Origin: Halioglobus sp.
Lineage (GTDB): Bacteria; Pseudomonadota; Gammaproteobacteria; Pseudomonadales; Halieaceae
DNA: 46,706 nucleotides
Direction of reading: 5' to 3'
NCBI GenBank assembly: GCA_020443425.1
Contig: JAGRIE010000032.1
Location: 1 to 46,706, forward strand
The position numbers and the translations under genes were made by a program. Below are positions 1 to 46,706 of this stretch, in pieces. Within the stretch, counting starts at the first letter, position 1, and every line of letters starts with the position of its first letter. The notes under the pieces were generated by a model that did not search any database, was not told the DNA's origin, and saw only the letters and a program-made list of their open reading frames with translations.

Positions 1-297
1 CCGCCGATAACGCTCGATAATGGCTGTTTCGAAGGTCTGCTTGCGCAGTTTCGGCATCTTAACCTCGACCTCTCCGGCTTTGGTATGGAGCTTTCGTTTG
101 TAGCTGCCAGCGCGCGTATCAACGCGATCTGGGGAGTGCTCGTATCGCTGGGCATTGCACATCTCATCGGCCTCCGCGTCCAGCATTGCGTTCAGGGTTT
201 CCTCCACGGTGCCCCTGACCATCTCATCCAGGTGACCCCGGATCTCGCTCTCGTCAATTCGTATCACTTTGCTCAATGGCTTTGTGCTATCGTTCAT
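1..297 (-). CDS. IS256-family transposase, N-terminal part (cut by window edge)
   Basis: Reading the minus strand from an ATG at 297 gives 99 codons that stay open to base 1. The N-terminal part has the look of a Mutator/IS256-type transposase: an early acidic helical stretch (EETLNAMLDAEADEMCNAQR), then an RAGSYKRKLHTKAGEVEVKMPKLR-like segment, the basic region that in this family precedes the DDE catalytic core. The catalytic residues lie outside the window. An AGAGGACC Shine-Dalgarno-like sequence precedes the ATG. The element transposes by cutting and joining DNA; whether this copy is intact cannot be seen. It sits immediately downstream of the truncated cupin gene, in the same orientation. 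Family call is from residue pattern only. Confidence 0.85.
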   Translation of the reverse strand, partial: MNDSTKPLSKVIRIDESEIRGHLDEMVRGTVEETLNAMLDAEADEMCNAQRYEHSPDRVDTRAGSYKRKLHTKAGEVEVKMPKLRKQTFETAIIERYRR

Positions 298-344
298 GCG
301 GGTGGTCCTCTTTTGGTTCGTTACTGTGGTTTGGCGATTACAGT

Positions 345-400
345 TTTAACAAACCGGGGCCACCCCCTTCAAAAAAATGTGCGAAATATAATTTACGTTA
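345..400. mobile_element. probable end of the IS256-family element
   Basis: Between the transposase start (297) and the cupin stop (398) lie about 100 bases, which should include the terminal inverted repeat and target duplication of the insertion sequence. The GC-rich block at about 352-370 (minus strand reading GGGGGTGGCCCCGG) is the best candidate for the terminal repeat. The exact junction cannot be placed because the other end of the element is outside the window. Confidence 0.4.
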
Positions 401-745
401 TCGACCGTTGTGATATACGTTCACAGTCTCCGCAGCCACCTCTCCTTGTTTCAGTAGCAAAGTTTGTCCTGATTCAAGCTCAACCTCGAGTTCACCTTCA
501 AGCACCATGCCAAATGAGGGCACCGGGTGCAGGTGCCAGCCCGTTTCAGCACCTGGTGCGATTTCAACCTGCATTGCGGTCACTTCTGCTGTGCCCGTGG
601 GGTAGGCTATTTTTTTTCCATCCCAACTTTCCTGTGTTTTCAGCAAAGGTGTCACTTTTATTTCCTCGGTCGCATCGATAGTAAGCGCTAGCTGTGGTGT
701 ACAAATGAGAACGCTGCTCACGATGAACTTGCTAATCGTGTGCAT
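398..745 (-). CDS. exported cupin-domain protein, apparently C-terminally truncated
   Basis: A 115-residue protein with a signal peptide (about residues 1-22, ending LALT) and a single cupin fold. Cupin motif 1 is visible as ETGWHLHPVPSFGMVLEGE, with two metal-binding His residues and the downstream Glu/Gly. Motif 2 ends in VNVYHNG, which supplies the third His. In related small periplasmic cupins I know, about 20-30 residues forming the last beta strands follow this HNG; here a stop comes one residue later. The next recognisable gene is an IS256-type transposase 100 bases on, so loss of the tail by insertion is the likely explanation. The start is supported by GAGGTG 7 bases upstream. Metal and substrate are unknown. 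Confidence 0.75.
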   Translation of the reverse strand: MHTISKFIVSSVLICTPQLALTIDATEEIKVTPLLKTQESWDGKKIAYPTGTAEVTAMQVEIAPGAETGWHLHPVPSFGMVLEGELEVELESGQTLLLKQGEVAAETVNVYHNGR

Positions 746-843
746 GGAATCACCTCAAACGGTTGGATTGCAAATGGTGGTTTTTTTAGAGTTATATGGT
801 AGCTGATGGCTACTGGTTGCGGTGCCGATGGTGCCCCCTGACC

Positions 844-1380
844 TCAGCCAGAATGCGATCGGTCCGGTTGGTAGCCGCTGAGCCGTTCAAGTATTGTTGA
901 GCAAACTTCTTCCTGTGTGAGGGCCGAGCAGGGCACTGAGATATCTGCGTATTTACGGTATAACTCTTCGCGCTCAACAAACAAGTCCGAGAGACTCTGC
1001 TCAGGCCGTTTGGCAAGCCCGCGGGTGCCAAAATTGCTTATTCTGCGCTCCAGTGTAGATAAATCAATGTCAAGGAAGACGATGGTTCCAATCGCACTCA
1101 GATGTAGCATTGCGGCTTCGCTGTAGACAGCGCTGCCGCCTGTGGCAATCACATGATTGTGAACGTGAAGAGAGAGCAGGGTATCCTCTTCGATTTTCCT
1201 GAGTGCAAGATGACCCTCGTTATCGACGATATCCTGCAAGGAGCGCTGCTGTTCAGCCTGGATCAGTATGTCGGTATCGAGAAAAACATACGACATCCTC
1301 TTGGCGAGGATCACACCAACAGTGCTTTTACCCGCCCCCGGCATTCCAACCAGTATGATGTTTGATGTTGAAGCCGCCAT
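844..1380 (-). CDS. shikimate kinase family protein
   Basis: 178 residues, the usual size for shikimate kinase, which phosphorylates the 3-hydroxyl of shikimate with ATP in the aromatic amino acid pathway in the cytoplasm. The P-loop GMPGAGKST is at about residues 13-21, the shikimate-binding LDTD at about 34-37, an Arg-containing LRKIEE near 60-65, and the second substrate loop ATGGSAV near 79-85. An Arg/Lys-rich lid (RGLAKRP) follows at about 120. The substrate loop reads GGS where classical AroK has GGG. No aroB follows, unlike the common aroK-aroB arrangement, so this may be a second, divergent copy. A GGGGGAT Shine-Dalgarno lies upstream of the ATG. A related small-molecule kinase remains possible. 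Confidence 0.82.
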   Translation of the reverse strand: MAASTSNIILVGMPGAGKSTVGVILAKRMSYVFLDTDILIQAEQQRSLQDIVDNEGHLALRKIEEDTLLSLHVHNHVIATGGSAVYSEAAMLHLSAIGTIVFLDIDLSTLERRISNFGTRGLAKRPEQSLSDLFVEREELYRKYADISVPCSALTQEEVCSTILERLSGYQPDRSHSG

Positions 1381-1431
1381 GAATTCATATCCCCCAGCAG
1401 GGCCCAGTCCGGTCGTGAGCGAGCCAGATTA

Positions 1432-3681
1432 TCAGCGATTCTGGTAGCGGTTCAAATCAAACAGGCCGGCTTCTCTGGGGAAGGTTTTCTGGTAGTGGGA
1501 ATGAAACTTGTCCGAGAGCGGCCAGAACGCTTCCTGGTTGCGTCTTATGCCATAAAACGACACAAGGCTCGCATAGTCGGTCTCATTGCGCATGGATTCT
1601 ATGGCCGTTACGAACGCTTCCAGTTCGCTTTCCGGCACTTGAAAAAATGCGTTTGGATAAGAGCCGATAAAGCCTTTTACCACGGTGAGGTAGTCCTCTT
1701 CCGGGACACGGCGCTGATCCTCATGGAATACTTGCGCATTGTTCAAAAAGGCGTCGTTGTGCACAATCGTATAATAGGCGTGGCTATCGGAATCGCTGCT
1801 GACGACCTCGATGAAGGCCACTTCGGGCATCAGGCTGAAAGGAGTTCCCTGCAACGTCTGTAGTTTGTCAAAGGCTGAGTCTGCCGGTTGATAGCGATCG
1901 GCGGTCGCGCCAGCCAAACGCTGCTGCAACATGGACAACAGCTCGCTCTTGGGATCTGCAGTTTTGTACTGGATGTCTGTAGTGCGGTCAAAAGCGACTG
2001 AATCTGTCATGACAAACTGCAGTGCTTCTTCCTCTGCTTCCCGGTACCAGAAATCCCGCAGGACAATGCGTTCTTGTGGCGGCAGAAAGAACAGGAAGTT
2101 CTGTTCGCCTTCCATGCGCAGGAAGTCCATGTAGAGGCGTGTTTCAAGTTGGTGCGCCACATTGCCAAATACGTCATAGCCGGCAACCAGCAGGTAGTGA
2201 ATGCGCTCAAGCAAGGAGTAGTCAATCACCCATGCCGTTTTCGGTTGCTGGCCGACAAAGCCCTTTACCACCGATGCGCTGTTGTCATGCCGAAATACGG
2301 TGAGAGCGGCGTTATCGTTCTCTCCATCACCGTCCCAAATCAGGTCCAGATTGACTTTGGTACCCTCAGGCCCTGTCATTTTCTGGATATACTCGAATTT
2401 CGCTTTCAGGAATTTCAGTTGCTCGCGTGAGTAACCGCGCCACTCAATGATAGAAACCAGTGCGCCCCCCAGTTTGTCTGCAGGCAGGCGCAGGTTTTTG
2501 CTTTCCTTCGCCAGGAACTCGGCATTCTCCTGAACCCCTTTCCTGTCCGGATCGAGAAACACGACCCAGAAATGGTCATCAATCACATTCAGGGCGACCT
2601 GGCCGCGACAAACCGGCCCCTTGATAAACCCCATAATGGTGAACTGGGCTTCATCCAGCATGAATTTATAGCGGGAACTCTGTGGCAATTCGCGGAAAGT
2701 AATAAACGGGTTGGAGGCGGTGTCCGTCGCGTAGGAGGGAAGGGCGCTGACCGTGTAATCCGGGTCCAGGAACAGCGATTGCCAGCGCGACATGCGTGCC
2801 GAATTCAATGCGTAGGGCATATGCCGCTTTGCCAGTACAGCTGTGCGCAGCGGCTGCAATCGGTAGAAAAACTTGCCTGTGCCTGGGTCATCGTAAGGTC
2901 GCCGCGTGGCGATAACCTCTATCGGTTGCCCCGGAGGTGTGCGTGACCGCACCAGTGTGTAGTAGCCGCCACTCTCACCGAACTCGGAGAAATAGAGGTT
3001 TGCAGTGAACAGGTGCTCGTACATATACCTGGACATCAGCTGCTGTTTCAGGCTCTCGCCGTTGAAAAATGACTCCCAGTGATGCACTGCCTCCTTCTCT
3101 TCTGCAGTCGGTGCGTCGACGGCAATACCGCGGGCGCCCTCCAGCAGCCAGTTGTTCAGGGTCTCATGTTCCTTCGCATTCAGGGCGGGCAGCCCGTACG
3201 GCATCCCCCACAGCGGGTAGTTTGCAGCGAATGTGTCAAATGTCTCGGGTTTAGTGCACTGCTGCTCCCGGTCCAGGCCCAGAGGAATGGTCTCCGGCAG
3301 GACATTTCCGACCGGCAGGGGGTGTTGCTGTTTCAGGGCTAACATGCGGGCAATGACACCGTGCTCGGGGGCCTCCTCATCTAAAATCGGGTAAAAGCCC
3401 TTCTTGCGCCATTCCTCGGTCGTCTGGGCGTCTTCGAATAACCGGGTCGGTGGCGCGGCCTTGAGGCGCAGGGAATACACCTGCTCTTTGCTGGCGCCGC
3501 GCTGCATACCGGCCCAGGCATCCAGTTTCAACTGGCAGGGCGCATCGTAGCAGCCGTGGCACACCATGCATCGCTGTTCGACAACGGTCTTCACCTGGGG
3601 GGGGTAGTCGCTGGCGGCAAGGCTTGTGAGTGGGAGCAGGAAAGGTGCTAACGAAAGGGTGATCTGGATGAGAATTTTCAT
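1432..3681 (-). CDS. cti: fatty acid cis/trans isomerase
   Basis: 749 residues with a cleavable signal peptide (about 1-23, ending LAAS) and a haem c attachment motif CMVCH at residues 38-42, followed by GCYDAPCQLKLDAW. A signal peptide, a single CXXCH near the mature N terminus and a total length near 750-770 are the hallmarks of periplasmic Cti. The enzyme converts cis-unsaturated phospholipid acyl chains to trans without a double-bond shift, stiffening the membrane under solvent, heat or osmotic stress. In the family the haem is thought to take part in catalysis. It is a single gene, read towards the shikimate kinase gene 51 bases downstream. It complements the cyclopropane-synthase-like enzyme at 27723, which also modifies membrane acyl chains. 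Confidence 0.93.
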   Translation of the reverse strand: MKILIQITLSLAPFLLPLTSLAASDYPPQVKTVVEQRCMVCHGCYDAPCQLKLDAWAGMQRGASKEQVYSLRLKAAPPTRLFEDAQTTEEWRKKGFYPILDEEAPEHGVIARMLALKQQHPLPVGNVLPETIPLGLDREQQCTKPETFDTFAANYPLWGMPYGLPALNAKEHETLNNWLLEGARGIAVDAPTAEEKEAVHHWESFFNGESLKQQLMSRYMYEHLFTANLYFSEFGESGGYYTLVRSRTPPGQPIEVIATRRPYDDPGTGKFFYRLQPLRTAVLAKRHMPYALNSARMSRWQSLFLDPDYTVSALPSYATDTASNPFITFRELPQSSRYKFMLDEAQFTIMGFIKGPVCRGQVALNVIDDHFWVVFLDPDRKGVQENAEFLAKESKNLRLPADKLGGALVSIIEWRGYSREQLKFLKAKFEYIQKMTGPEGTKVNLDLIWDGDGENDNAALTVFRHDNSASVVKGFVGQQPKTAWVIDYSLLERIHYLLVAGYDVFGNVAHQLETRLYMDFLRMEGEQNFLFFLPPQERIVLRDFWYREAEEEALQFVMTDSVAFDRTTDIQYKTADPKSELLSMLQQRLAGATADRYQPADSAFDKLQTLQGTPFSLMPEVAFIEVVSSDSDSHAYYTIVHNDAFLNNAQVFHEDQRRVPEEDYLTVVKGFIGSYPNAFFQVPESELEAFVTAIESMRNETDYASLVSFYGIRRNQEAFWPLSDKFHSHYQKTFPREAGLFDLNRYQNR

Positions 3682-3898
3682 GGCGGAATTCTGCGGCTTT
3701 GGTTCATGTAATGCAAGAGTAGTACCAGCTTGGCGAAAATGGCTACCCTGCGCACTCTCACGCGCGAATCGTGGTGCTCGGGGGGTACTTTACCTATAAT
3801 TCATCGCGCTTCTGATTGGGGGCAATCTTCTTGCACGTTGCGAGGAGGATGGCATCAAGCTGGTTGAAGCTGCGTATGGAGTCTGTGGTGATGTCCGG

Positions 3899-5065
3899 AT
3901 GGGGGAAGTTGCAATCGGCAAACTGGGTTTGAACGACAGGGAAATCGACAAGCTGCGCAGTCGACTGCAGCATGCTGTGGAAAAAGGTCCGCTGCCATCA
4001 CTGCAATTCGCGGTTGCCCGCCATGGCAAACTGGCTGTGTTCGAAACGCTGGGTGAGGCAGACAACGAGACGCGATACACGATTTTTTCCTGTACCAAAC
4101 CTGTAGTGGCTGCCGCGATCTGGCGCTTGATGGGCGAGGGCCTCTTAGACGCCGAGAAACCTGTAGCACACTATATCCCGGACTTCGCAGGCAACGGTAA
4201 ACAGAACATCACGGTAGAGCAGGTGCTGTGCCACACGGGCGGATTTCCCCGTGCGCCGCTGTCGACTCCGCAGTGGTGGACTCGGCAGGGAAGAGTCGCG
4301 GAAATGCGCAAGTGGCGCTTGAACTGGCAACCGGGGAGCCGCATGGAGTACCACCCGTTATCGGCGCACTGGGTGCTGGCCGAACTGATTGAGTCGGTGT
4401 CCGGTTTTGATTATCGCGATTACCTGCGTGAGCACATTATGGCACCCCTCGGTCTCGAGCACTTACGACTGGGTGTTGCGCGTCCGGAGCAGCGCAATAT
4501 TGCGACTTTGCAGTGTGTTGGGGCGCCGCCCTCTTCCTCGGAAATACGCGGTCTTTTCGGCGGTGCCCAGGAGTGGCCGATTGTGGCCGACTCGTCACTG
4601 TTGATGTTCAATGACCCCGAGGTGAGAGCGCTGGGCGTCCCCGGTGGCGGTGCGGTTTCCACTGCGGCCGATGTGGCGATGTTTTACCAGGCGCTGATGC
4701 GAAATGCCGGAACAGTGTGGCGGCCGGAGTTCCTTGCAGGCACGCTCGGCAGGGTGCGGGTTCACCTTCCGGACCCGATGACCGGCGCTCCCGCCAATTA
4801 CGGTCTGGGTGTGGTCATCGCTGGCGATGACCGGTATAAGCCGTACCGGGGTATGGGTAGCCGTGTCTCGGAGCGGGCCTTTGGTCACCAGGGGGTCGGG
4901 GGGCAGGTGGCCTGGGGCGACCCTGCCAGTGGCATCTCATTCTGTTTGCTGACCAACGGGCTGGATGCAAACCCGCTGCGCTCGGCACAGCTTTGTGCCG
5001 CCGCCAGCAACCGCGCGGGTGCAGCAGGTCTGCCGCGCCGCGACATTGACGGGCACCAGCAATAG
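3899..5065 (+). CDS. serine hydrolase, beta-lactamase/class C esterase family
   Basis: 388 residues. The catalytic SxxK is visible as S64-C-T-K67 (IFSCTKP), the second motif as Y151-H-P in MEYHPLSAHWVLAELIE, and the third as HQGVGG near residue 330 where class C enzymes have KTG. The family includes EstB-type esterases, D-aminopeptidases and LpqH-type hydrolases; the exact substrate cannot be read. No signal peptide is evident, so a cytoplasmic location is likely. The frame stays open upstream to about 3800 with plausible coding sequence (ARCEEDGIKLVEAAYG) but contains no ATG, GTG or TTG, so the true N terminus is uncertain; a GAGGAGG at 3843 fits an ATG in another frame. A 5' frameshift or a non-standard start is possible. 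Confidence 0.85.
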   Translation: MGEVAIGKLGLNDREIDKLRSRLQHAVEKGPLPSLQFAVARHGKLAVFETLGEADNETRYTIFSCTKPVVAAAIWRLMGEGLLDAEKPVAHYIPDFAGNGKQNITVEQVLCHTGGFPRAPLSTPQWWTRQGRVAEMRKWRLNWQPGSRMEYHPLSAHWVLAELIESVSGFDYRDYLREHIMAPLGLEHLRLGVARPEQRNIATLQCVGAPPSSSEIRGLFGGAQEWPIVADSSLLMFNDPEVRALGVPGGGAVSTAADVAMFYQALMRNAGTVWRPEFLAGTLGRVRVHLPDPMTGAPANYGLGVVIAGDDRYKPYRGMGSRVSERAFGHQGVGGQVAWGDPASGISFCLLTNGLDANPLRSAQLCAAASNRAGAAGLPRRDIDGHQQ

Positions 5066-5299
5066 GGGCGGGCTTGTTGGTGGTGCCACCCCGTTTCGAC
5101 GATGGAATGTCCCTGCTGTGCCCCTGCTGGCGCGTTTTGCGCCGTCTCCCGCACCGTCCGCTTCTTTTACACTTGGGAGAGGACGCGCGCTCGATGTTTG
5201 GTAAGCAACTGATATAAAACAATAAAAAATAGTGGCATGAATATCGCATGCCTTCGACCCTTTACCAACAATAGAAAACGAGCGGTGGAAAAGACGTCC

Positions 5300-5833
5300 A
5301 TGAAGCAATTTGTGTCGATACTGGTGCTGGCGCTGGCAGCGCTGTCCATGAACAACTCAGCTCATGCCGCGTTGATATTTGTAGGCTACTGGGATGTGGC
5401 AGACCCGAGTGCTCCTATCTGGTCCGATACCCCGCCAGATGGGCCGCTGGCTTACACGGGACAGGAAGCGGCGGCCCTGCTGTTCGGTGGGAATGCATCC
5501 GACTACAGTATTTCAACAGTGGACGACAGTGTAGCCAATATCAATAACATGGCGTGGTATGACATCATCGGCTATGGTGGCGCTCTCTTTGCGGAGGACT
5601 ACTCCAACAAATACCTCGGCCAGTTCTACGGTCCCACGAACGATTTCACGATAGGCGACGTGGGCGGTTCCGCCTCGGCCTTTGTGCGGGACAACCTCAC
5701 CCAGGGTGTGGAGAGAAACTACGCATTCAAAGACGACGGCATCTCGGTCCCGGAGCCCTCGGCGCTGGCATTACTGCTGCTCGGCCTGGCCTGCGTCGTG
5801 GCGGGTCGCCGGACCGTTCGAATACACCACTGA
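5300..5833 (+). CDS. PEP-CTERM sorting-domain protein
   Basis: 177 residues from the ATG at 5300, which has GGTGGA upstream and begins a clean signal peptide (MKQFVSILVLALAALS, cleavage near AHA-A). The C terminus is a textbook PEP-CTERM tail: VPEPSALA, a hydrophobic membrane segment (LLLLGLACVVAG), then a basic end (RRTVRIHH). Such proteins are exported and processed by an exosortase for attachment to or release at the cell surface, often with exopolysaccharide. The middle (about residues 25-150) is rich in Gly, Asp, Ser and Tyr and resembles no domain I recognise. No exosortase gene lies in the window. An upstream in-frame ATG at 5237 would spoil the signal peptide. Confidence 0.88.
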   Translation: MKQFVSILVLALAALSMNNSAHAALIFVGYWDVADPSAPIWSDTPPDGPLAYTGQEAAALLFGGNASDYSISTVDDSVANINNMAWYDIIGYGGALFAEDYSNKYLGQFYGPTNDFTIGDVGGSASAFVRDNLTQGVERNYAFKDDGISVPEPSALALLLLGLACVVAGRRTVRIHH

Positions 5834-5859
5834 CACTCGGTAACCCGGCGGCACTGGCG

Positions 5860-7086
5860 CTAAGGCGTGCCAATCACGGCATCCGCTGCCAGTTGATCGA
5901 TCTCTGCGTCGCTGTACCCCGCCTCACTCAGGATTTCCCTGCTGTGTTCGCCAAGTCTTGGTGGGTGGCGGTACAGGGCGGCCGGTGTTTCAGACAGGTG
6001 TCCTGGGTAACGCACATAACGCAGGGTCCCGGCCTCCGGGTCGGGGTGTTCCGCATCGAAAATAGTGCGGTTGTGTCTTGCCTGTGGATCTTCGGCGAAT
6101 TCACGCACGGTCTTCACCGGGCCAAAGGGGACTCCCACGGCATCCAGTCGGGACAGCAGCTCATCGGTGGTAAAGCGTTTCATGACTTCCCCGATCGCAT
6201 CCAGCCAGGGAGCAAAGTCGCTGATACGCTCCCCAACATTTCGCATACCCTCCCGCTCCAGCAGTTCTGTGCATTCCAGCGCGTGACATAAGTTCTGGAA
6301 ATGATTGTCCTGTAGTGCCATGCCCACCACGAAACCATCCATGGTTTCAAATGTGCGCAAAACGGCCAGTGGTTGCGGATCCTGCATGTCATTGGGGACG
6401 AAGCTGTCGACCGGTATCAGGTCAGCCAGCGAGTTTGTGGCCCAGGCGTCAATCATAGGGACATCGACACGTTGGCCCCTGCCGGTGCCGCCGGGGCGGT
6501 CGCGCGCGTACAGCGCAGCCATTGCCACACCGGCTGCAGTGGTGGCAGTGGTCTTGTCGACGATCGCCGACTGGATCAGTTGCGGTTTGCCGCCAAACGG
6601 CATGCCCTGTATGTGCATCATGCCGACCAATCCCTGTGCAATCGGGTCGTAGGCAGGTTTGTGGGAATACGGCCCAGTGGGGCCAAAGCCGGTAATCGAC
6701 ACATAGACCAGCCTGTCGTTCACGGCACGCAAATCCTCATAACCAATGCCGAGCCGGTCGGGTACTCCCCCGCGAAAGTTCTCGACGAGGATATCCGCTG
6801 TCTGTGCCAGCTTTTTGATGATAGCAATACCCTCGGGGCTCTTGAGGTCCAGTGAAAGACTGCGTTTATTGCGGTTCATCTGTACGTAAAAACCAGTGAG
6901 CCCAGCCTTCTGCGGTGGCGACATCCAGCGGGAGATCTCTCCATGGGTTGGTTCGATCTTGATGACATCGGCGCCGAGGTCGCCCAGCTGTTGGCTGCAA
7001 AGCGGCCCAGTAATCATGGAGGTGATATCGATGACGCGGATACCCTTCAGGGGACCCTGGGGCGATGCTGACAGTTTGACATCCAT
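5860..7086 (-). CDS. class III (CaiB/BaiF) CoA-transferase
   Basis: 408 residues, typical for formyl-CoA transferase/CaiB-type enzymes, which move CoA between carboxylic acids through an aspartyl-CoA thioester. The N-terminal signature is present (GIRVIDIT, then GDLGADVIKIEPTHGE), as are NRNKRSLSLDLK, the VENFRGGVPDRLGIGYEDLR segment and SITGFGPTGPY. The conserved catalytic Asp is most likely D147 in AYDPIAQG. The acid substrate cannot be inferred; 2-methylacyl-CoA racemases share the fold and should be kept in mind. The gene diverges from the DUF1214/sulfotransferase pair beginning at 7402. A perfect 13-bp hairpin lies in its leader, 30 bases before the start. Confidence 0.9.
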   Translation of the reverse strand: MDVKLSASPQGPLKGIRVIDITSMITGPLCSQQLGDLGADVIKIEPTHGEISRWMSPPQKAGLTGFYVQMNRNKRSLSLDLKSPEGIAIIKKLAQTADILVENFRGGVPDRLGIGYEDLRAVNDRLVYVSITGFGPTGPYSHKPAYDPIAQGLVGMMHIQGMPFGGKPQLIQSAIVDKTTATTAAGVAMAALYARDRPGGTGRGQRVDVPMIDAWATNSLADLIPVDSFVPNDMQDPQPLAVLRTFETMDGFVVGMALQDNHFQNLCHALECTELLEREGMRNVGERISDFAPWLDAIGEVMKRFTTDELLSRLDAVGVPFGPVKTVREFAEDPQARHNRTIFDAEHPDPEAGTLRYVRYPGHLSETPAALYRHPPRLGEHSREILSEAGYSDAEIDQLAADAVIGTP

Positions 7087-7401
7087 GGATGCGTGCCTCG
7101 TATTATTGTCGATAACTGCACATGCCCGCTGTCGGGCATGTGCAGGAAGGGGCGGTTGCTGTGTGCCCGCGTTAGCTTAATCGTTTCTCCTCGTGCTGCA
7201 CAAGTTCATGCCAGTACCACCAGTTCACTAATCTTGACTGACCGCTGGCCCGGTAGCAGGATCGAGCGCTCGCCCCTTTCACTGTTGCGCTCAATCGCGG
7301 ATACTGATGTTGACGCCGTACATTCCGGATTGCTGGTTGACACCATCTCCGGCGGGTGAAACCGGCGGTTATTATCGCGGATTCAGTGAGCGAGGATTCC
7401 T
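7087..7401. other. divergent intergenic region between CoA-transferase and DUF1214 genes
   Basis: A 315-base gap that should hold the promoters of both divergent genes. Apart from the perfect hairpin at 7116-7145 nothing is certain. A TTGACA occurs at 7337 but has no well-spaced -10 hexamer, so I do not call a promoter. Confidence 0.5.
7116..7145. repeat. perfect 13-bp inverted repeat (hairpin or operator)
   Basis: CTGCACATGCCCG (7116-7128), a 4-base loop, then its exact complement (7133-7145). On the minus strand it would fold in the untranslated leader of the CoA-transferase mRNA, ending 30 bases before the start codon. No T-run follows on either strand, so it is not a standard terminator. 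It could be an operator or an mRNA structure. Confidence 0.7.
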
Positions 7402-8589
7402 ATGTTTGGAGACAACCCGCACGATGCCGAGTTGAAAGCGAGCTGGGAAGATTTCTGTGATCAATTGAAGCGCGCGGGTGATCTGGTGTTCCGTGATACC
7501 ACACCCAACCACGATATTGACCGTGCCAAGGGCTTGCGGCTATTGGCGAGGAATATGTCTCTTGCCCTGCAGTTCCATCTGGAGAATAACAACCCGGATT
7601 TTCCGGAGTTGCTGCATTATTTTGACCCGCTGCGCAAACAGGGCGGCGACAACACGGATGCGTTGTATGTCGGCGCCCCGATCAATGGTGAACACACCTA
7701 CCGTATCAGCGGCCTGCGCGGTACCGCCCGCTACTTTGCCGTTACAGTGGTTGAGGATGGACCCACCCCCTGGGGAGGGGCGGTGGCGGGCAATCTGATC
7801 GACAGTGATATCGAGGTGGCGGCAGACGGTGTGTTCGAGATCGTCCTGAGCCCTCACGAGCATGCAGGCAACTGGATACGGACCACGCCCGGGAGTTGGC
7901 GCGTTACCATCAGGCAGTTTTTTGCCGACTGGGAAAATGAGGTTCCAATGACGGCGCGAATCGATCGCCTGGGTGAACTGGAGCACAACCCGATGCTGAG
8001 CGTGGCAGACCTACAAAAAGGTCTGGCGGACGCAGTCGCATGGGTGCGGGATTCAACGGTGTACTGGGCTGAGATGCTGGGCAAGTGGAAGGTGCAGCCG
8101 AATCGGTTTCTGTCCTATCGGCAGTTGGACGACAACGCCATTGATGCCACCCCCGGTGGTGAGCCACTGATCTGCTACTGGCAGGTGCCCGAGGATGAAG
8201 TGCTGGTCGTTCGGGTGACACCTCCCGCAGCCAATTACTGGGCGGTGGAGTTTGGCAACTGCTGGTGGGAGACTATGGATTACCGCTACCGATTGTGCAG
8301 CACCAACTGCCATCATGCCCAGTTGGAAAGTGATGGTGAGTTGATCCTGGTGGTGTCACACCAGGACCCCGGTGTACCCAATTGGCTGGACCCCTCGGGA
8401 CACCAGGAGGGCTATATCACGGTGCGCTGGATCGGGGCTGAGCACTATCCCATCCCGCAGTGCACGCAGATGAAGTTGGAGAAACTGTCATCCTGTTTGC
8501 CCGCTGATGTCCGCTCCATCAGTCCAGAACAACGAAGGCGACAGTTGGCGGCGCGCCGCAGCGGTGTAATCAGGCGCTTTGGCTACTAG
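7402..8589 (+). CDS. DUF1214-domain protein (copy 1)
   Basis: 395 residues, no signal peptide or membrane segment. The C-terminal third carries the DUF1214-like pattern: an aromatic-rich YWAVEFGNCWWETMDYR segment, then VSHQDPGVPNWLDPSGHQEG and a TVRW strand. The middle has GAPINGEHTYRISG and a GNWIRTTPGSWRVTIRQFF segment. The function of this domain is not established. The product is clearly related to the protein at 13710-14825, which shares DALYVGAPINGEHTYRI-type and DPGVPNWLD-type blocks. Seventeen bases separate it from the sulfotransferase gene downstream, so the two are probably one transcript. The same gene pair in the same order recurs on the other strand at 14825-12470. Confidence 0.85.
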   Translation: MFGDNPHDAELKASWEDFCDQLKRAGDLVFRDTTPNHDIDRAKGLRLLARNMSLALQFHLENNNPDFPELLHYFDPLRKQGGDNTDALYVGAPINGEHTYRISGLRGTARYFAVTVVEDGPTPWGGAVAGNLIDSDIEVAADGVFEIVLSPHEHAGNWIRTTPGSWRVTIRQFFADWENEVPMTARIDRLGELEHNPMLSVADLQKGLADAVAWVRDSTVYWAEMLGKWKVQPNRFLSYRQLDDNAIDATPGGEPLICYWQVPEDEVLVVRVTPPAANYWAVEFGNCWWETMDYRYRLCSTNCHHAQLESDGELILVVSHQDPGVPNWLDPSGHQEGYITVRWIGAEHYPIPQCTQMKLEKLSSCLPADVRSISPEQRRRQLAARRSGVIRRFGY

Positions 8590-8606
8590 AACATTCAGGA
8601 AACCTG

Positions 8607-9860
8607 ATGAGTAATACCAGCGGCCCGATGTGGATACCTCCCCCGCACCCCCAGTGGCTCAGCACCGTGAATCAAGAGGGGAGCTACTTCAACCTCGAGG
8701 CGGTTGTGCCGCTGGACGAGGCGTCGCTGATCCACCATGCCTGCCGCTCTACCGGACTCGACGATTTCGGTGATGACCTGTGGAGGGAGCCGTTCGGCGT
8801 GCTTATCCGTTCACTGGAGGAAGAGGGCCAGCTGACACTGATGGGCCGCCTGATGGCCAGGAGTGACATTATCCTGTGGTTGAGTGCGCGCCTGCAGGTG
8901 GTGGATACGTTGAAGAGACATCCACAGATACTGGATGAGGAAATCGTTGCGCCCATGGTGATTGTCGGCCTGCCTCGCTCGGGAACCTCGATACTGTTCG
9001 AACTCCTGTCACAGGATCCCGAGGTCGGGGTGCCGCTGATGTGGGAGGCCTTGCAACCCTGTCCTCCTCCGGAAGCAGCCACCTACCGCACCGACCCCCG
9101 TATTGAGCAGGCCGACAAGCTGTTTACGCAGTGGAGCCGTGTGGCACCTGAATTTGCCAGCATGCATGAGATGCGCGGTGATATTCCTGCAGAGTGTGGC
9201 TTGTTAATGGCTGGAACTTTCATCAGCGATCACTGCGCGTCGCTACACCAGACAAACAGTTACAGTGCCTGGTGTCTGGCGGCGGACTTTACCCCGGTAT
9301 ATAAATACCACAAGAGGGTGCTGCAGATACTACAGTGGAAAAACCCGCGCAAGCGCTGGCTGCTGAAAGCCCCGGAGCACCAGGTGCATCTCGATACGCT
9401 GTTGCAGGTCTATCCGGATGCACGCATTGTGCAAACCCATCGCGACCCCATCAAATGCATGGCATCGACCGCCAGCCTGATGGGTACCCTGTATTACATG
9501 CGCAGCGACCAGCCTTTCAACGCGCAGTTGTTTGACAATATCATCATGGGCGATGCCACGGCGCAGCGGCTGGAGCGTGTCATTCAACAGCGGGAGCAGG
9601 GCGTTGTTCCGTCGACAAATATAGTCGACTCGCGCTACCAGGATTTGATAGATGATCCCATCTCATGCATCGCCAATATCTACGACCACTTCGGAATGCC
9701 TTTTCACGACGCCGCACGGTCACGCATGCTGGATTATCTTGAACACAAGCCGCAGGGCAAGTTCGGCGCGCATCGCTACGAGATCGACGCCAGCAAGACT
9801 CGCGACCGACCGCTATTCAAACGCTACCAAACCCTTTACAACGTGCCTGATGAGTTGTAG
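8607..9860 (+). CDS. sulfotransferase-fold protein (Sulfotransfer_3 type), copy 1
   Basis: 417 residues. The 5'-phosphosulfate loop is GLPRSGTS at residues 121-128, after strand PMVIV. The 3'-phosphate region is RIVQTHRDPIKCMASTASL in the second half. An N-terminal helical part includes TGLDDFGDD and EEEGQLTLMGRLMAR, which also occur in the paralogues at 12470 and 14822. Sulfotransferases transfer sulfate from PAPS to a hydroxyl or amine; many bacterial members of this subgroup lack a known substrate. LLKAPEHQVHLDTLLQVYPDA matches the central conserved block of the family. It is co-oriented with the DUF1214 gene 17 bases upstream and converges on rlmA. The acceptor may be a hydrophobic alcohol (inference from neighbours). 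Confidence 0.88.
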   Translation: MSNTSGPMWIPPPHPQWLSTVNQEGSYFNLEAVVPLDEASLIHHACRSTGLDDFGDDLWREPFGVLIRSLEEEGQLTLMGRLMARSDIILWLSARLQVVDTLKRHPQILDEEIVAPMVIVGLPRSGTSILFELLSQDPEVGVPLMWEALQPCPPPEAATYRTDPRIEQADKLFTQWSRVAPEFASMHEMRGDIPAECGLLMAGTFISDHCASLHQTNSYSAWCLAADFTPVYKYHKRVLQILQWKNPRKRWLLKAPEHQVHLDTLLQVYPDARIVQTHRDPIKCMASTASLMGTLYYMRSDQPFNAQLFDNIIMGDATAQRLERVIQQREQGVVPSTNIVDSRYQDLIDDPISCIANIYDHFGMPFHDAARSRMLDYLEHKPQGKFGAHRYEIDASKTRDRPLFKRYQTLYNVPDEL

Positions 9861-9888
9861 CGCCGGGCGACGTGTAATCAGGCCGTTC

Positions 9889-10743
9889 TTACCCCGGCGG
9901 GTTTTTGTGCAGCAGTTGGACACGGACGTCTACAGTGACAGGAAAATTCTGTAATTGCGCCGCGCGCAGTTTCCCCTCGTGACTGGCGCGGAACAGGTGG
10001 GGTGTCATGGTCAGGAGGTCGCTGATCTCCCGCTGGCGCAGCGGCGCGGTGGTGTACTGCAGCGAGGATGAATGACCTTGCACAAATCCCGCGTCTACCG
10101 CCTGTTGCACGACAGCGGATTCGCTGTGTTTGATAGTGGGGTAGAGGATTTCACGCAGCTCTATCAGGTGTCGTGGGCCGGCGGTGACCAGTAACAAGGT
10201 GCCGCCGGGTTGCAGAGCAGTCATAAAAGCGTCGAATACTGGAAAGCCGAACAGGCAGAGCAGGCAGTCTACACTGCCCGGTGCCAGAGGGATGCGCCGG
10301 TTGCTGGCGACCAGCCATGTGGCCTGAATACGCCGCGTCGCTGCCTGCACAGCCCACTTGGAGATATCGAAGCCTATCAGTGTCGCAGCACCGGCATCGA
10401 GATCGAGGTGCTGTTGCAGCTTTTCCAGATAGTAGCCTTCACCGCAACCGGCATCGGCGATGACGGCATCGCGGCCGATAAGCCGGGACACCGATACAGC
10501 CAGCGCTTCAGCCACCGGTTCATAGTGTCCAGATTGCAGGAATTCACGCCGCGCAGCCACCATATCCCTGCTGTCGCCCGGGTCCCGGCTGCGCTTGTCG
10601 CCCGGCCCGAGCAAATTGACATAGCCCTGCCGGGCGATATCAAAACAGTGCCCTTTCTCGCACCGCAACTGACCGTCTTTCACCTGCATTGCACTCTGCT
10701 CCAGTGGGCAGCGCAGCAGTTCGCTATAGCGAAACTTCATCAT
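9889..10743 (-). CDS. rlmA: 23S rRNA (guanine-N1)-methyltransferase RlmA
   Basis: 284 residues. The N-terminal zinc-finger-like region (residues 11-42) is followed by the characteristic FDIARQGYVNLL and KRSRDPGDSRDMVAARREFL, both diagnostic of RlmA, which methylates N1 of G745 in 23S rRNA hairpin 35 using SAM. The SAM-binding motif ADAGCGEGYYLEKL starts near residue 100, and TAGPRHLIELREILYP follows in the second half. In E. coli RlmA zinc is held by C-x2-C and C-x3-H. Here the first pair reads CPLE (C12, E15) and the second CEKGH (C27, H31), so one cysteine is missing. It lies 46 bases after the dienelactone-hydrolase-like gene and may be cotranscribed. Start is the ATG at 10743 or the adjacent one at 10740. 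Confidence 0.92.
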   Translation of the reverse strand: MMKFRYSELLRCPLEQSAMQVKDGQLRCEKGHCFDIARQGYVNLLGPGDKRSRDPGDSRDMVAARREFLQSGHYEPVAEALAVSVSRLIGRDAVIADAGCGEGYYLEKLQQHLDLDAGAATLIGFDISKWAVQAATRRIQATWLVASNRRIPLAPGSVDCLLCLFGFPVFDAFMTALQPGGTLLLVTAGPRHLIELREILYPTIKHSESAVVQQAVDAGFVQGHSSSLQYTTAPLRQREISDLLTMTPHLFRASHEGKLRAAQLQNFPVTVDVRVQLLHKNPPG

Positions 10744-10789
10744 TGAGTTAGCGCCGGGCGGTGGGAGAGGCTACAGCCTCTGCAGCAGT

Positions 10790-11560
10790 TCACTGCAACT
10801 GCGCTGAAAAATAGCTGAGAATACTGTCCAGCGCCTCGCGAGTGGGATGCCCCTGCTCATCAACGAAATCGATGGTGAGGACCGAGTGACCCTTTCCCGG
10901 CAGGGTATGATTCACAATACGCGTGTTATCGCTGTCGTTGAAAGCCTTGTCGATGGCTTCGAATTTCTGAGCGTTACAGAGTGGGTCCCCCGCAAAGCGA
11001 TAGGCGTGCATAGGCGCCGTGGAATCGATCCTTCGGCGAACCCCCTCAATCTCATCGGCTGACATATGCAGTTCGCTGGCTTTCATCAGCGGCATTGACG
11101 GTTGTGAACTGACTGCGGCCAGTACGCTGTCATCACCCATCAGTGAAATAGCGAAATTGCCGGTCAAGCACATGCCGATAACCCCGACGCCAGGATGATC
11201 ACCCTGGGCTCTGATATCGCGACACAGCGCTCTCAGCCAGTCGACGATAGGACTGGATCGGTTTGCCTCGAACAGGCTGAACTCCCTGCGCATGCAGAAT
11301 ACCCGCAGCAGGTTGCCCCCCATACTGATTTTACCCAGCGGGCCGAACAGGTGCGGCAGTATCACCTCAAACCCCCGCGCAACGAACGCATCCGCCAGAT
11401 GCAGGGTTTGCGGGCCGATGCCCGGCAGTTCCTGGATGATCACCACGGGTGCTCCGCTACCGAGCCGATAGATATCGTGGCTGATTTCGGGGCCGTTGCC
11501 ACCCGGGGCGGTGAAGCGGGTCTTGCTGTACTTGGAAACAGGGGTGGGGGGTGCCGTCAT
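10790..11560 (-). CDS. dienelactone hydrolase family protein
   Basis: 256 residues with the alpha/beta-hydrolase layout of dienelactone hydrolases: VVIIQELPGIGPQ (oxyanion region, near residue 40), ADAFVARGFEVILPHLFG, the nucleophile elbow GMCLTGNF with a Cys at about residue 130, an Asp in the RFAGDPLCNAQKF segment, and a C-terminal GKGHSVLTIDF supplying the His. The Cys-Asp-His triad is as in ClcD-type enzymes, which open lactone rings in aromatic degradation; the substrate here is unknown. The start ATG overlaps the stop of the LLM oxidoreductase gene by four bases (ATGA), so it belongs to the operon read from 16144 down. Confidence 0.88.
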   Translation of the reverse strand: MTAPPTPVSKYSKTRFTAPGGNGPEISHDIYRLGSGAPVVIIQELPGIGPQTLHLADAFVARGFEVILPHLFGPLGKISMGGNLLRVFCMRREFSLFEANRSSPIVDWLRALCRDIRAQGDHPGVGVIGMCLTGNFAISLMGDDSVLAAVSSQPSMPLMKASELHMSADEIEGVRRRIDSTAPMHAYRFAGDPLCNAQKFEAIDKAFNDSDNTRIVNHTLPGKGHSVLTIDFVDEQGHPTREALDSILSYFSAQLQ

Positions 11561-12438
11561 ACACGGGTACCAAAGTGGCGGATAATCGATTCAGCAAAGT
11601 GTTCCATCGAGCGCTTTTTCTCGTCAAGCGTCGTATGCTTTTTTGCCAGCGCGTATCGGAATGGCGGTGCGACCGTGCTGTGCAGCCCATCATCCGCCAG
11701 ACGGCGGTATAGATCCAGATCGGGTGGGGCGGTGACCCCGATCATTTCCTCGAATGGCAGGTGATCGCGGTGGTAGCGCTTCCTGAGCTCCGCCAGCGTT
11801 GCCAGTAGTGTACCCACATCCTCCGGCGCTGTCCCCGCGCCGATGTAACCATCACCGATGCGGGCGGCACGATGCAGTGCAGCTTCACTCGCACCGCCGA
11901 TATAGACCGGCGGATGGCATTGTGGAGCCGGGCTGAGTTGTACACGCGGGAAGTCGAAAAACTCGCCGTGATACTCCACCATTTCACCCTGCCACAACGC
12001 GTGCAAGACACCGATCATCTCGTCAGTGATCTTGCCGCGCTGTCGGAAATCCACGCCGTAGATGTCGAACTCCTCCTTCATCCAGCCCACACCCACGCCG
12101 AGAATGAAGCGGTTGTCACTGATGATGGCCAGCGTGGCAGCGGCACGCGCCACTTCGTGCGGGTTGCGCAGCGGCAGCACATAGACGCCGCAGGTGAAAT
12201 GCAGGTTGCGGGTTACTGCGGCCATTGCGCCAAATATGGCGGCCTGGTCCGGGTACTCATCGCTGGGCTGCATCGGCGGCAGGCCGGTGCCTGAATACGG
12301 GTAATCAGGGGCGATGGACTCAGGATAGACGGCGTGGTCGCCGCTCATCAGGCCGTGAAACCCGACTTCCTCGGCGAAACGGGCGATCTCGACCAGCTGA
12401 TCGGTCTCCGCCCAGGTAATGGCCTGCCAGAATTTCAT
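11557..12438 (-). CDS. LLM-class flavin-dependent oxidoreductase
   Basis: 293 residues with the bacterial luciferase-like barrel. Visible landmarks are EIARFAEEVGFHGLMSGDH near residues 17-35, TCGVYVLPLRNPHEVARAAATL, then RFILGVGVGWMKEEFDIYG and PPVYIGGASEAALHRAARIGDG. The arrangement matches the TIGR03619-like group often annotated as F420-dependent, but FMN use is equally possible because no cofactor genes are in the window. Such enzymes oxygenate or reduce small organic substrates. It is translationally coupled to the dienelactone hydrolase (4-base overlap) and 31 bases from the preceding sulfotransferase. An oxygenase followed by a lactone-type hydrolase suggests a ring-opening step (inference). 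Confidence 0.88.
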   Translation of the reverse strand: MKFWQAITWAETDQLVEIARFAEEVGFHGLMSGDHAVYPESIAPDYPYSGTGLPPMQPSDEYPDQAAIFGAMAAVTRNLHFTCGVYVLPLRNPHEVARAAATLAIISDNRFILGVGVGWMKEEFDIYGVDFRQRGKITDEMIGVLHALWQGEMVEYHGEFFDFPRVQLSPAPQCHPPVYIGGASEAALHRAARIGDGYIGAGTAPEDVGTLLATLAELRKRYHRDHLPFEEMIGVTAPPDLDLYRRLADDGLHSTVAPPFRYALAKKHTTLDEKKRSMEHFAESIIRHFGTRV

Positions 12439-12469
12439 ACCGCCTCCTTAGTGTGCGAGCGACCCTCAC

Positions 12470-13708
12470 TCACAGTGGTTCGCGGGGAACGTTAAAGTAG
12501 GTTTCGTACTCCGTAAACAAGGCGCGCAACTCCTGTTCCTCCATGCCGGTATTGGCGAGACTGTAAATATGCCTGCCGTGTTTGTCTGCCGGGTTGTCGT
12601 CGAGAAACGCCTGCATGGCTGCCGCCGCGCTGTCCGGGAGTGTCAGGCCAAAGTGTTCGTACGCGCGGCGCACTGTACCCACCTGATCAGCCATAAAATC
12701 CCTGAAATAGAGATCGACAACCTGGTCCTCCGGCAGCAGGCCGGATTTTCGATAAGCCACGGTGTTGTTGTACCCGCGGGCCAGTGCGTGCGCATAGTAT
12801 CGGGTAACTTTTGCCACATCGGTGTGATCGCTGGCCATGCCTTGCAGATGGGCGGCGAGGTTGCTGGTGGAGATAACTATCTTGACCGGGTCGCGGTGGG
12901 TTTGCACGAACAGCGCATCGGGGTACTCGCGGTGTATCTGTTGCAGGTGCCACAGGTGTTGGGGAGATTTCAGCGCCCAGCGCTTGCCGGGGGCTTTCCA
13001 CTGCAGCACCTGCAGGAAGCGGCGGTGCCATTTCAGTGCTGAGCGCATATCGCATTCAATCACCCAGCGGTCGTAAGTGGGTACGAAGAACTGCACCAGA
13101 TAAATCATGGAGGTAAAGTCATGGCTCGTCATGGTGACGCATTCCTGCGCTCGCTCTGCGCCCATGGGGTGCATTTTCTTGAAATCGGGCAGCAGTTTGT
13201 CCACCTGGTCGAGGTCGGCCTGTGCCAGAGCAATGCGTGGGTCACTTTTATAGGTCGCTGTTTCCGGCGGCGGCAAGGGACGGGCGGTCTCCCAGGTCAA
13301 GGGCACCCGGTTGTCCGGATCCATCACCAGCAGGTCGTGAAAAATGGTGGTTCCGGAACGCGGCGGGCCGACGACAAATATGGGGCGTTCGATGCCCTGT
13401 TCGGCGATTTCCGGATGCTGCTTGAAAATCGCCACGAACCCCAGCCGGTTCTCCAGTGTCCGCACCAGGTCCCCACGTGCGATGATGCGGCCCAACAGGG
13501 ACAGGTCAGCCTCTTTTTCCAGGCTGTCGAGCAGCAGCGCCAGCGGCTGGCGGAAATCATCCTCGCCAAAATCACTCAGGCCTGTGTTCGCCATCGCCGT
13601 CTGCAGCAGTTTGTCAACGCTGAGGTCAACGGGCTGCAGCCCCAGCGCATTGGCCCCGCGTCCGGCCAGGTTTAACAGGCGTACCGGAAGCGGCAGTGAT
13701 GCGCTCAT
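12470..13708 (-). CDS. sulfotransferase-fold protein (Sulfotransfer_3 type), copy 2
   Basis: 412 residues. The 5'-phosphosulfate loop is GPPRSGTT in PIFVVGPPRSGTTIFHDLL, near residue 125. The 3'-phosphate motif is FVQTHRDPVKIVISTSNL, and WALKSPQHLWHLQQIHREYPDA is the central family block. TGLSDFGEDDFRQPL near residues 43-57 is shared with the two other long copies in the window. There are no membrane segments. It starts one base after the DUF1214 gene stop, so the two are almost certainly cotranscribed, repeating the DUF1214-then-sulfotransferase order seen at 7402-9860. The sulfate acceptor is unknown. Confidence 0.88.
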   Translation of the reverse strand: MSASLPLPVRLLNLAGRGANALGLQPVDLSVDKLLQTAMANTGLSDFGEDDFRQPLALLLDSLEKEADLSLLGRIIARGDLVRTLENRLGFVAIFKQHPEIAEQGIERPIFVVGPPRSGTTIFHDLLVMDPDNRVPLTWETARPLPPPETATYKSDPRIALAQADLDQVDKLLPDFKKMHPMGAERAQECVTMTSHDFTSMIYLVQFFVPTYDRWVIECDMRSALKWHRRFLQVLQWKAPGKRWALKSPQHLWHLQQIHREYPDALFVQTHRDPVKIVISTSNLAAHLQGMASDHTDVAKVTRYYAHALARGYNNTVAYRKSGLLPEDQVVDLYFRDFMADQVGTVRRAYEHFGLTLPDSAAAAMQAFLDDNPADKHGRHIYSLANTGMEEQELRALFTEYETYFNVPREPL

Positions 13709-13709
13709 G

Positions 13710-14825
13710 TCAGTTCGCCAGCGCGGACAGTTTCACCACTTCAGCCTGTGGGGTATCGACATCGCCGGTGACCAGGAAGAAGCGCCAGAACAGCAGGCCG
13801 AACAGGTTGCCCTCGGTGTCCAGCCAGTTGGGCAGGCCGGGGTCGCTGTGTGACAGGATCATCCTGAAGCTGCCATCGTCCTCAAGTACGGTCTGGGCAC
13901 GATTCAATGACACGCTGCGACTGCGATAATCCAGCGTTTGCTGGAAGCGGTTCCAGATGCAGACATTGCCAAACTGGCACTGCGGCCAGCGTCCGGTGAT
14001 CACAAGCGCCTCATCCGGCCCGATAAAAAAGGGCGCCATGGAGTAGTGGGCATCGAAGGCCGCGAGGCCGAAGTCGCCAGGCGGTTGTGGCGCGGGAAAC
14101 GCATTCGGTGTCAGTGACACAAATCCTGGCTGCACGCTGTTTGCCATAGGCGGCATTCCCAGTGTGCGGCTGTGCACCGCATTGCAGACACGACGGATGC
14201 CGGCGGCAACACTGGCGTCATCGGGTGGCTGCGGAACTGTCGGTGCGCTGAGGCACTCGATGCGGATGCGCGGCTCCATGTCCGGTTCGCTCGCAGCGCA
14301 GACAGTGTTCTCGAAGTAGTGGCGGGTGGTGACACGCGATGCCCCCGGCGTGAGCGCCAGCCAGTTGCTGTCGCGCGGTTTGCCGCCCAGATACACCGTG
14401 AAATGTCCGTTGCTGTCGATTTCCAGGTGCTGGTCATTTATTACGCCAGCGGTATTGCTGGCCATCAGCCCATCTTCCGCGCCCTCTTCAATGGTCAGGG
14501 AAAAGTAGGCTGCACCGTGCATGCTGCCGTGGATGACGTATTCATGTTCGCCGCTGATCGGCGCATCGAAGTAGATTGCGTCGGAGTTGTCGCCTGTCAG
14601 TTTGCGACTGGGGGTGACGATGCGCCGAAAATCGGGTCGCGTCGCATCTTGCTCGAAATACCCGACCAGGGCCGTCTCCAGGGTATGCATCAGGGAGCGA
14701 TGGGAGAGGGTGATATCCTCCGCCGAATTGAGGTTCCACTCCGGGCCGGACCAGCGCTTGTCGACCTCCTGCAGTAGTGCGATAAACTCGGCCAGCGCCG
14801 CGCGACTTTCGGTTTGTATGCTCAT
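13710..14825 (-). CDS. DUF1214-domain protein (copy 2)
   Basis: 371 residues, no signal peptide. It shares with the protein at 7402-8589 a SDAIYFDAPISGEHEYVIHG block, a PRDSNWLALTPGASRVTTRHYF block, and a C-terminal FQQTLDYRSRSVSLN followed by LSHSDPGLPNWLDTEG, the DUF1214-like signature. Overall similarity looks moderate, so the duplication is not recent. Its start overlaps the stop of the sulfotransferase at 14822 by four bases, and the next sulfotransferase starts one base after its own stop, which places it in the middle of a tight three-gene core. Function is unknown. Constant pairing with sulfotransferases suggests a shared substrate or an accessory role (inference). Confidence 0.85.
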   Translation of the reverse strand: MSIQTESRAALAEFIALLQEVDKRWSGPEWNLNSAEDITLSHRSLMHTLETALVGYFEQDATRPDFRRIVTPSRKLTGDNSDAIYFDAPISGEHEYVIHGSMHGAAYFSLTIEEGAEDGLMASNTAGVINDQHLEIDSNGHFTVYLGGKPRDSNWLALTPGASRVTTRHYFENTVCAASEPDMEPRIRIECLSAPTVPQPPDDASVAAGIRRVCNAVHSRTLGMPPMANSVQPGFVSLTPNAFPAPQPPGDFGLAAFDAHYSMAPFFIGPDEALVITGRWPQCQFGNVCIWNRFQQTLDYRSRSVSLNRAQTVLEDDGSFRMILSHSDPGLPNWLDTEGNLFGLLFWRFFLVTGDVDTPQAEVVKLSALAN

Positions 14826-16144
14826 GATGTCTCCGTAGTATTGGAACAGGCGGTTGTGTGCGGGTTTTTTGTCTCGTAGGGGATGTCGAAGCGGTTGCGA
14901 TAGAACATCAGGCGCCGGTCGACTGCCTGCTCATCGAGGCCGAAGTCGGACAGGCTATACCTGTGCTTGCCGTGCTGGTGCTGCTGATTACTGTCGAGCC
15001 AGTTCTGCATCCTGCCTCGCACATCATCGCTGAATGGCAGGTCGAGAAAGTCATAGATCCCCTGCAGTGCGCCCTGCCAATCCGCGGTGATATCGGCGTA
15101 CTGCACATCGTACTGGCGCTGCGGTGTCACCATCTCTTTGCGAACCTTCAGCGTTTTCTGCAGCATACGCTCGGTTTTTTCCAGCCACTCCCGGCCCACC
15201 CAATCGGGGGTTACGCTGTCGCTGTCACGCACAATCCCGTTCCAAGTCATGGAGCAGGAGGAGCCGACGACCTTGACCGGGTCGCGGTGCGGGCATACCA
15301 GCCTGGCGTTCGGGAACACATGCAGCAAGGCATCCAGATCCTGCATGTGCTGTGGCGTTTTCAGCACCCACGGTCGGTCTGGCGGGTCACCGCGGAACCA
15401 GGAGATGATTTTCATCAACACCACCATGTATTCATACGCAGTGTTCTGGTTGTGGGTCATCAGCCATTCCGCAAATGACGGGATTTTTGCCTGTACCTCG
15501 AAAATCTGGCTCGAAAATCCATGCTGTAGCAATCCCACTTCTTCTTCCACTTCAAACGTTCCCAGTGGGTGGACAGCTGCGATCTGTGGCCCCATGTACA
15601 TCACCGCCTTCAGGCCCGCATCCAGCGCGGTGATGCGGGGGTCAGTGCGGCCCGCATCGCGAGCGGCAAAACATTCCGGGTAGGGCACGGGAAACACAGT
15701 CTCCCAGGATTTGAGATGCAGAAAGCGGGGGTCGGAAGCGAGCAGACGGTGTAACCGGGTCGTGCCCGAGCGCGCCAGGCCGACAATCACCACCGGATCC
15801 GGAATCTGGCGCTCCAATATCTCTGGATGCCGCGTTAGCAACTCGTGCGCATAGAGACGGTGTTTCAGCAGCCTGAGGATATTGGTGCGATTCATGTAGC
15901 GGCCGACCGGGTTCAGGTCGGCCTCTTGCTCAAGCGCAGTAATCAATCGCTGCATCGGGTCGAGAAACCCCTCGTCACCAAAGTCGCGCAGGCCAGTGGC
16001 TTTGCGCGCAGTGGCGATCAGTTGGTCCTGCTGCAGTGGCAGTTTTGCGATACCGACGGCGGACAGCCCCCGCAACAGGGTATTGAGAGCGCGGATGGGC
16101 CGGCGATGGTAGTCGGTTGACTGTAAACGTCGTGAAGGACTCAA
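14822..16144 (-). CDS. sulfotransferase-fold protein (Sulfotransfer_3 type), copy 3
   Basis: 440 residues, first gene of the minus-strand operon that continues to about 10790 or 9889. The P-loop is GLARSGTT in PVVIVGLARSGTTRLHRLL (near residue 123), and the 3'-phosphate region is RLVCPHRDPVKVVGSSCSM. TGLRDFGDEGFLDPM and LKTPQHMQDLDALLHVFPNA align with the other two long copies. It carries Ala where they have Pro in the P-loop. The gene diverges from the TetR-type regulator with about 85 bases between the start codons, a usual arrangement for local control. The acceptor molecule is not readable from sequence. Confidence 0.87.
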   Translation of the reverse strand: MSPSRRLQSTDYHRRPIRALNTLLRGLSAVGIAKLPLQQDQLIATARKATGLRDFGDEGFLDPMQRLITALEQEADLNPVGRYMNRTNILRLLKHRLYAHELLTRHPEILERQIPDPVVIVGLARSGTTRLHRLLASDPRFLHLKSWETVFPVPYPECFAARDAGRTDPRITALDAGLKAVMYMGPQIAAVHPLGTFEVEEEVGLLQHGFSSQIFEVQAKIPSFAEWLMTHNQNTAYEYMVVLMKIISWFRGDPPDRPWVLKTPQHMQDLDALLHVFPNARLVCPHRDPVKVVGSSCSMTWNGIVRDSDSVTPDWVGREWLEKTERMLQKTLKVRKEMVTPQRQYDVQYADITADWQGALQGIYDFLDLPFSDDVRGRMQNWLDSNQQHQHGKHRYSLSDFGLDEQAVDRRLMFYRNRFDIPYETKNPHTTACSNTTETS

Positions 16145-16228
16145 ATTATCTGCGCCTGTTATTAACCGATGTCAAACGGTGCTTGTCGCTATTGGGCATT
16201 TGTCCCAGAATGTCTCATTCTTCCGCTG

Positions 16229-16831
16229 ATGACTCAAGGCTTACCAGGCCAAATGACTGAACCCCGGCCAGATCCTGTCGAATTAATTATCAATGCCGCA
16301 CGTTGCTGCTATCTTGCCGCCGGGATTTCGGCGACAGGGATGAAGGATGTGGCGGATTGCGCCGGTGTTGCCCGGTCTACAGTGTATCGCTATTTCCCCG
16401 GCCGTGATGACTTGCTGGTGGCGACCATCAAAGTTGAAATGGAGCAGTTGAATGTGCGGTTGCGGCAGAGATTGTCGAAATACCCCGATCCTGCGGATCA
16501 GGTGGTCGAGGGCATGATTCTCGCCATCAAGGAGGTGCCCCGGCGGCCGCTTCTGCGCGCGGTTTTCGCATCCGATGAGGACAGTCGCGCACGGCGTGCA
16601 ATCTGGAACTCCGATGTCATCGTCCGTTTCGGTGAGGAGTTGATGGATCCTGTCATCACACCAGCGAGGGCCGCCGGGATGTTACAGGACGGGGTGCGCG
16701 CCGAAGCGCTCATCGAGTGGGTTTACCGCCTGTTGTTGTCCTTTCTGACACTACCCAGTCATTGGATAAAGACCGACTCGCAACTTCGCACTACGCTGCA
16801 CACACTTCTTGTGCCGGTGCTACTGAAGTAG
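16229..16831 (+). CDS. TetR/AcrR-family transcriptional regulator
   Basis: 200 residues from the ATG at 16229; another ATG at 16253 (MTEPRPD) is equally plausible, and a third at 16169 adds a stretch unlike a regulator. The N-terminal helix-turn-helix is clear: AARCCYLAAGISATGMKDVA, then CAGVARSTVYRYFPGRDDLL. The C-terminal ligand domain is family-typical and unassigned. It diverges from the sulfotransferase operon (start 16144) and its 3' end overlaps the convergent FAD oxidoreductase gene by 41 bases. TetR proteins usually repress neighbours and release DNA on ligand binding. The perfect inverted repeat at 18494-18521 is a candidate site. Confidence 0.88.
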   Translation: MTQGLPGQMTEPRPDPVELIINAARCCYLAAGISATGMKDVADCAGVARSTVYRYFPGRDDLLVATIKVEMEQLNVRLRQRLSKYPDPADQVVEGMILAIKEVPRRPLLRAVFASDEDSRARRAIWNSDVIVRFGEELMDPVITPARAAGMLQDGVRAEALIEWVYRLLLSFLTLPSHWIKTDSQLRTTLHTLLVPVLLK

Positions 16832-18449
16832 CGATTGCGCCGGTGGCGGTGGCTGCCATGATCTCGTGAGCGCAGTTGTAGCCCGGCAGAAATGTCACGC
16901 CGGGACCGGGGTGGCAGGAGGCGCCACAGAGGTACAGGTTTTCCACCGGCGTCGAGTGGCCCGTACCCTCGACCAGGCATCGCTCGCCTATCATCTGGTC
17001 CGGATGCAGTAAGCCATGGGTCCAATCGCCATTGGTGACGCCCTGCATACTGGCGAAATGATCGGCGGAGAATATTGCCTGATCGACAATCAGCGACCTG
17101 AAATTGGGCATGTGAACGCAGATATGGTCGATGATCTTCTCCGCCATCTGGCCGCGCATTTTACCGCGCCTGCTTTTATCGGCCTCGCAGGGGAAGTAGA
17201 AGCCATAGGCGGACGCAGTATGGTATCCGGGCGGTGCCAGGCTGCTGTCCACCACGGACGGTATCTGGAACGCGAGTGGAATCTGCTCGGGTAATTCTCC
17301 TCTCACGCAGGTCTCATAACTCTGTTGCAATACCTGTGGATCGAGCACCATTGCGCCGCCAAACCGCGAGCCGTGAATTTCGTTCAGTTTGCCGAGGTGG
17401 GCAGAGTATTCGGGTAAACCGCTGAGTTTGAACAGCATATGCACGAAAGCACCGCGGTGTGAAAAGGCATCTACTCGCTTCTGGTCCGTCGGCGCAAGTT
17501 TGCAGTCGCTGAGCAGACGGTTGAAAGTCGCCTGTTTGTCCAGATTGGAGATGATGGTTTCAGCGTACAAGGTCTCACCGCTCTTGAGTGCAACCCCTAC
17601 CGCCTTGTTGTCTTCTACCAGGATCCGCGAGACGCTTTGTTTGAGACGCACTTCTCCACCCAACGCTTCGATCTGTTCCGCCAGGGATTCGGACAGGCGA
17701 CCGAGACCGCCCTTCACGCGCTGCATCAGGCCTTCGGAGCCCTCCTGTGCCATCGTATAGACCAGACACAGCCCAGAGCCCTCCGTGTAAGGGCCCTTGT
17801 AGGTGGCCTGGACGGCGGCAAAAGCCATGCTGGCGCGCAGTTCGCGGTGTTGAATGCGGTTGGGAAAGAACTTGTCGAGGATATCCATCGCCGAGCCTTT
17901 AAACGCCAACTCCAGGTGCGCACGCTGCTGTGGCGTCCTGGCTTCAGCGATCAGGTCCTCCAGCTTTCGCGGCGCTTTGCGGGCGGTAAAGCGATCCAGC
18001 AGACGAGCGGGATACTGGCAAAAACGCAGGAATCGGACGAATCCCATCATTCCGCTGAGGCCAAAGGTTCGCAGCAGGTTGAAACTCAGCCTGACCGGGT
18101 TCCGATAGATCACAAACGGGCGCCCGTCTGGACCCACAAGGTTGACCGCCATCACGGGTAGCGGAATGAGTTCGACGCCATGCGCCTCGAAGTCGAAGTA
18201 GCGTTTGATTTCGGCGGAGAGTGGGAACAGGCAACTGGCGCCTACTTCGTTGCGGCACCCCTTCAGGATTTCCCGGGTGCCACCCATGCCGCCGACAAAA
18301 TTGTTCTTCTCCAGCACCAGTACTCGTCGGCCATTGCGCGCCAGCACCAGTGCGGCGGCCAGGCCATTGTGGCCTGCGCCCACCACGATACAGTCGAATC
18401 TGTCGGGCGCTCGTCCGGTGCCGCTGGGTGAATCGGTAGATCTGGCCAT
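16791..18449 (-). CDS. phytoene-desaturase-like FAD-dependent oxidoreductase
   Basis: 552 residues. The FAD-binding dinucleotide fold is at the N terminus: CIVVGAGHNGLAAALVLARN (residues 20-39), with the ribose-binding Glu in LVLEKNN and a GGMGG loop. NEVGASCLFPL and the C-terminal LYLCGASCHPGPGVTFLPGYN complete the pattern of the carotenoid-desaturase/PYROXD2-like group. Length of 500-550 is normal. No other carotenoid gene is in the window, so the natural substrate may be another polyene, lipid or steroid-like compound. It diverges from the kinase gene at 18585 across a perfect palindrome, and its last 41 bases overlap the TetR gene on the opposite strand. Confidence 0.85.
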   Translation of the reverse strand: MARSTDSPSGTGRAPDRFDCIVVGAGHNGLAAALVLARNGRRVLVLEKNNFVGGMGGTREILKGCRNEVGASCLFPLSAEIKRYFDFEAHGVELIPLPVMAVNLVGPDGRPFVIYRNPVRLSFNLLRTFGLSGMMGFVRFLRFCQYPARLLDRFTARKAPRKLEDLIAEARTPQQRAHLELAFKGSAMDILDKFFPNRIQHRELRASMAFAAVQATYKGPYTEGSGLCLVYTMAQEGSEGLMQRVKGGLGRLSESLAEQIEALGGEVRLKQSVSRILVEDNKAVGVALKSGETLYAETIISNLDKQATFNRLLSDCKLAPTDQKRVDAFSHRGAFVHMLFKLSGLPEYSAHLGKLNEIHGSRFGGAMVLDPQVLQQSYETCVRGELPEQIPLAFQIPSVVDSSLAPPGYHTASAYGFYFPCEADKSRRGKMRGQMAEKIIDHICVHMPNFRSLIVDQAIFSADHFASMQGVTNGDWTHGLLHPDQMIGERCLVEGTGHSTPVENLYLCGASCHPGPGVTFLPGYNCAHEIMAATATGAIATSVAPAQEVCAA

Positions 18450-18493
18450 ACGCTAGTCTCCACTATAGAAACCGTCACTTGTATGCCCTCATG

Positions 18494-18521
18494 ATAGGAC
18501 ATATTATTAAAAATGTCCTAT
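18494..18521. promoter_or_regulatory. perfect palindrome, candidate TetR-type operator
   Basis: ATAGGACAT (18494-18502), a 10-base AT-rich spacer, then the exact complement ATGTCCTAT (18513-18521). It lies between the divergent FAD oxidoreductase (start 18449) and kinase (start 18585) genes, where one repressor dimer pair could control both. A partial match (AATGTCTCAT) occurs upstream of the TetR gene near 16209-16218. Assignment to that regulator is inference. Confidence 0.6.
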
Positions 18522-18584
18522 AACGGCGATCAGTCGGCCGCCGGCACCGGCAATTATATAAACAGGCAGGTTCAGGGAGCGCTC

Positions 18585-19796
18585 ATGGCTATATCGGATG
18601 CAGCCCGGCTAGCAGCGGTGGCAGCAATGGGAGGGGGCCGTCTGCTCGGGGACACGCTGGGTGATATAACCGGTACCAGCATGCCCTACAAAGCGGAGGA
18701 TGTCGCGACACCAACTGTGTTAGCGGCGCTGATCAACAGCGGGGCCCTCGCACCGGCTGCCGCCCCGGTGCGATTGAGTCGGGTACAGCGACAGTCGATA
18801 CCCTCTGTCAGCAGCAATTGCGAAAACCTTGTGCTCACTATCGAGCAGCACGGTGAGCCGGTCCTGCCGCACAGCCTCTTCGTCAAACTGCCGATGGAGT
18901 CATTGCTGACCCGATGGTTTTTCACCATCATCAACGCCTGGCAGTTGGAATCCTATTTTTTTCGTCATGTGGCGCACAGGCAGCCACTGCGCACGCCGGT
19001 CACCTATGCCACACGGTGCCAGGGGGCGCGATTTTTCCTTGTGCAGGAGAACCTCCACGAGGATCCCTCGGTAGTGTTGTTCACTAATCCCGATATGATG
19101 GCCGGGCCTCCGCTGGAACTGGCGTATCGCTGTCTCGATGCCTTCGCCCGTTTGCACGCCTGCCACTATGGGCTCAGCGCAGCTGAGCGCGAAGCGATAC
19201 TGCCGGGGAGATACCATATTCTCCTGTCGCCAGGTATGGGGCTGGCGGCGCGTATGTTGAACCGCCTGGCCCTGCAGCCGACCATGCAAAAGTTGCCGGG
19301 CGTGATACCCGCCCACGTGGAAGCGGTTTACCTGCGTACAATGGATAATTGGGATGCGTTGCTGCGATACTGGTTTTCCGGTCCGCTCTCTCTGCTGCAC
19401 GGGGACAGCCACCTCGGTAACTTTTTCGTTTCGGGTGATGACATGGGCATGCTGGACTGGCAGGCGGTGCACTGGGGTAAAGGTATTCGTGACGTACAGT
19501 ACTTCCTGATTGACTCGCTGCCCGCTCATATACTGGCGGAACACGAGAGCGAGTTGGTTGCATACTATGTGCAGCGTCGCGCGCATCACGGTGAGCCAAT
19601 CGACCTGCAACAGACCTGGCAGGAGTATCGCAGTTTTACCTTTCACTCGCTGATGACCATCGCAGTGTCTATAGGTTTCGGCGCCCTGAATGAGGACCAG
19701 GACGAACTGATGGGGGAGGTGTTACGCCGCACCGTGGCTGCGGTGGAACGCGTGGACTACGCCGGCTGGCTGGACAATTTCCTCGCCGCACAGTAG
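18585..19796 (+). CDS. CHK/aminoglycoside-phosphotransferase-like kinase
   Basis: 403 residues from the ATG at 18585, chosen because AGGGAG lies six bases upstream; the earlier ATG at 18513 sits inside the palindrome and lacks a ribosome site. The catalytic loop is HGDSHLGN (about 272-279) and the metal-binding Asp is in LDWQ (about 291), as in APH and ecdysteroid-kinase-like (CHK) families. FFLVQENLHEDP is a plausible N-lobe hinge segment. Members phosphorylate small hydroxylated molecules. Here the neighbours suggest a lipid, steroid or sugar alcohol rather than an antibiotic (inference). A zinc alcohol dehydrogenase follows after 28 bases, probably in the same transcript. Confidence 0.82.
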   Translation: MAISDAARLAAVAAMGGGRLLGDTLGDITGTSMPYKAEDVATPTVLAALINSGALAPAAAPVRLSRVQRQSIPSVSSNCENLVLTIEQHGEPVLPHSLFVKLPMESLLTRWFFTIINAWQLESYFFRHVAHRQPLRTPVTYATRCQGARFFLVQENLHEDPSVVLFTNPDMMAGPPLELAYRCLDAFARLHACHYGLSAAEREAILPGRYHILLSPGMGLAARMLNRLALQPTMQKLPGVIPAHVEAVYLRTMDNWDALLRYWFSGPLSLLHGDSHLGNFFVSGDDMGMLDWQAVHWGKGIRDVQYFLIDSLPAHILAEHESELVAYYVQRRAHHGEPIDLQQTWQEYRSFTFHSLMTIAVSIGFGALNEDQDELMGEVLRRTVAAVERVDYAGWLDNFLAAQ

Positions 19797-19824
19797 CTTC
19801 AGGATAAAGAAGGATAGCACCCAC

Positions 19825-20769
19825 ATGAAAGCAGTCCGCTGTTGCGACAAACACATTCAGGTTGTTGACGTGCCGGCACCCGCACCTGCTGGCGATAGCG
19901 TTATCGTCAACGTCCGCTCCGCGGGTATCTGTGGTTCGGATATCCATATGTTGAATGCCGGCTTTCAGCTGCCGTCCACGCTGGGGCATGAAGTGGCGGG
20001 TACGCTGCCCGATGGCCGCGCCGTCGCACTCGAGCCGATCGCGCCCTGCGGGCATTGCGATATGTGCGTCCAGGGAGATTACAGCCTGTGCCGGCTGAGT
20101 TCTGGTATGGTCTACGGTGTCGGGCGCGATGGAGGCATGGCGGAGCAGATTGTGGTTCCCGCTCGCTGTCTGGTGCCGCTGCCCGCTGTTGTCAGTGCTG
20201 CCGACGCCTGTCTGGTCGAGCCGCTGGCGGTGGCTGCCCACGGCTTGCGGATGCTGGCGCTGAAACCCGACAGCCGGGTCGCCATTATCGGTGCCGGCGC
20301 AGTCGGGTTGTCCGCTGCTGCGATGCTGACTTCCGCGGTCAAGCATGTGGATATCGCCGCCCGTCATCCCGCCCAGATGCGGGCTGCCGAGCGGATCGGG
20401 GCGGGATTGTCGCCCGGTGGCGAGTACGATTTCGTGGTGGAATGTGCCGGCACCTCGGCGGCACTGCAGCAGGCTGCAAGACTGTGTAAACCCGGTGCGA
20501 CCATACTGCTTCTGGCCACCTACTGGGAGGGGGTTACGCTGCCGGCGTTTGAAGTGTCTATGAAGGCGTTGAGAATTTACGCCTCCTCCATGTATGACAA
20601 ACAGGGCCTTGTGCGCGATGTGGATGTGGCTGCCCAGTTGCTGGCGCAGCGCCCTGAACTCCCCGATATCCTGATCACCCATCGTCTGCCGCTGGACGCC
20701 GCCCCGGAAGCTTTTGCGATAGCCGCGAATCGCCAGGCGGGCGCAATCAAAGTGGTGCTGGAACCCTAG
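19825..20769 (+). CDS. zinc-dependent alcohol dehydrogenase (MDR family)
   Basis: 314 residues. Catalytic zinc ligands are C36 in GICGSDIH and H55 in GHEVAG with E56. The structural zinc cysteines are C75, C78, C81 and C89 in APCGHCDMCVQGDYSLC. The NAD(P)-binding loop is AIIGAGAVGLSAAAML near residues 152-167. The protein is about 30 residues shorter than the usual 340-350; a shortened coenzyme domain is apparent between the GAGAVG loop and EYDFVVECAGT. It oxidises or reduces an alcohol/aldehyde pair; the substrate is unknown. It follows the kinase gene closely. The short gap to the next gene (163 bases) has a GTGGGC/GCCCAC inverted pair but no T-run. Confidence 0.88.
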   Translation: MKAVRCCDKHIQVVDVPAPAPAGDSVIVNVRSAGICGSDIHMLNAGFQLPSTLGHEVAGTLPDGRAVALEPIAPCGHCDMCVQGDYSLCRLSSGMVYGVGRDGGMAEQIVVPARCLVPLPAVVSAADACLVEPLAVAAHGLRMLALKPDSRVAIIGAGAVGLSAAAMLTSAVKHVDIAARHPAQMRAAERIGAGLSPGGEYDFVVECAGTSAALQQAARLCKPGATILLLATYWEGVTLPAFEVSMKALRIYASSMYDKQGLVRDVDVAAQLLAQRPELPDILITHRLPLDAAPEAFAIAANRQAGAIKVVLEP

Positions 20770-20932
20770 AGCGGTGCAGTGGGCTTTCCGGCTGTCGCAC
20801 TGGTCGGTCGGCGACGGCCCACAGTGGCTGTTGACACGAGCACCGGTTTCAGGGATTAATTTCCCTCGCTGGATATGAAAGGAATGAACGCCTCACCCAA
20901 TAACGAACAACCTTGTCGCGGAGTAACGGCCC

Positions 20933-21592
20933 ATGAAACGGATTCTGGTTTGTGTTGCTACCTTCTTTCTTGCTCCCGGTGTTGCCCATGCGATGCCCAC
21001 GCCCTGGGAATTGCTGAATGACAATATGGATGTGGTGGGCACATTCCTGCTCGATATCGATACCCAGAGTACCAGTGATGTGGCCATTACCGGTGACCTG
21101 GGTGTCTATACACGCTCCTCTACCTTCACTGCGTTGAACACGAGCGCCTACGTCGGTCCCTATGCGGTGACCAACTACTTCAAGTTTTTTTCTGTTGAAG
21201 CGGGCAAGGTCTACAGAAATGACTACGGTGGAGGTGAGTACAGTGAAATACGTGTCAATGACTCCGCGATGGATATAGGGACAACGGGGGTGCTGGTGCC
21301 CGGCGGTGGTCTCTATGCAGCTTACATCAACGAAATCTATAATTATGATGAAGTGAATGTGTACTGTGGTTATTACGAAGAGCTGTATGACGAAGAGGGC
21401 AACTACATCGGTGACGGCCCCTGTGTCAATTATTATCAGGATGCGTATTTCAATACTGATGCGGGGTACTGGTACGGTGGCTTTTACCTGAGGAGTCAAC
21501 CGGTGGTCGCTGATGTGCCAGTTCCGGCCACTGCCCTGTTGTTGCTGGCAGCGCTGTGCGGTCTCGGTATCGGTCGCAGGCGACGGCGGTAG
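20933..21592 (+). CDS. PEP-CTERM-like (VPxPA) exported protein
   Basis: 219 residues with a signal peptide (MKRILVCVATFFLAPGVAHA) and a C-terminal sorting-type tail: VPVPATALL, a hydrophobic segment to about residue 213, then GIGRRRRR. This is the VPxPA variant of the exosortase target seen in many gammaproteobacteria. The mature part is unusually rich in Tyr, Asp, Glu and Asn (for example NEIYNYDEVNVYCGYYEELY), with a few cysteines, and matches no domain I know. It is probably surface attached. It precedes the small LTPEQR-repeat gene by 30 bases and may share its transcript. It is the second such protein in the window besides 5300-5833. Confidence 0.82.
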   Translation: MKRILVCVATFFLAPGVAHAMPTPWELLNDNMDVVGTFLLDIDTQSTSDVAITGDLGVYTRSSTFTALNTSAYVGPYAVTNYFKFFSVEAGKVYRNDYGGGEYSEIRVNDSAMDIGTTGVLVPGGGLYAAYINEIYNYDEVNVYCGYYEELYDEEGNYIGDGPCVNYYQDAYFNTDAGYWYGGFYLRSQPVVADVPVPATALLLLAALCGLGIGRRRRR

Positions 21593-21622
21593 TACCCGCG
21601 AGGGTAAGTCAGGAGAGGTCCA

Positions 21623-22048
21623 TTGAAAAACTATGTCGCAATAGGGGTTCTGGTCGTGTTGTGCGGTCTCGCAGAAGTGCGGGCACAGGATGGCGCCGCT
21701 GCTGCCAGCAGCCAGGGTGCCGGCAAGCCCCGTCTGGAAAACAAGCTGGGCCTGACAGATGAACAGGTCAAAAAAATGCGCGAGATTCGCGACAGCGGTG
21801 GCTCCATGGCTGAAATGCGTGCTGTGCTGACCCCGGAGCAGCGGGCCGAGGCGGCGCGGATGAGGTCAGGGTCCGGTGCCCAGGGTACGCGCGGGGCTCG
21901 TCTGCAGGGCTACCTTGGCCTAAGCGACGAGCAGATGGCGGATATCACACGAATACTGCGCGATGGGGGTTCCCGCGAGGATGTTCGCGCTGTGTTGACG
22001 CCGGAACAGCGGTCCAAATACGACGCCATGCACGATACCGGGGACTGA
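21623..22048 (+). CDS. small exported protein with two LGL(T/S)DEQ...LTPEQR repeats
   Basis: 141 residues with a signal peptide (about 1-21, ending VRAQ). The mature part is an internal duplication: LGLTDEQVKKMREIRDSGGS...VLTPEQR and LGLSDEQMADITRILRDGGS...VLTPEQR. Each unit is about 45 residues, helical and charged. LTPEQR recalls the LTxxQ element of Spy/CpxP periplasmic proteins, but the spacing and duplication differ, so a chaperone role is only a possibility. Translation starts at TTG 21623, supported by AGGAGAGG five bases upstream. It follows the VPxPA protein by 30 bases and converges on the pterin dehydratase gene. Confidence 0.78.
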   Translation: MKNYVAIGVLVVLCGLAEVRAQDGAAAASSQGAGKPRLENKLGLTDEQVKKMREIRDSGGSMAEMRAVLTPEQRAEAARMRSGSGAQGTRGARLQGYLGLSDEQMADITRILRDGGSREDVRAVLTPEQRSKYDAMHDTGD

Positions 22049-22088
22049 GGTCAGCGCAGTTCAGCAGCCGCCAGCGGGAAACCGATTG

Positions 22089-22394
22089 TCAGCTGCTGGT
22101 CGAAGGTGAGGCCAGCAGCTGGTTGATGCGCGCAGCGAGGGTAAAGTCGCGCTCAGTTATGCCCCCTGCGTCATGTGTCGTCAGCAAGATTTCGACCCGG
22201 TTGTACACGTTTGACCACTCGGGGTGGTGGTTCATGGATTCCGCCACCAGCGCAACGCGACTCATGAAGCCGAAGGCTTCAACAAAATCGCCAAACGTAA
22301 ACCGGCGGCACAGTTTGGTATCAACCAGGCTCCAATGTTCCAACTCGGACAGTTTCGATGCAATTGCAGACGATGACAGTTTCTCGCTTTGCAC
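22089..22394 (-). CDS. phhB: 4a-hydroxytetrahydrobiopterin (pterin-4a-carbinolamine) dehydratase
   Basis: 101 residues, the family size. The signature is complete: [21 protein letters not shown], then [15 protein letters not shown], with the two adjacent His and the following acidic/Trp residues of the active site, and [17 protein letters not shown]. The enzyme dehydrates 4a-hydroxytetrahydrobiopterin after aromatic amino acid hydroxylation, regenerating the pterin cofactor. No phhA is in the window. The start is GTG at 22394, with GAGGAA upstream. The upstream sulfotransferase gene ends 14 bases before it on the same strand, so the two may be cotranscribed. Confidence 0.93.
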
Positions 22395-22408
22395 AATGAA
22401 TTCCTCGT

Positions 22409-23164
22409 CTAATCTGCTAATGCCAACACCCGCGTGGCGGGGTGGTCAAGTAACTGCTGGTAATTGCGGACGACTTTTTGCAGGTTGGACGCGCCCACTT
22501 TTTTCAGCGCCGGTTGAATGGTCGCAGCGTCGACATCGAGACCGAGGAAATCACACACCTGCGCTACTGTCTCCGCTGTTTCTGCAGCGAGTGTCTCGTA
22601 GTGTACCTTAAACACAGGTCGGGCGCTGAGCAGCGCGTCCAGCGCGGCAGCCTGGTTCTCAAGTTCGGCGGATCGCTGCAGAAACTCATCGATATCGATT
22701 GTCACTGCTATCGCCTGCTCGCTGCGGCCGCCCGCGCCGGAATGGTTGGGGCCGCCCTGAAGCAGAATCTGTTCGGAGACAAAGCGCCGCAGGGTATTGG
22801 TGCGCGTCAGGTGAATAAACCTGAAACTGTCCGCCTTCAGCAGGGAATCGACAACGTCTTGCCAGCGCGGGTCGAGGAAGGCGCTGTACAGCGCCTTGAA
22901 GCCCGCTGCTGCGCTCGGCCTGTCCAGTGCCTGGTGAATAAAGCCGACCGGGTCCGCGCTGCGCTCCCGCAACAGGCGCTGTAGTCGTTCCGTGCGCTGC
23001 TGCTGGGTCATGTTGATGAGATCGGCGCCGTCTTCATACCCCCGCACCTGATCCGCGCCCAGCAGTTCGCCGTGGCAGCAGACGCCGTCCAGGCTGTTAA
23101 GCGTTTTCACCAGCAGGGTGCTGCCGGTGCGGGGCGCACCGACAATCACAAATTGTGTACTCAT
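22409..23164 (-). CDS. short sulfotransferase-family protein
   Basis: 251 residues from the ATG at 23164, placed so that the P-loop strand begins at once ([18 protein letters not shown]). A longer frame to 23338 adds 58 residues without similarity to the fold. GAPRTGST is the 5'-phosphosulfate loop and [18 protein letters not shown] the 3'-phosphate region. It resembles the Stf0/NodH-like or Sulfotransfer_1 class rather than the three long copies, being shorter and lacking their N-terminal TGLxDFG part. The substrate is unknown; surface glycans are common acceptors for such short forms. It diverges from the SDR gene, with 224 bases between starts. Confidence 0.82.
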
Positions 23165-23388
23165 TCTGTTGTGGACCGTATCGCGGGGCCGGCATGCTCT
23201 TACCCGGCAGACCTGTATGCTCTCAGTGAATGTACGCCAGCTTATATTAGGCGAGTAGATCAAGTCCACACAGCGTTGACGGCGCTTCGTATGGACAGCG
23301 CCTGACAGCGCCGCGGTGATTTTGTATGCTGCAGTCACGCGCCTACGCCATATCCCGGAGCTACGGCGTGAACCGACCGGAGACCGTG

Positions 23389-24165
23389 ATGCAAGCCGAG
23401 ACGATTGCGCAGTATTTTGATCTTACAGACAGGGTGATAGTGGTGACCGGTGGCAGTCGCGGCCTGGGGTTTGCGATGTGCCGCGCCTTCGCCCGGGCCG
23501 GCGCACATGTCGTGATCAGCTCGCGCAAGCCCGATGCCTGCGAGCGGGCGGCACAGCAGATCGAGAGTGAAACCGGGCGGGCCTGCCTGCCGGCACCCTG
23601 CCATGTCGGGGACTGGGAGGCCTGCGATGCGCTCGTGCAGACTGTCAATGAACGTTACGGGCGTATCGATGTACTGGTCAACAATGCCGGGATGTCGCCG
23701 CTGTACGAGTCGCCTGCTACGGTCAGTCGTGCACTGTTTGACAAGGTTATCGGGGTCAACCTCGCAGGTCCATTCAGGCTCAGCGCTGTGATCGGTGAGC
23801 AGATGGCGCGCGGTGAAGGGGGTGCGATTATCAATGTGAGCAGTATAGCGGCGGTTGCTCCCGGCGCAGCGGAACTGCCCTACGCGGCCGCCAAGGCCGG
23901 CTTGAACAACCTCACCCAGGGGCTGGCGCACGCGCTGGGGCCAAAAGTGCGCTGTAATTGCATTATGCCAGGCCCGTTCCTGACGGATATTGCCCAGGCG
24001 TGGGGCGAGGAGACCAAGGCCGCCCTTGTAGCCATGGTGCCGCTGGGGCGAGCAGGAGAGGCGGAGGAAATAGTCGGTGCGGCACTGTATCTTGCCTCAG
24101 ATGCCTCGCGCTTCACCAATGGCGCCATCATCAAGGTCGATGGTGGCGCCGCATTTGGCAACTGA
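23389..24165 (+). CDS. SDR-family oxidoreductase
   Basis: 258 residues from the ATG at 23389 (GGAG upstream); the frame is open to 23326 but the extra part is not SDR-like. The cofactor loop is TGGSRGLGFA near residue 20, NNAG follows near residue 95, Ser of INVSSIAAV and the YAAAK pair form the catalytic triad, and GPFLTDIAQ and VDGGAAFGN are typical of classical SDRs with NAD(P)H. FabG-like reductases and gluconate dehydrogenases share this pattern; the substrate cannot be fixed. It converges on the anti-sigma gene with a 10-base gap. Confidence 0.9.
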   Translation: MQAETIAQYFDLTDRVIVVTGGSRGLGFAMCRAFARAGAHVVISSRKPDACERAAQQIESETGRACLPAPCHVGDWEACDALVQTVNERYGRIDVLVNNAGMSPLYESPATVSRALFDKVIGVNLAGPFRLSAVIGEQMARGEGGAIINVSSIAAVAPGAAELPYAAAKAGLNNLTQGLAHALGPKVRCNCIMPGPFLTDIAQAWGEETKAALVAMVPLGRAGEAEEIVGAALYLASDASRFTNGAIIKVDGGAAFGN

Positions 24166-24175
24166 CGGCTGGCAA

Positions 24176-24829
24176 TCAGGCAGTGCGCAGCTTCAGGAAC
24201 GGATTCATCCAACGAAATTTCCAGTCGGTGAACCGCAGCGGTGCGTCCAGCACGGCGAGACAGATGCAGTCCTCGGACTGCAGCGCCGTGGGTGCATGCA
24301 CATCGCCCGGCCTGCGGATCAGGAAGTCACCCTTGTGGTAGCTGCCGTTCGCGTCTGAAAAACCTCCCTCCAGGATGAGGGTCATCTCAGTGCCGCGATG
24401 GGTGTGCTCCGGGATACGGCCACCGGCGCGGATGTGGTAGAGAGCAAACTCGTGGTCGGGATCGCCGGTCTTGAGGTAGCTGATCCGCAGTGTGGAGCCG
24501 ATATTTCGCCAGTTCAGGTCACTGAAATCGCCGCGCATCAGGCGTTGCAGGATGGCCGGTGTTGAACTCGGGCTACTCTTCCTGTGGCTGTACTCGAGAG
24601 GCTTCTCATCGTCCAGGCGGGCCAGCACGGCGTCCAGTTGTGCATCGCCAACGGGCACCGGCTGCAATGCCTCAAACAGGCTCGCGCCGAGATCGGTAAG
24701 CTGGCCGGCGATCCGCTGGCAGCGGCGGCACTGGTTTACATGGATGGAGACGCAGGCCCCCTGTGCCAGCGGCAGTGAGCCCGCAGCATATTCGGTGATG
24801 AGTTCGAGATCTGGATGAAAATTGGTCAT
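24176..24829 (-). CDS. chrR: ChrR-type anti-sigma factor with C-terminal cupin domain
   Basis: 217 residues from ATG 24829; a TTG at 24844 would add five residues and overlap the sigma gene. The N-terminal zinc anti-sigma domain has HVNQCRRCQ (H-x3-C-x2-C) at about 30-38, preceded by LITEYAAGSLP. A cupin domain follows: PEHTHRGTEMTLILEGGF with metal-binding His/Glu residues, then GDFLIRRPGDVHAP. This two-domain layout is that of ChrR, which holds its ECF sigma factor inactive until singlet oxygen or organic peroxide is sensed. The gene follows the sigma gene directly in the same transcript. The neighbours fit the same regulon. Confidence 0.9.
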   Translation of the reverse strand: MTNFHPDLELITEYAAGSLPLAQGACVSIHVNQCRRCQRIAGQLTDLGASLFEALQPVPVGDAQLDAVLARLDDEKPLEYSHRKSSPSSTPAILQRLMRGDFSDLNWRNIGSTLRISYLKTGDPDHEFALYHIRAGGRIPEHTHRGTEMTLILEGGFSDANGSYHKGDFLIRRPGDVHAPTALQSEDCICLAVLDAPLRFTDWKFRWMNPFLKLRTA

Positions 24830-24833
24830 GGCG

Positions 24834-25442
24834 TTATCTTTCAAGTTGAATCTGAAGTTTCTGAAGGGCCAGGCGTACGCGTGACTTCACCGTGCCCAGT
24901 GGCAGGTCCAGCTCGCCGGACACCTCCGAGTGGGTTTTGCCTTCCATGTACACTTTGGCAAGTATTTGCGCCTGGTCGTTGGGTAGTTCCTTGATGAGAC
25001 CGCGGATACGCTCCCGGCTGCGTTTTTGGTGCAGTACCAGGAAGGCTTCCTCGCTGTCCTGTGAATCGGAGACGTCCTCTGCTGACAGCGGCGTGTCAAA
25101 TTTCTGCAGGCGGCGGTAGAGATCGGTCCGGCAGTTGCGCGCGATGGTATAAATCCACGTGCTGGCGGCGGCCTTTTCCGCGTTGAAGGCCCCGGCCTTT
25201 TGCCAGACCTTCAGCATAACTTCCTGCACCAGTTCGTCGGCATGATTGGCCGACAGAGTTGAGCCGGACAGCGCGAACGCCTTCATCAGCGGCGCAAAGT
25301 GCCGGAACAGGCGGGTGAAAGCCGCCCGGTCCTGCTTCTGGGCGATCAACGTCAGGCATTCACTCCATTCGTCGATGCGTTTGCCGTCAGCGTCAATGAG
25401 GGGTTTGCCCTCATCATCGATGGTGTCTGTCACAGTCTGCAT
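24834..25442 (-). CDS. rpoE: ECF sigma factor, RpoE/ChrR-partner type
   Basis: 202 residues from ATG 25442. An in-frame ATG at 25478 lies upstream of the promoter -10 element (25470-25475), so it cannot be in the mRNA from that promoter and is rejected. Region 2 includes RLFRHFAPLMKAFAL, ADELVQEVMLKVWQKA and STWIYTIARNCRTDLYRR. Region 4 includes LIKELPNDQAQILAKVYMEG and LPLGTVKSRVRLALQKL. It directs RNA polymerase to stress genes when released by the anti-sigma factor encoded next. The promoter ahead of its own gene matches those ahead of the FAD-oxidoreductase operon and the SRPBCC-SDR gene, suggesting autoregulation and a small local regulon. Confidence 0.93.
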   Translation of the reverse strand: MQTVTDTIDDEGKPLIDADGKRIDEWSECLTLIAQKQDRAAFTRLFRHFAPLMKAFALSGSTLSANHADELVQEVMLKVWQKAGAFNAEKAAASTWIYTIARNCRTDLYRRLQKFDTPLSAEDVSDSQDSEEAFLVLHQKRSRERIRGLIKELPNDQAQILAKVYMEGKTHSEVSGELDLPLGTVKSRVRLALQKLQIQLER

Positions 25443-25469
25443 GCTCTTGTTCCGAGGATGTTTGGAGAG

Positions 25470-25496
25470 TATACGCACGATTGCGGTATTGGATCA
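25470..25496 (-). promoter_or_regulatory. RpoE-type promoter for the sigma/anti-sigma genes
   Basis: On the minus strand TGATCC (25496-25491), 15 bases, CGTATA (25475-25470). It lies 28 bases before the sigma start codon. It pairs with a near-identical divergent motif at 25609. The form agrees with what I recall for ECF11-type sigma factors controlled by ChrR. Confidence 0.75.
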
Positions 25497-25608
25497 CTGG
25501 ATTCCATAAATAGATGGACCGGGGCCAGTACCTGTCCCGCCTCTGCCCTGGCCTCAGGCGATCCCTGCCGGCGTCGTCTCCGGGTGCAGGTGGAAATTCC
25601 GGCTACAC

Positions 25609-25636
25609 TGATCCGAATGGGTGTCTGTGGCGTATT
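25609..25636 (+). promoter_or_regulatory. RpoE-type promoter for the lipid-modification/photolyase operon
   Basis: TGATCC (25609-25614), 16 bases, CGTATT (25631-25636), 55 bases before the FAD oxidoreductase start. Same hexamers as the divergent promoter at 25470-25496 and, with one change, as 30551-30578. Confidence 0.75.
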
Positions 25637-25691
25637 CAGGTCAGACACGGCGGAGTGGCCCGCAGTGACACAGTGAAAGAGGCGTAGCAGA

Positions 25692-26954
25692 ATGAAAATT
25701 GCGGTCATTGGGTCAGGTATCTCGGGGTTGGCTTGCGCCCACTACCTGAGCGCAGAGCATGAGGTATGGGTTTATGAGGCGGGTCGCAGAATCGGCGGGC
25801 ACACGGCGACCGTAGACGTGCAGCTGGGTACCCGGCGCTACGCCATAGACACCGGGTTTATCGTATTCAACGACTGGACCTACCCCAACTTCATTGCCCT
25901 GCTGGGTGAGTTGGGCGTGCCGAGCAAACCGACAGAGATGGGTTTCAGCGTGAGAGACCCGCAATCCGGGCTAGAGTACGCCGGCAGCAATCTCGACACG
26001 CTGTTTGCGCAGCGCCGCAACCTGCTTTCGCCGCGCTTCATTGGTATGATTCGCGACATCCTGCGATTCAACCGGGAGGCTATCGCTGATCTGGAAGCAG
26101 GTGCAATCGAGGACAGTGAAACACTGGGCGTGTACCTGGCCCGCAACGGCTATGGTGACAAGTTTGTCCGGCATTACCTGGCGGCGATGGGGTCTGCGAT
26201 CTGGTCTGCGGACAGCGATACCATCCTGGCGTTCCCGGTCAGCTTCTTTATCCGGTTTTTCAAGAACCACGGCCTGCTCTCGGTCAAGGACCGGCCGCAG
26301 TGGCGGGTGATAGAAGGCGGGTCGCGGGAGTACCTGCGGCCGCTGTGCACGCGCTTTGCCGAACGTATCTCCACCGGCAACCCGGTGCTGGGTGTGGCCA
26401 GACATCCCGGGCGCGGCGTCACCCTGCGGATGGCAGATGGTCGCCAGCACTTGTTCGACGAGGTAGTGTTGGCAACACATTCAGACCAGGCGCTGGCACT
26501 GCTGGACAATCCCTCCCAGGCAGAGCGCGAGGTCCTTGGCGCAATCCCATATCAGCGCAATGATGTCGTACTGCACACGGACATTCGGATGTTGCCGCGC
26601 AACACCAAAACCTGGTCCAGTTGGAACTACACGCTGGGCCAGCGCGATGACCGGGCCGTGGTGACCTACAACATGAACATCCTGCAGGGCATTGATGCGC
26701 CAGAGACATTTTGCGTAACCCTGAATAATACCCCCGCGATCAACCCCAATATGATTCTCGGGCAGTTCCAGTACGACCATCCCGTGTTTTCGCTGGAGGG
26801 AATGCGGGCACAACAGCGCTGGCAGGAGATCAACGGTGTGTCCCGGACCTGGTTCTGCGGCGCCTATTGGCACAACGGTTTCCACGAAGACGGCGTCGTC
26901 AGTGCACTCCGTGTCGCCAACGCGCTATCCAATACGGAGCGCGCAGTCGCGTGA
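25692..26954 (+). CDS. FAD-dependent oxidoreductase (COG2907-like amine-oxidase fold)
   Basis: 420 residues. The FAD fold opens the protein: IAVIGSGISGLACAHYLS (residues 3-20), with E/R-type loops in VYEAGRRIGGHTATV. IDTGFIVFNDWTYPNFIALL and the C-terminal WFCGAYWHNGFHEDGVVSAL are typical of the predicted NAD/FAD-binding proteins that sit beside DUF1365 and Cfa genes. In RpoE/ChrR regulons of photosynthetic bacteria the same trio is induced by singlet oxygen, and homologues act on unsaturated or methylated fatty acids. The exact reaction here is not readable. It starts the operon, with AGAGGCG before the ATG, and overlaps the next start by four bases. Confidence 0.9.
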   Translation: MKIAVIGSGISGLACAHYLSAEHEVWVYEAGRRIGGHTATVDVQLGTRRYAIDTGFIVFNDWTYPNFIALLGELGVPSKPTEMGFSVRDPQSGLEYAGSNLDTLFAQRRNLLSPRFIGMIRDILRFNREAIADLEAGAIEDSETLGVYLARNGYGDKFVRHYLAAMGSAIWSADSDTILAFPVSFFIRFFKNHGLLSVKDRPQWRVIEGGSREYLRPLCTRFAERISTGNPVLGVARHPGRGVTLRMADGRQHLFDEVVLATHSDQALALLDNPSQAEREVLGAIPYQRNDVVLHTDIRMLPRNTKTWSSWNYTLGQRDDRAVVTYNMNILQGIDAPETFCVTLNNTPAINPNMILGQFQYDHPVFSLEGMRAQQRWQEINGVSRTWFCGAYWHNGFHEDGVVSALRVANALSNTERAVA

Positions 26955-27730
26955 AGTCGCGTATCTACGAAGGGATACTCAGGCATCGGCGCCTGTCTCC
27001 GCGCCTCCACGCGTTCCGGTACCGGGTGGCGATGGTGTACCTGTGCCTGGACGAGTTACCGGAACTGCTGGCCCGGCAGCGCTTCTGGTCCGCCACCGGG
27101 CCGGCTCTGGCGGAGTTCCGGCGCAGTGATTTCCTGGGCGATCCCGCGGTGCCGCTGCAGGACGAGGTGCGCCGGCGAATTTTCGAGGAGACCGGCATGC
27201 AGCAGACAGGCCCCATCTACCTGCTCGCCAACCTGCGCTATTTCGGGTATGTGATGAACCCGATTGCCTGCTACTACTGTTTCAACGCGGATGAGACGCG
27301 GTTGGAGTACATCGTCGCCGAAGTCAATAATACGCCCTGGGATGAGCGCCACAGCTATGTGCTGCAGGGCCCCGAGCGCGGTGCCTGGCTGAAAACCGTG
27401 TTCGACAAGAAGTTCCATGTGTCCCCGTTCAATCCAATGGCGATGCAGTACCACTGGCGCAGCAATACACCCAGCCGTCGTCTGGTGCTGCATATGGAGA
27501 ATACTGCACAGGGCGATAAGGTATTCGATGCCACGTTGACGCTGTCGGGGAAACCGATGACGAGCGCCAATATGCACAAACTACTGATCCGCTATCCCCT
27601 GATGACACTGAAAGTAGCGCTCGCCATCTACTGGCAGGCGCTGCGACTGTATCTGAAGGGTGTTCCGGTCTACTCACACCCCAAACACACTACCCCCGAG
27701 AGTCAGGTCATAGGAGCTAATAATGAGTGA
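26951..27730 (+). CDS. DUF1365-domain protein
   Basis: 259 residues from the GTG at 26951, which overlaps the preceding stop (GTGA). A frame open further upstream from 26867 lies inside the previous gene and is rejected. Landmarks are VKSRIYEGILRHRRLSPRLH, YRVAMVYLCLDELPEL, then LLANLRYFGYVMNPIACYYC and WDERHSYVL, KKFHVSPFNPM, and a hydrophobic C-terminal helix region (LMTLKVALAIYWQALRLYL). This is the DUF1365 family, of unknown biochemistry, nearly always between the FAD oxidoreductase and a cyclopropane-synthase-like gene. It may be membrane-associated and act with them on lipid acyl chains (inference). Confidence 0.9.
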   Translation: MKSRIYEGILRHRRLSPRLHAFRYRVAMVYLCLDELPELLARQRFWSATGPALAEFRRSDFLGDPAVPLQDEVRRRIFEETGMQQTGPIYLLANLRYFGYVMNPIACYYCFNADETRLEYIVAEVNNTPWDERHSYVLQGPERGAWLKTVFDKKFHVSPFNPMAMQYHWRSNTPSRRLVLHMENTAQGDKVFDATLTLSGKPMTSANMHKLLIRYPLMTLKVALAIYWQALRLYLKGVPVYSHPKHTTPESQVIGANNE

Positions 27731-28979
27731 AGTCAGCATAGGGGCGCTGCGCCTGCCACAGACGCGTCGTGCCCGCATAGGTGAAAAGTTTGCCCGTGAG
27801 GCAGTGTTCAGGATGCTCGGCAGTCTGCAGGTAGGGTCCCTGACCCTGCACGAGGGACCGTCGCGGCACCATTTCGGCAAGGACGGTGGGGTACAGGAAC
27901 CGCAGGCAGAGGTACATATCCACAATCCGGCGATGTACGGGATGATGCTGGCGGGGGGGTCGATCGCGGCCGGCGAGGCTTACATCAAAGGGTACTGGTC
28001 ATCGCCCGCGCCGGTGGAGGTGACGCGACTGTTCAGCGCAAACCTCGCTGTGCTCGACCGCTTTGAGGAGCGGCAGTCAATCGTGGCAAAGCTTGCCCTG
28101 AAGCTCGCCCACCGCTTGAATCGCAATACGCGCAAGGGCTCCCAGGTCAATATTGCGGCGCACTACGACCTGGGGAATGATTTCTTCCGCCTGTTCCTGG
28201 ATCCGACCATGATGTACTCGTCCGCGATATTCACCGATCCGGCGATGACCCTGGAGGCGGCCTCGGAAGCAAAACTGGATGAACTGTGCCGGCAGCTGGA
28301 GTTGACGCCGGACGACCACCTGCTGGAGATCGGCACCGGCTGGGGTGGTATGGCCATCCATGCGGCCAAGCACTTCGGGTGTCGCGTCACCACGACCACC
28401 ATTTCAAAAGAGCAGTACGAACACGCTCGTGCCAGGGTGGAGGCGGAGGGCTTGTCGCAGCAGGTCACGCTGCTGTGCGAAGACTATCGCAACCTCACCG
28501 GGCAGTACGACAAACTGGTGTCCATTGAAATGATAGAGGCGGTCGGTCACGAGTTTTACCAGAACTATTTCCAGGTCTGCACTGACCTGTTGAAGCCCGA
28601 TGGTAAAATGGTGATTCAGGCGATCACTGTCGCAGACCAGCGCTACAAGCGCGCGCGTGACACAGTGGATTTCATCAAGCGGTATATTTTTCCCGGTGGC
28701 AGCCTGCCCTCCATCGCCGTGATGGCTGATCACATTGCACGGGATACGGATATGCAAATTGTTCACCTGCGCGATATCACCAGTGATTACGCCACCACAC
28801 TGGCGCATTGGCGTGAGCGGTTCCTCGCCAATATCGATGCAGTCCGCCACATGGGATTCAGTGAGGAGTTTGTCCGCATGTGGGAATTCTACCTGTGTTA
28901 CTGCGAGGGCGGTTTCAGGGAGCGCATCATCGGCACGGTGCAGTTGGCAATGGCCAAGCCCGGCTACCGGCCCGCGTGA
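27723..28979 (+). CDS. cyclopropane-fatty-acyl-phospholipid synthase family methyltransferase
   Basis: 418 residues. After an N-terminal lipid-binding part, AHYDLGNDFFRLFLDPTMMY (about 140-159) and the SAM motif LEIGTGWGGMAIHAAKHFG (about 200-218) follow, then SIEMIEAVGHEFY and the C-terminal FYLCYCEGGFRERIIG. These are hallmarks of Cfa-type enzymes, which add a methylene or methyl group from SAM to the double bond of membrane phospholipid chains. A Cfa-like member beside an FAD enzyme can instead make methylated or furan fatty acids (UfaM-like, from Rhodobacter work as I recall it). Its ATG overlaps the DUF1365 stop by eight bases; AGGAG lies upstream. Confidence 0.92.
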   Translation: MSEVSIGALRLPQTRRARIGEKFAREAVFRMLGSLQVGSLTLHEGPSRHHFGKDGGVQEPQAEVHIHNPAMYGMMLAGGSIAAGEAYIKGYWSSPAPVEVTRLFSANLAVLDRFEERQSIVAKLALKLAHRLNRNTRKGSQVNIAAHYDLGNDFFRLFLDPTMMYSSAIFTDPAMTLEAASEAKLDELCRQLELTPDDHLLEIGTGWGGMAIHAAKHFGCRVTTTTISKEQYEHARARVEAEGLSQQVTLLCEDYRNLTGQYDKLVSIEMIEAVGHEFYQNYFQVCTDLLKPDGKMVIQAITVADQRYKRARDTVDFIKRYIFPGGSLPSIAVMADHIARDTDMQIVHLRDITSDYATTLAHWRERFLANIDAVRHMGFSEEFVRMWEFYLCYCEGGFRERIIGTVQLAMAKPGYRPA

Positions 28980-29021
28980 GCGCCGTGAACGGGAGTTTGC
29001 AATGATACCGGTGCACCGCTG

Positions 29022-30491
29022 ATGGCGGGGAGAGTGAGTTCTGACAGTTCTCGGCCGGTGATTTACTGGTTTCGCCAGGACCTCAGGTTGCGGGACCTGC
29101 GCGGGCTGAATGCCGCCATGGCCACCGGGCGTCCGGTGCTGGCGTGTTATATCCTCGATGATGAGAGCCCCGGCGAGTGGCAGATGGGCGCGGCCAGCCG
29201 GTGGTGGCTGCATCACAGCCTGGCCGCGCTGTCGCGGGATATTGAGAAAGCGGGTGGTCAGCTGTATCTCGGTCGCGGGCGGGCCACTGCGGTGCTGGCA
29301 GGGATGGCGTCCAGCTGCGGTGCCGACCTGGTGTGCTGCTCCCGGCAGTACGAGCCCTGGGCGCGGCAACTGGAAGTGGACCTGCACGCTGCGCTGGAAC
29401 AACAGGGCGTGGAGCTGAAGCGTTACAGTGGCTCATTGATGTGGGAGCCGGAAACCGTCAGTACCCAGGGCGGTACACCGTTCAAGGTATTTACGCCGTT
29501 CTGGCGCAGGTGCCGCGACCTGCCGGTGGCGCTGGACCCACCCGCCAAGCGCGTTCGGTTCTCCCGGTGGCCGCAGCTCAACGAGCAGACGGAATCGCTG
29601 GGCGATTGGGCACTGTGTCCTGAAAAACCCAACTGGGCTGAGTCGTGGAGCGCGCTCTGGCAGCCTGGCGAGCGACACGCCCACGCGAAACTTGAGCGAT
29701 TTCTCGCAGAGGCCGTGGCGGAATACGATACAGGTCGCAACTATCCCTCTCGCAGTGTGACATCGCGCTTATCGGCACACCTGCACTTCGGTGAGATTGC
29801 GCCAGCCAGGGTGTTCCACGCCGCTCGGGAAGCCGGGCAGGTGAACCCTGCACTGCAGGGCGAAACCGATAAGTTCCTGAGCGAACTGGGATGGCGCGAG
29901 TTTTCCCACCATCTACTGTTTCACTTCCCGACCCTGCCGGAGGAGGCGTTCAAGTCCGATTTTGCCGCCTTTCCCTGGGTCGGCGGTGCCAGGGAGTTGC
30001 AGGCATGGCAGCAGGGTCGAACAGGCTACCCCATCGTCGACGCCGGTATGCGAGAGCTGTGGCAAACCGGCTATATGCACAACCGTGTGCGAATGGTAGT
30101 GGCGTCGTTTCTGTGCAAGCACCTGCTGGTTAGTTGGAGAGCGGGGCAGCGCTGGTTCTGGGACACGCTGGTGGATGCCGATCTGGCCAACAATGCCTGC
30201 GGCTGGCAGTGGGTGGCGGGCAGCGGTGCGGACGCGTCACCGTATTTCCGGATTTTCAATCCGACTACCCAGGGGGAGAAGTTCGACAAGCAAGGTGACT
30301 ATGTGAGGCGCTGGGTGCCGGAGTTGGCCTCGCTGCCGGACCGGTATCTGCACCAGCCCTGGAACGCGCCGGCACAGGTATTGCAGGAGGCGGGTATAGA
30401 GCTCGCCACTGACTATCCGCTGCCGATTGTCGATCACCGGGACGCCAGGGAGGCTGCGTTGGCGGCCTACGCCGACGTCAGGGCCCGGTAA
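29022..30491 (+). CDS. deoxyribodipyrimidine photolyase (CPD class I type)
   Basis: 489 residues. The N-terminal antenna domain begins IYWFRQDLRLRDLRGLNAA. The C-terminal FAD domain shows TRYNYPSRSVTSRLS-type binding (GRNYPSRSVTSRLSAHLHFG), the ELGWREFSHHLLFHFP stretch, GYPIVDAGMRELWQTGYMHN, RMVVASFLCKHLLVSW, and DADLANNACGWQWVAGSGAD with the electron-chain Trp residues. The enzyme uses blue light to split cyclobutane pyrimidine dimers. Photolyase (phrA) is a known RpoE/ChrR target. It is the fourth gene of the operon. A six-codon reading frame, ATG 29002 to TGA 29022, with GGGAG before it, overlaps the start as TGATG and may couple translation. Confidence 0.93.
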   Translation: MAGRVSSDSSRPVIYWFRQDLRLRDLRGLNAAMATGRPVLACYILDDESPGEWQMGAASRWWLHHSLAALSRDIEKAGGQLYLGRGRATAVLAGMASSCGADLVCCSRQYEPWARQLEVDLHAALEQQGVELKRYSGSLMWEPETVSTQGGTPFKVFTPFWRRCRDLPVALDPPAKRVRFSRWPQLNEQTESLGDWALCPEKPNWAESWSALWQPGERHAHAKLERFLAEAVAEYDTGRNYPSRSVTSRLSAHLHFGEIAPARVFHAAREAGQVNPALQGETDKFLSELGWREFSHHLLFHFPTLPEEAFKSDFAAFPWVGGARELQAWQQGRTGYPIVDAGMRELWQTGYMHNRVRMVVASFLCKHLLVSWRAGQRWFWDTLVDADLANNACGWQWVAGSGADASPYFRIFNPTTQGEKFDKQGDYVRRWVPELASLPDRYLHQPWNAPAQVLQEAGIELATDYPLPIVDHRDAREAALAAYADVRAR

Positions 30492-30550
30492 TGCCCGTCA
30501 CGTGACACGTTTTAAGCCCTCACCTCTGCAGGCCCGCATCAGGTCCACAG

Positions 30551-30578
30551 TGAGCCAATGACACACTCCGGGCGTATT
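30551..30578 (+). promoter_or_regulatory. RpoE-type promoter for the SRPBCC-SDR gene
   Basis: TGAGCC (30551-30556), 16 bases, CGTATT (30573-30578). One base differs from the -35 of the two divergent promoters near 25500-25630. It rules out the ATG at 30580 as start of the following gene and supports 30610. Confidence 0.65.
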
Positions 30579-30609
30579 TATGCCCAACGATTACACAGAG
30601 AGTAGACCG

Positions 30610-32013
30610 ATGACTGTCCTGCATGAAAGCGCCGATATCGATCGTCCTGTCGAGGAGGTGTATGCCTACGTCAGTGATTTCGCCACGACCGAGGAGTGGG
30701 ACCCCACCGTGCTCGGCGCCCGCAAACTGACGCCGGGGGCCATCGCTGTGGGAACGCAGTTTGAGGTTGTCTGTGCGCTGCCGGTGGGCAGTGTCACGCT
30801 GCTGTATACGGTGCAGGCGCTGCAGGAATACACCCGGATTGAGCTCAGGGGAACGTGTGCTTTCTTTGATGTCGAGGATGTGATCACCCTGTCCGGCACG
30901 GCGACGGGCACCCGGCTGGACTACCGGGCGGTATTCCATTTCAAGCCCGTGGTGGCCACGGTCGCGGCTTTTTCACAGAAGGGGCTGGAAAAGATGGGCA
31001 GGGAGTCTGTGGCGGGCCTGGCCGAGGCGCTGCGGGACAACTTCCCCCTCAAAGCGAACTCACGCGCCACACGCATCGCCGATAAGTGGGTGCTGCCCGG
31101 CGTAGCCATGTTCTCGCGGCTGGGCTACAGCCTGGGGCGCAAGCGCTTTAACCCTATGTCCGCCTATCTCAGGAACCAGCATATGATGGTTACCGGCGCC
31201 TCTTCCGGGCTGGGATACGCTGCCGCATCGGAACTGGCGCGACGCGGGGCGCAACTGACGCTGGTGATGCGCAATCGTGAGAAGGCAGAGCGCACAGTCG
31301 CAGAGATCAAGCGTGTGACTGGCAATACGGCGATACGCTATGAGCTCGCTGACCTCAGCCTCGTCAGTGAAGTGGATGCGCTGGTCGCGCGGATGAAAAA
31401 GCGCGGCGAGGCTATCGATGTCCTCATCAACAATGCGGGTGCGCTGTTCAATCCCCGGCAGGAGACCGCCGAGGGCCTGGAGAAAAGTTTTGCGCTGCTG
31501 CTGGTGAGCCCCTATCGTTTGACGGAGGGTCTGAAGCCCCTGCTGGCAAGCGCCGAGTGTGCCCGCGTCGTCAATGTCGTTTCGGGAGGTATGTACAGCC
31601 AGAAGCTGGACGTTGACAGGCTGCAGATGCCGGATGACGCGGAGTACTCCGGCAGCACGGCCTACGCCCGGCAGAAGCGCGCGCTTATGGTGTTGACGAA
31701 ATTATGGGCGAAGCAGTGGCGGACTGACGGTATCACTGTCAATGCCATGCATCCGGGCTGGGCCGACACACCGGGGGTGCAGGACGCGCTTCCGCTGTTC
31801 CGCAAGATGACCCGGCCCGTGCTGCGCTCTGTCGAGGAGGGTGCAGACACGATAGTGTGGTTGGCGGCGGCCACGGAGGCGGGTGATGCCAGTGGCGCCC
31901 TGTTTCTGGACAGGGAGATACGTCCCGATCACCTGTTGAATTCCACACGCGAAGCGCCGCAAGAGTGTGACAAGCTGGTGGCATTGCTCAACGGCATCAC
32001 CGGCTCCCGGTGA
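30610..32013 (+). CDS. SRPBCC-domain / SDR fusion protein
   Basis: 467 residues from the ATG at 30610; the ATG at 30580 is only two bases after the promoter -10. The first about 145 residues form an SRPBCC (polyketide cyclase/START-like) domain: HESADIDRPVEEVYAYVSDF, EEWDPTVLGARKL, and a C-terminal helix region. A linker of about 40 residues leads to an SDR domain: MVTGASSGLGYAAASELARR, LINNAGALFNP, VNVVSGGMYS and the catalytic YARQK. Its own RpoE-type promoter places it in the sigma factor's regulon, as stand-alone SDRs are in related bacteria. The SRPBCC part may bind a lipid substrate for the SDR (inference). The order of domains is unusual to me. Confidence 0.85.
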   Translation: MTVLHESADIDRPVEEVYAYVSDFATTEEWDPTVLGARKLTPGAIAVGTQFEVVCALPVGSVTLLYTVQALQEYTRIELRGTCAFFDVEDVITLSGTATGTRLDYRAVFHFKPVVATVAAFSQKGLEKMGRESVAGLAEALRDNFPLKANSRATRIADKWVLPGVAMFSRLGYSLGRKRFNPMSAYLRNQHMMVTGASSGLGYAAASELARRGAQLTLVMRNREKAERTVAEIKRVTGNTAIRYELADLSLVSEVDALVARMKKRGEAIDVLINNAGALFNPRQETAEGLEKSFALLLVSPYRLTEGLKPLLASAECARVVNVVSGGMYSQKLDVDRLQMPDDAEYSGSTAYARQKRALMVLTKLWAKQWRTDGITVNAMHPGWADTPGVQDALPLFRKMTRPVLRSVEEGADTIVWLAAATEAGDASGALFLDREIRPDHLLNSTREAPQECDKLVALLNGITGSR

Positions 32014-32102
32014 CAGCCCAACTCGCGTGGCGCCTGCTTGTGGCAGGGCGCGCCTGTAGCGAGGCCTGCAACCGTTAAACTCTCCCCTGTCCGGCGGTGG
32101 CT

Positions 32103-32135
32103 GTCCCCGATGTTGGTGGGGACCTGTCTGTTTTT
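32103..32135 (+). terminator. possible terminator after the SRPBCC-SDR gene
   Basis: GTCCCC (32103-32108), a 9-base loop, GGGGAC (32118-32123), then TTTTT at 32131-32135 after a 7-base gap. Short stem, so only a moderate candidate. Confidence 0.4.
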
Positions 32136-32232
32136 CGGCCCGATGAGCTGTTTATTGGGTGGACTCTGTGCCTGCAAGCGTTAGGATACGGGCGCGACCA
32201 GACCATTTCCAATAACAGGAGTCCGCCGCTCT

Positions 32233-33369
32233 ATGCGCTTGTCGAACATCCGACGATATCGCTATTCTCGCCGTACGCTGGCGCCAGGCGCCGCTGTGCG
32301 GTCCCTGCCGCTGTGCGCGCTGCTGTTGCTGTCGGGGTGTGGCGGCCCGGTTGAGTCCGAGGCACCCAGCGCGCCACAGCCGCCGATTGCGGAAGTGGTG
32401 GTTCATGAGCTGCAACCGCAAACCCTACAGCCGACGATCGCGACCTTCGGAGTGGTGGAGGCGTTGGAGGAAGTGAATGTAGCGGCAGAACTCTCCGGTA
32501 TCGTGGCGGCGGTGCACGTCAACGAGGGCGACCGGGTGGCCGCCGGCCAACTGCTGCTCGAACTGGATCCCGAAAAGCGACAATTCGCCGCCGAACAGGC
32601 GCAGCAGCAGGTACAGCACGCACTGGCGGCACTGAAAGAAGCGCGATTGAAACTGCAGCGGCGCCGCAATCTGGCAGCGCAGGAAACCATTTCCAAAGAG
32701 GTGCTGGACAGCGCGCAACTGGCCGTCGATCTGGCGACGTCCGCATATCAGCAGGCGCTCTCCAGCGCACAGCTGGCACAGCGAGAGCTGGCAGACACCC
32801 GTATTTTCAGCCCCACCGAGGGCCTGGTAGATGTGCGCGCTGTGGAAGTCGGTGAAACGGTGCAGGCGGGTTCCAGGTTGATCACACTGCAGGCAGTGCA
32901 GGGCCTGCGGGTACAGACCTGGGTCAGCGAGGCCGATATTGCGCGTATCAGCTCAGGTGCTCCCGCGCGGGTGACAGTGTCGGGTGTCGCCGGCAGGGAA
33001 TACGAGGCCCGGGTTGAGTGGGTCGGCGTCAACGCCGATCCTGCGACCGGCAATTTCCCGGTTAAGCTGATACTGCGCGGGGATGCGGCAGCGCTGCGTC
33101 CGGGTATGACGGCCAAAGCGGTGTTGCAGGGGGCCAGCGTTGCGGATGCACTGCTGTTGCCTGAATCTGCGCTGGTGGATCGCGACCGGCGCAGGGTGGT
33201 CTTTGTGGTGGAACAGGGTGTGGCTCAGCTGCGAGAGCCCCTGCTGGCGGCCGGATTCAGCAATCGCCTGCAGATCCTGGAGGGACTGGAAGCCGGCGAC
33301 AAAGTCGTTGTCGCAGGGCAGTCGCTGCTGCTCGACGGTGATACCGTCGCCGTGCGCAGCGCAGAGTAA
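32233..33369 (+). CDS. RND efflux periplasmic adaptor lipoprotein
   Basis: 378 residues. A lipobox LLLSGC puts the lipid-anchored Cys at residue 36, so this adaptor is probably tethered to the inner membrane. The biotinyl-lipoyl-like domain (NVAAELSGIVAAVHVNEGDRV), an alpha-hairpin coiled coil (about 110-185, rich in Ala, Gln and Leu) and beta-barrel segments (TGNFPVKLIL, LRPGMTAKAVL) follow the membrane fusion protein plan. It links the inner-membrane pump encoded five bases downstream to an outer-membrane channel, not found here. An N-terminal stretch before the lipobox is long; the ATG at 32233 is accepted because no later start fits. Confidence 0.92.
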   Translation: MRLSNIRRYRYSRRTLAPGAAVRSLPLCALLLLSGCGGPVESEAPSAPQPPIAEVVVHELQPQTLQPTIATFGVVEALEEVNVAAELSGIVAAVHVNEGDRVAAGQLLLELDPEKRQFAAEQAQQQVQHALAALKEARLKLQRRRNLAAQETISKEVLDSAQLAVDLATSAYQQALSSAQLAQRELADTRIFSPTEGLVDVRAVEVGETVQAGSRLITLQAVQGLRVQTWVSEADIARISSGAPARVTVSGVAGREYEARVEWVGVNADPATGNFPVKLILRGDAAALRPGMTAKAVLQGASVADALLLPESALVDRDRRRVVFVVEQGVAQLREPLLAAGFSNRLQILEGLEAGDKVVVAGQSLLLDGDTVAVRSAE

Positions 33370-33374
33370 CCGCT

Positions 33375-36300
33375 GTGCGCACCCTGATCAGCTGGTTTGT
33401 CGACAGGCCACTGGTGATCAATATGATCATGGTGATGGTCTTTATGCTCGGCTATATGACGATCGCCGACATGCGCTACGAATACAATCCCAATGTCGAT
33501 ATGGCGGTGGTCAATATCACCACGATCAAGGCGGGGGCCGGCCCGGAGGAGGTGGAGCTCGGTATCACCCTGCCGCTGGAAGAGGAATTGCTGGAAGTGG
33601 AGGGCATCAAGAAACTCTACTCCAACAGCATGGAAAGCCTGTCTGTGATCACCCTGAACCTGGACCTGGTGACGGCAGACAAGCAGGACATCATGCGCGA
33701 TATTCAGCAGGCAGTGGACCGTGCGGCAACTCGGCTGCCGAACGACCTGCTGGAAAAGCCGCTGGTTGAAGCCCTGTCGGCAGCGGTGACGCCGGTCATG
33801 GAGGTGCATGTCACAGGCGATGTGCCCGAGGCCCTGCTGCGCGATGTCGCGCGCAATGTGGCCGACGGCCTGCGCGAGGTGGACGGTGTTGCCAGCGTCG
33901 AGAAACTTGGCTACCGGCGCCCCGAGGTACGGATACTGCTGGAGCCGGAAAAACTGGCTCGCCTCGGCATCAGCCACGACGAGATAATAGCGGCCATTCG
34001 CGCGCGTAACCTGCGTGATAGCGGCGGCTCGATAGACTCATTCCTGGTCGAGAAAAAGATCATCGCAGTCGGCCAGTTCCGCGATCCGCGCGATGTGGAG
34101 ACAGTCGTCGTGCGCTCCGGTGCGCCGGGTAATACTGTCCTGCTGCGCGATATCGCCACGGTGGTGGTGGATTACGAGGACTGGGACGTGCAGTCGCGTG
34201 TCGACGGGCGGGTGAGTATCGCACTGCAGGCACGGCGCAAGGCGCGCGCTGACGAGGTGCATACGGCAGCCAATGTGCGCGCCTTTATCGAGGGCTTTGC
34301 CGTACCGGCAGGGGTAGAGCTGGTCATGGTGGCCGACATTTCACGGCTCACCGCCAATATGCTGGACGTGCTCGGCGGCAATGCCATTCTGGGCCTGATC
34401 TCTGTCCTGCTGCTGCTCTGCTATTTCCTGGAGTTGCGCTTTGCCCTGTGGGTGGCGGTTGGCATTCCGTTTGCGGTCTGCCTGTCCTTTCTGGGCCTGG
34501 CGGCCATCGATGTCACGATCAATGCGATGAGTTTGACGGCGATAGTATTGCTGATGGGCATACTGGTCGACGATGCCGTGGTGGTCAGTGAAAACGTGCA
34601 GCGCTTGCGTGTCGAGGGTGCCGGCTTGCGTGAGGCGAGCATTCTCGGCACTGCGCAGGTAGCGCAGCCGGTTATCTTCAGTGCAGTGACGACCATGCTG
34701 GCGTTTGCGCCCCTGATGTTTTTTGACGGGCCCAACGGGGAGTTCATGATGCCGTTCCCGCTGGCCGTCATCGTCCTGTTGATGGCTTCACTGTTCGAGA
34801 GCCTGTGCCTGTTGCCGGGCCACCTGTCCCACGTCCCACTGCGTGACGCGAAGCCGCGGGCGCGCCTGTTTGAGCGCTTGCGGGAGTTCTACCATCGCAG
34901 TATCAGTCGCTGGTTACAGTACCGCTACCTGACACTGGCGACCTTTATCGCGGTGTTCATAGCGGTGATGGCAATCGGTTACCAGACCATCAATTTCAGT
35001 ATGTACCCCGATGTTGATATCGATACCGTGCAAATCAAGGTGGAGATGCCGGTCGGCAGCCGATTTGAGGAAACTGTCGAAGCGGTGGCGCGGATGGAGT
35101 CGAGTTTGCGCGAGTTTGTCGCCGCTGAGGACCTGTTGGCGATTACCAGCCAGGTCGGGCATCACGATACCGATTTCTACGGCACCACCGAGGGCCGCAA
35201 TCACGGCTGGGCTGTGATCGCCATCCAGCTGGAACCGCTGGGCCGCCGCAGTGGTGACACCGATACCCGCGAACTGGTGCGTGTGCTGCAGGCGTGGGCC
35301 GATCAGCAGCAGGGGTTTGAGTCACTCATTGTGCAGGCGATGACGGACGTCCCGGTGATGGGCAAGCCGGTGCAGGTGGAGGTGATCGGCAGCGGTGACG
35401 AGCGCTATGTGGTGGCGGACGCGCTGTTGGATTACCTGCAGCACAACGACGCTGTCTCCAACAGCTGGAGCAGTATCAATCCCGGTAAGGATGTGATCGA
35501 ACTTGAGGTGAACCACGCGCTGCTGGCAGCGCGCGGCCTGACCATGGAGCAGCTGGTGCGCGCCATGCGCATCGCTGTCGACGGCCTGTTGGTGGATGAA
35601 CTGCAGACCCTGGACGAGCGCGTACGCTATCGCCTGCAACTGCCACTCTCCGCGGCCGGGAAACTGGCAACACTGGAAAACCTCGCGGTGGTCAACAGCA
35701 GCGGTGACGCCATCTACCTGAAGTCGCTGGCGCAGTTTTCGGTGCGCCCCGGTGAAGCTGATATCAAGCACTATTTCGGCAAGCGCACGGTCACCGTTTA
35801 CGGTGAGATCGACACGGCGCTGGCCAGTGTCGAGTCCATCAACCAGCAGGTGGCGCAGTGGATCGAGCAGCAGGACTGGAGCCAGCGCTACCCGCAGTTG
35901 CGCATACACATGGGCGGTGAGCTTGAGGAGCAGGGCGAAATGCTGGGCGATCTGGGAGTGGCGGCGGTTATCTGCCTGCTGTCCATTTTTGCCGCGCTGG
36001 TGATACTGTTCAATTCCCTGTCGCAGCCGCTGTTGATCATGCTCAGTATTCCGTTTGGCCTGGTCGGAGTGGTGCTGTGCTACTCCGTGCAGGGTTTGTC
36101 GATGGGGATCATGTCGATGACCGGGGTGATCGGCCTCGTCGGCGTGCTGGTGAACGATTCACTGGTGCTGCTGCATTCGCTCAATGAAGAGCGCCGGGCG
36201 AGCGGTGCCATGCTTTCAGCCGCGGGCGTGGCCGCGGTCGCGAAACGGCGTTTCCGCCCGATATTGATCACCTCGGTGACGACAGCAGTCGGGCTGTTGC

Positions 36301-36461
36301 CCACCGCCTACGGCATCATGGGCGAGAACAGCTACATCAGCCCGATGGTCATGAGTATGGCCTGGGGCGTGGTATTCGGTGGCCTGGTATCACTGGTGCT
36401 ACTGCCGGTGATGTATATGGTGGAGCAGGATATTCGCGCGCGGCTGCGGCGCGTCGGTTAG
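33375..36461 (+). CDS. RND efflux pump inner-membrane subunit (AcrB/HAE1-like)
   Basis: 1028 residues from a GTG, the length of AcrB-type pumps. The first membrane helix (LVINMIMVMVFMLGYMTI) is followed by a large periplasmic loop, then helices 2-6 with the proton-relay helix carrying LLMGILVDDAVVVSENV (the two Asp of helix 4). A second half repeats the plan: FIAVFIAVMAIGYQ, periplasmic loop, then VIGLVGVLVNDSLVLLHSLN, where HAE1 pumps carry the Lys helix. The pump expels substrates using the proton gradient with the adaptor at 32233-33369. Substrate range is not readable. It converges on the OYE gene with a 10-base gap; a 6-bp inverted repeat (36463-36481) lacks a T-run. Confidence 0.95.
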   Translation: MRTLISWFVDRPLVINMIMVMVFMLGYMTIADMRYEYNPNVDMAVVNITTIKAGAGPEEVELGITLPLEEELLEVEGIKKLYSNSMESLSVITLNLDLVTADKQDIMRDIQQAVDRAATRLPNDLLEKPLVEALSAAVTPVMEVHVTGDVPEALLRDVARNVADGLREVDGVASVEKLGYRRPEVRILLEPEKLARLGISHDEIIAAIRARNLRDSGGSIDSFLVEKKIIAVGQFRDPRDVETVVVRSGAPGNTVLLRDIATVVVDYEDWDVQSRVDGRVSIALQARRKARADEVHTAANVRAFIEGFAVPAGVELVMVADISRLTANMLDVLGGNAILGLISVLLLLCYFLELRFALWVAVGIPFAVCLSFLGLAAIDVTINAMSLTAIVLLMGILVDDAVVVSENVQRLRVEGAGLREASILGTAQVAQPVIFSAVTTMLAFAPLMFFDGPNGEFMMPFPLAVIVLLMASLFESLCLLPGHLSHVPLRDAKPRARLFERLREFYHRSISRWLQYRYLTLATFIAVFIAVMAIGYQTINFSMYPDVDIDTVQIKVEMPVGSRFEETVEAVARMESSLREFVAAEDLLAITSQVGHHDTDFYGTTEGRNHGWAVIAIQLEPLGRRSGDTDTRELVRVLQAWADQQQGFESLIVQAMTDVPVMGKPVQVEVIGSGDERYVVADALLDYLQHNDAVSNSWSSINPGKDVIELEVNHALLAARGLTMEQLVRAMRIAVDGLLVDELQTLDERVRYRLQLPLSAAGKLATLENLAVVNSSGDAIYLKSLAQFSVRPGEADIKHYFGKRTVTVYGEIDTALASVESINQQVAQWIEQQDWSQRYPQLRIHMGGELEEQGEMLGDLGVAAVICLLSIFAALVILFNSLSQPLLIMLSIPFGLVGVVLCYSVQGLSMGIMSMTGVIGLVGVLVNDSLVLLHSLNEERRASGAMLSAAGVAAVAKRRFRPILITSVTTAVGLLPTAYGIMGENSYISPMVMSMAWGVVFGGLVSLVLLPVMYMVEQDIRARLRRVG

Positions 36462-36471
36462 CGCTGCGACG

Positions 36472-37767
36472 CTAGCGCAGCTTGCGGCGAGCGGCCAGCC
36501 ATCGGCGCTGCTGCGCGATCACTTTCCGCGCGCCTTTGAATACTGTCATCTCCGGTTCGGCGGAGCCGGTGTGGCCGAGCATCTCCAGTTGCGTGTAGTA
36601 CCAGTACTGTGCGCAGAAGCTGGCGAGGGCGCGCAGGGAGTTGATCCGGTTCAGGAACAGCAGCCAGGACGGGAACAGCGACAGGCTTGCCTCGTACCTC
36701 GGCAGTTCCGGCAGGCCGTGCAGCAACCAGTGTGGCGCGTCGGTCAGTACACACATCGGGCGACCAATGCCAATGAGGCTGGCGCCGCCCGCGCTCACGG
36801 CTTGCTCCATGGCCTCGCGCCGGCGGAAGCCCCCCGTCACCATCAGTGGAATGGAGATTTTCTCCTGCATCGCCAGTGCGAAGTCCACGAAGTAGGCCTC
36901 GCGCATCAACGTGGACTGGGCGACATGCTGGGATTCCTCCTCCTCCATGCCCTCCACGCCCAGCAGTTTGGGTTGTTCATAGGTGCCGCCGGAAATCTCC
37001 AGCAGGTCAATGCCTGCGTCCTGCAGCCACTGCGCTACCTGCAGGCTGTCCTCAAAGGCGAAACCGCCTTTCTGGAAGTCGGCGCTGTTGAGTTTCACCG
37101 CCACCGGGAAGTCGGGGCCGACCGCCTCGCGCACTGCCGTCACCGCATCCAGCAGTGCGCGGGCGCGGTTCTCCAGTGTGCCGCCGTATTGATCCGTACG
37201 CCGGTTGCTGCGTGGACTCAGGAACTGGGACAGCAGGTAGCCGTGCGCGGCGTGTACCTGCACCCCGGTGAAGCCGGCGGCCTTGACGGCGGCGGCGCAG
37301 ACTCCGAAGCGCCTGACGATGTCTTCGATCTCGGTGGTGGTCAGGGCGACCGGTTCGCCGAACTGTCCGCCCGGCAGACCGACTTTGACCGGGGAGGGGG
37401 CCTTCGGGTGGCGGTTCACATTTTTCTGGGTCTGGCGACCCGCGTGGCTGATCTGCGCCCAGAAATGATTGCCATTGCGGGTCGCGGCCGCTGCCCATCG
37501 GGACAGCGCGGCGCGCATGGCCGCGTCCGGCTCGCGGTCAATGATCACATTGCCAGGCCGCTCCAGGTGATCGGCGTCGACCTGGATATTGCCGGACAGC
37601 AGCAGGCCGGCACCACCGTCGCTCCACAGTCCGTACAGTCGCTCCAGTTCCGGGGTCGGTACGCCGGCGGGGTCGGCGAGGCCTTCGGTCATCGCCGCTT
37701 TGGCGATGCGATTGGGGATAGAAGCGCCGCAGGGAAGCGTGAGTGTCTGGTTGAGGATCTCTGACAT
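36472..37767 (-). CDS. NADH:flavin oxidoreductase, Old Yellow Enzyme family
   Basis: 431 residues with an FMN-binding TIM barrel: SIPNRIAKAAMTEGLADP at the N terminus, HFWAQISHAGRQTQ, FTGVQVHAAHGYLLSQFLSPRSNRRTDQYGG (HxxHGYL type, with the catalytic HxAH near residue 187) and, towards the end, PLMVTGGFRRREAMEQAV and GIGRPM. These mark the 2,4-dienoyl-CoA reductase/xenobiotic reductase branch, without the extra FeS domain of FadH. It probably reduces an activated C=C bond. It converges on the RND pump gene; its promoter region 37768-37996 is shared with the divergent small protein at 37997. Confidence 0.92.
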   Translation of the reverse strand: MSEILNQTLTLPCGASIPNRIAKAAMTEGLADPAGVPTPELERLYGLWSDGGAGLLLSGNIQVDADHLERPGNVIIDREPDAAMRAALSRWAAAATRNGNHFWAQISHAGRQTQKNVNRHPKAPSPVKVGLPGGQFGEPVALTTTEIEDIVRRFGVCAAAVKAAGFTGVQVHAAHGYLLSQFLSPRSNRRTDQYGGTLENRARALLDAVTAVREAVGPDFPVAVKLNSADFQKGGFAFEDSLQVAQWLQDAGIDLLEISGGTYEQPKLLGVEGMEEEESQHVAQSTLMREAYFVDFALAMQEKISIPLMVTGGFRRREAMEQAVSAGGASLIGIGRPMCVLTDAPHWLLHGLPELPRYEASLSLFPSWLLFLNRINSLRALASFCAQYWYYTQLEMLGHTGSAEPEMTVFKGARKVIAQQRRWLAARRKLR

Positions 37768-37996
37768 GGTTGTTCCTGGTAAGGCGGTAGCGGTTAGCAG
37801 GCACAGGGTTGCGGGCTGGTGTGGAAGTCCGGCAACGGGTGTTGCCCGCGCTGACAGCGGAGTCTAACAGCGCCGGGTTGCCAAGAGAATCCGCTTGTTA
37901 CACGCGACTGCGTGGCCGGCTCCGTTGCGACTGCCTGGCGTGGCATATTCTTTGCGTCCTACCCGGTGAATGCTTTGGCAAAAGGTTGTGATACCC

Positions 37997-38443
37997 ATGA
38001 TGCATCGACACAAGGAAACGTTTATTACCTGCGCAGAACTGTTGTCCCGGGCAGCGCAAACGTGTGAGGAGGCGGGTTGTTCTGTGGTGGCGCACAGTGC
38101 AAGGGTGGACTCACCCTACCGTGAGGCCATGGCGCTGGTGGCACAGGAAGAGCGTGAACTCGCAGGGCAGCTGGCGGAATACGCTGAAAATGGCCCTGCC
38201 AATATCGTGTGCACACGCCTGCAGTACACCCTGGAAGAGCCCGGGCAGCCGGTGGCGCATTCAGCTGATGCGGCACTGGAGAATGTGACGCGGGTGAACA
38301 GGGCACTGGCGGCGATACTGCGCGACCTGACAGAAAAGCTGGCGCCGGATACGGTGTGCGAATCGCTCGAGGCGTTCAGGCTGGCTGTCGATGCGGTCAA
38401 CCGGCGGATATCGATGATTCTGGTGACCGCCCGGGACCTGTAG
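37997..38443 (+). CDS. hypothetical small helical protein
   Basis: 148 residues from ATG 37997 (AAAGGTT 10 bases upstream; ATG 37970 or 38000 are alternatives). No signal peptide or membrane segment. Secondary structure looks helical throughout, with many Ala, Glu and Leu, four Cys and several His (HRHKETFITC, SARVDSPYREAMALVAQEE). I recognise no domain. It could belong to a ferritin-like or hemerythrin-like helical bundle, but the needed metal motifs are not evident. It diverges from the OYE gene. Confidence 0.5.
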   Translation: MMHRHKETFITCAELLSRAAQTCEEAGCSVVAHSARVDSPYREAMALVAQEERELAGQLAEYAENGPANIVCTRLQYTLEEPGQPVAHSADAALENVTRVNRALAAILRDLTEKLAPDTVCESLEAFRLAVDAVNRRISMILVTARDL

Positions 38444-38573
38444 CCCGGCGACCAGTGTGCTGATGAGCAGCGCGTTTGTCTGTAAGAGTTACAAGCGTTT
38501 TGTAGAGTTTTCCAGCAGCGGATGGGCGGTGGCAGGAGGCGGCCGCGTATGCCGGTGGGCAGCAGAAAATGCT

Positions 38574-38843
38574 CTACCCGGCCTTGCCACCCGGCTGGTT
38601 GCCAGTGCCGGGTTGCTGGCCCAGCGCGCGAATGGCGTTGTGTATGTCCTGCAATGTGGTGCTGGCGACCGCGTTCATGTTCTCTTCGGTAGCCACCTCT
38701 AGTTGTCGAACTTCAAACTCCCACTCGTTGAGCGCGATCAGTTTCGCGCTGGTTTGCAACTGCTTGCTGTTGACAATTTCCATAGGGCTGGAAAAGTACA
38801 TTGCGGGCTTGGAGATGATTTCAGCCAGGTTTTTCTCGTGCAT
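38574..38843 (-). CDS. conserved small protein of unknown function
   Basis: 89 residues from ATG 38843, chosen for AGGGAG 6-11 bases upstream; the frame is open to 38963 but the extra part is low-complexity. The core reads FSSPMEIVNSKQLQTSAKLIALNEWEFEVRQLEVATEENM. Small proteins with an FxxPxExxxxxxL...K...L..WE.D.REL.VA..E pattern recur in proteobacteria and remain uncharacterised; that match is from memory. The last 35 residues are Gly/Gln-rich. It is a single gene 180 bases from the MarR gene's 3' end. Confidence 0.65.
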   Translation of the reverse strand: MHEKNLAEIISKPAMYFSSPMEIVNSKQLQTSAKLIALNEWEFEVRQLEVATEENMNAVASTTLQDIHNAIRALGQQPGTGNQPGGKAG

Positions 38844-39021
38844 GGCGCGACTCCCTTGCGTGCTGTCAGCACTCATTGTCTGTTGTTTGGCGCGCATCGA
38901 CGCGCTCGGCAATGGAGAATCAGCAATTGTTGTGCCAACTGCCTTTTGATGCACCGTGACCACTGCCTGCCCGGGGCAGTGCGATACAGGTGGCGATACG
39001 GCTGACTGGCGCGGACTGTGC

Positions 39022-39594
39022 TTATTTCACCGGCTGGGTGTCGGCGGCGTTGGTCTTGTGGGGCTCAACCGGGCGATCCAGTGTGCCGACATCAAGGATG
39101 GGGGAGGCGTCGATATGATCGGCATCCATCATCATCGCAACCCTCTGCAGTGCACTGATGATCATGCTTTGTTCCCACTCCTCCAGCGCCGAAAACTGTC
39201 GCGTAAACTGTTCCTGCAGCGGTAGCGGCGCATCTCTCAGTACCTGCCGGCCGTACTCGGTCAGGTAGGCATGAACCCGGCGCTTGTCGACCGTCGAGCG
39301 TTCGCGAGTAATCAGTTCGCGCTTTTCAAGGCGGTCGAGGATGCTGCTGACAGTTGCCTGGCTCAGGCTGACTGAGTGGGCGATCTCACTGAGCGTGACG
39401 CCCTTGGTGCTGTTGATCGCCTGCAGGATGAGGATTTGTGGTGCCGTCACACCGGTTGTCTTGGACAGGTGCCGGGAGTGCAGGTCTGTGGCGCGGATGA
39501 CCCGCCTCAGCGATGTCAGCACTTCAAGTATGCGATCCAATGGATTCCCCCGGGGTGGTTGTGACGGGCTTTGCAAGATTATTCGCCCAGCCAT
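39022..39594 (-). CDS. MarR-family regulator, likely of the ectoine operon
   Basis: 190 residues if the ATG at 39594 is used; an ATG at 39681 would add 29 residues, and neither has a clear ribosome site. The core is MarR-like: LRRVIRATDLHSRHLSKTTG, PQILILQAINSTKGVTLSEIA, the recognition helix LSQATVSSILDRLEKRELI, and the wing ERSTVDKRRVHAYLTE. It is divergent from ectA, the position of EctR/CosR regulators that repress ectoine genes at low salinity. The 39682-39750 stretch between them is AT-rich and would hold its operator, but I see no perfect palindrome. Confidence 0.88.
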   Translation of the reverse strand: MAGRIILQSPSQPPRGNPLDRILEVLTSLRRVIRATDLHSRHLSKTTGVTAPQILILQAINSTKGVTLSEIAHSVSLSQATVSSILDRLEKRELITRERSTVDKRRVHAYLTEYGRQVLRDAPLPLQEQFTRQFSALEEWEQSMIISALQRVAMMMDADHIDASPILDVGTLDRPVEPHKTNAADTQPVK

Positions 39595-39752
39595 ACTAAT
39601 TAGCAAGCGGGCTTCACGCCAGCCCAGCCGCAGTGAAAAACTTCCCGGGAGGCACTGTGCGAGAGGTTCGAGAAGTGACATCTATCAGCTCAAATATACT
39701 TCGTACAGTAAGCAATATATAGCGCACAAATACCGGTTATAGGCGCATATGT

Positions 39753-39780
39753 TTGATTTATCGCAGAAAAACCCTATAAT
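39753..39780 (+). promoter_or_regulatory. sigma-70-type promoter of the ectoine operon
   Basis: TTGATT (39753-39758), 16 bases, TATAAT (39775-39780), 50 bases before the ectA start. Good -10, fair -35. The upstream AT-rich region may bind the divergent MarR regulator. Confidence 0.6.
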
Positions 39781-39829
39781 CGCCACCCTTTATTCCATCG
39801 TGAACTAAGTAATAGGGTTAGGCATAGTC

Positions 39830-40372
39830 GTGAGCAATAAACCAATTACATTCCGCCGACCGGAGGCCGAGGACGGCAGCGCGCTGTACGCGCTGATTCG
39901 AGCCTGTCCTCCGCTGGATGAAAACTCCATGTACTGCAACCTGCTGCAGTGCACTCACTTTTCGGCCACTTCGGTCGTCGCCGAGCGCGATCGGCAGTTG
40001 GTGGGCGCGATCAGCGGTTACCTTGTGCCGGGTCGCGAGGATACGCTCTTCATCTGGCAGGTGGCGGTGAGTGAGTCCGCGCGTGGCCAGGGGTTGGGCG
40101 GCAGGATGATCAGTGACATTCTGGCGCGACCCGAATGCAGTGGTGTGAGATACCTGGAGACCACTGTGACAGCGTCCAACGAGGCCTCATGGGCCCTGTT
40201 CAAGGGCTTCGCCCGCCGCGCCGACGCGCCGCTGGAGGAGACTGAGCTGTTCGAGAGCAAGCGTCACTTCAACGGTGAGAAACCGACAGAAATACTGGCG
40301 CGAATCGGGCCGCTGGCCAGCGCCGATTTACAGCCCGGATCCACGGAACCCAAACAGGAGATGATCGCATGA
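39830..40372 (+). CDS. ectA: L-2,4-diaminobutyric acid acetyltransferase
   Basis: 180 residues from a GTG. The GNAT fold is clear: [41 protein letters not shown], the acetyl-CoA loop [14 protein letters not shown] (about 84-97) and [18 protein letters not shown]. These are the conserved blocks of EctA, which acetylates L-2,4-diaminobutyrate at the gamma amino group, the second step of ectoine synthesis. The stop overlaps the ectB start (ATGA). A MarR regulator is divergent upstream. Ectoine is a compatible solute made under salt stress in the cytoplasm. Confidence 0.96.
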
Positions 40373-41676
40373 AAATATTTGAGGAAATTGAATCCGAAGT
40401 ACAGAGTTATGCGCGCGCATTTCCCCGCGTGTTCAACAGGGCGCAGGGGGAGTATCTCTACGATGAGGACGGCAATCAGTACCTGGACTTCCTCGCTGGC
40501 GCCGGCACCCTGAACTACGGCCACAATAACCCGCTGTTCAAAGCAAAACTGCTGGAGTACATCGAGCAGGACGGCATTACCCATGGCCTGGACCTGCACA
40601 CCAAGGCGAAAGGCGAGTTCCTGGAAACCTTTAACGAGAAAATCCTCAAGCCGCGCGCGATGGATTACGTTGTGCAGTTCACCGGCCCGACGGGCACCAA
40701 CGCCGTTGAAGCCGCGCTCAAGCTGGCGCGGAATATCACCGGCCGCGAGAACATTATCGCGTTTACCAATGGCTTCCACGGTGTCAGCCTGGGGGCGCTT
40801 GCCGCCACAGGTAACTCGCATCACCGCGGCGCTTCCGGCGTGGGACTGGGAGGCACTACCAGGATGCCTTACGATGGCTACCTGGGAGACGATTTCGACA
40901 CCACCGCCTACCTCGATAAGGTACTCTGCGATTCCAGCAGCGGCGTCGATGCGCCGGCCGCGGTCATCGTGGAGACCGTCCAGGGCGAAGGCGGTATCAA
41001 CGCCGCGTCGTTTGAGTGGCTGAGAAACCTGGAGGCTGTGTGCCGCAAGCATGACATGCTGTTGATTGTCGACGATATCCAGGCCGGCTGTGGCCGCACC
41101 GGCACCTACTTCAGTTTCGAAGAGATCGGCATCAAGCCGGATATTGTGACCCTGTCAAAATCCCTGGGTGGCTACGGCCTGCCGTTTGCCGTGGTGTTGA
41201 TCAAACCCGATCTCGACCAGTGGAAACCCGGTGAGCACAACGGCACCTTCCGCGGCAACAATTTTGCGTTTGTGACTGCCAAGGCCGCCATCGACCACTA
41301 CTGGTCGGATGACGCTTTCTCGCAGGAGGTCAAGCGCAAAGGCGAATACGTGTCGCAGCGTCTCGAGGCAATTGTGGCGAAATACGGGGACGGCAATTTC
41401 ACCACCCGTGGCCGCGGTATGTTCCAGGGGATCAATTGTGTCAATGGTGAACTCGCCGGGGCCATAACCCGCCAGGCGTTCAAACATGGAATGATTGTGG
41501 AAACCAGTGGTGCTGAGGATCATGTCGTTAAATTCCTCTGCCCGCTGATCATCTCGGAAGAGAACCTCAAGCGCGGTATCGACATTGTTGAGCAGGCGGT
41601 ACTCGAAACCTGTGCCAAGGCCAAGCCGATACCCGAGGCAGTCGATTATTTCGATGAGCCCCGCAAGATCGCCTGA
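40369..41676 (+). CDS. ectB: diaminobutyrate--2-oxoglutarate transaminase
   Basis: 435 residues, the EctB size. A class III aminotransferase: [20 protein letters not shown] at the N terminus, [18 protein letters not shown], the substrate/cofactor block [26 protein letters not shown] and the PLP lysine in [17 protein letters not shown] (near residue 267). It transfers an amino group from glutamate to aspartate-semialdehyde, giving 2,4-diaminobutyrate, the first committed step of ectoine synthesis. Its ATG overlaps the ectA stop by four bases. The following gene, ectC, begins after 51 bases. Confidence 0.97.
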
Positions 41677-41727
41677 AGCCAGCTGCCCCGGGATTATTTA
41701 ACGCCAACGCAAAGGAGTCACCCTGAC

Positions 41728-42132
41728 ATGATCGTAAGACAGCTGAGTGAAGCTGAAAAATCGCCCCGTCGCATTGTTTCGCCAGACGGCAACTGGGAGA
41801 GCACGCGCATGCTGCTCAAGGGCGACAACATGGGCTTTTCCTTTCACATCACGACAATCTATGCGGGTGCGGATTTTCGCATGCACTACCAGAACCACCT
41901 GGAGTCCGTCTACTGCATCTCCGGTGAAGGTGAGGTGGAGACACTTGCGGATAACAAGCGCTACCCGATTGCCCCGGGAACGCTGTATGTGCTGGACAAG
42001 CACGACGAGCATATCCTGCGAGCGCGTACCGAGTTGAAGATGGCGTGTGTGTTCAACCCGCCCTTGAGTGGCAAGGAAGTGCACAACGAGCAGGGCGCCT
42101 ACGAGTTGGAGGCTGAGGAGGTGGACGTATGA
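41728..42132 (+). CDS. ectC: L-ectoine synthase
   Basis: 134 residues, usual for EctC. The single cupin domain shows [38 protein letters not shown], the metal-binding [19 protein letters not shown] with its His and Glu residues, and [20 protein letters not shown] with the further His. The enzyme closes the ring of N-gamma-acetyl-diaminobutyrate by dehydration to give ectoine. GGAGTC lies before the ATG (AAAGGAGTC). It is third in the operon. A gap of 134 bases with no gene separates it from the aspartate kinase. Confidence 0.97.
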
Positions 42133-42266
42133 TGCCCACCCTCGCCACGGCTGTGGCCTTGCGCGGCGATCGATAGGCCTTCGCGTATTGCCCTGCCCAC
42201 GCGTGCAGTAGAGCGCTACCTCAACTGCCGCGCGTTCAATGAAGCCAACCAATCGGAGAACGACCA

Positions 42267-43712
42267 GTGAATTCCCACACAGTAGAAAAAATTGGCGGTA
42301 CGTCGATGCTCGACTACACCGCCGTCCGGGACAATATCATCCTCGGCCGCGATACATCGCGTGACCCCTACGGGCGCATTATCGTGGTGTCAGCCTATGC
42401 TGGCATTACCAACAGGTTGCTCGAACATAAAAAGAGCGGCCATCCGGGCGTGTTCGCGCTGTTCGCGGGCAGCAAACTGGAGCGGAGTTGGCGCGATGAA
42501 CTGGAGCTGCTGCGCGACGAGTTATACGCACTCAACGCAGGGTTGTTTGCCGACCGCATGGCGGCGGAGCGCGCCAATCGTTTCGTCGGGGAGCGACTGG
42601 ATTCCGCGGCGGCCTGCCTCGACAACCTGCACCAGTTGTGCCGGCACGGGCACTTTGCGCTCGACATGCACCTGGCCACCGTGCGCGAGATGCTGGCCAG
42701 TATCGGCGAGGCGCAGAGCGCCTGGAATACCGTGCAGCTGCTGCGGGGCGACGGTATCAACGCGGTGTTTGTGGATCTGACAGGTTGGCAGTCGACGGAG
42801 CACATGTCCCTGGACCGCCGTATCGAGCGCGCCTTTGAGGGCCTTGATATGTCCTCCACGCTGCCGATTGTCACTGGCTATGCGCACACCGAAGAGGGGA
42901 TGATGTCGAGTTTCGATCGCGGCTACACCGAGATGACGTTCAGCCGCGTGGCAGTGCTTACCGGGGCCAGCGAGGCGGTAATCCACAAGGAGTTCCACCT
43001 CAGCAGTGCTGATCCGGCGCTGGTCGGTGAAACCAAGGCAGTGCCGATTGGCCGGACAAACTACGATGTCGCCGATCAACTCGCCAATCTGGGTATGGAG
43101 GCGATTCACCCGCGTGCTGCCAAGGGGTTGCGCCAGAGCGGTATTCCGCTGCGGGTGAAGAACACCTTCGAACCGGAACACAACGGCACTCTGATCACCG
43201 CGGATTATGTGAGCAAGACGCCTTGTGTGGAAATCATTGCCGGCAGCAAGGGTATCTATTCGCTTGAAGTCTTCGACCAGAACATGGCCGGCCAGAACAA
43301 CCAGCACGATCAGAATATCCTTGCCGTGATCGGCCGTTTCAGGGCCCAGATTGTCGCCAAGGACATGAATGCGAACACGATTACGCACTACCTGTCCTGC
43401 AACCTGAAAACGATCAAGCGCATCCGGCGTGAGCTGGAAGCCCTGTACCCGGAAGCGGAAATCGACCAGAAGCAGGTGGCGATCGTCTCCGCGATCGGCA
43501 GCGATCTGCGCGTCAATGGTATTCTCGCGAAAGCGGTGGCGACGCTCGCTGAGGGTGATATCGGCGTGCAGGCGATGCACCAGTCGATGCGTCAGGTCGA
43601 TATGCAGTTCGTGATTGAAGAGTCCGATTACGAGGCCGCCATCCGGCGGATGCACGCCGAACTGGTGGAGGTCCACGACCACGGGATGGCCATCTGCGCT
43701 GCCAGTGTGTAG
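42267..43712 (+). CDS. ask: aspartate kinase of the ectoine cluster (Ask_Ect)
   Basis: 481 residues from a GTG, preceded by CGGAG. The kinase domain shows VEKIGGTSMLDY at the start, VVSAYAGITNRLL, and the substrate region GYTEMTFSRVAVLTGASEAVIHKEFHLSS, DPALVGETKAVPIG, then YDVADQLANLGMEAIHPRAA. Two ACT-like regulatory segments follow (LEVFDQNMAGQNNQHDQNIL and VAIVSAIGSDLRVNGI). The length and the split kinase insert are those of the specialised Ask_Ect clade, which feeds aspartyl-phosphate into ectoine without the lysine feedback of LysC. No ectD or proline/lysine genes follow. Confidence 0.93.
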   Translation: MNSHTVEKIGGTSMLDYTAVRDNIILGRDTSRDPYGRIIVVSAYAGITNRLLEHKKSGHPGVFALFAGSKLERSWRDELELLRDELYALNAGLFADRMAAERANRFVGERLDSAAACLDNLHQLCRHGHFALDMHLATVREMLASIGEAQSAWNTVQLLRGDGINAVFVDLTGWQSTEHMSLDRRIERAFEGLDMSSTLPIVTGYAHTEEGMMSSFDRGYTEMTFSRVAVLTGASEAVIHKEFHLSSADPALVGETKAVPIGRTNYDVADQLANLGMEAIHPRAAKGLRQSGIPLRVKNTFEPEHNGTLITADYVSKTPCVEIIAGSKGIYSLEVFDQNMAGQNNQHDQNILAVIGRFRAQIVAKDMNANTITHYLSCNLKTIKRIRRELEALYPEAEIDQKQVAIVSAIGSDLRVNGILAKAVATLAEGDIGVQAMHQSMRQVDMQFVIEESDYEAAIRRMHAELVEVHDHGMAICAASV

Positions 43713-43726
43713 CTGCTTTTGACCGT

Positions 43727-44971
43727 CTAATCGTCGGATACAGCGTGTTCCGGCCCTCTCGGGTCCAGATCGAAGCTGGCCGGCGCCACCTCGGAGGCCG
43801 CCGCTGAGAAAGGCACCTGCTCCGAGATGGGTATCATCCTGAGGTCGCGCAGCTGCAGTGCCAGGTAAGCCATAAACAGCGCACAGATAGCGGCGAACGA
43901 CCAGAACAGGGCCGGTGCCCCCAGCACGCTCATCACCTGACCCAGCGCGAGTGGCGCAAACAGGGCCCCGAGCGCGTTCAGCATCAACACCGAGGTGCCT
44001 ATCTGCACGAACTCGGAACTCTCCGCCACATCCGCGGCGGTGGCCAGCGACATGGCATAGATGGGCATCACCATCGCGCCGAACAGGAATACCGACACCA
44101 GGTGCCAGCTCTGCCCGACGCTCGCAGCCACCGCTATCGATGTCAATGTACCCCCGACACAGAGCAGCAACAGCACCTTGCGCCGGTCGATGCGGTCAGA
44201 CAACAGGCCGATGGGATACTGCAAGATGCCCCCGCCGAGTATGGCGGCGCTGATAAACCAGCTGATGTCGCTCTGGGTGAGGCTGTTGCTGCGCGCGAAT
44301 ACCGCGCCCAGGGACCAGAAGCTGCCCACCACCAGCCCCGACAGCAGGGCGCCGGCGAAGGCGGAGCGCGAGCGCTGGTACAGCAGTCTGAAGCTCACCT
44401 TCGTGGCGGCGACCGGCGCGGGGGCGAGCTTGCTGGTCAACCCAACCGGGACGATCGCCAATACCAGTAGCACGGCTGCCAGCATAAAGGGCGTGGAGGA
44501 CGAGACCGGCCCCACGTTGATCAGGGCCTGGCCCAGGGCCATGGCCATCAGCAGGATGAAATTGTAAATCGACAGGATGCGGCCGCGCGTTTCCGGTGTG
44601 GCCTGGTCGTTGAGCCAGCTTTCAATCACAGTGTAGAGGCTGGAGATGGCGACGCCGGTGACAAAGCGCAGCAGCACCAGGAACACCCAGTTGTCCAGTA
44701 TTTCAATGGCCAGTATGGCGCTGGTCATCAAGGCGGTCAGAACAGCAAAAATGCGGATATGACCGACCCGTGAAATGGCGGCGGGTATGGCGATGCAGCC
44801 GACAATAAAGCCGAGGAAATAGGACGAGGCGCTGAGCCCGATGATGAAATCTGACAGGCCGTTGGCATTGGCGCGCAGGGGCACCAGCGTCAGTTGCATA
44901 CCGTGACCGATGAGCAGCAAGCCGGTGGAGAGCAGCAGGGAAGAAACTGTAGCGAGAACTTTTACGGGAAT
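43727..44971 (-). CDS. MFS transporter (YcaD-like), start uncertain
   Basis: About 414 residues, twelve predicted membrane helices. The frame has a TTG at 44920, but the natural first helix begins earlier: reading back, the codons for VKVLATVSSLLLSTGLLLIGHG continue to an ATT at 44971 (and another at 44980), with no ATG, GTG or TTG before the stop at 45147-45149. GAGGGT lies directly before ATT 44971. The YcaD-type signature HGMQLTLVPLRANANGLSDFIIGLSASSYFLGFIVGC is visible, as are RFVTGVAISSLYTVIESWLND and LLSDRIDRRKVLLLLCVGG. Substrate unknown. It is convergent with ask (14-base gap). An ATT start or a sequencing slip is likely. Confidence 0.85.
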   Translation of the reverse strand: MPVKVLATVSSLLLSTGLLLIGHGMQLTLVPLRANANGLSDFIIGLSASSYFLGFIVGCIAIPAAISRVGHIRIFAVLTALMTSAILAIEILDNWVFLVLLRFVTGVAISSLYTVIESWLNDQATPETRGRILSIYNFILLMAMALGQALINVGPVSSSTPFMLAAVLLVLAIVPVGLTSKLAPAPVAATKVSFRLLYQRSRSAFAGALLSGLVVGSFWSLGAVFARSNSLTQSDISWFISAAILGGGILQYPIGLLSDRIDRRKVLLLLCVGGTLTSIAVAASVGQSWHLVSVFLFGAMVMPIYAMSLATAADVAESSEFVQIGTSVLMLNALGALFAPLALGQVMSVLGAPALFWSFAAICALFMAYLALQLRDLRMIPISEQVPFSAAASEVAPASFDLDPRGPEHAVSDD

Positions 44972-45046
44972 ACCCTCAATGATTGACTGGTGTAGTGGGC
45001 GCGCCGGAACCGCATGTGCATGCCAGCGGGAGAGTGACGGAAGCGG

Positions 45047-46258
45047 CTATTTGCTCCAGCGCCCCTCGCTGAGTGCGAATGTGCCAAATACAAAGCCTGA
45101 AAAAATTGTCTGTACACCGATGGCCATCGCCGTCACCCCGGGGATGACAATCCGCAGGCTGTCGGCATACGACATCGGCCCGAAATCGACACGTTGCCAC
45201 TTCAGGAACGCAAATACAAACAGTGCGATACCGGCCAGGAACAGCAGGGTGCCGGTGACAACCCCCCACTCAACCGGGTTCCCATCGAGGAACTTCTGTA
45301 TCCGGGGGTCCGGGTTGCGCAGGCCATTGTGTATCGAGAACGCCTGGGTGAACAGTGCGAAAAAAATGGTTTGAAAGCCGATAATCATCGATGTGGCGCA
45401 CAGCAGCATGGTGTTCGTATCGAGGTTGACCGCGCCGATTTTCACCGGCCCCGGTGCCAGCGCGCAGAATCCGATCAGGCCGACCGTGAACATGAACAGC
45501 CCCGGGTAGAGAAACAGCCATTTCGGTGAGAACAGCAGTAAAAACTTCAGGTGACGCCAGCCGTCTCGCCAGCTGTTCAGGTGTGGCGGCCGGCTTCTGC
45601 CATCCGGTCTCAGGGTGATCGGCACCTGGTCAATCTTCAGCCCTGCAACTGCCGCTTTCACGCACATTTCGGAGGCGAATTCCATGCCGGTACAGCGCAG
45701 GTTCAGGCGTTTGATGGCGTCCCGCCGAAAAGCACGCAAGCCGCAGTGGAAATCATCCACCGGTGAGCGAAAGAAGATTTTACCCAGCCGGGAGAGTATC
45801 GGGTTGCCTATCCAGCGGTGCTTCCAGGGCATCGCCCCGGGTTCGATACGGCCGCCGCCTCTGCTCAGTCGGCAGCCCATGACCAGGTCCGAGCCACTGC
45901 GCAGTCGCGCCAGGAACTTGCCGAGCTCGCCAAAATTGTAGCTGCCATCCGCGTCACCCATCATGACAAAACGGCCTCTGGCACTGTTGATGCCGCCGAT
46001 CAGGGCACTGCCGTAGCCGCGCTCGGCAATTGCAACCACCCTGGCACCGGCGCTGGCTGCGATCTCCTGCGAGCCGTCGGTGCTGCCATTGTCAGCGACC
46101 AGCACTTCCCCGGCGACACCGCAGCTGCTGATTGCGCTCAGCGCCTCTGCAATGCAGGCCGCCAGCGTTTCCGCTTCATTGAGGCAGGGCATGACGATGG
46201 ATATCTCCAGCTCACCGGTTTGCTCTGATACATCGCTGGGGGGCACGCCTGCCTGCAT
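45047..46258 (-). CDS. membrane-anchored family 2 glycosyltransferase
   Basis: 403 residues. The N-terminal GT2 domain starts ISIVMPCLNEAETLAACI (about 19-36), with VLVADNGSTDGSQEIA, AERGYGSALIGGINSARG, the metal-binding DAD in VMMGDADGSYNF and, further on, DFHCGLRAFRRDAI and the QVPITLRPDGRSRPPHLNSW loop. Four hydrophobic helices follow (LFLYPGLFMFTVGLIGFCAL onward), as in dolichol-phosphate-mannose-synthase-like bacterial enzymes, which glycosylate polyprenyl lipids at the inner membrane. Donor and acceptor are not readable. It is a single gene, with its 3' end 74 bases from the MFS reading frame. Confidence 0.9.
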   Translation of the reverse strand: MQAGVPPSDVSEQTGELEISIVMPCLNEAETLAACIAEALSAISSCGVAGEVLVADNGSTDGSQEIAASAGARVVAIAERGYGSALIGGINSARGRFVMMGDADGSYNFGELGKFLARLRSGSDLVMGCRLSRGGGRIEPGAMPWKHRWIGNPILSRLGKIFFRSPVDDFHCGLRAFRRDAIKRLNLRCTGMEFASEMCVKAAVAGLKIDQVPITLRPDGRSRPPHLNSWRDGWRHLKFLLLFSPKWLFLYPGLFMFTVGLIGFCALAPGPVKIGAVNLDTNTMLLCATSMIIGFQTIFFALFTQAFSIHNGLRNPDPRIQKFLDGNPVEWGVVTGTLLFLAGIALFVFAFLKWQRVDFGPMSYADSLRIVIPGVTAMAIGVQTIFSGFVFGTFALSEGRWSK

Positions 46259-46328
46259 GGAGGAATTCAGCCTGAATTGGGTGGGAAAGCAATCATGCTA
46301 AGTCACGCCTGTCGCCACTGTCAAAGCA

Positions 46329-46357
46329 ATGCAGCGCCCGGGGCTCGGGCGCTGCAT
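46329..46357 (-). terminator. terminator after gcvP
   Basis: A perfect 12-bp stem: ATGCAGCGCCCG (46329-46340), loop of 5, and its complement (46346-46357). On the minus strand it lies 59 bases after the gcvP stop and is followed by TTGCTTTGA. GC-rich, with a modest T-tract. Confidence 0.7.
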
Positions 46358-46416
46358 CAGGGGTGTCGCCGCGCTGCGGTGGTTGACACCGGGAGGTCGG
46401 CGCGATCTGCGGGCAT

Positions 46417-46706
46417 CTACTCGCTGTCGCGGTAGGAATCGATCGCCGGGCAGGCGCAGAACAGGTTGCGGTCGCCGTAGACGTTGTCGACCCGGTTTAC
46501 CGGGGCCCAGTATTTGTAGCGGCGCAGCATGGCCACCGGGTAGGCGGCCTGCTCGCGATCATACGGGTGATCCCAGCTGTTGGCCGCGACGTCCGCCAGT
46601 GTGTGCGGCGCGTTGCACAGGGGGTTGTCCGCTGCGTCCAGTTCGCCGTCTTCCACCGCGCGAATTTCTGCGCGAATAGCGATCAACGCATCACAGAAGC
46701 GATCCA
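46417..46706 (-). CDS. gcvP: glycine dehydrogenase (P protein), C-terminal end (cut by window edge)
   Basis: The last 95 or so residues of the glycine cleavage system P protein, a PLP enzyme that decarboxylates glycine and hands the aminomethyl group to lipoyl H protein. Seen are [40 protein letters not shown], and [20 protein letters not shown], all hallmarks of the GcvP tail, ending in SYRDSE. The frame is open to the right edge (RFCDALIAI visible at 46682-46706), so the rest of the about 960-residue protein lies beyond. A hairpin terminator follows. Confidence 0.95.

Follow-up and report, generated by a model that had tools for sequence, protein, structure and literature searches.

A gene module comprising a DUF1214 protein and a Sulfotransfer_3 sulfotransferase, often with an SDR, probably carries out a PAPS-dependent sulfonation in the catabolism of steroid-type compounds in several phyla (we put the probability at roughly 0.65, from sequence comparisons). 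In the proposed scheme, the substrate would be a polycyclic intermediate of steroid type: the SDR would set or read the redox state of one of its hydroxyl or keto groups, the sulfotransferase would transfer sulfonate from PAPS to the hydroxyl, and the cytosolic, two-lobed DUF1214 protein would then process the same intermediate or its sulfonated form.

Two gene pairs in Halioglobus

We analyzed a stretch of 46,706 nucleotides from Halioglobus sp. ("the window"). In the window, a DUF1214 gene is followed by a Sulfotransfer_3 gene twice, in the same order and on opposite strands, with gaps of 17 and 1 bases. A third sulfotransferase gene (stC) overlaps the second DUF1214 gene by 4 bases, and this minus-strand run continues to LLM-class and dienelactone-hydrolase-like genes. 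The cluster comprises two ancient pairs and an extra sulfotransferase, along with the other genes listed here. (Fractions give the presence of each gene in 13 clusters from the genus.)

5860..7086, minus strand: CoA-transferase family III (Pfam CoA_transf_3, 349.3 bits; 8/13)
7402..8589, plus strand: DUF1214 protein A (dA), 395 aa (Pfam DUF1214, 43.7 bits)
8607..9860, plus strand: sulfotransferase A (stA), the partner of dA (Pfam Sulfotransfer_3, 120 bits)
10790..11560, minus strand: dienelactone-hydrolase-like, an optional member (Pfam DLH; 4/13)
11557..12438, minus strand: LLM-class oxidoreductase (Pfam Bac_luciferase; TIGR03619 above cut-off; 13/13)
12470..13708, minus strand: sulfotransferase B (stB), 1 base downstream of dB (Sulfotransfer_3, 147 bits; 12/13)
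13710..14825, minus strand: DUF1214 protein B (dB), 371 aa (Pfam DUF1214, 42.3 bits; 13/13)
14822..16144, minus strand: sulfotransferase C (stC), which starts the minus-strand run (Sulfotransfer_3, 144.8 bits; 13/13)
16169..16831, plus strand: TetR-type regulator, divergent from the minus-strand run (Pfam TetR_N; 12/13)
16791..18449, minus strand: phytoene-desaturase/CrtO-like flavoprotein, cluster c7 (under NCBIfam cut-offs; 12/13)
18513..19796, plus strand: EcKL/APH (CHK-type) kinase (Pfam EcKL, 42.2 bits; 12/13)
19825..20769, plus strand: zinc-type alcohol dehydrogenase (Pfam ADH_N; 13/13)

A preliminary description had reported the two pairs, the overlapping third sulfotransferase with the two genes beyond it, and the families of the neighboring genes. 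All of these are borne out by the open reading frames and by Pfam or NCBIfam matches. Both DUF1214 proteins exceed Pfam's gathering score of 25 bits, and all three sulfotransferases exceed theirs (27 bits).

The preliminary description also called the cluster a duplicated module. The two pairs are indeed paralogous, but a recent duplication is ruled out: dA and dB are just 29% identical, stA and stB are 38% identical, and both types of pair occur together in a distant proteobacterium (locus L108). These comparisons indicate that the pairs are two ancient paralogs.

The AlphaFold2 model of dA (pLDDT 93.9) has two β-sandwich lobes, similar to VPA0735, and its nearest solved fold is 6ans. The titles of 6ans and of VPA0735 and VPA0106 (DUF1254/DUF1214 fold) say "uncharacterised" or give a locus name, and identity to the Vibrio proteins is 12-14%. 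A simple hydropathy scan of the N-terminus of dA did not find a signal-peptide-like start.

Pairing of DUF1214 and sulfotransferase genes across bacteria

We examined 80 genome loci, which were the best 80 of 582 confirmed loci when ranked by likeness to dA. Outside the window, genes were called with our own codon-usage script, and labels that do not rest on Pfam or NCBIfam were assigned with HMMs or BLAST clusters built from these loci. Gaps outside the window are approximate because gene starts were trimmed to the profile match. In 67 of these best 80 loci, a sulfotransferase gene lies within 2 kb of the DUF1214 gene, and in 49 it is on the same strand and within 300 bases. An SDR gene is present in 50 of the 80.

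We also considered 20 actinobacterial loci, hand-picked from 48 listed matches, and 20 further gammaproteobacterial loci, hand-picked with the genus's orthologs of dA and dB left out. Both sets were chosen without regard to sulfotransferases. A sulfotransferase gene lies within 2 kb in 18/20 and 13/20 of these loci, respectively. In the same 40 loci, at distances of over 2.5 kb from DUF1214, there is one sulfotransferase gene in a total of 344,663 bases. Compared to this background, pairing in 31/40 loci rules out chance adjacency.

The partners also sort by type. In the trees, 25 of 26 partners of dA-type proteins fall in one sulfotransferase clade, and 10 of 11 rows labeled as dB fall in another. 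(The eleventh, L070, lacks stB and so contributed stC.) Distances in the two families' trees are correlated (mirror-tree r = 0.69, versus at most 0.18 in 2,000 permutations), but this correlation is inflated by shared descent. As the preliminary description proposed, conserved adjacency across several phyla and partner trees that group by DUF1214 type support a functional link between the two proteins.

The pairing is frequent, but the loci that lack a sulfotransferase argue against its being obligate. Thirteen of the best 80 loci, and two Sphingobium plasmids, have no sulfotransferase gene within 2 kb of DUF1214. Five loci with relatives or paralogs of dB (L064 and L077-L080) have none in about 20 kb, and we observed dB-sulfotransferase pairs in the genus and in L108. 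Our Halioglobus genome has six DUF1214 genes, and two of them (C140 and C178) are not accompanied by a sulfotransferase. The mere presence of a sulfotransferase is not a useful marker for the module: Sulfotransfer_3 is found in 9 of 11 relatives that lack DUF1214. Also, 10 of 11 genomes with no sulfotransferase in the fetched DUF1214 locus carry one elsewhere.

Evidence for sulfonation

The RSGT loop (GLPRSGT in stA) and the HRDP motif are intact in stA, stB, and stC. Across 69 sulfotransferases, including these three, R117, G119, T120, R272, and S280 (stB numbering) are conserved in 95-100%. We take the first three to form the 5' phosphosulfate loop and the other two to form the 3' phosphate site. 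Relatives of stA in PDB include 2zq5 and 2z6v, and stB matches 2zq5 with E = 7e-55. PAPS-dependent transfer of sulfonate seems probable because these motifs are intact and because, in some relatives, genes for PAPS synthesis or for a PAP-phosphatase-like protein adjoin the pair.

Among the best 80 loci, CysNC is found in 18 and CysD in 12, all of them within the 67 loci with a linked sulfotransferase. Representatives of both exceed NCBIfam cut-offs. CysD-CysNC is also present in 3 of the 20 actinobacterial loci (L225-L227; we checked L226), so PAPS genes adjoin the pair in both Pseudomonadota and Actinomycetota. An APS kinase gene immediately follows DUF1214 and the sulfotransferase in L253, which is from the window's family (Halieaceae), and in L246, which is from its order (Pseudomonadales). 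A PAP-phosphatase-like cluster (c10) occurs in 14 of the best 80 loci, all with a linked sulfotransferase. c10 has DHH/DHHA1 motifs, and the first PDB match of its structure model is a PAP phosphatase (8a8k). The clear match came from the structure search only: c10's sequence profile had no PDB match at E ≤ 0.1, three members had no NCBIfam match, and a single-sequence search found NrnA at E = 0.028.

Alternatively, these Sulfotransfer_3 proteins might move a group other than sulfonate, or play a scaffolding role, with the link to PAPS genes limited to a few lineages. The family is expanded in our genome (26 matches), none of the 39 open reading frames scanned in the window is a PAPS-synthesis gene, and few of the best 80 loci include CysNC. 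Given the conserved PAPS-binding positions and the PAPS genes beside the pair in two phyla, we consider this improbable.

If sulfonation does occur, it might be a conjugation reaction, so that toxic hydrophobic alcohols are tolerated, stored, or exported, with DUF1214 as a binder or carrier. There is a parallel in gut Bacteroides. In the available part of the report on BT_0411-BT_0416 of Bacteroides thetaiotaomicron, a PAPS-dependent sulfotransferase sulfonates cholesterol, and putative PAPS-synthesis genes lie alongside (PMC9417993). That part mentions no DUF1214, SDR, or ring-degradation gene, and the sulfonated sterol is an end product rather than a catabolic intermediate. The Halioglobus window differs in having no such PAPS genes beside its sulfotransferases. 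Twelve polar or aromatic positions are conserved in at least 66 of 68 DUF1214 proteins, which fits an enzyme and is also compatible with a binder. The catabolic neighbors and regulation in some relatives (KstR boxes, KshA, and a FadD3-family ligase; see below) make conjugation unlikely.

Links to steroid catabolism

Some modules lie near genes for steroid degradation. In Pseudomonas locus L123, a KshA_C protein is encoded four genes past DUF1214, with a FadD3-family ligase further along; a flavoprotein and a reductase near this module match KstD and electron-transfer models, but under their cut-offs. KshA is present in 4 of the best 80 loci. In 3 of the 20 actinobacterial loci, a convergent KshA gene adjoins DUF1214-SDR-sulfotransferase, and in 5 of the 20 (L221, L223, L224, L225, and L227), an exact KstR-type box (T..AAC..GTT..A) directly precedes the DUF1214/sulfotransferase run.

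L221 has KshA and a 177-aa gene beside sulfotransferase-SDR-DUF1214; KshA and DUF1214 are each preceded by a KstR-type box. This resembles the mycobacterial genes Rv3529c-Rv3530c-Rv3531c, except that L221 lacks a counterpart of Rv3528c. We presume that the mycobacterial trio includes a DUF1214 gene, judging from its gene order, which matches L221. In contrast to the mycobacterial genes, the window is without an exact KstR box, and no SDR lies between dA and stA, as one does in relatives from the genus (L070 and L072). In the available parts of two reports, the mycobacterial genes appear in the list of KstR-regulated genes and box positions, where they are described as hypothetical proteins and a possible oxidoreductase (PMC6429209; PMC1995591). 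In one open-access library, we found no description of DUF1214 with sulfotransferases or with steroid degradation, which agrees with the preliminary description of an undescribed pathway; most subscription papers were outside this coverage.

DUF1214 and KshA_C, which is a broad family, also tend to occur in the same genomes. We searched the genomes of 50 of the 80 loci, and KshA_C was present in 46 of 49 genomes and absent from 3. Among Actinomycetota, KshA_C at E ≤ 1e-20 was found in 11/18 genomes with DUF1214 and 5/278 without (12/18 versus 9/278 at the search tool's threshold). In one Pseudomonas-type genus, KshA_C at E ≤ 1e-60 was found in 10/10 genomes with DUF1214 and 3/8 without. The association was weak when counted by genus against DUF1214-negative relatives, 3 of 11 of which have KshA_C (7/9 versus 3/11, P = 0.07). 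Two genomes (G018 and G023) have DUF1214, and KshA_C was not found in them.

The window itself lacks an exact KstR box, PAPS genes, and KshA (neither of the latter among the 39 open reading frames scanned), so the case for a steroid substrate there is an extrapolation, based on relatives and on four KshA_C genes in other parts of the genome. One of the four (E = 8e-33) is 3.3 kb from an extradiol-dioxygenase-like gene. We label such genes only as HsaC/TesB-like because the TIGR03213 cut-off was passed in 0/13 genomes. The top NCBIfam match of the window's TetR regulator is the KstR model, far under its cut-off (37.9 versus 280 bits).

The module in Halieaceae might instead act on a non-steroid hydrophobic compound, such as a terpenoid, a carotenoid-derived compound, or a lipid alcohol, with the steroid link confined to Pseudomonas and Actinomycetota. 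No KshA-cluster member is present in the genus's loci L068-L076 and L081-L083, and the KshA_C places listed for the genus all lie away from the DUF1214-sulfotransferase cluster. The CrtO-like flavoprotein and the EcKL-type kinase are conserved in 12 of the 13 genus clusters (c7 also adjoins or neighbors DUF1214-sulfotransferase in L129, L154, and L138). Also, a dA-type pair is found in Thauera terpenica, which uses monoterpenes. On the other hand, KshA_C is found in the same-genus genomes, including our own (E ≤ 1e-50 in 17 of 18 and 4e-28 in the other), and an OYE encoded in the Pseudomonas locus shares 56% identity with the one (cluster c5) that adjoins the cluster in Halieaceae relatives. 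We regard a non-steroid substrate as a serious possibility, though short of even odds; it is compatible with the sulfonation part of our explanation. The preliminary description had suggested a sterol-, terpenoid-, or lipid-like substrate. The hydrophobic class stands, and judging from relatives (KshA linkage and co-occurrence, and KstR boxes), the cluster is probably catabolic, most probably for a steroid-type compound.

More speculatively, sulfonation might be the means by which aerobic steroid degraders remove a hydroxyl or keto group: the SDR would form the alcohol, the sulfotransferase would form the sulfate ester, DUF1214 would act as a novel type of lyase, eliminating sulfate to give a C=C bond, and an OYE or CrtO-like flavoenzyme would handle the alkene. 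There is a precedent for sulfonation turning a hydroxyl into a leaving group: CurM from the curacin pathway, which is a polyketide-synthase domain and is followed by a thioesterase. stC matches CurM weakly (4gbm, E = 1e-3), and CurM has no DUF1214. We think that this route is rather unlikely to be correct. If it were, the DUF1214 fold would gain its first enzyme activity.

Aerobic steroid catabolism has been studied for environmental clean-up, for the manufacture of sterol-derived drugs, and for mycobacterial physiology. To our knowledge, a number of the genes regulated by KstR have yet to be given a role. The conserved DUF1214-SDR-sulfotransferase module suggests an unrecognized sulfonation step in this process. 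If so, a step in steroid catabolism would cost PAPS, and some lineages would bring their own PAPS supply and PAP clearance. The module would also give a fold with no assigned function a concrete setting, in which a sulfonated steroid is made, used, or eliminated.

Gene content of the window and its relatives

ORF calls and Pfam matches bear out every gene named in the preliminary description, including the gaps of 17 b and 1 b within the two pairs of DUF1214 and Sulfotransfer_3 sulfotransferase (ST) genes and the 4-b overlap with a third ST gene. We refer to the DUF1214 proteins as dA and dB and to these STs as stA, stB, and stC.

Features of the window
1432-3681, minus strand: fatty acid cis/trans isomerase
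5237-5833: PEP-CTERM-motif protein, flanking the cluster on one side
7402-8589, plus strand: dA, DUF1214
8607-9860, plus strand: stA, sulfotransferase
9889-10743, minus strand: RlmA-type methyltransferase, between the two pairs and downstream of the dienelactone-hydrolase-like (DLH) gene
12470-13708, minus strand: stB, sulfotransferase
13710-14825, minus strand: dB, DUF1214
14822-16144, minus strand: stC, sulfotransferase
20933-21592: PEP-CTERM-motif protein, flanking the cluster on the other side
22409-23338, minus strand: sulfotransferase matching Sulfotransfer_3/Stf0, the fourth in the window and shorter than the others
24176-30491: ChrR-like cupin and sigma factor, amine-oxidase-type flavoprotein, DUF1365, cyclopropane-synthase-type methyltransferase, and photolyase, which we take to be a light/singlet-oxygen stress cluster

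The minus-strand run is transcribed as stC-dB-stB, followed by the LLM-class oxidoreductase (LLM) and DLH. The module had been described as duplicated, and two pairs are indeed present, but a recent duplication is ruled out: dA and dB are just 29% identical, and stA and stB are 38% identical. (stB and stC are 34% identical, and stA and stC are 33% identical.)

Among named records, the closest dA proteins are from Halioglobus, Haliea, Pseudohalioglobus, and Parahaliea (Halieaceae). In the window and 12 fetched loci from the same genus, all 13 clusters contain stC, dB, LLM, and the alcohol dehydrogenase; at least 12 contain stB, and likewise the TetR regulator, the CrtO-like flavoprotein, and the EcKL-type kinase; and at least 8 contain the CoA-transferase, 7 dA, 7 stA, and 4 DLH (these are lower bounds because contig ends or the 20-kb limit clip some loci). 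Two relatives (L070 and L072) have a short-chain dehydrogenase (SDR) between dA and stA, and another (L073) has a TonB-dependent receptor gene within the cluster region. The shorter ST is in 5 of the 13 clusters (some incomplete), and the RlmA-type methyltransferase is also 3' of DLH in four genus relatives. Two Actinomycetota MAGs also have CrtO-like flavoproteins (BLAST cluster c7) 3' of DUF1214-ST (L154 5292-8696, with a MarR-type gene in between, and L129 11418-13133); the window's CrtO-like gene is likewise placed by the pairs.

The window corresponds to contig C148; its 4.33-Mb genome has six two-lobed DUF1214 genes. Four of these have an ST within 2 kb (two in the window, one on contig C111, and one on C22), and those on C140 and C178 do not. 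The DUF1214 gene on C111 runs 4 b into what is probably the start of the ST gene. On C22, the order is P450-ST-SDR-DUF1214-SDR, with the P450 labelled through its cluster of neighbour proteins (c23). The full one-strand run on C22 (L067 7163-15796) comprises LLM, P450-like, ST, SDR, DUF1214, SDR, and beta-lactamase-fold genes, and is another version of the module; its ST carries a hydrophobic N-terminal stretch. Sulfotransfer_3 has 26 matches in this 4.3-Mb genome and 32 in a Litorirhabdus genome (L090), which is a large expansion.

Conservation and co-inheritance of the pair

We searched genome contigs for relatives of dA, which gave 582 confirmed ones, and we kept the best 80, ranked by likeness to dA; STs in these loci were detected with an ST profile made in this analysis. 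The pairing proposed from the window is not random. A same-strand ST lies within 300 b of DUF1214 in 49 of the 80 loci (42 downstream and 7 upstream), and an ST lies within 2 kb of a DUF1214 gene in 67. When everything fetched around DUF1214 is counted (up to about 17 kb), 69 have an ST and 11 have none. Across 51 downstream pairs, the window's two among them, the gaps have a median of about 20 b, with starts trimmed to the profile. Without looking at STs, we also picked 20 further gammaproteobacterial loci, excluding the genus's own dA and dB orthologues, and, among the matches listed, 20 actinobacterial loci. An ST was within 2 kb in 13 and 18 of these, respectively, compared with a background of a single ST gene in the 344,663 b of these 40 loci that are more than 2.5 kb from DUF1214.

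DUF1214 is not always linked to an ST: five loci with dB-type relatives or paralogues (L064 and L077-L080) lack one across about 20 kb, and two Sphingobium plasmids have none in the fetched 15-19 kb. On these plasmids, from Sphingobium TomTYG65 (L258) and S. herbicidovorans (L256), DUF1214 adjoins NTF2-like or small unnamed genes, and ADH and beta-oxidation genes are also present. On a Sphingomonas plasmid, DUF1214 is 4 kb from an ST-SDR pair. STs are common in DUF1214-negative relatives.

The expectation that the two families share their origins also held up in trees. Distance matrices for DUF1214 and ST are correlated (0.69 across 68 non-redundant pairs, vs. at most 0.18 in 2000 permutations), partly through shared descent. 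The ST tree places 25 of 26 dA partners in one clade (L115 is outside) and 10 of 11 dB rows in another; the eleventh, L070, contributed stC since stB is missing there. The stA-type and stB-type clades are joined at 96% SH-aLRT. A distant proteobacterial MAG (L108) has one dA-type and one dB-type pair, and each of its STs groups with the clade of the corresponding type (90% support for the second). STs paired with Pseudomonas- or actinobacterial-type DUF1214 do not form one clade (4 changes over 28 rows). Judging from these comparisons of sequences, the partners are inherited together.

PAPS supply and a probable link to steroid catabolism

stA, stB, and stC retain the RSGT loop and the HRDP motif, which we take to be PAPS-binding. 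Across 69 STs, R117, G119, T120, H271, R272, P274, and S280 (stB numbering) are 95-100% conserved and D273 is 91% conserved; the S of RSGT is below 90%. CysNC is in 18 of the 80 loci and CysD in 12, all of them ST-linked (0 of 13 others), and one CysNC and two CysD representatives exceed NCBIfam cut-offs. In 3 of the 20 actinobacterial loci (L225-L227; L226 was checked with NCBIfam), CysD and CysNC genes are divergent from DUF1214-SDR-ST. An APS kinase is directly 3' of DUF1214-ST, in a single run, in one locus from the window's family (L253 6967-10030) and one from its order (L246 4610-7560). Another neighbour, c10, is in 14 of the 80 loci, every one ST-linked, and carries DHH and DHHA1 motifs. 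The first PDB match of its structure model (pLDDT 92.3) is the PAP phosphatase 8a8k (E = 1.9e-13, TM 0.69), followed by other DHH phosphoesterases. In these lineages, the genes would provide for making and using PAPS and probably for clearing PAP.

In a Pseudomonas locus (L123), DUF1214, ST, SDR, and c10 are followed by a Rieske protein that matches KshA_C, the Pfam model of KshA-type proteins (249 bits vs. 23.3). The extended locus (L178/L179) adds a FAD_binding_2 flavoprotein, an FNR-Fer2 reductase, AMP-binding ligases, further SDRs, and OYE. One of the ligases clears the threshold for FadD3 (751.8 vs. 657 bits). The flavoprotein scores above the cut-off of NF005511 ("FAD-binding protein") but falls far short of those of the 3-ketosteroid dehydrogenase models, and the reductase reaches none of the cut-offs shown; the names "KstD-like" and "KshB-like" are thus tentative. 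Another Pseudomonas genome (G053) has KshA_C, DUF1214, and an extradiol-dioxygenase-like gene in a 15-kb stretch, all on the same strand.

KshA is within the fetched locus for just 4 of the 80, but 46 of the 49 genomes that contributed DUF1214 loci have KshA_C (from 50 of the 80 loci, with the L162 genome excluded). Genomes with and without DUF1214 compare as follows:

KshA_C in DUF1214-positive vs. DUF1214-negative genomes
296 Actinomycetota, default threshold: 12/18 vs. 9/278
296 Actinomycetota, E <= 1e-20: 11/18 vs. 5/278
296 Actinomycetota, E <= 1e-80: 7/18 vs. 0/278
One Pseudomonas-type genus, E <= 1e-60: 10/10 vs. 3/8 (6/10 have another KshA copy no more than 5 kb from DUF1214)
The window's relatives: 24/26 vs. 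3/11 (by genus, only 7/9 vs. 3/11)

The order DUF1214-SDR-ST occurs in 6 of the 20 actinobacterial loci (L221, L223, and L225-L228), 3 of them with a convergent KshA. An exact KstR-type box is directly before DUF1214 in L221, L223, L225, and L227; L228 has a box with a mismatch and L226 has none. In L224, where ST is first in the run, an exact box is directly before ST. These 312 kb contain 15 boxes, vs. a mean of 1.0 in 30 shuffles (maximum 3). Ten of the 15 are elsewhere, including two within DUF1214 genes (L217 and L230), and 11 of the 20 loci have no box. We assume that mycobacterial Rv3531c is a DUF1214 protein, based on the gene order of L221 and not on the sequence of Rv3531c. L221 has the same order as mycobacteria, kshA, Rv3527, Rv3529c-Rv3530c-Rv3531c, and both boxes are in the same positions (PMC6429209 and PMC1995591). 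Unlike the mycobacterial gene order, L221 lacks Rv3528c.

Possible role of the module

What can be read directly is a conserved pair whose ST motifs are intact; some of the relatives also have linked PAPS/PAP genes, linked KshA, and regulator sites. These surroundings in relatives suggest that the pair is a PAPS-dependent sulfonation unit in steroid-type catabolism. A steroid substrate for the window's cluster would be an extrapolation, because neither a PAPS gene nor KshA was found in 39 scanned window ORFs, the window has no exact KstR box, and KshA_C was not found in some DUF1214-bearing genomes (G018, G023, G043, G079, and G084).

We found no description of the module in the open-access literature searched. 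As described in PMC9417993, the Bacteroides cluster for cholesterol sulfonation has a PAPS supply that resembles that in the relatives, but the module considered here has catabolic surroundings and DUF1214 and SDR partners.

In the mechanism that we propose, SDR would supply a hydroxyl, ST would sulfonate it, and DUF1214 would act on this intermediate. OYE is in 10 of the 80 loci, and CrtO-like flavoenzymes are in 3, besides the 12 of 13 genus clusters. Sulfonation might be an activation step, with elimination by DUF1214 to follow; we consider this rather unlikely. If true, it would explain why PAPS is spent in a catabolic route and why OYE or CrtO-like flavoenzymes are nearby.
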